A stretch of DNA of 28,497 nucleotides. It comes from Actinobacteria bacterium UBA4719. Its GTDB lineage: Bacteria; Actinomycetota; Actinomycetes; Actinomycetales; Dermatophilaceae. Shown one piece after another: positions 1 to 28,497 of this stretch. Below the pieces are notes generated by a model. It saw only the letters and a list, made by a program, of their open reading frames with translations, ran no database searches and had not been told where the DNA came from. The stretch covers positions 1,195-29,691 of the forward strand of contig DHJN01000068.1 of assembly GCA_002404345.1 (NCBI GenBank), in the 5' to 3' direction. Numbering within the stretch: the stretch's first letter is position 1; each line of letters opens with the position of its first letter. The position numbers and the translations under genes were made by a program.

Positions 1-10
1 GAACGACGTT

Positions 11-44
11 CGGCATGAACGACACCTCGGCATGAACGACACCT
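11..44. repeat. 17-bp tandem duplication containing the rsmG start codon
   Basis: The unit CGGCATGAACGACACCT occurs at 11-27 and again at 28-44. Each copy supplies an ATG. The upstream ATG reads MNDTSA and then stops at a TGA that overlaps the second ATG, so only the second copy is in frame with rsmG. Confidence 0.9.
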
Positions 45-775
45 CGGCGCCAGAGCAGGGGGACGATGTTCTGCCCCTCCGCGGTGGCCAGCGAGTGGCC
101 CCGCCACCGCCAGCCGGTGCCGCTGAGGTCTTTGGTGACCGCCTGGTCTTGGCTGAGCGGTTCACGGCGATCCTCACCGACAGCGGCGTCTCCCACGGAC
201 TAATCGGACCGCGTGAGGTGCCACGGCTGTGGGAGCGTCACGTGCTCAACTGTGCGGTCATCCACCAAGCAATAGCTATGGACCAGATGGTGATTGATGT
301 CGGGTCGGGAGCCGGGCTGCCCGGCCTTGCGCTGGCCATCGTGCGGCCCGATCTGGAAGTTCACCTCGTCGAGCCGATGCTGAGGCGGACCAGCTGGCTG
401 TCCATGGCGGTTGCTGAGCTGGAGCTGACGAACGTCAGTGTGCACCGTGGGCGTGCCGAACAGTTCTGGGGCATCTTGAGCGCGCCCGTGGTGACCGCAC
501 GTGCCGTCGCCCGACTGAGTGACCTGGCCACGTGGTGCCTGCCGTTACTGCTGCCCGGCGGTTCACTGCTCGCGATCAAGGGATCGAGCGTCGCCGAGGA
601 ACTGGAGGCCGACCGCGCGGTTCTGCGTCGTTTGGGAGCTGTCGATGAGGTTATCGAGAGCTTTGGTAGTGGCGCTGTGGATCAAGAGACAACGGTGGTT
701 CGTGTGGTCCTGGGCGACCACCCGGTCCGGCGCGGTGTGAATAAAAACAAGTCGAAGGGGAAGCGCCGCGGTTGA
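32..775 (+). CDS. rsmG: 16S rRNA (guanine527-N7)-methyltransferase RsmG
   Basis: RsmG (GidB) uses S-adenosylmethionine to methylate N7 of G527 in 16S rRNA. The 247-residue protein has the Rossmann SAM-binding signature VIDVGSGAGLPGLALA at about residues 87-102, followed by the acidic strand end HLVEP, and the family's RAVARL segment near residue 155. A short lysine/arginine-rich tail (NKNKSKGKRR) ends the protein. The first 40 residues are extra compared with the usual 205-220 residue enzyme. The start codon lies in the second copy of a 17-bp tandem duplication; the first copy (ATG at 15) opens only a six-codon ORF that ends overlapping this ATG. The gene precedes parA/parB as in most actinobacteria. 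The family call is firm; loss of RsmG activity is linked to low-level streptomycin resistance in other bacteria. Confidence 0.95.
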   Translation: MNDTSAPEQGDDVLPLRGGQRVAPPPPAGAAEVFGDRLVLAERFTAILTDSGVSHGLIGPREVPRLWERHVLNCAVIHQAIAMDQMVIDVGSGAGLPGLALAIVRPDLEVHLVEPMLRRTSWLSMAVAELELTNVSVHRGRAEQFWGILSAPVVTARAVARLSDLATWCLPLLLPGGSLLAIKGSSVAEELEADRAVLRRLGAVDEVIESFGSGAVDQETTVVRVVLGDHPVRRGVNKNKSKGKRRG

Positions 776-961
776 CCGTCGGGGTCGGTGTGAGCCGCTA
801 CGGTAGGACGAACTTGGCGGTCAGCACCCTGATTGTGACGAGAGATTGAGGTGGCACGTGTCGACGTCTGGATTGGCCCGCACAGGGCTGGGCTGGCCAA
901 CGGATGGACCCGCGGACGATGACATCGAGTCGTCCGGGCTGGGGTGGCCACGTTCAGGGGT

Positions 962-1100
962 TGAGTCAGGTCGGGAGTCAGGCCCTGAGTCAGGCTCGGA
1001 GTCAGGTCATGAGTCAGGCCCTGAGTCAGGCTCGGAGTCAGGTCATGAGTCAGGCCCGGAGTCAGGCCCGGAGTCAGGTCATGAGTCAGGCCCTGAGTCG
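962..1100. repeat. 12-bp tandem repeat array upstream of (or at the N-terminus of) ParA
   Basis: About twelve consecutive 12-bp units with the core GAGTCAGG and a variable last four bases run from 962 to 1100. In the parA frame they read as a string of Glu-Ser-Gly-x tetrapeptides. Because the period is a multiple of three, the other + frames also stay open (one reads Ser-Gln-Ala/Val repeats), so openness alone does not prove the array is translated. The remaining rsmG-parA gap (776-961) shows no other gene. Confidence 0.9.
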
Positions 1101-1124
1101 GATGCCGATGAGGGGGTAACCTCT

Positions 1125-2120
1125 ATGAGTGAAAACGCGCCGTCCACCTACGCCGTTTCACGTGAAACAGTCAATTCTGGCGGCGTGGAGCATGTGTCCG
1201 AGCGTGATCAGCTGGCAGCGTCCCTGCCGGAGCCCAGCGCGGAGACCCCCTTGTTTCGAGCGGTCGCCGTGGATGCCCGCCGTCGTCGCTCGTTGACCGG
1301 CAAGATCTTCCCCAGACCTGACCACACGCGCATCTTGACTGTGGCCAACCAGAAGGGCGGAGTAGGCAAGACGACGACGACGGTGAACCTTGCTGCAGCC
1401 CTGGCTCAAGCCGGACTACGGGTGCTCGTCGTCGACATCGACCCCCAGGGGAACGCCAGCACCGCCCTGGGAATCGACCACCATGCTGACGTCCCCAGCA
1501 TTTATGACGTGTTGGTGGACGGAAAGGCCGTCGTCGACGTGGTGCAGGAGTGCGTGGACGTGCCAAACCTGTGGTGTGTCCCCGCCACGATCGACCTGGC
1601 CGGCGCCGAGATCGAGCTGGTTTCCCTGGTTGCCCGTGAGACCCGGATGCAAAGGGCCTTGCGGGCGTATGTCGATGGCGCGGCAGATCGCGGCGAGGAG
1701 CGCTTCGACTACGTGTTGATCGACTGCCCACCAAGTCTGGGACTGCTCACCGTCAACGCGTTCGTTGCTGCCGATGAGGTGTTCATTCCCATCCAGTGCG
1801 AGTACTACGCCCTCGAGGGACTCTCCCAGCTACTCAAGAACATCGAGCTGATCAAGAGCCATCTCAACCCAGACCTGCACGTGTCCACCATCTTGTTGAC
1901 CATGTATGACGGCCGCACCCGTCTGTCGGCTCAGGTCGCCGAAGAGGTGCGTTCACACTTTCCGGCGCAGGTACTGCGCACGTCGGTTCCTCGTTCGGTG
2001 CGGATCTCGGAGGCGCCCAGCTTCGGACAGACGGTGATGACGTACGACCCCTCCAGCAGTGGCGCACTGTCCTACCTTGAGGCGGCCGGTGAGCTCGCGG
2101 ACCGCGGCGCTGCAGGCTAG
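1125..2120 (+). CDS. parA: Chromosome-partitioning ATPase ParA (Soj family)
   Basis: ParA is a deviant Walker ATPase that moves ParB-parS complexes and segregates the replicated origin. The 331-residue reading has a 65-residue variable N-terminus, the deviant Walker A KGGVGKTT at about 77-84, the DIDPQGN switch near residue 110, and LIDCPPSLG followed by the CEYYALEGL segment near 203-230. I chose ATG 1125 because AGGGGG sits seven bases upstream and the conserved domain lies downstream. The frame stays open upstream to a GTG at 858 behind GAGGTGG; that start would add 89 residues dominated by Glu-Ser-Gly-x repeats. A parS site is embedded at codons 11-16. The gene is followed after 128 bp by parB. 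Family call is firm; the start is uncertain. Confidence 0.95.
   Translation: MSENAPSTYAVSRETVNSGGVEHVSERDQLAASLPEPSAETPLFRAVAVDARRRRSLTGKIFPRPDHTRILTVANQKGGVGKTTTTVNLAAALAQAGLRVLVVDIDPQGNASTALGIDHHADVPSIYDVLVDGKAVVDVVQECVDVPNLWCVPATIDLAGAEIELVSLVARETRMQRALRAYVDGAADRGEERFDYVLIDCPPSLGLLTVNAFVAADEVFIPIQCEYYALEGLSQLLKNIELIKSHLNPDLHVSTILLTMYDGRTRLSAQVAEEVRSHFPAQVLRTSVPRSVRISEAPSFGQTVMTYDPSSSGALSYLEAAGELADRGAAG
1154..1169. promoter_or_regulatory. parS centromere site inside parA
   Basis: The 14-bp palindrome GTTTCACGTGAAAC lies at 1155-1168 and is followed by A, matching 15 of 16 positions of the universal parS consensus TGTTTCACGTGAAACA. It encodes the V-S-R-E-T stretch near the start of ParA. 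ParB is expected to bind here and spread as a CTP-dependent clamp. Confidence 0.93.
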
Positions 2121-2248
2121 CTCAGGCGCGGGTCGGCTAGCACCTGGAAGCAAGTGTTCCGAAGATTGTCACCACAGAGGTGGAACGTCTATCCAGCCCG
2201 GGCGAGTACCTCGCATCGGTCGTATGTGCTTCAGAGAGGTCTATGGGT

Positions 2249-3322
2249 ATGAGTCAGAAGCGTCGTGCATTGGGTCGTGGACTCGGAGCACTGATTCCGA
2301 CGTCGGTCGAGAGCAATGGCAGCAGCCGACCGATGGATGTGTTCTTCAAGGGCAACACGGCCGCCCGCATTGATGTCGCACCTCCTGTTTCACGTGAAAC
2401 AGGGGTCGGCGACTCGGACCAGGCGCCGGGGCCGAACACCACCCATGGCTTGGCATCGCTGGACCTGGCTCCGGTCCCCGGAGCTCGTTATGCAGAGCTT
2501 TCAGTGCGCACCATTCGGCCGAACCCGAAACAGCCACGCCAGGCTTTCGGCGATGACGACATGGCCGAGCTGGTCCACTCCATTCGCGAGATCGGGGTGT
2601 TGCAGCCGGTGGTGGTCCGGCCTATTTCGGTCGAGGAGCTGGACAAGACGGCAGGCCAGTGTCCTGACGGGGTCGAGCAACCACAGTTTGAGCTGATCAT
2701 GGGTGAGCGTCGTTGGCGAGCCACCCAGGCGGCCGGGTTGGCCGTCATTCCGGCCATCATCAAGGACACGCACGACGACGACCTGCTTCGTGACGCACTC
2801 CTGGAGAACCTTCACCGCAGCGAGCTCAACGCACTGGAAGAGGCGGCGGCCTACCAGCAGCTGCTGGACGACTTCGGTTGCACCCACGACGAGCTGGCGG
2901 CGCGGATAGGCCGCTCGCGCCCGCAGATCTCCAACACCTTGCGCCTGCTCAAGCTCCCTCCACTGGTGCAACGTCGCGTTGCCGCAGGTGTTTTGAGCGC
3001 GGGTCACGCTCGAGCTCTGCTGGGACTTGCGGACCGTTCCTCCATGGAGCGCCTGGCACAACGGATCGTGGCTGAGGGTCTGTCAGTACGTAGCGTCGAG
3101 GAGATCGTCACGCTTGGTGGGGACGACACTCCTAAGGCTCGCAAGCCGCGCGCCGGCGCCCACCATCCGCAGCTGGACGACCTGGCCGCCCGGCTTGCTG
3201 ACCGCTTCGATACCCGTGTTCGTATCGACCTCGGTCAGCGAAAGGGCAAGCTGGTGTTTGAGTTCGCCTCGGTCGAAGACCTGGATCGCATCGTTGACAT
3301 GCTCGGCGGAACCACGACCTAG
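2249..3322 (+). CDS. parB: Chromosome-partitioning protein ParB (Spo0J family)
   Basis: ParB is a CTP-dependent DNA clamp that loads at parS and recruits SMC and ParA. The 357-residue protein opens with the ParA-stimulating [12 protein letters not shown] peptide (residues 7-17). It then has the ParB/sulfiredoxin domain (about 83-200) with the CTP-binding GERRWRA motif at 152-158 and the [14 protein letters not shown] segment, then a helix-turn-helix ([20 protein letters not shown]). A basic C-terminal dimerisation domain ends the protein. I chose ATG 2249 because AGAGGT lies eight bases upstream; an ATG at 2243 is too close to that site and a GTG at 2180 would add unconserved residues. The 50-residue linker between the N-terminal peptide and the domain contains a perfect parS. 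It follows parA directly. Confidence 0.96.
2384..2403. promoter_or_regulatory. Perfect parS site inside parB
   Basis: A 20-bp perfect palindrome, CCTGTTTCACGTGAAACAGG, contains the complete 16-bp parS consensus at 2386-2401. It again encodes V-S-R-E-T, in the variable linker of ParB where protein sequence is free to accommodate it. Confidence 0.97.
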
Positions 3323-3340
3323 TTCCTAGTCAGACCCAAC

Positions 3341-3445
3341 TTTGGCAGTGAATCGTGCACGGTCCCCAGGTTGGCAGTGAATCGTGTGCACGGTCCCCAG
3401 GTTTGGCAGTGAATCGTGTGCACGGTCCCCAGGTTTGGCAGTGAA
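3341..3445. repeat. 30-32 bp tandem repeat, 3.4 copies, between parB and ddl
   Basis: The unit TTTGGCAGTGAATCGTGTGC followed by ACGGTCCCCAGG is present at 3341-3370, 3371-3401 and 3402-3433, with a partial fourth copy at 3434-3445. Copies differ only by one or two missing bases. Each contains a small GTGCAC palindrome. It fills the convergent gap between parB and the - strand ligase gene; no ORF or clear T-tailed terminator is seen. Confidence 0.92.
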
Positions 3446-3458
3446 GATGCCCCCAGCG

Positions 3459-4403
3459 TCAGGTCGTTGACAGTGCGCGTTCGACGATCCCGGCATAGAC
3501 CCTGGTGGCATCCAGGCCTGCTGCCTCCACCGCCATCGGGAGCAAGGACGTCTCCGTCATACCGGGGGAGACGTTGGCCTCCAGGAACCAGGGGCGCTCG
3601 TCGGCGTCGATGATCAGGTCAACCCGGCTCAGGTGCTGGTGGCCGAGCGTGCGATAGGCGGCGAGGCTGACGTCCGCCGCTGAGTCGGCCCCAGAACTAC
3701 TCAGGCGGGCCGGGGTGAAGAACTCGGTCGCTCCGGCGGTGTAGCGGGCCTCGTAGCTGTAGACGCCTCCGTCCGGCACGATCTCGACGGCGGGAAGCGC
3801 CTGGGCCTGGCCGTGTTCGTCCTCGACGATCGAGAGCGCGACCTCGACACCCTCGATGAATCGCTCGATCAGGACGATCTCACCATATGCATAAGCGGTG
3901 ACCATTGCCGAGGGGAGTTCTGCGGCGGACCTTACGATGGTCAGGCCCAGCGCGGAGCCGCCTCGCGATGGCTTCACTGCCAGTGGCAGGCCGAGCGAGT
4001 CGACCACCGTCTCCAGGAGAGCGGGCGCCCCCAGCTCCCGGAAAGTGGCATGGGAGAGCGCCAGACCGGCCGGGGTCGAGATGCCGGCGGCACCCACCAA
4101 CGCCTTGGCGACCGGCTTGTCCCAGGTCAGGCGGCACGAAGCCGGGCGCGAGCCTACGTACGCAATATCCAATGACCCCAACACATCTCGTAGTGCCCCA
4201 TCCTCACCAGTGGCACCATGCAGCACCGGCCAGATGACCTCGGGACGCGAGCTCTTGATCGCCTCGAGCAGCGTTGGGTCCACGTCACGGAGGTGGGTCT
4301 CTGAGCCGGAGCGGGTCAGCGCGTCGGCCACGCGCCGGCCCGAGCGCAATGAGACGTCACGTTCGTGACTGAGGCCTCCAGCCAGAACCAGGACGTGCCT
4401 CAT
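3459..4403 (-). CDS. D-alanine--D-alanine ligase family protein (ATP-grasp)
   Basis: The 314-residue product has the Ddl arrangement. The N-terminal VLAGGLSHERDVSL carries the acidic residue that binds the first D-alanine. LHGATGEDGALRDVL and AYVGS follow, then the ATP-grasp loop KPSRGGSALG. Near the end are YEARY and LEANVSPGMTETSLLP with metal-binding Glu/Asn. The predicted reaction joins two D-alanines with ATP for peptidoglycan precursors. I chose ATG 4403 because GTGAGGA lies eight bases upstream; the open frame continues to 4739 over the aminotransferase gene but is not conserved. Actinobacteria usually also carry a ddl elsewhere on the chromosome, so this may be a second or specialised ligase; I leave out the symbol. 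It lies 112 bp downstream of the aminotransferase gene and may be cotranscribed. Confidence 0.88.
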   Translation of the reverse strand: MRHVLVLAGGLSHERDVSLRSGRRVADALTRSGSETHLRDVDPTLLEAIKSSRPEVIWPVLHGATGEDGALRDVLGSLDIAYVGSRPASCRLTWDKPVAKALVGAAGISTPAGLALSHATFRELGAPALLETVVDSLGLPLAVKPSRGGSALGLTIVRSAAELPSAMVTAYAYGEIVLIERFIEGVEVALSIVEDEHGQAQALPAVEIVPDGGVYSYEARYTAGATEFFTPARLSSSGADSAADVSLAAYRTLGHQHLSRVDLIIDADERPWFLEANVSPGMTETSLLPMAVEAAGLDATRVYAGIVERALSTT

Positions 4404-4469
4404 GTTGAAATCCTCACCACGAAGGGGGCGCAGGCATAGACCAACGCTTTGACAATGGGGGCCACCGAG

Positions 4470-4510
4470 CGCGTAGGGGATCTCACCCAACGCATAGGGA
4501 ATCTCACGCA
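4470..4510. repeat. 21-bp tandem duplication between aminotransferase and ligase genes
   Basis: Two near-identical copies, at 4470-4490 and 4491-4510, share the core GCGTAGGGGATCTCAC / GCATAGGGAATCTCAC. They sit in the short gap upstream of the ligase start. Confidence 0.8.
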
Positions 4511-4515
4511 GGGCA

Positions 4516-5835
4516 TCACGAGAGGTCGGGAGCAGGGAATTGCACGCCCCTGGATGGACCGGGACGACCGGCGCTGGCGTCATACGGCCCGAAGGTCTCC
4601 AGCAGCTCCAGCTCGGCCTGCACCACGCCGGCAAACCGCCGCACACCCTCGCGGATGCGGTCCGGATCGGGGTAGCAGTAGGACAGTCTGACGTTGCGAT
4701 GGCCGGTGCCATCGGCGAAGAAGGCGGTCCCCGGCACATAGGCCACCCGCTCGGTGACCGCCCGCGGCAGCATCGCCTTGGCGTTCAGACCCTCGGGCAG
4801 GGTGAGCCAGACATAGAAGCCGCCGTCGGGGTGGGTCCAGGACGCCTGGGGCAACATTGCGCCCAGGGACTCGATCATGGCGTCGCGACGCTCTCTGTAG
4901 AGCTCACGGTAGACCTTGATCTGGGCTTTCCAGTCACACGTGGCCAGATAGGCCGACACGGTCATCTGGGAATAGGCGGACGGGCACAGGATCGCCGACT
5001 CGCTGGCGAGCACCAGCTTCTCGCGCACAGCGTGTGGTGCCAACGCCCAGCCCACCCGAAGCCCGGGCGCGAAGGTCTTGGAGAAGGACCCGAGATAGAC
5101 GACGCCTTCCTCGGACAATGTGCGCATCGCGGCATACGGCTCGCGGTCGAAGCCGAGCAGGCCGTAGGGGTTGTCCTCGAGTACCAGGATGCCGTGACGC
5201 TGACAGATCTCGACGATCTGGGGCCGACGCTGCACGGACAACGTGGTGCCGGCGGGGTTGTGGAAGTTCGGGACGCTGTAGAGGAACTTTATCCGCTTGC
5301 CGGCGGCCTTGAGCCCGAGGATCCGCTCCTCCAACGCGTGCGGAACGAGGCCGTCGTCATCGGAGGCGACGTGGGCGACCTCCGCCTGGTAGGCCGCGAA
5401 GACTCCCAGGGCGCCGACATAGCTCGGCGCCTCGGCGAGCACTACATCACCGGGGTCGATGAAGATGCGGGTGACCAGGTCCAGGGCCTGCTGGGACCCG
5501 GTCGTCACCACGATGTCGTCGGCGTGGGCGGAGATCCCCTCGAGCGCCATCACTTCCAGGATCTGCTCGCGCAGCGTCGGGTCGCCCTGCCCGGAGCCGT
5601 ACTGCAACGCCGTCAGCCCCTGCGTCGCCAACATCTGTGCCACTGTGGCGGCGACCGTGTCCATCGGCAGCGCCGAGAGGTACGGCATACCGCCGGCGAG
5701 GGAGACGACCTCGGGGCGCGAGGCGACGGCGAACAACGCGCGGATCTCCGAGGCGGTCATGCCAGCCGTGCGTTGGGCATAGGACTGTGTCCACGGGTCG
5801 AGTCGCGACCCGTGCTGACCTTGTGGGGGGGTCAT
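4516..5835 (-). CDS. PLP-dependent aminotransferase, class I/II (2-aminoadipate/MocR-like fold)
   Basis: The 439-residue protein is a fold-type I aminotransferase of the subgroup containing LysN/2-aminoadipate and kynurenine transaminases. It resembles the C-terminal half of MocR regulators but has no GntR DNA-binding head. Visible motifs are SLAGGMPY near the N-terminus, YGSGQGDPTLREQ, the substrate/PLP segment VPNFHNPAGTTLS, EDNPYGLLGFD, the Schiff-base lysine in GSFSKTFAPGLRVGW, and the late LSYCYPDPDRIREG arginine region. I chose ATG 5835 because GAGAGAAGG lies about eight bases upstream. The amino donor cannot be deduced. It precedes the ligase gene on the same strand, which fits, but does not prove, a link to amino-acid or wall-precursor metabolism. 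Confidence 0.88.
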   Translation of the reverse strand: MTPPQGQHGSRLDPWTQSYAQRTAGMTASEIRALFAVASRPEVVSLAGGMPYLSALPMDTVAATVAQMLATQGLTALQYGSGQGDPTLREQILEVMALEGISAHADDIVVTTGSQQALDLVTRIFIDPGDVVLAEAPSYVGALGVFAAYQAEVAHVASDDDGLVPHALEERILGLKAAGKRIKFLYSVPNFHNPAGTTLSVQRRPQIVEICQRHGILVLEDNPYGLLGFDREPYAAMRTLSEEGVVYLGSFSKTFAPGLRVGWALAPHAVREKLVLASESAILCPSAYSQMTVSAYLATCDWKAQIKVYRELYRERRDAMIESLGAMLPQASWTHPDGGFYVWLTLPEGLNAKAMLPRAVTERVAYVPGTAFFADGTGHRNVRLSYCYPDPDRIREGVRRFAGVVQAELELLETFGPYDASAGRPGPSRGVQFPAPDLS

Positions 5836-5962
5836 GAACAGCCTTCTCTCCCTGCCGCAGGGGATAAGTGGAACCATTGGGTATGCCGTGCCGTACAGCG
5901 CGTGGTAGGAGTCTCCCATGCCAGGTTGCCTCTATTGGCGAACTGCCTCGTGATCGCGACGG

Positions 5963-5976
5963 GTTTCACATGAGAC
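5963..5976. promoter_or_regulatory. Degenerate parS-like sequence
   Basis: GTTTCACATGAGAC matches the parS core at 12 of 14 positions. It lies in the 180-bp divergent gap between the aminotransferase and GNAT genes, about 3.6 kb from the perfect site in parB. Two mismatches may abolish ParB nucleation, so the call is tentative. Confidence 0.35.
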
Positions 5977-6016
5977 GTCGCGTGGCTGGCCTGCGTCGTC
6001 GCGGGGGTGTCCGGTC

Positions 6017-6658
6017 ATGAGAGGAGTTGGTCGTGAGGTGTTTTCGCTGACCCTTGATCGCCTCCAGGACCTGCCGGAACCCTGCGTCACATGCATCTTC
6101 TGGGAGCTTGACCCAGCGTTGGCTGCCGGATCGATTGCCGGCGGTGACCCTGGCCTGGACAAGGAGTCGTGGCTGTCCTCGGCGTTGCTGGAATGGGGCA
6201 GCGTGGGCCAGATCGCATATGTCGACGGGACTCCCGCCGGCTACATCACCTACGCCCCGCCGCATCTGGTGCCACGGGCGGTGGCATTCCCGACGGCCCC
6301 CGTCTCTGCCGACGCCCTGATGCTGATGACGGCTCGAGTGATCCCTGACTTTTCCGGTCAGGGGCTCGGGCGGGTGCTCGTCCAGGGCGCGGCCAAGGAC
6401 GTGATGCGTCGCGGGGTCCGGGCCGTCGAGGCGTTCGGGTATCGCGGGGATCTCGACTCACCGAAGGCGGCGTGCCTGATCCCCGCCGATTTTCTGACGG
6501 CCGTGGGTTTCAAGACCGTGCGCGAGCATCGCACTTACCCCCGGCTCAGGCTGGACCTACGGACGGCCCTGACCTGGCGCGAGGATATGGAGGCCGCCGT
6601 GGAGCGACTGCTTGCCTCGGTCAGATCGCCGAGCCTGAGCCACGGCCGACGCGCCTGA
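6017..6658 (+). CDS. GNAT-family N-acetyltransferase
   Basis: The 213-residue product carries the acetyl-CoA pyrophosphate loop DFSGQGLGRVLVQGA (a Q-x-x-G-x-G form of motif A) near residues 112-126, preceded by a central beta strand region (LMLMTARVIP). A late FLTAVGFKTVREH segment is typical of GNAT motif B. Its position between parB and cwlM corresponds to Rv3916c in mycobacteria, which supports it being the conserved neighbourhood member. Its substrate is unknown. The ATG at 6017 follows a G-rich stretch about nine bases upstream; an in-frame GTG at 6038 is a possible alternative. It is convergent with cwlM. Confidence 0.82.
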   Translation: MRGVGREVFSLTLDRLQDLPEPCVTCIFWELDPALAAGSIAGGDPGLDKESWLSSALLEWGSVGQIAYVDGTPAGYITYAPPHLVPRAVAFPTAPVSADALMLMTARVIPDFSGQGLGRVLVQGAAKDVMRRGVRAVEAFGYRGDLDSPKAACLIPADFLTAVGFKTVREHRTYPRLRLDLRTALTWREDMEAAVERLLASVRSPSLSHGRRA

Positions 6659-6688
6659 GAAGAAGAATTCACCCGAGCTTGTTGCCCT

Positions 6689-6733
6689 GAAACCACCGAA
6701 TTGGCCGCTTGCAGCGCCCGAAACGGTGGTTTC
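6689..6733. terminator. Inverted repeat between convergent GNAT and cwlM genes
   Basis: GAAACCACCG (6689-6698) is the exact complement of CGGTGGTTTC (6724-6733), separated by 25 bases that contain a smaller GCT/AGC pairing. Placed about 30 bp after the GNAT stop and 80 bp after the cwlM stop on the other strand, it could end transcription from both sides. There is no long T-run. Confidence 0.5.
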
Positions 6734-6740
6734 GCCGCAA

Positions 6741-6777
6741 CAACACGGGGTGACCGGAACAACACGGGGTGACCGGA
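6741..6777. repeat. 19-bp tandem duplication near the cwlM 3' end
   Basis: CAACACGGGGTGACCGGA occurs at 6741-6758 and again at 6760-6777, a period of 19 bp. It lies in the convergent gap. Confidence 0.9.
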
Positions 6778-6812
6778 GCGCGCCAGAGGCGGCGCTCAAC
6801 TCGCCCAGCCTT

Positions 6813-7982
6813 CTAGTCCTGGGAGGCTCGTTGTTTGGTGTTGTAGGCGCGCAGGTCACCCAGGCGCAGGACGCCGGTGGCGTTGGTGTCGTCCTCACCG
6901 AGGTACATCCGCTGAAGGGCGATGACAATCGCCTCAGCCAGGGTGTCCAGGAAGGAGGGGTCGGCCAGTCGCGCCGCGTCTTCCGGGTGGCTGAGGTAGC
7001 CCGCCTCGATCCGCACTGTGGGCATCTGGGTGCGCTGCAACAGGACCCATGCGCGGGCGTGCGAACGGCAGTCGGGCAGGCTGGTCCGGGCCACGATCTC
7101 GCGCTGGATCAGGTTGGCGAGCTGCTCTCCCACGGCTGACCATGCCCCGAAGCGTTCCAGCCCCCAGAAGAACGTGGCAACCCCACTGGCCCGGAGCTGA
7201 TCGGTGGAGTCGCAGTGCAGCGACAACATGATGTCCGCACCGGCCTGGTTGGCCATCATCGCCCGGGAGAGATCATCGGGGCCGGTCGTTGCCGATCGGG
7301 TGAACAGAACCGTCACACCGATGGCGCTGAGACGACCCTCGATCCGGCGGGCCAGGTCAAGCATGACCTCGGACTCGATCAGGCCGTGGGCGGCAATCCC
7401 GCTGTCAACGCCCCCGTGGCCCGGGTCCAACACCACTATCCGTCCGGTCAGACGCGGGCCCGAGCGTCGCACGAGCTCTCGTTCGCGCAGGGTGTGCGGG
7501 GATCCTCCCGACACCGATCGGGTCAGGTCGGCGAAGGCACGCAATGTCTCCGGACCGACGCTGCCATCGACGGCCAGTCCGACGCCGGCCTGGAACCTTC
7601 GAACCGACTGCTCCGTATTGGTCCCGAAAATGCCATCGACCCGGTCGGGGGTGAACCCGAGGGACAGCAGGCGCTCCTGCAGCTCGGCCACGTCATCGCC
7701 CTGCAGCATGTGGCCAGGGATGTGGGAGAGCAGTCGGTCGCCCAGCTTCCAGCGGGCCCCGTCAAGGGCGGTATGGGTATGCGGTCCGACCACACCGTCG
7801 ACGATCAGTCCTCGACGCTGCTGAAAGGCTCGTACTGCGCGAGCCAGCTCCTCGTCGTAGACATCGGAGGCCTCGATGGTCGAGGGGGCAAGGTCGCCAG
7901 TGGCCTGAAGCAGCGTGCGAATGGAACGCACGGCGACTCCCGTGTCGCCGAAGCGATAGAGCGCCTTGGGTTGGTTCGACAT
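6813..7982 (-). CDS. cwlM: CwlM-like cytoplasmic amidase-fold peptidoglycan regulator
   Basis: The 389-residue protein has two peptidoglycan_binding_1 domains (about residues 8-75 and 92-152) and a C-terminal amidase_3 domain (about 180-362). There is no signal peptide. In mycobacteria CwlM is cytoplasmic and, when phosphorylated, stimulates MurA rather than cutting wall. Here the positions expected for zinc and catalysis are all occupied: His189 in VLDPGHGG, Glu203 in LIESEVMLDLA, His256 in SLHCDS and Glu326 in RIEAGYLSHPE. A Thr-containing tail (residues 366-382) follows the domain. I chose ATG 7982 because GGAAGGGG lies seven bases upstream. Position next to trxA/trxB matches Rv3915. Whether it acts as regulator, hydrolase or both is not decided by sequence. 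Confidence 0.9.
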   Translation of the reverse strand: MSNQPKALYRFGDTGVAVRSIRTLLQATGDLAPSTIEASDVYDEELARAVRAFQQRRGLIVDGVVGPHTHTALDGARWKLGDRLLSHIPGHMLQGDDVAELQERLLSLGFTPDRVDGIFGTNTEQSVRRFQAGVGLAVDGSVGPETLRAFADLTRSVSGGSPHTLRERELVRRSGPRLTGRIVVLDPGHGGVDSGIAAHGLIESEVMLDLARRIEGRLSAIGVTVLFTRSATTGPDDLSRAMMANQAGADIMLSLHCDSTDQLRASGVATFFWGLERFGAWSAVGEQLANLIQREIVARTSLPDCRSHARAWVLLQRTQMPTVRIEAGYLSHPEDAARLADPSFLDTLAEAIVIALQRMYLGEDDTNATGVLRLGDLRAYNTKQRASQD

Positions 7983-8052
7983 ACCTGGCCCCTTCCGGTG
8001 GTGTGTCGTCATGGACGGCAGCAAGAATGGAGCCTAACGGCAAAGAGAAGGC

Positions 8053-8082
8053 GGCGCGCAGCCCCAATTGGGGTTGCGCGCC
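8053..8082 (-). terminator. Rho-independent-type terminator after trxA
   Basis: A 13-bp stem (8053-8065 with 8070-8082, one G:T wobble) closes an AATT loop. On the - strand it starts 22 bases after the trxA stop and is followed by the pyrimidine-rich CTTCTCTTTG. It would separate trxBA transcription from cwlM. Confidence 0.8.
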
Positions 8083-8104
8083 ACCTTGTCGCGCGGAGGC
8101 GCTC

Positions 8105-8431
8105 TCAGCTGAGGTAGTCGGCCAGCTCACGGACCAGCTTGGGCTTGGGCAGTGCACCCACGAGGGTCTTGACGACCTGGCCCTTGACGTAGACGTTCAT
8201 CGTGGGGATCCCGGTGATGCCGTAACGCGAGGTGATCTCGGGATTCTCGTCGGTGTTGAGCTTGACGACGGACACCTTGCCGGCGTGCTCGGTGGCCAGC
8301 TCCTCAAGGATGGGGGCCACCAGGCGACACGGGCCGCACCAGGGCGCCCAGAAGTCGACGATGACCGGCACGTCACTCATCAGAACGTCGGCGTCGAACG
8401 TCGCGTCAGTGGTCTCCTTGGTAGTTCCCAC
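8105..8431 (-). CDS. trxA: Thioredoxin
   Basis: A 108-residue thioredoxin with the active site WCGPC in VDFWAPWCGPCRLVAP (about residues 25-40), the cis-proline segment GITGIPTMNVY, and the terminal VGALPKPKL helix. It reduces protein disulfides and is itself recycled by the thioredoxin reductase encoded just upstream. The start is GTG at 8431 with AGGAAGG about nine bases upstream. It corresponds to mycobacterial trxC. The length is normal and no key residue is missing. Confidence 0.97.
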   Translation of the reverse strand: MGTTKETTDATFDADVLMSDVPVIVDFWAPWCGPCRLVAPILEELATEHAGKVSVVKLNTDENPEITSRYGITGIPTMNVYVKGQVVKTLVGALPKPKLVRELADYLS

Positions 8432-8496
8432 GGTGGGGGTCCTTCCTGGTTGATGCGGGTTGGTGGCGCACAGTTTTGGTGCAACTTATTGTTGGC

Positions 8497-8535
8497 GGAA
8501 CACAGTTTTGGGGAACACAGTTTTGGGGAACACAG
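8497..8535. repeat. 15-bp tandem repeat between trxB and trxA
   Basis: GGAACACAGTTTTGG is present at 8497-8511 and 8512-8526, with a partial third copy at 8527-8535. A diverged copy (CACAGTTTTGG) lies at 8469-8479. The array occupies much of the 120-bp spacer between trxB and trxA. Confidence 0.92.
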
Positions 8536-8551
8536 CGCAGCCTCGACCCTG

Positions 8552-9574
8552 CTACATGTCAGACGACGCTAGATGAGACACCACGCCAACCGTGTGGTCG
8601 GACAGCTCAGCGGCGCCGCCGCGGGCCCGTTCGGCGTCGTGGTCGAGGTCGCGCAGGTGGCGCTCGGCGTCCAGAGCCGCAGCGCAACCTGAGCCCGCGG
8701 CCGTGACCGCCTGGCGGTAGGTGTGGTCGACCAGGTCGCCGGAAGCGAACACGCCTGCGATGTTGGTCAGTGTGGTGCGGCCCTGGACCTGCACGTACCC
8801 CTCTGCATCGAGATCTACGACGCCCTTGATCAGCTCGTTGCGCGGGTCGTGACCGATGGCGACGAAGACCCCGGTGACGGGGAGAAGGCGCGTCTCGTTG
8901 GTGACCGTGTCACGCAAGGTCACCCCGGTGACCTTGTCCTGGCCATGGATCGCGTCCACGGCGCAGTTCCAGGCGAACCGGATCTTGTCGTTGCGCATCG
9001 CGCGCTCGGCCATGATCTTGGATGCGCGCAGCTCGTCTCGGCGGTGCACGATCGTCACGGAACGGGCGAACTTGGTCAGGAAGGTGGCCTCTTCGACGGC
9101 GGAGTCGCCGCCGCCGACGACCACGATGTCCTGGTCGCGGAAGAAGAAGCCGTCGCAGGTGGCACACCATGAGACGCCGTGGCCGGACAGGCGCTTCTCA
9201 TCGGGCAGCCCCATCTGTCGGTAGGCCGAGCCCATGGCCAGGATCACGGTGTGCGCCGACCAGATGTTGCCCTCACCGTCCGTGACCGTCTTGACCGCGC
9301 CGTCGAGGGACACTTCGGTGACGTCGTCCCGGATCATCTCTGCACCGAAGCGCTCGGCCTGGGCGCGCATGGCCTCCATCAGGTCAGGACCGGTGATGCC
9401 GTCGCGGAAACCGGGGAAGTTCTCGACATCGGTGGTGTTCATCAGGGCGCCACCTGCGGTGACCGAGCCCTCGAAGATCACCGGCTTCAGGTTGGCTCTG
9501 GCGGCGTAGACGGCGGCGGTATAACCAGCCGGGCCGGAGCCGATGATGATGACGTTACGAACCTCGGTGCTCAC
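8552..9574 (-). CDS. trxB: Thioredoxin reductase (NADPH, flavoprotein)
   Basis: The 340-residue enzyme transfers electrons from NADPH through FAD to thioredoxin. It has the FAD dinucleotide fold [12 protein letters not shown] at the N-terminus, ENFPGF, and the redox-active pair in WCATCDGFF (about 140-148). The NADPH fold [13 protein letters not shown] with HRRDELRAS follows, then the late FAD motif [23 protein letters not shown]. The C-terminal 25-30 residues (rich in Ala, Arg and Ser) extend past the usual end of the domain. The start is GTG at 9574. It lies upstream of trxA on the same strand, an evident functional pair. Confidence 0.97.
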
Positions 9575-9686
9575 GCTTGACTTGTCCCTCGTATGTCGGG
9601 TGGCTGCTGTCTGCTCTCAACCGATCCTACGGCGGGATTGTTCCGCCGGGCTCAGGGGCCGCGGGTGCTGCCAACAGCCACGGCGC

Positions 9687-9726
9687 CGCTCAGGGCAGCG
9701 CGGTGGCGCTCAAGGCAGCGCGGTGG
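9687..9726. repeat. 20-bp tandem duplication spanning the anti-sigma stop codon
   Basis: CGCTCAGGGCAGCGCGGTGG (9687-9706) is followed by CGCTCAAGGCAGCGCGGTGG (9707-9726), one mismatch. The stop codon of the - strand anti-sigma gene (9710-9712) falls inside the second copy, so duplication may have changed the last residues. Confidence 0.88.
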
Positions 9727-10555
9727 CGGGGCGCAGAACTTCCGAACGTGCGTGAGAGCACTGGCGCCCCACGGCATACGCCGTCGGTATGCCGTTCGTG
9801 GTGGCCACGATGATCACCGCAGGCCGCCCCTCGTAGAAGGCGACGTCGGCCCGGACCATTTGTGCTCCTCTGGCGCCGATCGCGCTCAGGCAGTCGGTCA
9901 GACCAAGGGGCGTGCCTGCTGGTCCGACGCCTGATGACTCGACAGCCGCCGGCTGGAGCGGGTCGAGGGTCGCGCCCTGAAGGATCCGGGCCTGGGTCAC
10001 GAAGTCGGCCCGGGTGTATCGGGTCTCGGACAGACGGATCTGGACGAGCGGTGGGGGCGTTGCGGGCCTGGCCGCAGCCGGGGCCGGCGCCGCGCCCGGT
10101 GGCGCGGCCTTGCGCTCAGTGCTCGGCGGTGTTGCACCGCTGGCCTCTGGGTTGTTGGACGAGGGGTTGTTGGAGGCGGGATTGTTGGAGGCTCGGGTGT
10201 TCGAGGTGTTGGCGGCCGTCACACGGCCACTGGTCGTGGCGCTCTGATTGGCCTTGAACATGTTGTTGCCGACAACTGAGACCAGGGCAACGGCGGCTGC
10301 CGCGCCGGCCAACGCAAACAGCAGACGCCCGGGGCGACGGCGTGTGGTGGCCAGCAGTGGGGTCACCGAAGCGCCTGAGGTCCTGGCGGCGCGCTGGGCC
10401 TGCTCTTCGGCCAGGCTCGCGTTGATCCGCTCCACCAGGTGTTCCGGCATGGGCTCGGGCTCGGGCATGGCGGACAGCAGGGCGCGAACACCAGTGGGGT
10501 CGTCGTCCGGGGATGCTGAAGGAATGGGGTTGCGGGGGTTGACCACGGTGCTCAC
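9710..10555 (-). CDS. Membrane-anchored anti-sigma-M factor (RsmA/Rv3912-like)
   Basis: The 281-residue reading has a cytoplasmic N-terminus of about 80 residues with an MPEHLVERINASLAEEQ helix resembling short anti-sigma domains. One membrane helix follows (LLFALAGAAAAVALVSVVG), then a low-complexity Asn/Pro linker, then an extracytoplasmic domain of about 110 residues. No HxxxCxxC zinc motif is visible, so it is not a classical ZAS protein. It follows sigM by 55 bp, and this order matches sigM-rsmA in mycobacteria, where the partner holds SigM inactive. I chose GTG 10555 because it is the first start after sigM; the Shine-Dalgarno is weak and the frame stays open upstream over sigM. The Asn linker is a 15-bp DNA repeat. 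Confidence 0.75.
   Translation of the reverse strand: MSTVVNPRNPIPSASPDDDPTGVRALLSAMPEPEPMPEHLVERINASLAEEQAQRAARTSGASVTPLLATTRRRPGRLLFALAGAAAAVALVSVVGNNMFKANQSATTSGRVTAANTSNTRASNNPASNNPSSNNPEASGATPPSTERKAAPPGAAPAPAAARPATPPPLVQIRLSETRYTRADFVTQARILQGATLDPLQPAAVESSGVGPAGTPLGLTDCLSAIGARGAQMVRADVAFYEGRPAVIIVATTNGIPTAYAVGRQCSHARSEVLRPATALP
10152..10200. repeat. 15-bp in-frame repeats in the anti-sigma linker
   Basis: Three 15-bp units with the core GGTTGTTGGA/GATTGTTGGA encode N-N-P-x-S type pentapeptides just outside the predicted membrane helix. The period preserves frame. Confidence 0.75.
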
Positions 10556-10610
10556 CTCGATGCTGGATCTTGGGACGGTCGGTGGAGAGTGCGCTGACGT
10601 GGGTATGACG

Positions 10611-11213
10611 TCAGGGGGATGCCATTGGTTCCTTCGGAGTCGCGCCGAGGGACTTGTCGGAGGGTGTTGCGAGTCCCAAAAGTGGCACCATCGCCGCTCT
10701 CCCGCGCCCGCATCTGGACTTGATGGTGCCCTCAGCAACGTTCAGGATGCTGGCCGCCTCAGCGACGCTGAGCCCGTGCATGTCGACCAGGACCAGCGCC
10801 ATCCGCTGACCCTCGGGTAGCCGATCCAGCGCCGCTGTGATGTCGAGCCGGACGTCGACGCTGTGGTGGTGGTCGCGGGTGTCAGCCAGGACGCTCAGGT
10901 CGGTGTCGGGCAGATGCACCACGGGCTTGATCCGGCGCAGCCGGTCCAGGCAGGAGTTGACCACGATCCGGTGCAGCCAGGTCGTGACCGCGGCTTCGCC
11001 CCGGAAGGAGTCGGCGCGCCGGAAGGCAGCGATGAACGCTTCCTGCACGGCATCGGCGGCCATCTCCGGGTCTCGGGTGGTGCGCAGGGCCACAGCCCAC
11101 ATCCGGTCACGGTGGCGACGAAAGAGTTCGCTAAATGCGTCCGGGTCGCCGGCGCAATGAGCCGAAAGCAGCTCGCGGTCGGGCACCTCACGAAGGTCGT
11201 CCAGGTGCGACAT
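10611..11213 (-). CDS. sigM: ECF RNA polymerase sigma factor, SigM-like
   Basis: The 200-residue protein has region 2 (AFSELFRRHRDRMWAVALRT, DAVQEAFIAAFR, then FRGEAAVTTWLHRIVVNSCLDRLRR) and region 4 (LDRLPEGQRMALVLVDMHGLSVAEAASILNVAEGTIKSRCGRGRA). A flexible His/Asp linker joins them. It lacks regions 1.1 and 3, as ECF factors do. The tail after region 4 (about 25 residues) is unconserved. The neighbourhood equals sigM of mycobacteria, which directs envelope and ESX-related genes there; its regulon here is unknown. ATG 11213 lies 10 bp after the upstream pseudokinase stop, with no strong Shine-Dalgarno, suggesting translational coupling. Confidence 0.92.
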   Translation of the reverse strand: MSHLDDLREVPDRELLSAHCAGDPDAFSELFRRHRDRMWAVALRTTRDPEMAADAVQEAFIAAFRRADSFRGEAAVTTWLHRIVVNSCLDRLRRIKPVVHLPDTDLSVLADTRDHHHSVDVRLDITAALDRLPEGQRMALVLVDMHGLSVAEAASILNVAEGTIKSRCGRGRAAMVPLLGLATPSDKSLGATPKEPMASP

Positions 11214-11223
11214 CAGGGCGCAC

Positions 11224-13074
11224 TCAGCTGAGTGCGATCTCCGACATCGAGGCGCGGAACTGGCCGCCGTCCGGAGCCAGCGTGGTGAACCAGACGATGA
11301 TGTACTGCGCTTCTGGCATGGTCCTGGCGGCCTTGAGCTGGATCCGCCCGCTCGCCGCGCTGGCCTTGCCGATCACTGCGGCACCCTCAAGGCCAGGGTT
11401 TGATGCGGCATAGACCGTGACGTCGATGGGTGCGTTGCCCAGGTCGATGGTGGCCTGATGGACCGATGTCGGCTGGCCGAGATCCAGGAGCACACCCACG
11501 CCCTTCTTCAGCCTGCCGAAGTCAGCCGTGTTGTAACCCTCCGAGGTCCACGCGGTCGCGGTGTTGCCGTCGTACACCCGCGCTGCCTGACCGTCCCTCT
11601 CACTCCCGTCGCCGCCCGGGTCGAAACCGGTGGCAGACAGGATGGCGATCGACCCAGCCGCGGCGCCCCGCGCCTGTGGGGCTGGAGAGGCAGGCGCCGT
11701 GACTGGTGGTGCATTCACGGCCGCTGTGCGCCTGGGCGCGGACTTGCCCGCGCTGGTACCGCGGTCCGGGCCACGCAGGCCGCAGTAGCCAACGAGCAGC
11801 GACAACGCCACGAAGGTGGCTACGACCACCACGACGATCTTGGACTGGCCACGGCTGGGAGCTTGCCCCGTCGAGGCTGGGAGCATGGGCAGGGGTGGCC
11901 CGACATCGTCGAACTGGGCCGAGAGCGCCTGGGGCAGCGTCATCTGCTCACCGCCGGCTTGGGACCCGTCACCCTTGTCCGCCGCGGCCCTGGCGAAGGC
12001 GCTGAGCCTGCCTCCGACCACACCAGCCGTTGCGCTCGCGCTCGCGAAGGCAGCTCCCACAGCTTTGGTGGCGGCGGCACCTGCTGCGGTCGCCTTGTCC
12101 CCGACCGTCGGCCCGGCCACGGGCCCTGGGCCGTCAGGCTGGGACGTTGTATCGGCGCTCCTTGTCCACGGGTCCTGGGTCGGCATGTCGTGGGTGGAGA
12201 TCGCGACTGTCGGTTCTGTCCCACTCGCGACGACCGGAGCAGCATCAGAGGCGTCACCCCAGCTGGGCAGGTGCAGGACCGCGGTGGGTTCGACCCCACC
12301 GCGGTGGACCCGTTCACGTGACCAAGGGGCGATCTGGCTGGCGAAGTCACCCGGTGTCAACGGACCGGTGCCGTCGTTGAGTGTCACGCGACAGAGGGCG
12401 TCGAGATCATTCGGGACCCCGGCGACGATCTCGGACGGTGCGGCAACGCCGCCGACCACCCGCGGCGCGGGCTCGACGTCGGAGACCTGCTCGTCCAATG
12501 GCCATCGGCTGGTCAAGGCGGCATAAGCGACCGCCACAACGCAGAGGGCGTCTCGACGCGATGCGGTGGCCGGGTCCGGCTCTTGCTCGTCTGATCCATC
12601 GATCGCCGCGGCGACAGCCACGCCGCTGACCCTGATCGCGCCGTCCGGAGCGATCAGGACGCAGCTGGGAGTTAGCCGCAGATGGTGAAGGCCGCGCTGA
12701 CCGGCGGTCTCCAGCCCCCTGGCGGTCTCACCGGCGATTCGGCGGGCCTCTTCGCCGGGCAGTGGGCCCTGGAGCAGGATCGTGGCCAAAGACTCTGAAC
12801 CGCTCATCGCCTCTTCGACGATGAAGGAGTTACCGTCCTGGGTTCCGACGTCGAGAATGCGGACCAGTCGGGTGTCCTCAACCCCTGCCGCGCGCCGGGC
12901 CGCGTCCACGACACCGGCGCGGTTGGAGTGTCCGGAATCGATGATGGTCAGTGCGACCTCGCGCTCGAGCGTGGTGTCGTGGGCGGACCAGCGTTCTATT
13001 TGACGGCCCTGCGTGAGGCGGCGGCGCAGGGCATAGCGACCCCCGAGGAGCGTTCCTGGACCTGCGCCTGCCAC
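11224..13074 (-). CDS. Membrane pseudokinase with extracellular discoidin-like domain (MviN C-terminal homologue)
   Basis: The 616-residue reading has a Ser/Thr-kinase-like fold at about 10-270. Its catalytic signatures are lost: the glycine loop reads RLTQGRQIERW, the VAIK lysine is Thr (VALTII), the HRD region reads HHLRLTP, and DFG is replaced by VSG. A disordered Ala/Pro/Thr region follows, then a membrane helix (about 413-432, KIVVVVVATFVALSLLVGY). The extracytoplasmic C-terminus, with ARVYDGNTATAWTSEGY and LLDLGQPTSVHQATIDLG, resembles F5/8 type C (discoidin) folds. In mycobacteria this arrangement is fused behind MurJ and binds FhaA; here it is separate. I prefer GTG 13074 (AGGAG five bases upstream); ATG 13134 is possible but the stretch between carries a tandem duplication. 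Confidence 0.85.
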   Translation of the reverse strand: MAGAGPGTLLGGRYALRRRLTQGRQIERWSAHDTTLEREVALTIIDSGHSNRAGVVDAARRAAGVEDTRLVRILDVGTQDGNSFIVEEAMSGSESLATILLQGPLPGEEARRIAGETARGLETAGQRGLHHLRLTPSCVLIAPDGAIRVSGVAVAAAIDGSDEQEPDPATASRRDALCVVAVAYAALTSRWPLDEQVSDVEPAPRVVGGVAAPSEIVAGVPNDLDALCRVTLNDGTGPLTPGDFASQIAPWSRERVHRGGVEPTAVLHLPSWGDASDAAPVVASGTEPTVAISTHDMPTQDPWTRSADTTSQPDGPGPVAGPTVGDKATAAGAAATKAVGAAFASASATAGVVGGRLSAFARAAADKGDGSQAGGEQMTLPQALSAQFDDVGPPLPMLPASTGQAPSRGQSKIVVVVVATFVALSLLVGYCGLRGPDRGTSAGKSAPRRTAAVNAPPVTAPASPAPQARGAAAGSIAILSATGFDPGGDGSERDGQAARVYDGNTATAWTSEGYNTADFGRLKKGVGVLLDLGQPTSVHQATIDLGNAPIDVTVYAASNPGLEGAAVIGKASAASGRIQLKAARTMPEAQYIIVWFTTLAPDGGQFRASMSEIALS

Positions 13075-13092
13075 CCCTGCTCCTGTCTGTAG

Positions 13093-13120
13093 TTCCTGAC
13101 CAAATGTTCCTGACCAAATG
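13093..13120. repeat. 14-bp tandem duplication between murJ and the pseudokinase gene
   Basis: TTCCTGACCAAATG is repeated exactly at 13093-13106 and 13107-13120. Its period is not a multiple of three, which argues against this stretch being conserved coding sequence and favours the downstream pseudokinase start. Confidence 0.9.
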
Positions 13121-13146
13121 TGTCGAGTCCCCATCCTAGGGTGCGC

Positions 13147-14814
13147 TCAACGCCCGGGCAGGGCTCTTCGCGCACGTTCCAGAACTGGCCCGACCAGGTC
13201 ATCGATCTCGGCAACGCGCAGCCTGCGCGCCACGACGACGTAGATCCCGGCGAACACCAGACCGCCGGCCGCCAAGGCAACAGGACTGTACAGCCTCCCG
13301 TCGACGACCTGTCCCAGACCCAGCTGCACGACGAGCGCCGAGGCGCCGGCAACCAGCGACGCGACACCAAGCCGGACATAGGTCCGGGTCACCGCACCCA
13401 AGGGAAGTCCGTCGAGTCGGCGCCTGACAAGGATCAGGCCGACGACCATTCCGGCGACGTTGCTGAGGGCCTGACCGGCGCCCACGCCCACGGCGATCCA
13501 GCGCAGCGGGAGCAGCAGGCTGGCGAGGTTGGCGATCGTCGCGATGACGGTGACCACGATCTGCAGCCTGAACGGCGTCTTCGCGTCCTCGAATGCGTAG
13601 AAGACCCGTTGCAGCAGGAACATGACACCGAAGGGCACCAGTCCGAACATCATCGCCATCATCACTGTGGCGATGCCTCGGGTACTGGCCTCACTGTTGG
13701 CCGGGTACAGGGTCGCCGTCGCGGAGAAGCCCAGGACGAACGCACCAACCGTGGCCGGAACGGTGGCGACCGCGGTGAGCCGCAGGCCCCTGTGGACGTC
13801 AGCACGGACCTCGTCGAGATTGCCGACGTGGGCGGCCTTGGACATGCGCGTGAACAGGGCGGTCACCAGCGAGACGGTCACCAGGGAGTGAGGGAGCATG
13901 AAGATGTAGAAGGCGTTGCTGTACGAGATCTTGCCCGGTACGACAAGGCCCGCTGCGTTACCCGCCTGGCCGGCGTAGGTCAGCACCTGGGACGTGATGA
14001 TGAAGCCCACCGTCGAGAGACTGAGGGCGCCAAAGGTCCATAGGGCCACCGTGGACGCCGTGCGCAGGCCGACCCCACGAAAGCCCCACCTCGGTGTGAA
14101 CCGGAAGCCGGATCGCCACAATGGCAGGACGAGCACGAGGGCCTGGGCGGCGATACCGGCCGTGGCGCTGCCGGCGAGCACCCAGATCATCGGCGAGGTC
14201 CAGCTGGCAACCCCGGCTTGGTGCCGGTAGTTCAGCAGGAAGTACGCCATCCCTCCGATGGCCACCACGTTCGCCACGACGGGGGCCCACATGTATGCCG
14301 CGAACTGGTTGCGGGCGTTGAGCACCTGGCCCAAGAGTGTGTAGAGCCCGTAGAAGAAGATCTGCGGCATGCAGATCAGCGCGAAGGCCGTGCTCAGCGA
14401 CCGCACCTGCGGGGTCCACGTCCCTGAGCTGTAGAGCCTGACCAGCAGCCCGGCCGCCAGCGTGAATATGACGGCGATGACCACCATGCCGGTGATCGCG
14501 ATGGTGAGCAGACGGTCGACGTACTCGCGCCCGCCGTCGGCATGACTGGCGGCGCGGGTGATCTGCGGGACCAGGACGGCGTTCAGGACACCACCGGCGA
14601 GCAGAAGGTAGATGATGTTGGGCAGGGTGTTGGCGACATCCCAGGCGTCACCCGCCAGCAGGGTTCCCACGACCGCGAGCGTCATGCTGGCTCGCACCAT
14701 GCCCAGAACTCGTGAGACGACGGTGCCGGCCGCCATACCGGCAGTTGAGCGGGCCAGGCTTGCGTCAGTCGAGCCGGTCGAGCCAGTGGAGCCAGTGTCG
14801 GGGGCGTCAGTCAT
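13147..14814 (-). CDS. murJ: MurJ/MviN lipid II flippase
   Basis: MurJ moves lipid II from the inner to the outer face of the membrane. The 555-residue product is hydrophobic throughout, with about 14 predicted membrane helices. It carries MOP-superfamily landmarks: RSTAGMAAGTVVSRVLGMVR at the N-terminus, NTLPNIIYLLLAGGVLNAVLVPQ, the FYGLYTLLGQVLNARNQF segment, and the later FLLQRVFYAFEDAKTPFRLQ. Unlike mycobacterial MviN (about 1180 residues) it stops after the flippase part; the pseudokinase follows as its own gene 72 bp downstream. Its ATG at 14814 overlaps the 3' end of the DUF6049 gene by eight bases, in a duplicated GTCAGTCATT segment, so translation is probably coupled. A Gly-Ser-Thr repeat near the N-terminus comes from 9-bp DNA repeats. 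Confidence 0.95.
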   Translation of the reverse strand: MTDAPDTGSTGSTGSTDASLARSTAGMAAGTVVSRVLGMVRASMTLAVVGTLLAGDAWDVANTLPNIIYLLLAGGVLNAVLVPQITRAASHADGGREYVDRLLTIAITGMVVIAVIFTLAAGLLVRLYSSGTWTPQVRSLSTAFALICMPQIFFYGLYTLLGQVLNARNQFAAYMWAPVVANVVAIGGMAYFLLNYRHQAGVASWTSPMIWVLAGSATAGIAAQALVLVLPLWRSGFRFTPRWGFRGVGLRTASTVALWTFGALSLSTVGFIITSQVLTYAGQAGNAAGLVVPGKISYSNAFYIFMLPHSLVTVSLVTALFTRMSKAAHVGNLDEVRADVHRGLRLTAVATVPATVGAFVLGFSATATLYPANSEASTRGIATVMMAMMFGLVPFGVMFLLQRVFYAFEDAKTPFRLQIVVTVIATIANLASLLLPLRWIAVGVGAGQALSNVAGMVVGLILVRRRLDGLPLGAVTRTYVRLGVASLVAGASALVVQLGLGQVVDGRLYSPVALAAGGLVFAGIYVVVARRLRVAEIDDLVGPVLERARRALPGR

Positions 14815-14831
14815 TGGTGGAGTCAGTCATT
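14806..14831. repeat. 16-bp period duplication of the murJ start region
   Basis: GTCAGTCATT occurs at 14806-14815 and 14822-14831. On the - strand both give AATGACTGAC. Only the ATG at 14814 is in frame with murJ; the other (14830) is in frame with the end of the DUF6049 gene. Confidence 0.85.
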
Positions 14832-17092
14832 AAGGACACTTCCTGTGCGGCGGGACGCGAGGCGCGGGTTGATCCGCGCCTCAGGGACCGATAGGTGCCG
14901 AGCACGAGGACCAGCCCGGCCAGGCCGCCCAGCACCCAGTAGATCCAGGTGCTCGTGGGTTGCACCCGCACGTCGACGCGGGCGTTCTGCCCCAGGGGTG
15001 TGCCGTTGGGTGTGGTCAGGACGGCCTCGATGGCGACCAGTCCGGCGGCGATGGAGGTGACCTGAAGTGGCACGTTGGTGCGGCTCTTCGCGCCGATCTT
15101 CAGTGGCCCCGGCTGTTGCTCGATCCGCAGCCGCGGTTGGGCGGGGGTCAGGGTCAGGCGCACATCGTGGATCGGGACAGCGAGATCGTTGACCACGGTG
15201 ACCTGCAGGACACCCCGGTCGGCGAAGAAGTTCACCGAGCTCGGCGCTACGGTCACCCTGCGACTGACCGCAGTGATTGCCGACGTCGTGGCGGCGTCGA
15301 TGGCGGCCAGGTCGTCCGGGTGGCCACGCCAACGCGCGGAGAGCTTCTGGTTCTGCGCGTCGGTCCAGCGCACCTGGAAGAGATGCGAGTCGTCACTGAT
15401 GCTGGCGATGCCGGTGATGGCTGACATCGTAATTGCCGTGGTCGCTAGCCCGGCCGAGGTCAACGGGGAGGTGCCCGGGCTCAGCGGATCGGAGGCTGTG
15501 TTCGATACAGGGGGAGGGGTCGCCGTCTCTGGCGACTCTGCTGTGCCTGTCGGGCCGACACCGGGGACCTCTGGGGCCAGCCCCTCGCTTGCGGTGAGCA
15601 GCTGCCCGGTCGTTGTCGGGATCAGCCAGGGGGTCTTGGCGATGGCCGCGAAGAAGTGGCGGAGCACGGTCGGGTCGCCGGCGAACGTCCGGGGTGCGGC
15701 GACAAGCACCGATCGGTTGCGCGTGCCCGGCCGTTCACCGAGCAGGGCCATGGAGTCGGCCAGGAACCGCTGGATGGTGACAGCGCCGGTTGAGCTCGCG
15801 GAGGTCTGCGCAAGTGTCCTGCTCAGGGCCTCGTCGTAGGCCAGCAGGGGCAGCCCTCCGCTCGACCTGCGGCTCGCGTCGCGGGTGGAACCGCTCCGGT
15901 TGGTCAGGGTCGAGGAGGAGGTCACCGCGGCCGCCAGCCCGGGAGCGGAGAAGGCCCGCCGCAGCTGGGCCTCGCTCTGGCTGGTCAGCGTCCCCTCGAC
16001 CGGCCACGCGATGTCGGTGCGCGCCCGGCTGATGGCGGCATCCAGCGTGGAGGGGCGGCTGATCGCCGCGGCCATGGCCCGGGTCCCGGAGGCCAGGTGG
16101 AGAAGGGCGGCGAGGTCGGGATCGGCATACGGCAGGGACCAGAGGGTATGCCGGGGTGCGGCTGCCCTGAGCCGGCGTGCGAGCGCGGCGGTGGACTGGG
16201 TCACCCGGTCGGTCGTCGCCGAGCCGTCCGGTGCGGGTGCGTTCGAGGCACTCGGGGTCGACCCCGGGGCACCTACAGAGGCTGGTTTCAGCGGGGGGCC
16301 AAGAATCGCGGGATCGATCGCCCAGGTGACATCTGCGTTCTCCGTGCCCTGGATCAGCCGGTCCAGACGGGAACCTGCTCCGATGGCCTTGGTCCACGCG
16401 GCGGTCCTGGCGGGGCTGTCAACCCCGTGCAGCGCGGGGTTGGGGTCAAGCGTGAGCGGCACGAGCCAGGCGATCGACAACGGTTCGTAGCGCTTGACCG
16501 AGGACAGTGTCGGCACGAACGTGTGCAGGTCGCCGAGCTCCCGTGTCACGGCGGGCGTTGTCCCGACCACGTCGACACGCAGCGGCAGTACGGCGAAGGA
16601 CTCACGATGGCTGATCGCCGTCGCCGGTACCGTGAGGGCGAATGCCGTGACCGAGCCTGGTGCAAGCGTCCTGCTCAGCGACGTGCGCGCGACTTCCGCC
16701 ATGGGCTGCTCACCCGTGGTTGTGGCCCAGTCGGACACCGCGTCGCGGTTGGTCAGCGGGCTCTGCCCGATGAATGCACGTGCCACCGCTGAGGTGATCG
16801 TGACCGAGCCGGAGTTGCGGACCTTCCCCGTGATGGTGATCGGTGCCCTGGGGACCGCGATCGTCGGCGTGATGGTCGTCAGCGAGATGGTCAGGGGTGA
16901 GGATGACGCTGCGACCGAGGTCGCTGAGGTCGCTGAGGTCGCTGACGTGGCTGAGGTCACCTCGGTGACGGCGCTGGCCATGGGTACCGGTGCGAGGATC
17001 GGCAGCAGTGAGATCACCAGCAGTGAGATCGCCAGCAGGGTGGCGTAGGCGACTCGTCGGCATACCCGCTTGGGGAACTGTTGTCCCGTCAC
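14807..17092 (-). CDS. DUF6049 family secreted, membrane-anchored protein (Rv3909-like)
   Basis: The 761-residue product has a basic N-terminus, a long signal segment (YATLLAISLLVISLLPILAPV) and an Ala/Ser/Thr stretch. A large extracytoplasmic part contains beta-sandwich regions near both ends (for example ITITGKVRNSGSVTITSAVARA and VNFFADRGVLQVTVVNDLAVPI). It ends with one membrane helix (WIYWVLGGLAGLVLVLGTY) and a short basic tail. The family occurs next to murJ throughout Actinobacteria, including Rv3909, and its biochemical role is not known to me; a role with MurJ in wall assembly is inference. I chose GTG 17092, which overlaps the upstream NUDIX stop as GTGA; GTG 17116 is an alternative. 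The signal and Ser/Ala/Thr parts contain 15-bp and 9-bp tandem repeats. Confidence 0.82.
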   Translation of the reverse strand: MTGQQFPKRVCRRVAYATLLAISLLVISLLPILAPVPMASAVTEVTSATSATSATSATSVAASSSPLTISLTTITPTIAVPRAPITITGKVRNSGSVTITSAVARAFIGQSPLTNRDAVSDWATTTGEQPMAEVARTSLSRTLAPGSVTAFALTVPATAISHRESFAVLPLRVDVVGTTPAVTRELGDLHTFVPTLSSVKRYEPLSIAWLVPLTLDPNPALHGVDSPARTAAWTKAIGAGSRLDRLIQGTENADVTWAIDPAILGPPLKPASVGAPGSTPSASNAPAPDGSATTDRVTQSTAALARRLRAAAPRHTLWSLPYADPDLAALLHLASGTRAMAAAISRPSTLDAAISRARTDIAWPVEGTLTSQSEAQLRRAFSAPGLAAAVTSSSTLTNRSGSTRDASRRSSGGLPLLAYDEALSRTLAQTSASSTGAVTIQRFLADSMALLGERPGTRNRSVLVAAPRTFAGDPTVLRHFFAAIAKTPWLIPTTTGQLLTASEGLAPEVPGVGPTGTAESPETATPPPVSNTASDPLSPGTSPLTSAGLATTAITMSAITGIASISDDSHLFQVRWTDAQNQKLSARWRGHPDDLAAIDAATTSAITAVSRRVTVAPSSVNFFADRGVLQVTVVNDLAVPIHDVRLTLTPAQPRLRIEQQPGPLKIGAKSRTNVPLQVTSIAAGLVAIEAVLTTPNGTPLGQNARVDVRVQPTSTWIYWVLGGLAGLVLVLGTYRSLRRGSTRASRPAAQEVSLMTDSTND

Positions 17093-17574
17093 CTCTCGCC
17101 TGCCAGTCGTTCCCACGCGACTTGGGCTATCCGCCGTTCATTGGGGAAGGTGAGGTGCAGGTGGGCGTCGACGAGCGGGAACCACGCCACGTCGATGGCC
17201 TCGGCATCCGGGTCGCCCTCGATACTGAGCTCGCCGCCGGTGGCTTCGAGGAGGTAGTGGTGGACGACCTTGTGGACGCGCGTGCCCGAGGTGGAGAACC
17301 AGTAGTCGATCGTGCCCAGTGAGGCCAGAACGCGTCCTACCATGCCGGTCTCTTCGGCCACCTCACGCACGGCTGTCTGTTCCAGGCTCTCGTCGTTCTC
17401 GAGGTGCCCCTTGGGCAGGCACCACTCGACCCTGCCGGCGCGGTTGCGACGGGCGATGACCGCGACTCGTGCGACCCCATGGTGGACCTCGATGATCACA
17501 CCGCCCGCAGAAGTCTCCTCCACCGCCGGCGGCCGGCGTGGCAGCTGGGTCGGCCGTGGGCAAGAGGAAGTCAT
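17089..17574 (-). CDS. NUDIX hydrolase (MutT4-like position)
   Basis: The 161-residue enzyme contains a complete Nudix box, GHLENDESLEQTAVREVAEE followed by TG, with the three metal-binding glutamates of REVAEE in place (about residues 56-78). SAGGVIIE begins the domain and WCLPKGH precedes the box. NUDIX enzymes hydrolyse nucleoside diphosphates linked to another moiety; substrate is not predictable here. Location between pcnA and the DUF6049 gene equals mutT4 (Rv3908). It starts at ATG 17574, divergent from pcnA across 66 bp, and its stop overlaps the next start by four bases, suggesting it heads the - strand envelope operon. Confidence 0.93.
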   Translation of the reverse strand: MTSSCPRPTQLPRRPPAVEETSAGGVIIEVHHGVARVAVIARRNRAGRVEWCLPKGHLENDESLEQTAVREVAEETGMVGRVLASLGTIDYWFSTSGTRVHKVVHHYLLEATGGELSIEGDPDAEAIDVAWFPLVDAHLHLTFPNERRIAQVAWERLAGER

Positions 17575-17640
17575 TGCGTCACTGTATCCAGCCCGAGAGG
17601 TGGTCCTGTTCGGGTTGGCTGACGGACTGCAACGCGGAGT

Positions 17641-19146
17641 GTGCGTCTCCGTCGCCTACCCTTGGCTCTCGTGGCTGCCTCCGATCCGACCAGTGCCCTC
17701 CTGCGTGAGGCCGTGCGTCGGTTGGCTCCGGTTCTGCCGCTGCTGACCGAGCTGGGCTCGCGCTTTGCCGACGCCGGCCACGAGATCGCCCTGGTGGGTG
17801 GGCCGGTACGCGACGCCTTTCTGGGTCGGGTGTCGCCGGACCTTGACTTGACCACGTCGGCCAGCCCGGAGCACACGGAGGCGATCCTGGCCAGTTGGGC
17901 GGACACCCATTGGGACGTGGGCCGGGCCTTCGGCACGATCGGTGCCCGCAAGGGGAACCAGGTCATCGAGGTGACCACGTATCGCGCGGACGCGTATGAC
18001 CGCGTCAGCCGAAAGCCCATGGTCGCCTTCGGCGACAACCTGCTGGACGATCTGGCCCGACGTGACTTCGCGATCAACGCCATGGCGATGCGGCTGCCCT
18101 CGCTGGAGTTCGTGGACCCCCATGGCGGACTTGCCGATCTGGGGGTCCGGATCCTGCGCACGCCCGGCGCACCCGAGGTGTCGTTCGCCGACGACCCGCT
18201 ACGGATGATGCGAGCCGCGCGCTTCGTCTCGCAACTGGGGTTCACGGCCACGCCCGAGGTGGTCGTGGCGATGACCGAGATGGCTCCGTCGCTGGGGATC
18301 GTGTCGGCAGAGCGGGTCCGTGACGAGTTCGTCAAGCTCATCATGGCCCCTGCCCCTCGCCAGGGACTGGCACTGTTCGTCGAGACAGGCCTGGCCGCGC
18401 ACGTCCTGCCCGAGCTCCCTGCGCTCAAGCTCGAGCTCGACGAGCACCACCGGCACAAGGACGTCTACGAACACTCACTCATCGTGCTCGAGCAGGCCAT
18501 CGCCATGGAGGGCCCGGCTGACGGCCCCGCCGCTTCCGTGCCCGGACCGGACCTCGTTCTGCGCCTGGCCGCCCTGCTGCACGACATCGGCAAACCTGCG
18601 ACCCGCCGCTTCGAGGACGACGGCGGCGGCGTGAGCTTCCATCATCACGAGGTGGTCGGTGCCAAGATGACCGCACGCCGGATGAAGGCGATGCGCTTCG
18701 ACAGGGACACCATCAAGGCGGTGTCCCGGCTCGTCGAGCTGCACCTCCGCTTTCACGGCTACGGAGGTGGGGAGTGGACCGACTCGGCCGTGCGCCGTTA
18801 TGTCACTGACGCCGGACCCCTGTTGCCCCGACTGCACCGCCTGACCCGGTCGGACTGTACGACGCGCAACGTGCGCAAGGCGCGCAGTCTGTCGCGCATC
18901 TATGACGACCTTGAGACCCGTATCGCACGGCTGCTGGAGCAGGAGCAGCTGGACGCCGTGCGTCCCGAGCTGGACGGCAACGAGATCGCCGAGATCCTGG
19001 GGATCGCCCCGGGACCGGTGCTGGGCCGCGCATACAAGCACCTGCTTGCCGTCCGCATGGACCAGGGGCTCATCGGGCGTGAGGCTGCGGTCAAAGCCCT
19101 GCAAGCCTGGTGGGTGGACCAGCCCGAGTCCGACTCAGCCACCTGA
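17641..19146 (+). CDS. pcnA: CCA tRNA nucleotidyltransferase / poly(A) polymerase family (PcnA)
   Basis: The 501-residue class II nucleotidyltransferase has ALVGGPVRDAFLG with the catalytic DLDLTT about a dozen residues later (about 50-72). Then come the RRDFAINAMA motif, the ERVRDEF neck region and an HD phosphohydrolase-like domain (LAALLHDIGKPATR, FHHHEVVGA). A helical C-terminus (LDGNEIAEILGIAPGPVLGRAYKHL) completes it. It adds or repairs the tRNA 3' CCA end, or adds poly(A). Actinobacteria usually have one such gene and it is called pcnA or cca. The GTG at 17641 gives the longest reading; GTG 17671 would remove ten unconserved residues and is also plausible, since neither has a good Shine-Dalgarno site. 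Confidence 0.94.
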   Translation: MRLRRLPLALVAASDPTSALLREAVRRLAPVLPLLTELGSRFADAGHEIALVGGPVRDAFLGRVSPDLDLTTSASPEHTEAILASWADTHWDVGRAFGTIGARKGNQVIEVTTYRADAYDRVSRKPMVAFGDNLLDDLARRDFAINAMAMRLPSLEFVDPHGGLADLGVRILRTPGAPEVSFADDPLRMMRAARFVSQLGFTATPEVVVAMTEMAPSLGIVSAERVRDEFVKLIMAPAPRQGLALFVETGLAAHVLPELPALKLELDEHHRHKDVYEHSLIVLEQAIAMEGPADGPAASVPGPDLVLRLAALLHDIGKPATRRFEDDGGGVSFHHHEVVGAKMTARRMKAMRFDRDTIKAVSRLVELHLRFHGYGGGEWTDSAVRRYVTDAGPLLPRLHRLTRSDCTTRNVRKARSLSRIYDDLETRIARLLEQEQLDAVRPELDGNEIAEILGIAPGPVLGRAYKHLLAVRMDQGLIGREAAVKALQAWWVDQPESDSAT

Positions 19147-19180
19147 CCCTGCATCGCCACGTTTGGCGGGTGACGGAAAG

Positions 19181-19236
19181 CGTTGCGGTTGTTGGGTTTC
19201 AGCCAGGTCCCTCCTCGGCGGCGGGGAGTGCTCCCC
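19181..19236 (+). promoter_or_regulatory. Putative regulatory region with GGGGAGTGCTCCCC inverted repeat
   Basis: The leader of the WXG100-headed gene contains CGTTGCGGT at 19181-19189 and the inverted repeat GGGGAG-TG-CTCCCC at 19223-19236, which ends right at the ATG and covers the Shine-Dalgarno GGGGAG. The same two motifs recur upstream of the small WXG100 gene at 27041. A repressor operator or translation-blocking hairpin are both possible. Confidence 0.5.
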
Positions 19237-20337
19237 ATGTCGGGTTCACCAAATGCCCGTTACCGTGCGCGTCGTGAGCAGGCAGCCGATCGCATGAGCG
19301 AGCTATTGGGAGCCGACAGTCGGCGCGTTGATCTCATTGCCGAGGGGCTCCGTGGGTATTCCCAGGACATCCAGAATCTCCGCACCCTGGCGCAGCGTGC
19401 GGTTGCCGAGATGCGCACTGACTGGCGTGGCCCGGACTTCGAGCGCATCGCCCAGCGCTGGGAGCAGGAGGCCGGGCCGCGCCTCACCGACGTGTCGTCG
19501 GCGTTGAGCACGATGGCCACCACCCTGCGCGCCCAGGCGGAGGAGCAGAGTCGGGTTAGCGGCAACAGCGCAGGCTTGGGCGGCAACCGCACCGATGCCA
19601 GCTCGTCAAGCGTCATCAGTGGTCACCAGGCTGTTGTCGGGAGCGTGATTTGGGGCACCAATGGGGAGAAGGTCAACGAGCCCACGCCACCGGGGCACGA
19701 GAAGCTCAACCTTGCCGGGGGTGACGCCAAGCTCGTCGACGAGAGCCTGGCGTCGGCGAAGGGGGAGGGCGACGGTTTTCAGTACGAGCTATCGGCCGGC
19801 ACAGTCGAGGCTGGGGCTGACTACTCCGTCGATATCGACGCGCACGGCAACCTCGTCGCCTCGGCGGGCGTCTCGGCCGCGGCCTATGCGGGCTACGCCG
19901 CCGGCACGGTGACCCGCGGCAACGACTTCGCGAATGGCACAGCCGAAGGCAAGGCGTACGTGGGCGCCGAGGTCAAGGCTGACGGCTCGGGCTCGATCGG
20001 CCCGGACGGAGCCAGGGGCCATCTTGGAGCAGAGGCGTTCGTGGGCGGTAAGGCCGAAGCCAGTGTCCGCGGCGCAGTCGCTGGTGTCACAGCCACTGCA
20101 GGTGCCGAGATCTCCTATGGGATTGGTGCGCACGCCGACGTGGATGCAGAGATCTCCGCGACCCAGGTGGGGGCTTCCGTGGACATCGGCGCAGCGCTCG
20201 GTATCGGCGCCGGGTTCAAGGCCGACGCCAGCGTCAACCCACAGGAGGTCATGGTCAATGTTGGCCATGCCGCGAACGACGTCGGTGAGGGGCTCACCCA
20301 CGCAGGGGACCAGGTGGTGAGCTTCCTTGACTGGTAG
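19237..20337 (+). CDS. WXG100-headed protein with Ala/Gly-rich C-terminal domain (candidate T7SS substrate)
   Basis: The 366-residue protein starts with a helix-turn-helix WXG100-like domain (about 15-105) with W-R-G at 63-65 in TDWRGPDFERIAQRW. A Ser/Asn/Gly linker (106-150) follows. The C-terminus (about 180-345) is made of alternating short Ala/Gly-rich stretches (for example SAGVSAAAYAGYAAGT, AFVGGKAEASVRGAVAGVTA, DIGAALGIGAGFKADA) and has no cysteine. The first part is what type VII machines recognise. The second has glycine-zipper-like character and could be membrane-active or a repetitive fibre-like fold; I cannot assign it to a named toxin family. I chose ATG 19237 because GGGGAG lies eight bases upstream and the domain begins there. 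It opens the T7SS locus; no adjacent small immunity membrane protein is apparent. Confidence 0.75.
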   Translation: MSGSPNARYRARREQAADRMSELLGADSRRVDLIAEGLRGYSQDIQNLRTLAQRAVAEMRTDWRGPDFERIAQRWEQEAGPRLTDVSSALSTMATTLRAQAEEQSRVSGNSAGLGGNRTDASSSSVISGHQAVVGSVIWGTNGEKVNEPTPPGHEKLNLAGGDAKLVDESLASAKGEGDGFQYELSAGTVEAGADYSVDIDAHGNLVASAGVSAAAYAGYAAGTVTRGNDFANGTAEGKAYVGAEVKADGSGSIGPDGARGHLGAEAFVGGKAEASVRGAVAGVTATAGAEISYGIGAHADVDAEISATQVGASVDIGAALGIGAGFKADASVNPQEVMVNVGHAANDVGEGLTHAGDQVVSFLDW

Positions 20338-20383
20338 TGACCCTGCCCACGAGTGACCCTGCCCACGAGTGACCCTGCCCACG
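20336..20383. repeat. 16-bp tandem repeat, three exact copies
   Basis: AGTGACCCTGCCCACG is present three times at 20336-20351, 20352-20367 and 20368-20383. The stop codon of the WXG100-headed gene (20335-20337) overlaps the first copy. Confidence 0.95.
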
Positions 20384-20419
20384 AACGAGGCTGACGTGTG
20401 AGACATCGAGAGGAAGAGC

Positions 20420-20911
20420 ATGACGATCTTGGCATTCCCCAGCGAGGAGTTCCCGGCACAACCGGCGATCACCCTGCAGGTCCCGGACGACTGGATGGCT
20501 GTGCACTCGCCGGGCACGGTGTTGGCGGCCCGTCGAGTTGCGGAGGAGGGCACCTTCGTTCCCAACGTGGTCGTCCGAATCGAGCGCCGTCCGGTCGACT
20601 TTGAGGTCTTCGACGCACTCGCCGAGCTCAAGCAGTATGCCGCGCAGCGTGAGCAGGGGACGACCTCTGAGCCCTACAAGGTTGAGCTGGATGGTCAGCT
20701 TTTCGTCGGCTGCGATCTGTCCTGGGTCGACGACCAGGTCGGCACGGTGCTGCAGGCACACCTTTTCGGAGGCGTTCCCTCGGGTCCGTTCCTTCAGCTG
20801 GTTCAGGTCACGGGGTCCGTTGGCGGGACACAGGCGCGCGAGGACTACCCCACCATCAAGACGATCATGAAGAGCCTCACGGTGACACCGCAGCGCGGAG
20901 CTCGGCGGTGA
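20420..20911 (+). CDS. Small T7SS-locus protein, possible Mog1/PsbP/DUF1795-like (LpqN-type) fold
   Basis: The 163-residue protein has no signal peptide, lipobox or membrane helix. Its layout is an N-terminal PAITLQVPDDWMAVHSPGTV strand-turn, FVPNVVVRIERRP, a helix (DALAELKQYAAQ), paired strands (PYKVELDGQLFVGCDLSW; VLQAHLFGG; FLQLVQVTGSV) and a final helix YPTIKTIMKSL. This order resembles the Mog1/PsbP/DUF1795 fold of LpqN-type proteins and of EagR chaperones that load T6SS effectors. That similarity is by eye and weak. A chaperone role for the neighbouring WXG100-headed protein is inference. ATG 20420 has AGGAAG five bases upstream, and the 3' end overlaps the FHA gene by four bases (GTGA), so the two are coupled. 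Confidence 0.6.
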   Translation: MTILAFPSEEFPAQPAITLQVPDDWMAVHSPGTVLAARRVAEEGTFVPNVVVRIERRPVDFEVFDALAELKQYAAQREQGTTSEPYKVELDGQLFVGCDLSWVDDQVGTVLQAHLFGGVPSGPFLQLVQVTGSVGGTQAREDYPTIKTIMKSLTVTPQRGARR

Positions 20912-21498
20912 GCCGTCTGACGGTCGAGGTGCACGCGCTCCCCTTCTGGCCTGACGAGGCGCCCACGCCCTTGGTCGTGTCCCCGCACGCCGATGATCAC
21001 GACGAGCTGCTGAGCTACGACGACCTGTTCGGGTCGACGCAACAGGCCATGGCCTTTCAAGCCCAGGATGAGAGGGTCACACCGCCGCGGACCGCTGAAG
21101 CTTCACCGCCACCGCCACCGCCACCGCCAGCACCAGCACGAGCGCCAGAGCCGGCGCTGGGAATCCTGCGGCTGTCCACCGGCGACGTAGTGAAACTGGA
21201 CCGAGGGGTGATGTTGGGTCGGGCACCCACGGTCAACCACGACCCGACCAGGGGGGAGGGACCCCTTGTGCTGAGGCTGGCAAGCCCTCAGAACGACATC
21301 TCGCGCAACCACGCAGAAGTTCTGCTCCGGGGGTGGCAGGTGATGGTTCGTGACCTCGGCTCTACCAACGGCACGACCATCGCCCTGCCTGGACAGGAGC
21401 CGAGACGGCTGCGCCCGAACGACGCGCAGGTGATCGAGGCCGGGACGGTGGTGGCACTGGCGAACGAGGTCAGCTTCACCTTTGAGGTCGAGGCCTGA
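20908..21498 (+). CDS. FHA domain protein
   Basis: The 196-residue protein has a variable N-terminus with LLSYDDLFGST, a polyproline stretch (eight Pro at about 68-75), and a C-terminal forkhead-associated domain (about 85-195). The pThr-binding residues are present: GR in MLGRAP, S..H in DISRNHAEV, and the LGSTNGT loop. FHA domains read phosphothreonine, so this is likely an adaptor that couples a Ser/Thr kinase to the secretion machine. The YDDLFGST segment also recurs, to my memory, ahead of FHA domains in other actinobacterial proteins. The start is GTG 20908, overlapping the upstream stop by four bases. No kinase with intact catalytic motifs lies in the window. Confidence 0.88.
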   Translation: MSRLTVEVHALPFWPDEAPTPLVVSPHADDHDELLSYDDLFGSTQQAMAFQAQDERVTPPRTAEASPPPPPPPPAPARAPEPALGILRLSTGDVVKLDRGVMLGRAPTVNHDPTRGEGPLVLRLASPQNDISRNHAEVLLRGWQVMVRDLGSTNGTTIALPGQEPRRLRPNDAQVIEAGTVVALANEVSFTFEVEA

Positions 21499-21510
21499 GC
21501 CGTAGCACTG

Positions 21511-21552
21511 CCCCCGGACTTCCCGGGGGCCAGCCCCCGGACTTCCCGGGGG
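21511..21552. repeat. 23-bp tandem duplication of a GC hairpin
   Basis: CCCCCGGACTTCCCGGGGG occurs at 21511-21529 and 21534-21552. Each copy can fold a 7-bp CCCCCGG/CCGGGGG stem with an ACTTC loop. It begins about a dozen bases after the FHA gene stop; there is no T-run. The remaining gap to 21671 holds no gene but has a lone TTATCCACA (DnaA-box-like) at 21576-21584. Confidence 0.85.
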
Positions 21553-21671
21553 CTGGCCCCACGCCGGGGCACGGCTGTGGATAAGCGATTCGGCGGCCTC
21601 CTCACCTATGCGAACATGCGGTTTGCCAGCCTCCCGGCCCTGAAGGACCGGATTTCGAGCCTAGGAGTCCG

Positions 21672-22382
21672 ATGATCGACGTGGGCTTGAAGATCCTGTT
21701 CTGTGGTGAAGAGTTCCCGGTCGTGGCAGGTCGGCAGCTGACGATCGGGCGCTGCGGTGACGTCGAGATCGATGACAACCCCTACCTCCACCGCAACTTC
21801 CTGGTAGTCCTCGAGGAGGGCGGTCTGTGGTGGCTGTCCAACGTCGGGTCGACCTTGACGGCGACGGTTGCCGACGACAAGGGGTTGTTGAAGGCGTGGC
21901 TTGCGCCGGGGGCCCGGATCCCGTTGGCGCTCAACCGGATCCTGGTCTGGTTCACTGCTGGGCCGACCACCTACGACTTCGAGATCATCGTGGACAACCC
22001 GGCCTTCGTGTCGGTTGCCCCGGACCCTGGCGAGCAGCACCACTGCGGCGAGATGACCGTCGGTCGCGTGTCGTTTACCCCGGATCAGAAGCTGCTCCTG
22101 GTGGCGTTGTGCGAGGGCTCCTTGTCCCGCAGCCATCCGGGCACCACCCAGATCCCGTCCTCGGCGGCCGCCGCCGCACGGATCGGCTGGACCGTCACCC
22201 GGTTCAACCGCAAGCTGGACAACGTCTGTCAGAAGCTGGCCGACGCTGGCACCCGGGGACTGCACGGTGGGATCGGCAAGCTGGCGAGCAATCGCAAGTC
22301 CCGGCTCGTCGAACACGCGCTGTCGACCCGTTTGGTGACGGTGCACGACCTGATGTTGCTGGATGGCGGGCCAGTCCCGTGA
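21672..22382 (+). CDS. Degenerate-FHA plus winged-helix protein of the T7SS locus
   Basis: The 236-residue product has an N-terminal FHA-like beta domain (about 1-110): LTIGRCGDVEIDD keeps the GR, but the S..H positions read YLHRNF and the STNG loop reads GSTLTA, so phosphothreonine binding is probably lost. The C-terminus (about 135-230; FTPDQKLLLVALCEGSL, PSSAAAAARIGWTVTRFNRKLDNVCQKL, RLVEHALSTRLVT) looks like a winged helix with a recognition helix. It may therefore be a DNA-binding regulator or an adaptor of the secretion ATPase. ATG 21672 has AGGAG four bases upstream. Its stop overlaps the ATPase start as GTGA, so the two are translationally coupled. I know no characterised homologue. 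Confidence 0.75.
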   Translation: MIDVGLKILFCGEEFPVVAGRQLTIGRCGDVEIDDNPYLHRNFLVVLEEGGLWWLSNVGSTLTATVADDKGLLKAWLAPGARIPLALNRILVWFTAGPTTYDFEIIVDNPAFVSVAPDPGEQHHCGEMTVGRVSFTPDQKLLLVALCEGSLSRSHPGTTQIPSSAAAAARIGWTVTRFNRKLDNVCQKLADAGTRGLHGGIGKLASNRKSRLVEHALSTRLVTVHDLMLLDGGPVP

Positions 22383-25300
22383 AGCTGAAGTTCACGCTGC
22401 AGTCGTGCGGGGTGCAGGCGGGCGGGGTGCAGGCATCTGGTGTCGACAGCCGAGATCTGGTCGCCACCATCGACTCCTCGACATCGGTTGGGGACCTGGC
22501 GACCTACCTCGTGCGCGCCGATCCCCAACGGTTCGCGGTGGATGCGGTGGATGCGGTGGATGCGGTGGTTGCCGTGGATGCCGTGGATGCGGGCGAGTTC
22601 ACTCTGGCGCTGGTCGACCAGAACCACCGCGTGGTCGACGCCCGATTGACCGTCCAGGAGTGCGGTCTGCGCTCGGGTGTCACGGTTGCGGTCACCCGCC
22701 GCAGCGAGTACGCCGTTGACGTTGGCCGCGCGGTTGGGGTGGCCAGCATCGTCGCGGGCCCTGACTGCGGCAAGGAGTTCCCGTTGTGGCGCGGCACGGC
22801 ATACATCGGGCGTGAACACGGAGCCGAGATCCAGGTGAGCGACTCCTCGGTCTCACGCCGTCACGCCAAGCTGGTGGTCGCCGACCTCATGGTTTTCCCA
22901 GAGATCTCAGGGGTCCCGGGGATCGTCGCCGTCCCGTCCGTGGAAGTCGTGGACCTCGGATCGGCCAACGGGATCTCGATCGGCGGCGCTGAGGTGCCGC
23001 GCGCGATGCTTCGGGCTGGTGATCGGGTCAGACTAGGCGACACCGAGGTCGAGGTGCGCCTCCTCGGGGACGCCGTTGGCGCGCTCGTGGGTGACTCCGC
23101 TTCCATGGCCTTCTCGAGGTCGCCGCGCATCGCGTCATTGTTCGAGGGTCGCGAGTTTGACTTGCCTGAACTGCCCGAACGCCCCAGACCTTCGCGGCTG
23201 CCGTGGCTGGCCATGATGTTCCCGGCGCTCCTGGGCATGGGCATTTTCGCGTACAACCAAAGCCCGTACTCGTTGATGTTCGTCTTCATGTCGCCGCTGA
23301 TGATGCTCGGCAACTACGTCGAGCAGCGTCGGGGCGGCAAGAAGGATTTCGAGAACCTGATGCGGGACTTCCGCGAGGACATCGAGATCGTCGCGAAGAA
23401 GATCCGTGAGCTGCTTGTGGTCGAGGCCGAGCAGCGCCGCAGGGAAAACCCGTCCAGTGCGGAGTGCGCGAAAGCAGCCCGCCGGTTCAGCCCGCTGCTG
23501 TGGACGCGCCGGGGCGACACACCCGGTTTCCTGCAGCTCCGGCTCGGCCAGGGGACGCTGCCGTCGCGCAGCTCAATGAAGATGCCAGCGGTCGGCCGTT
23601 CCACGGCGCAGGCATGGAGCGAGCTGGCAAGCTCGGTGGAAGGCCTGTCCATCGTTGCCGACGTCCCGGTCGTCGTCGACCCGCTGAGCACCGGCGCGAT
23701 CGGCGTGTCCGGCAGTCGCAGTGTCGCGCTACCTGTGGCCAGATCCCTTGTGCTGCAAGCGGTTTCGTTGCACTCGCCGGCAGAGCTGATCGTGGCCGCC
23801 TTCGCGTCGACCGCCACCGCGCGTGACTGGGACTGGCTCAAGTGGTTGCCACACACGGCGTCGGCGCACAGCCCGATCTCGCTCAGCCACTTGGCCAGCA
23901 CAGCGCCCGCCTGTTCGGCGCTGCTGTCCGACCTCGAGGACCTGGTCGCGTCAGCGGATGAGCCCGGTCAGGATCAGGACCCCTCGCAGCCGAGGGTGCT
24001 CGTCATGGTCGAGAACGATGCGCCGGCTGAGCGCAGTCGTTTGGTCCAGCTCGCCGAGAAGGGCTGGCACAAGGGCGTCTGCGTGGTTTGGTTTGCGCCC
24101 ACGACCCCGTTGCTGCCGGCGGCCTGTCGAGTCTTCCTCGAGGTGAATGGCAGCGAGGGTGGTGCCAGCTATGTCAGGGAGGGCAAGCTCGTCACGCCGG
24201 TCGTGGTCGACACGGTCAGCCTGGAGCAGGCGCTGGCGGCTGCGCGCTCGCTGGCACCCGTCGAGGACTCCGGCGCCCCGGTCGATGACGACAGTGAGCT
24301 GCCCCGCGCGGTCTCGCTGCTGACCCTCACCGGCACCGAGCTGGCCGATTCCGAAGACGCCGTGATCGAGCGCTGGGGTGAGAGCCGGTCCATCGTCACC
24401 GGCCCGTTCGCCCCGCAGACCCCGTACCGCAAGCCCGGCAACCTCCGGGCGATCCTCGGTCAGTCGGCGCAGGGGACGTTCTCCGTGGACCTGCGGGCGG
24501 ACGGCCCGCACGCCCTGGTTGGTGGCACCACTGGTGCGGGCAAGTCGGAGCTCCTGCAGGCCTGGATCCTCGGTATGGCGTCGGCGCACTCCCCGCAGAG
24601 GGTCACCTTTCTGCTCGTGGACTACAAGGGCGGGTCGGCATTCCGCGACTGCGTGCAGCTGCCGCACACCGTCGGTCTGGTCACCGACCTCTCGCCGCAC
24701 CTGGTCCGCCGGGTCCTGACCTCGCTGTCCGCCGAGCTGCGTCATCGCGAGCACCTCCTGGCGCAGTACCAGGCCAAGGACCTTGTCGAGCTCGAGCGGC
24801 GCGGTGAGGTCGATGCCCCACCGAGCCTGGTCATCATCATCGACGAGTTCGCCGCCCTGGTCCAGGAGGTCCCTGAGTTCGTCGAGGGCGTCGTCAACGT
24901 CGCCCAGCGCGGTCGCTCCCTGGGGGTGCACCTGATCCTTGCCACACAACGCCCGGCCGGCGTCATCAAGGACAACCTGCGTGCCAACACCAACCTGCGC
25001 CTGGCCTTGAGGATGGCCGACGAGAACGACAGTGCGGACGTTCTCGGTTCGACCGTGGCCGCATCCTTCGACCTGGATCTGCCCGGTCGCGCTGTGTCCA
25101 AGTGCGGGCCTGGGCGACTGACGCCGTTCCAGACCGGGTATGCCGGTGGCTGGACCTCCGAGACACCTCCGCCACCGGAGATGAGGGTCGAGACGTTGAA
25201 CTACGGTCTCGGCCAGGTGTGGGAGCCGCCGGTCGACGAGGCGGACATCGATCACGACCGGTCTGACCTCGGCCCGACTGACATTCAGCGTCTCGTGTCG

Positions 25301-26881
25301 ACCATCAGTATTGCCGCCAAGACTGCCGAGCTGCCCACTCCACGTGTGCCGTGGTTGCCCGAGCTGGGCCAGGTCTATGACCTGGCGCGACTGCCTACGG
25401 CCCGGCGCGACGATCGGCTGGTCTTCGGCGTGGCGGACGACCCGGACAACCAGGCCCAGCCGGTGGTGGCGTTCAACCCCGACCGGGAGGGCAACCTCGC
25501 GGTCTATGGCGCCAGTGGTTCGGGCAAGAGCGTGTTCCTGCGGACCATCGCCCTCGCGGCCGGGTTCACTGTCCGTGGCGGGCCGTGCCACGTCTACGGC
25601 ATCGACTTCGGCAACCGCGCTCTGTCCATGCTCGAGTCCCTGCCGCACGTGGGCAGCATCGTGCCCGGAGCCGATCACGAGCGCCTCACCCGTCTGCTGA
25701 TGTTCCTGCGCGAGGCGATTGACGACCGGGCGGTGCGTTACTCCAGGGCCAGCGCAGCCACGATCACCGACTACCGTCGTCTGGCGAACGCCCACGACGA
25801 GCCGCGGATCATCGTGCTGGTGGATGGTCTGGCCGCCTTCCGTGCGGCGTACGAGGTGGGCGGCAGGGTCCGGTGGCTGGACCTGTTCACTGCGCTGGCC
25901 GCCGACGGTCGCCCGGTGGGCGTCCACTTCGTGATCTCGGTGGACCAACGCACCGGTATGCCGAGCTCGCTGGCCTCCGCTGTTCAGAGCCGGGTGGTCC
26001 TGCGGATGGCGAACACCGACGACTACAGCTTCCTCGGCGTTGCCGGCGACGTTCTGAGCATGGCCTCCGCACCTGGCCGAGGACTACTCAACGGCGCCGA
26101 GATCCAGTGTGCCGTCCTGGGTGGCACCTCCGAGGGCTTGGGGCAGGCCCGAGCCGTGAACGCCTTCGGTGCTGCAATGCGAAAGGCGGGCCTGAGTGAG
26201 GCACCCCCGATCCGCAGCCTGACTGACCGGGTCCTGATGAACGATCTTCCATCCGAGGTCGAGGGTCGTCCGGTGCTCGGCGTCGGTTCAACCACCCTTT
26301 CGGCTTTGCCGTTCGAGCCGCGCGGATCGTTCGTGGTCACCGGTCCCTCGGGCAGTGGGCGCACGACAAGTCTCGCGTCTGTGGTCAGGTCGCTGCACCG
26401 GTGGTGCCCGGCCATGACGCTGTACCTCGTCACACCGAGACGTTCCGGCGAGCTGGCCGCTCTTTCGGACTGGACGGACGTCGCTGCCGGCACCGATGCG
26501 ATTGCGGCTTTGACCGCTCGACTGCAAGCGGAGATGGACGACGGTGCCCATCAGGGACCGATGGCGGTCGTCATCGAACGGGTGGACGACCTCGCCGGCA
26601 CCGCAGCGGAGTCGCCCCTCTCTGGTTTGGTCAAGGCCTGTCTCGACCAGGAGCGCTTTGTGGTGGCCGAGGGCGAGACGATGTTCTTCAGCTCAAACTT
26701 CGGGCTGCCCGGTCTGCTGAAGACCTCGCGGTCGGGCCTGGCGCTGCAGCCGGACGGCATCGAAGGCCAGACGGTGTTCCGCTCCAGCTTCCCGGTGTTC
26801 AGCCGGGCTGATCTGCCCGAGGGTCGTGGGTTCCTGGTGGCGCGCGGGCGGCCGGAGATGCTCCAGGTGGCACTTCCCTGA
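22379..26881 (+). CDS. Type VII secretion FtsK/SpoIIIE ATPase, EssC/EccC-like
   Basis: This 1500-residue protein is the motor of the locus. Residues 1-105 look ubiquitin-like (KLKFTLQ, STSVGDLATYL, GEFTLALVDQNHRVVDARLTV, GLRSGVTVAV), interrupted by a Val-Asp-Ala repeat. An FHA domain follows at 120-230 (GREHG, SVSRRHAKL, LGSANGISI). Two membrane helices lie at about 275-291 and 296-313. Three ATPase modules follow. D1 has Walker A GGTTGAGKSE near 714 and Walker B LVIIIDEFA near 817. D2 has GASGSGKSV near 1043 and IIVLVDGL near 1144. D3 has GPSGSGRTT near 1321, with Arg for the usual Lys, and VVIERVDDL near 1394. N-terminal FHA recalls Firmicutes EssC more than mycobacterial EccC. GTG 22379 overlaps the upstream stop by four bases. 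Confidence 0.93.
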   Translation: MKLKFTLQSCGVQAGGVQASGVDSRDLVATIDSSTSVGDLATYLVRADPQRFAVDAVDAVDAVVAVDAVDAGEFTLALVDQNHRVVDARLTVQECGLRSGVTVAVTRRSEYAVDVGRAVGVASIVAGPDCGKEFPLWRGTAYIGREHGAEIQVSDSSVSRRHAKLVVADLMVFPEISGVPGIVAVPSVEVVDLGSANGISIGGAEVPRAMLRAGDRVRLGDTEVEVRLLGDAVGALVGDSASMAFSRSPRIASLFEGREFDLPELPERPRPSRLPWLAMMFPALLGMGIFAYNQSPYSLMFVFMSPLMMLGNYVEQRRGGKKDFENLMRDFREDIEIVAKKIRELLVVEAEQRRRENPSSAECAKAARRFSPLLWTRRGDTPGFLQLRLGQGTLPSRSSMKMPAVGRSTAQAWSELASSVEGLSIVADVPVVVDPLSTGAIGVSGSRSVALPVARSLVLQAVSLHSPAELIVAAFASTATARDWDWLKWLPHTASAHSPISLSHLASTAPACSALLSDLEDLVASADEPGQDQDPSQPRVLVMVENDAPAERSRLVQLAEKGWHKGVCVVWFAPTTPLLPAACRVFLEVNGSEGGASYVREGKLVTPVVVDTVSLEQALAAARSLAPVEDSGAPVDDDSELPRAVSLLTLTGTELADSEDAVIERWGESRSIVTGPFAPQTPYRKPGNLRAILGQSAQGTFSVDLRADGPHALVGGTTGAGKSELLQAWILGMASAHSPQRVTFLLVDYKGGSAFRDCVQLPHTVGLVTDLSPHLVRRVLTSLSAELRHREHLLAQYQAKDLVELERRGEVDAPPSLVIIIDEFAALVQEVPEFVEGVVNVAQRGRSLGVHLILATQRPAGVIKDNLRANTNLRLALRMADENDSADVLGSTVAASFDLDLPGRAVSKCGPGRLTPFQTGYAGGWTSETPPPPEMRVETLNYGLGQVWEPPVDEADIDHDRSDLGPTDIQRLVSTISIAAKTAELPTPRVPWLPELGQVYDLARLPTARRDDRLVFGVADDPDNQAQPVVAFNPDREGNLAVYGASGSGKSVFLRTIALAAGFTVRGGPCHVYGIDFGNRALSMLESLPHVGSIVPGADHERLTRLLMFLREAIDDRAVRYSRASAATITDYRRLANAHDEPRIIVLVDGLAAFRAAYEVGGRVRWLDLFTALAADGRPVGVHFVISVDQRTGMPSSLASAVQSRVVLRMANTDDYSFLGVAGDVLSMASAPGRGLLNGAEIQCAVLGGTSEGLGQARAVNAFGAAMRKAGLSEAPPIRSLTDRVLMNDLPSEVEGRPVLGVGSTTLSALPFEPRGSFVVTGPSGSGRTTSLASVVRSLHRWCPAMTLYLVTPRRSGELAALSDWTDVAAGTDAIAALTARLQAEMDDGAHQGPMAVVIERVDDLAGTAAESPLSGLVKACLDQERFVVAEGETMFFSSNFGLPGLLKTSRSGLALQPDGIEGQTVFRSSFPVFSRADLPEGRGFLVARGRPEMLQVALP
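22545..22590. repeat. 9-bp in-frame repeats in the ATPase N-terminal domain
   Basis: Five to six 9-bp units of the type GATGCGGTG/GATGCCGTG encode Val-Asp-Ala tripeptides at about residues 54-71, inserted in a loop of the ubiquitin-like region. Confidence 0.85.
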
Positions 26882-26901
26882 TGGATCCGAACCGCGAGCA
26901 A

Positions 26902-26970
26902 CGTTGCGGTGCAACGTAGTTGTCAGATGTCTCCAGGAGAAGAAGAGCGTCGCTGGGGAGTCCTCCCCAT
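26902..26970 (+). promoter_or_regulatory. Putative regulatory region with GGGGAGTCCTCCCC inverted repeat
   Basis: Upstream of the first small WXG100 gene are CGTTGCGGT (26902-26910, part of a GTTGC/GCAAC inverted repeat) and GGGGAG-TC-CTCCCC at 26955-26968, followed by AT. The inverted repeat and flanking AT match the 19223-19238 sequence at 15 of 16 positions. The distance between the two motifs is 11 bp longer than at 19181-19236, about one helical turn. This suggests independent transcription of the esx genes under shared control. Confidence 0.5.
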
Positions 26971-27040
26971 CGACAGTGCACGAAGGAGCACCTAGTTTCG
27001 CTGTGTCCGGTGTGGACATGACCTTGGAAGGGAAAAGAAT

Positions 27041-27331
27041 ATGAGCAACGCAGGCGGCGGTTCGTGGGAGGGCATGAACCCCGACGTGGTGGAAGCGCAG
27101 GCTCGTATCCTCAACGGGCTGTCCGAGGAGGTCACCACCCTCATGAACAAGATCGAGGGCGAGGTCACCCAGCTCGCGGATGCATGGCATGGCGAAGACT
27201 CTAGGAAGTTCGCAGCAGAGTGGGCTGGCACGCACAGGCCGGTCTTCACGACGGCGGCCACGCTCCTCGCGAACATGAGCGACACCAGCCAACGCAACGC
27301 CGGTCAGCAGCGGACTGCGTCATCGAGCTGA
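27041..27331 (+). CDS. WXG100 protein (EsxA/EsxB-like)
   Basis: The 96-residue protein is a helical-hairpin WXG100 member with W49-H50-G51 in the turn (LADAWHGEDSRKFAAEW) and a short N-terminal Gly-rich tail with a second W-E-G at 9-11. It has no signal peptide and no tyrosine, so the YxxxD/E signal of mycobacterial ESX partners is absent. It is a predicted substrate and structural partner of the adjacent ATPase, probably pairing with the next gene's product. ATG 27041 follows GGAAGGG at about eight bases. A 159-bp leader separates it from the ATPase gene. Confidence 0.92.
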   Translation: MSNAGGGSWEGMNPDVVEAQARILNGLSEEVTTLMNKIEGEVTQLADAWHGEDSRKFAAEWAGTHRPVFTTAATLLANMSDTSQRNAGQQRTASSS

Positions 27332-27378
27332 CGATTGACCGTCGGTCTTACGGATGCGTCTGTGAATTGACTCTCGGT

Positions 27379-27442
27379 GTGAATGTCTTCTGCAGTGAAT
27401 GTCTTCTGTAGTGAATGTCTTCTGTAGTGAATGTCTTCTGTG
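27379..27442. repeat. 16-bp tandem repeat, four copies, between the two WXG100 genes
   Basis: GTGAATGTCTTCTGTA-type units start at 27379, 27395, 27411 and 27427 with at most one or two differences. They are noticeably A/T-richer than the surroundings and make up about half of the spacer. Confidence 0.93.
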
Positions 27443-27475
27443 GGCAAATGGATTCTTGTGTGAAAGGGGATTGTG

Positions 27476-27748
27476 ATGGCTGTGAGCCAAGGTATGAATC
27501 ATCCGGCAGTTCTGACGATCGCGGGTCAGCTGGACACCGATCAGCAGACGGTGACGGATCTGATGCAGCGCACTCAGACCGCAGTGAACACCCTCGGTCA
27601 GAACTGGTTCGGCAGCGACTCGAGCCAGTTCGCCTCGGACTGGACAGCTCACTCCAGGCAGCTCCAGATGGCTGCGGACGTCATCGCCTCGATGTCCAAG
27701 CAGGCTCGCGTTCAAGCCTCGGACCAGCAGGCCACCTCGACCAGCTAG
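27476..27748 (+). CDS. WXG100 protein, second copy (EsxA/EsxB-like)
   Basis: The 90-residue protein has the WXG100 layout with W44-F45-G46 in LGQNWFGSDSSQFASDW, two predicted helices and a Gln/Ser/Thr-rich tail. It has no tyrosine and thus no YxxxD/E motif. It is clearly diverged from the first WXG100 protein, consistent with a heterodimer. I chose ATG 27476 with AGGGGA five bases upstream; the GTG at 27473 is too close to that site. It ends the locus and is followed by strong hairpins before the convergent inositol-phosphate synthase gene. Confidence 0.92.
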   Translation: MAVSQGMNHPAVLTIAGQLDTDQQTVTDLMQRTQTAVNTLGQNWFGSDSSQFASDWTAHSRQLQMAADVIASMSKQARVQASDQQATSTS

Positions 27749-27796
27749 GCAACCACTTCGACCAGCGGGACGAACTCTCGTCCGGCGGATCAACTA

Positions 27797-27854
27797 GTGA
27801 AGTCGCAATGATCGACCCAAATTGGCCTGGGTGGGTCGATTACTGCGACTTCAC
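27797..27854. terminator. Long imperfect inverted repeat after the WXG100 genes
   Basis: A 23-bp arm at 27797-27819 (starting GTGAAGTCGCA) pairs with 27832-27854 at 21 of 23 positions around a 12-base loop. It lies 49 bp after the second WXG100 stop. It may end esx transcription, but no T-run follows and it could also be a remnant of a mobile or regulatory element. Confidence 0.55.
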
Positions 27855-27902
27855 CGGGCTGGAGGGTCGATTACTGCGACTTCACCGGGCTGGAGGGTCG
27901 AT
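27833..27902. repeat. 31-bp tandem duplication, 2.25 copies
   Basis: A 31-bp unit beginning GGGTCGATTACTGCGACTTC is at 27833-27863 and 27864-27894, with GGGTCGAT again at 27895-27902. It duplicates the right arm of the preceding inverted repeat, so the left arm can pair with either copy. Confidence 0.93.
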
Positions 27903-27913
27903 CTACAGGTGCA

Positions 27914-27949
27914 CGAGAGGCCCGGTTCCTTGCGGAACCGGGCCTCTCG
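27914..27949. terminator. Bidirectional terminator hairpin between WXG100 and ino1 genes
   Basis: CGAGAGGCCCGGTTCC (27914-27929) and its exact complement (27934-27949) form a 16-bp perfect stem with a TTGC loop. It is 17 bp past the ino1 stop on the - strand, so it most likely terminates ino1 and may also stop readthrough from the + strand. Confidence 0.88.
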
Positions 27950-27966
27950 TCATATGTCGCGGAAGA

Positions 27967-28497
27967 TCAGCGCTCTTCGTCACCGGCGATGAAGGCCTCG
28001 AGCTTGGCCCGGCCAAGGTCGTCGGGACGCTGCACCGGCGGGGACTTCATCAGATAGGACGAGGCGGACACCAGTGCTCCGCCGATGCCACGGTCCTTGG
28101 CGATCTTGGCCGCGCGGATGGCGTCGATGATGATGCCGGCCGAGTTGGGGGAGTCCCAGACCTCGAGCTTGTACTCGAGGTTCAGCGGGACGTTGCCGAA
28201 GGCGCGACCCTCGAGCCGGACGTAAGCCCACTTGCGGTCGTCGAGCCACTGGATGTAGTCGCTCGGGCCGATGTGGACGTTGCGCTCGCCCATGTCGTGC
28301 TTCATGTTGGACGTGACGGACTGGGTCTTGGAGATCTTCTTGGACTCCAGACGGTCGCGCTCCAGCATGTTCTTGAAGTCCATGTTGCCGCCGACATTCA
28401 GCTGGTACGTGCGGTCCAGCACAACGCCGCGGTCCTCGAAGAGCTTGGCCATGACGCGGTGGGTGATGGTCGCGCCGACCTGGGACTTGATGTCGTC
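27967..28497 (-). CDS. ino1: Inositol-3-phosphate synthase, C-terminal part (partial at window edge)
   Basis: The 176 visible codons are the C-terminal half of myo-inositol-1(3)-phosphate synthase, which converts glucose-6-phosphate to inositol-3-phosphate using NAD. Family motifs seen are [14 protein letters not shown] at the edge, [45 protein letters not shown] and the [28 protein letters not shown] core. In actinobacteria the product feeds mycothiol and phosphatidylinositol synthesis. The reading frame runs off the right edge, so the true start is outside the window; the internal ATG at 28452 is not the start. It is convergent with the T7SS locus. Confidence 0.96.

Follow-up and report, generated by a model that had tools for sequence, protein, structure and literature searches.

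Introduction

The known type VII secretion systems (T7SSs) have in common only an ATPase and WXG100 proteins, according to Garrett et al. (PMC11217815), and it is therefore an open question which of their parts form the channel. By the same account, T7SSa and T7SSb require several membrane proteins. An actinobacterial system with an FHA-bearing EssC and without the Ecc/Ess core has already been described as T7SSd (Garrett et al. 2024, PMC11217815). In bifidobacteria, the PFNA operon is described as consisting of pkb2, fn3, aaa-atp, duf58 and tgm (PMC8430577, PMC6803598), and the passages on this operon in those two papers mention neither FtsK nor type VII secretion. An earlier link between PFNA and T7SS was not found in the literature covered, which included few subscription papers and no bioRxiv preprints.

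Organisation of the locus

The window, which is the whole stretch of 28,497 nucleotides that was analysed, contains seven T7SS-like genes on one strand between two flanking genes, and the first-pass annotation had both their coordinates and strand correct. The flanks that it had named pcnA and ino1 also held: the left one matches TIGR02692 with 722 bits, and the right one is a myo-inositol-1-phosphate synthase, 86% identical to the L007 protein, which belongs to PF01658. The host is described as a soil bacterium. The features are as follows.

17641..19146, + strand: CCA tRNA nucleotidyltransferase ('pcnA'), left flank, conserved locus boundary (TIGR02692)
19237..20337, + strand: g1, WXG100-headed protein with a Gly/Ala-rich C-terminal part, candidate substrate (weak WXG100 match)
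20420..20911, + strand: g2, LpqN-like small cytosolic protein, possible g1 chaperone or partner (PF10738)
20908..21498, + strand: g3, FHA protein (PF00498)
21672..22382, + strand: g4, divergent FHA domain and C-terminal helical HTH-like part (Foldseek, model)
22379..26881, + strand: C, EssC-like FtsK/SpoIIIE ATPase, 1500 aa (TIGR03928)
22379..22702, + strand: residues 1-108 of C, N-terminal domain with a probable ubiquitin-like beta-grasp fold (AlphaFold2, weak matches)
22805..23038, + strand: FHA domain of C, phosphothreonine-binding signature intact
23204..23323, + strand: putative transmembrane helix pair of C (model helices, hydropathy)
27041..27331, + strand: g6, WXG100 protein, candidate EsxA/B-like substrate (PF06013)
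27476..27748, + strand: g7, second WXG100 protein (PF06013)
27967..28497, - strand: myo-inositol-1-phosphate synthase (INO), right flank, partial in the window

The WXG100 head proposed for g1 was detected, but the match is weak (18.2 bits; TIGR03930 E 6.8e-5). In the six loci with a real g1 match (at least 67 bits) g1 is followed directly by g2. Of the 19 members in the g2 alignment, 16 matched PF10738 at E ≤ 0.1, the window copy with 0.0076 and the best one with 2.1e-6. A hydropathy scan of g1-g4, g6 and g7 gave no transmembrane segment, in agreement with the proposed cytosolic nature of the small g2 protein. Both proteins that had been called FHA-type are indeed so, g3 by Pfam (E 3.7e-8) and g4, for which the Pfam search gave no match, by its model, which matches the FHA fold (Foldseek E 1.3e-5) and has helices over residues 137-229 (mean pLDDT 76.5). 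The g4 reading frame shares 4 bp with the start of C; the gene is missing in loci L099 and L102 and is thus not universal. As proposed, two WXG100 proteins are encoded: g6 scored above the Pfam cut-off (31.7 bits) and g7, about 33% identical to g6, slightly below it (25.6 against 27.3 bits). They carry the only WXG100 domains found across the window's own genome (G000) at E ≤ 0.001.

The ATPase

That C is an FtsK/SpoIIIE ATPase with an N-terminal FHA domain was borne out by its match to the EssC model TIGR03928 (517 bits, E 1e-154, which is below the model cut-off of 778.4) and by a single Pfam FHA domain at residues 143-220. Its scores with EccCa (352) and EccCb (290) were lower than with EssC. 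Walker A motifs are present at 716, 1044 and 1322, and a canonical Walker B motif (IIIDE) in the first ATPase domain only. Helices 276-293 and 297-344 of the model form the putative transmembrane pair, the hydropathy of which peaks at 1.59 and 1.14 in the window copy, below the 1.6 threshold, and reaches 1.8-2.5 over 19 residues in relatives. C is probably the sole membrane protein encoded by the locus, its own putative helix pair being weakly hydrophobic.

The proposal that a ubiquitin-like domain is fused to the ATPase was supported by the AlphaFold2 element order of the N-terminus (E2-13 E16-30 H37-47 E74-78 H92-95 E101-107) and by weak YukD, TmoB and ubiquitin matches, but not by hhalign. 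PF08817 and the TmoB profile each matched 2 of 20 members (best E for PF08817 0.035), and five of six weak PDB matches (E 0.08-0.29) were ubiquitin-fold proteins. Alignment with seven Bacillota EsaB-like proteins was not significant (probability 0.7%), although this test does not discriminate, since the comparisons with the G000:C82 protein (3.2%) and with an unrelated alignment (0.9%) were low as well. The Foldseek and VIA-align lists for C were filled with FHA structures, so that they hardly probed the fold of this domain. With each signal weak, we consider a fused ubiquitin-like domain plausible. The only strong YukD match in the own genome, G000:C82 (E 6.5e-14), was rejected as the missing EsaB because it adjoins genes for ThiF (E1), UQ_con (E2), JAB-LysM and RING/zinc-ribbon proteins, which mark a ubiquitin-like conjugation operon and not a T7SS.

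Searches for the membrane core

The first-pass annotation saw no membrane core in the locus and suggested profile searches beyond it, which we ran for EccB, EccD, MycP, EssB and EsaA; no complete set was found. At E ≤ 10, EccB had no match in the own genome, in a run without a mycobacterial positive control. EccD, with positive mycobacterial controls, was absent from all four genomes of the genus and above the cut-off in 2 of 32 non-mycobacterial genomes. None of the 34 genomes had EssB/YukC at E ≤ 0.01 (B. subtilis control positive) or EsaA/YueB above the cut-off; sub-cut-off EsaA matches occurred in 15 of the 34, and the four genus genomes had no match at all. Mycosin (MycP) scored above its cut-off, among the 34 genomes, only in the two mycobacterial controls. 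The best mycosin match in the own genome, a 998-aa subtilase (G000:C195), stayed with 214.6 bits below the cut-off of 278.75, and nothing T7SS-like was recognised among the genes of the surrounding 12 kb. Many such subtilases with sub-cut-off matches occur in most genomes, and they were not taken for MycP.

The core absence had been taken as the mark of a reduced variant. The locus is indeed a reduced actinobacterial T7SS, but an entire actinobacterial group, and not this locus alone, lacks EccB/D and EssB/EsaA. This is not what sets the locus apart, because it is group-wide (EssB was found in none of the 32 non-mycobacterial genomes) and has been described for T7SSd. The absent core is therefore not new; what looks new is the history of the locus, namely the loss of its PFNA genes.

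Loss of the PFNA module

It is in this other sense that the locus is reduced: compared with its relatives, it has dropped the PFNA genes. Genes for a kinase, MoxR, DUF58 and transglutaminase (TG) accompany the ATPase in 14 of 16 orthologous regions outside the genus, and all five kinds, including a giant fn3/Ig-like or related protein, in 13 of the 16, often together with PP2C (IGs and IG were merged as a single kind, IG, in this count, and L048 and L049 were left out of the locus analysis). L087 has no fn3/Ig gene in the region examined, with fn3/Ig matches on other contigs of its genome, and L091 and L007 have only the short IG form in the regions examined. All three orthologous loci of the genus, the window and two others, lack the PFNA genes, and no transmembrane Ser/Thr kinase lies between their flanks, which they have in common with the full-locus relatives. 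The same CCA and INO flanks are found in the window, L005, L007/L051, L052/L031 and L084/L085, the CCA gene being upstream of the locus also in L087. The G025 locus holds only g4, C and two WXG100 genes; g1, g2 and g3 are absent, and the gaps between CCA, g4, C, WXG, WXG and INO contain no ORF of more than 32 aa. Neither did g3 have a match in G023. G024, another genome of the genus, lacks an ortholog and has only a paralog with 35% identity.

All four genus genomes are multi-contig drafts (completeness 87, 79, 68 and 96%), and the C gene of G025 is split across two contigs, as might be expected if the PFNA genes existed and were missing through an assembly or binning artefact. We consider this highly improbable, as both the window and L005 have an unbroken locus between CCA and INO, g4 stands immediately 5' of C in all three same-genus loci, and TG, searched for with the L013 query, is absent from 4/4 genus genomes and present in 3/3 relatives. 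The best kinase match in the genus was 37%, compared to 56-100% in relatives, and the L013 fn3/Ig protein had no match in G000 or G023.

Two candidates for relocated PFNA genes were rejected. The 37% kinase, G000:C180, was discarded on its neighbours, which we take to be purine-synthesis genes. A TG fragment with 31% identity over some 125 aa, G000:C256, belongs to another cluster, presumably of the MoxR-DUF58-TgpA type as judged by appearance and not by Pfam. L099 and L102 are also without a linked PFNA set (in L099 the matches are limited to a kinase and PP2C of housekeeping type), and L029 has no PFNA genes within its 24 kb. These were rejected as instances of the same loss and are regarded as rearrangements, because the corresponding genomes (G035, G099, G021) still encode a PFNA-like TG.

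Phylogeny and selection

In a tree made by a quick method, in which L043, L104 and L033 drew long-branch warnings, the three reduced loci formed one clade inside the full-locus sequences (SH-aLRT 100). The retained genes are under purifying selection: dN/dS was 0.17-0.30 for C, 0.16-0.24 for g4 and 0.09-0.21 for g6, within the range of eight full-locus pairs (0.10-0.29 for the C-terminal and 0.10-0.47 for the N-terminal part). The fastest-evolving genes of the locus are g7 (0.29-0.45) and g1 (0.44, the single available pair). Their rates, the gene loss that continues in G023 and G025 and the weak transmembrane pair of C would suit a reading in which protein export has ceased and C and the WXG100 pair either serve some other purpose, for example in a signalling complex of the cytosol or membrane, or have begun to decay. 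We hold this to be improbable, since C, g4 and g6 are open frames that evolve like those of full-locus relatives, and the three Walker A motifs and the first Walker B motif of C are intact. The WXG100 pair is probably still exported, with C as the only membrane protein encoded by the locus.

Comparison with known systems

T7SSd was compared by its published description. The window shares with it the phylum Actinomycetota, an EssC-like ATPase, an FHA domain with the phosphothreonine signature kept (as in TsdC), WXG100 proteins and the lack of an Ecc/Ess core, and the full-locus relatives further resemble it in their giant Ig/fn3 protein (cf. TsdI) and transmembrane kinase (cf. TsdD). The window differs in having two WXG100 proteins where TsdA is a single one, and in lacking a TsdD-like kinase in the cluster, a TsdI-like protein (in G000 and G023) and a TsdH-like single-transmembrane protein among g1-g4, g6 and g7. 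Among the components that Garrett et al. report for T7SSd there is no ubiquitin-like protein, whereas C seems to carry a fused one. The five gene kinds of the relatives' loci match the PFNA operon, and these loci also have prpC and fha, as described for some bifidobacteria; none of these five kinds occurs in the window.

With T7SSb the window shares EssC as the best NCBIfam match of C and an FHA domain preceding the transmembrane pair, but it has no EssB, EsaA or separate EsaB/YukD. The EssC of T7SSb has two FHA domains without the phosphothreonine residues, according to PMC11217815 and PMC9600267, whereas the one Pfam FHA domain of C keeps them. T7SSa/ESX, also of Actinomycetota, has an FtsK-type ATPase and a WXG100 pair; its EccB (own genome), EccD (genus genomes) and a mycosin above the cut-off are absent here, and its EccC is without the FHA domain seen in C. 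The T7SSe of Bacillota, as listed in PMC11217815, resembles the full-locus relatives in its PP2C, separate FHA protein, second WXG100 protein and kinase, but is described from Bacillota only and has a separate ubiquitin-like protein.

Proposed model

The explanation that we favour, with about even confidence, is a vertically inherited actinobacterial T7SS stripped of its PFNA module, in which WXG100 proteins would be exported by C as the only dedicated membrane part. In its usual state the locus combines the PFNA module with a WXG100 pair and an EssC-like ATPase; the ancestor of the genus lost the module, while the T7SS part was retained under selection. Gene content, loss and phylogeny, the selection on the retained genes, the FHA domain and the Walker motifs are computational results. 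Most likely, C would form a membrane-bound ring, powered by its first ATPase domain, that recognises and exports the g6/g7 pair and, where present, g1, perhaps delivered by g2. The fused ubiquitin-like domain would play the role of YukD or of the EccD domain in other systems, and through the FHA domains that C, g3 and g4 contain, activity would be tied to a kinase whose gene lies elsewhere. The draft state of the genomes, G024 without an ortholog, the weak transmembrane pair, the weak ubiquitin-like signals and the G000:C195 subtilase count against this explanation.

A membrane partner of an undescribed family could be encoded elsewhere in the genome. In that case the T7SS would be functional, its channel would be completed by such parts and only the PFNA module would have been lost. 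The need for several membrane proteins in T7SSa and T7SSb (Garrett et al., PMC11217815) speaks for this, and the full loci encode several as well (kinase, DUF58, transglutaminase), so that C was probably not the only membrane protein in use in the ancestor. On the other hand, no candidate was found, EccB, EccD, EssB and EsaA are absent and G025 retains no further linked gene, and we rate an unlinked partner as rather unlikely. Going further than the favoured explanation, we tentatively suggest, with somewhat less than even confidence, a naturally minimal T7SS. The WXG100 pair would be exported by one ATPase polypeptide, which combines an FtsK part with ubiquitin-like, FHA and transmembrane parts, without any other dedicated membrane protein, and the usual full locus would be this exporter joined by a PFNA module for envelope and signalling functions that can be separated from it.

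A genus in which the rest of the locus has been lost and the core is still selected is a natural deletion experiment that names the parts to test. As the pump and small cargo genes were kept and the helper genes lost, it may show the minimum parts for such a secretion machine. The fused ubiquitin-like domain, if true, would explain the apparent lack of one in T7SSd. The comparison joins the literature on the bifidobacterial PFNA operon with that on the FHA-type T7SS of actinobacteria; its prediction is that, in many Actinomycetota, a single locus would serve both the PFNA proteins and the export of WXG100 proteins.

Results

Organization of the locus

The seven genes lie on one strand between genes for CCA tRNA nucleotidyltransferase (CCA) and myo-inositol-1-phosphate synthase (INO), as the first-pass annotation had rightly observed. 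The window sits at G000:C101:1195-29691; its genome (G000), 87% complete, is a draft of 3.77 Mb in 275 contigs.

Genes of the locus
g1, 366 aa: weak WXG100 head
g2, 163 aa: weak LpqN match
g3, 196 aa: FHA
g4, 236 aa: overlaps C by 4 bp
C, 1500 aa: ATPase; top NCBIfam match EssC, 517 bits (cut-off 778.4)
g6, 96 aa: WXG100
g7, 90 aa: WXG100

A genome-wide domain search found WXG100 domains in G000 only in g6 and g7 (E ≤ 0.001). Among the genome-scan loci, g2 directly followed g1 (within about 90 bases) in all six with a g1 match of at least 67 bits, which suggests that the two encode a substrate and its partner; the weaker g1 matches (about 40 bits, four loci) were small WXG100 proteins. LpqN was matched by 16 of 19 g2 homologs. 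Since LpqN has a fold in common with the DUF1795 chaperones of T6SS, a chaperone role of g2 would by analogy be attractive. The predicted model of g4 has an FHA fold plus a conserved, helical, HTH-like C-terminal part, and 4130 of 6531 candidates were g4 homologs at E ≤ 0.001.

Different 16-bp tandem repeats occupy the g1-g2 gap (window 20336-20393) and the g6-g7 gap (27379-27441). The space separating g7 from the convergent ino1 holds a 17-bp perfect inverted repeat with a 4-base loop (27913-27950), from its sequence likely their shared terminator; it was missing from the terminator-scan output. The left part of the window (2180-17574) carries parB, a thioredoxin-reductase-like gene and genes for an ECF sigma factor, a kinase-like protein, MurJ, DUF6049 and NUDIX proteins, and is probably origin-proximal.

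Search for a membrane core

Profile searches beyond the locus for EccB, EccD, EssB, EsaA and mycosin found no known core in G000, bearing out for these families the earlier statement that none was seen at the locus. EccB gave no match in G000 at E ≤ 10, in a search without a mycobacterial positive control. EccD was absent from the four genus genomes; of the 34 genomes examined, 4 exceeded the cut-off, namely the two mycobacterial controls plus G076 and G019. EssB was found in none of 34 genomes, with 3 of 14 controls positive, B. subtilis among them. EsaA was over cut-off in none of the 34 and absent from the genus, with matches below cut-off in 15. Mycosin was over cut-off in the two mycobacterial controls only, and some subtilase matched the model in 32 of 34 genomes. 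The best such match in G000 (214.6 bits) was a 998-aa protein with a hydrophobic N-terminal segment, and no T7SS-like gene was recognised in the 12 kb around it.

A strong YukD match elsewhere in G000 was ruled out as a T7SS component, being part of an E1/E2/JAB operon. This ubiquitin-like conjugation operon (L050, G000:C82:16001-36000, at 5036-12677) encodes a RING/zinc-ribbon protein, E2 (UQ_con), two membrane proteins, the YukD-like ubiquitin, E1 (ThiF) and a JAB-LysM protein.

Loci in relatives and in the genus

The genome scan covered 84,980 species genomes and yielded 47 loci, the closer actinobacterial ones (L001-L031) coming from Terrabacter, Janibacter, Pedococcus, Knoellia, Actinomyces, Propionibacteriaceae and others. 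In Janibacter terrae (L051 + L007) the order is CCA, g1-like, two g2-like, PP2C, FHA, kinase, g4, 454-aa protein, MoxR, DUF58, transglutaminase, C, WXG100, WXG100-like, INO. Pfam identified the kinase, DUF58, MoxR (AAA_3) and TgpA/transglutaminase in relatives' loci, together with a protein of >1600 aa that combines Big_9, fn3 and cadherin-like domains. Among 16 orthologous regions of other genera (L087-L102, up to 20 kb each), kinase, MoxR, DUF58 and transglutaminase occurred together in 14, of which 13 also had the fn3/Ig protein or its short form; PP2C was present in 10 and g4 in 14. L099 and L102 lack this PFNA set at the locus, and both genomes carry a PFNA-like transglutaminase elsewhere.

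C served as the query against four genus genomes: G000, G023 (locus L005), G025 and G024 (68% complete), the last having only a 35% paralog. None of kinase, MoxR, DUF58, transglutaminase, fn3/Ig and PP2C genes was present at the same-genus loci. G023 also lacks g3, and G025 lacks g1, g2 and g3, its whole locus being CCA, g4, C, WXG100, WXG100, INO, on two contigs with the break inside C and no ORF >32 aa in the intergenic spaces. Elsewhere in the genus, the transglutaminase query from L013 had matches in 0 of 4 genomes vs 3 of 3 relatives; a second query gave only fragments (31-36% over about 120 aa) in three of the four. The best genus kinase match reached 37% identity; relatives gave 56, 64 and 100%, the last being the query itself. 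The fn3/Ig query had no match in G000, G023 or Janibacter G006, and only short fn3-like matches in G024 and G025.

In a quick IQ-TREE of 54 ATPase sequences (residues 420 onward), the window, L005 and L085 (from G025) formed one clade (SH-aLRT 100), nested in a clade of full-locus Intrasporangiaceae and relatives (support 100). On these sequences, we infer a single loss of the PFNA module in the genus, with the remainder kept.

Nei-Gojobori dN/dS was calculated among the window, L005 and G025 loci. It was 0.26-0.30 for the N-terminal part of C and 0.17-0.19 for the rest, 0.16-0.24 for g4, 0.09-0.21 for g6, 0.29-0.45 for g7 and, from one pair each, 0.18 for g2 and 0.44 for g1, with g1 and g7 evolving faster; the flanks gave 0.10-0.14 (CCA) and 0.03-0.07 (INO). 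As the values for C were comparable with those of eight full-locus pairs (C-terminal part 0.10-0.29, N-terminal part 0.10-0.47), nothing pointed to relaxed selection on C.

Domains of C and related ATPases

C has three ATPase domains (Walker A at 716, 1044 and 1322), by eye with a canonical Walker B in the first only. The putative transmembrane pair, clear in relatives, is weakly hydrophobic in the window copy (means over 19 residues of 1.59 and 1.14). The G144, R145, S159, H162 and N197 residues of the FHA domain are conserved in 20 of 20 aligned members, so phosphothreonine binding is probable despite loss of the local kinase.

The ubiquitin-like domain proposed to be fused to the ATPase is likely, judged from model and sequence. 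Residues 1-108, in a region conserved across 20 members, were modelled as beta-beta-alpha-beta-helix-beta (mean pLDDT 75.7, pTM 0.44, loops poor). Pfam matches on 20 N-termini were all weak (YukD in 2, best E 0.035; TmoB in 2, best E 0.11, and E 0.0046 when the N-terminal piece was scanned by itself). In whole-genome searches the YukD model weakly matched the ATPase N-termini of L031, L007 and L008 (E 0.016, 0.25 and 0.22), and five of six weak PDB matches (E 0.08-0.29) were ubiquitin-fold proteins. Against this, hhalign with EsaB-like proteins gave no significant match. Structure searches with C picked up the FHA domain alone. Inside the predicted domain, 9-bp tandem repeats (window 22526-22597) code a VDA-rich insert missing in other aligned members.

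A separate EssC-like clade, 33-39% identical to C and also with FHA, comprises L108, L086 and the related L103, L105-L107 and L109-L115. Four N-termini inspected were ubiquitin-like in appearance, and several resembled that of C by eye; in L108 and L086 the ATPases adjoin Tad-pilus-like genes. In L029 (Propionicimonas, 7369-9806 and 15495-19811) the ATPase is flanked by 569-aa and 1438-aa proteins with a common N-terminal sequence and internal transmembrane segments, and these are possible T7SS substrates.

Discussion

The locus was compared with known systems described in Garrett et al. 2024 (PMC11217815), PMC8430577, PMC6803598, PMC1779556, PMC9600267 and PMC5758520. T7SSd of Olsenella and Bifidobacterium is described there with TsdA, C, D (kinase), H and I (Ig-like, 1654 aa) and without a ubiquitin-like protein (PMC11217815), and the PFNA operon as pkb2, fn3, aaa-atp, duf58 and tgm, in some species also prpC and fha (PMC8430577, PMC6803598). 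The full loci of relatives combine features of both, and we infer that TsdD is Pkb2 and TsdI is FN3. The main text of Garrett et al. 2024 (PMC11217815) makes no mention of fibronectin, transglutaminase, MoxR or DUF58. These terms do not occur either in a genome study of B. longum that describes enrichment of a type VII region among infant strains.

Unlike T7SSd, the locus has no kinase, TsdI or TsdH features, and it is therefore classed as a reduced relative rather than a T7SSd member. The earlier interpretation as a reduced T7SS variant was right in part: a selected T7SS core stands, in which the ATPase may by itself make the channel, and the reduction is that of PFNA genes dropped in one genus. 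The main finding is that this genus retains a T7SS core which is derived, under selection and without the PFNA genes.
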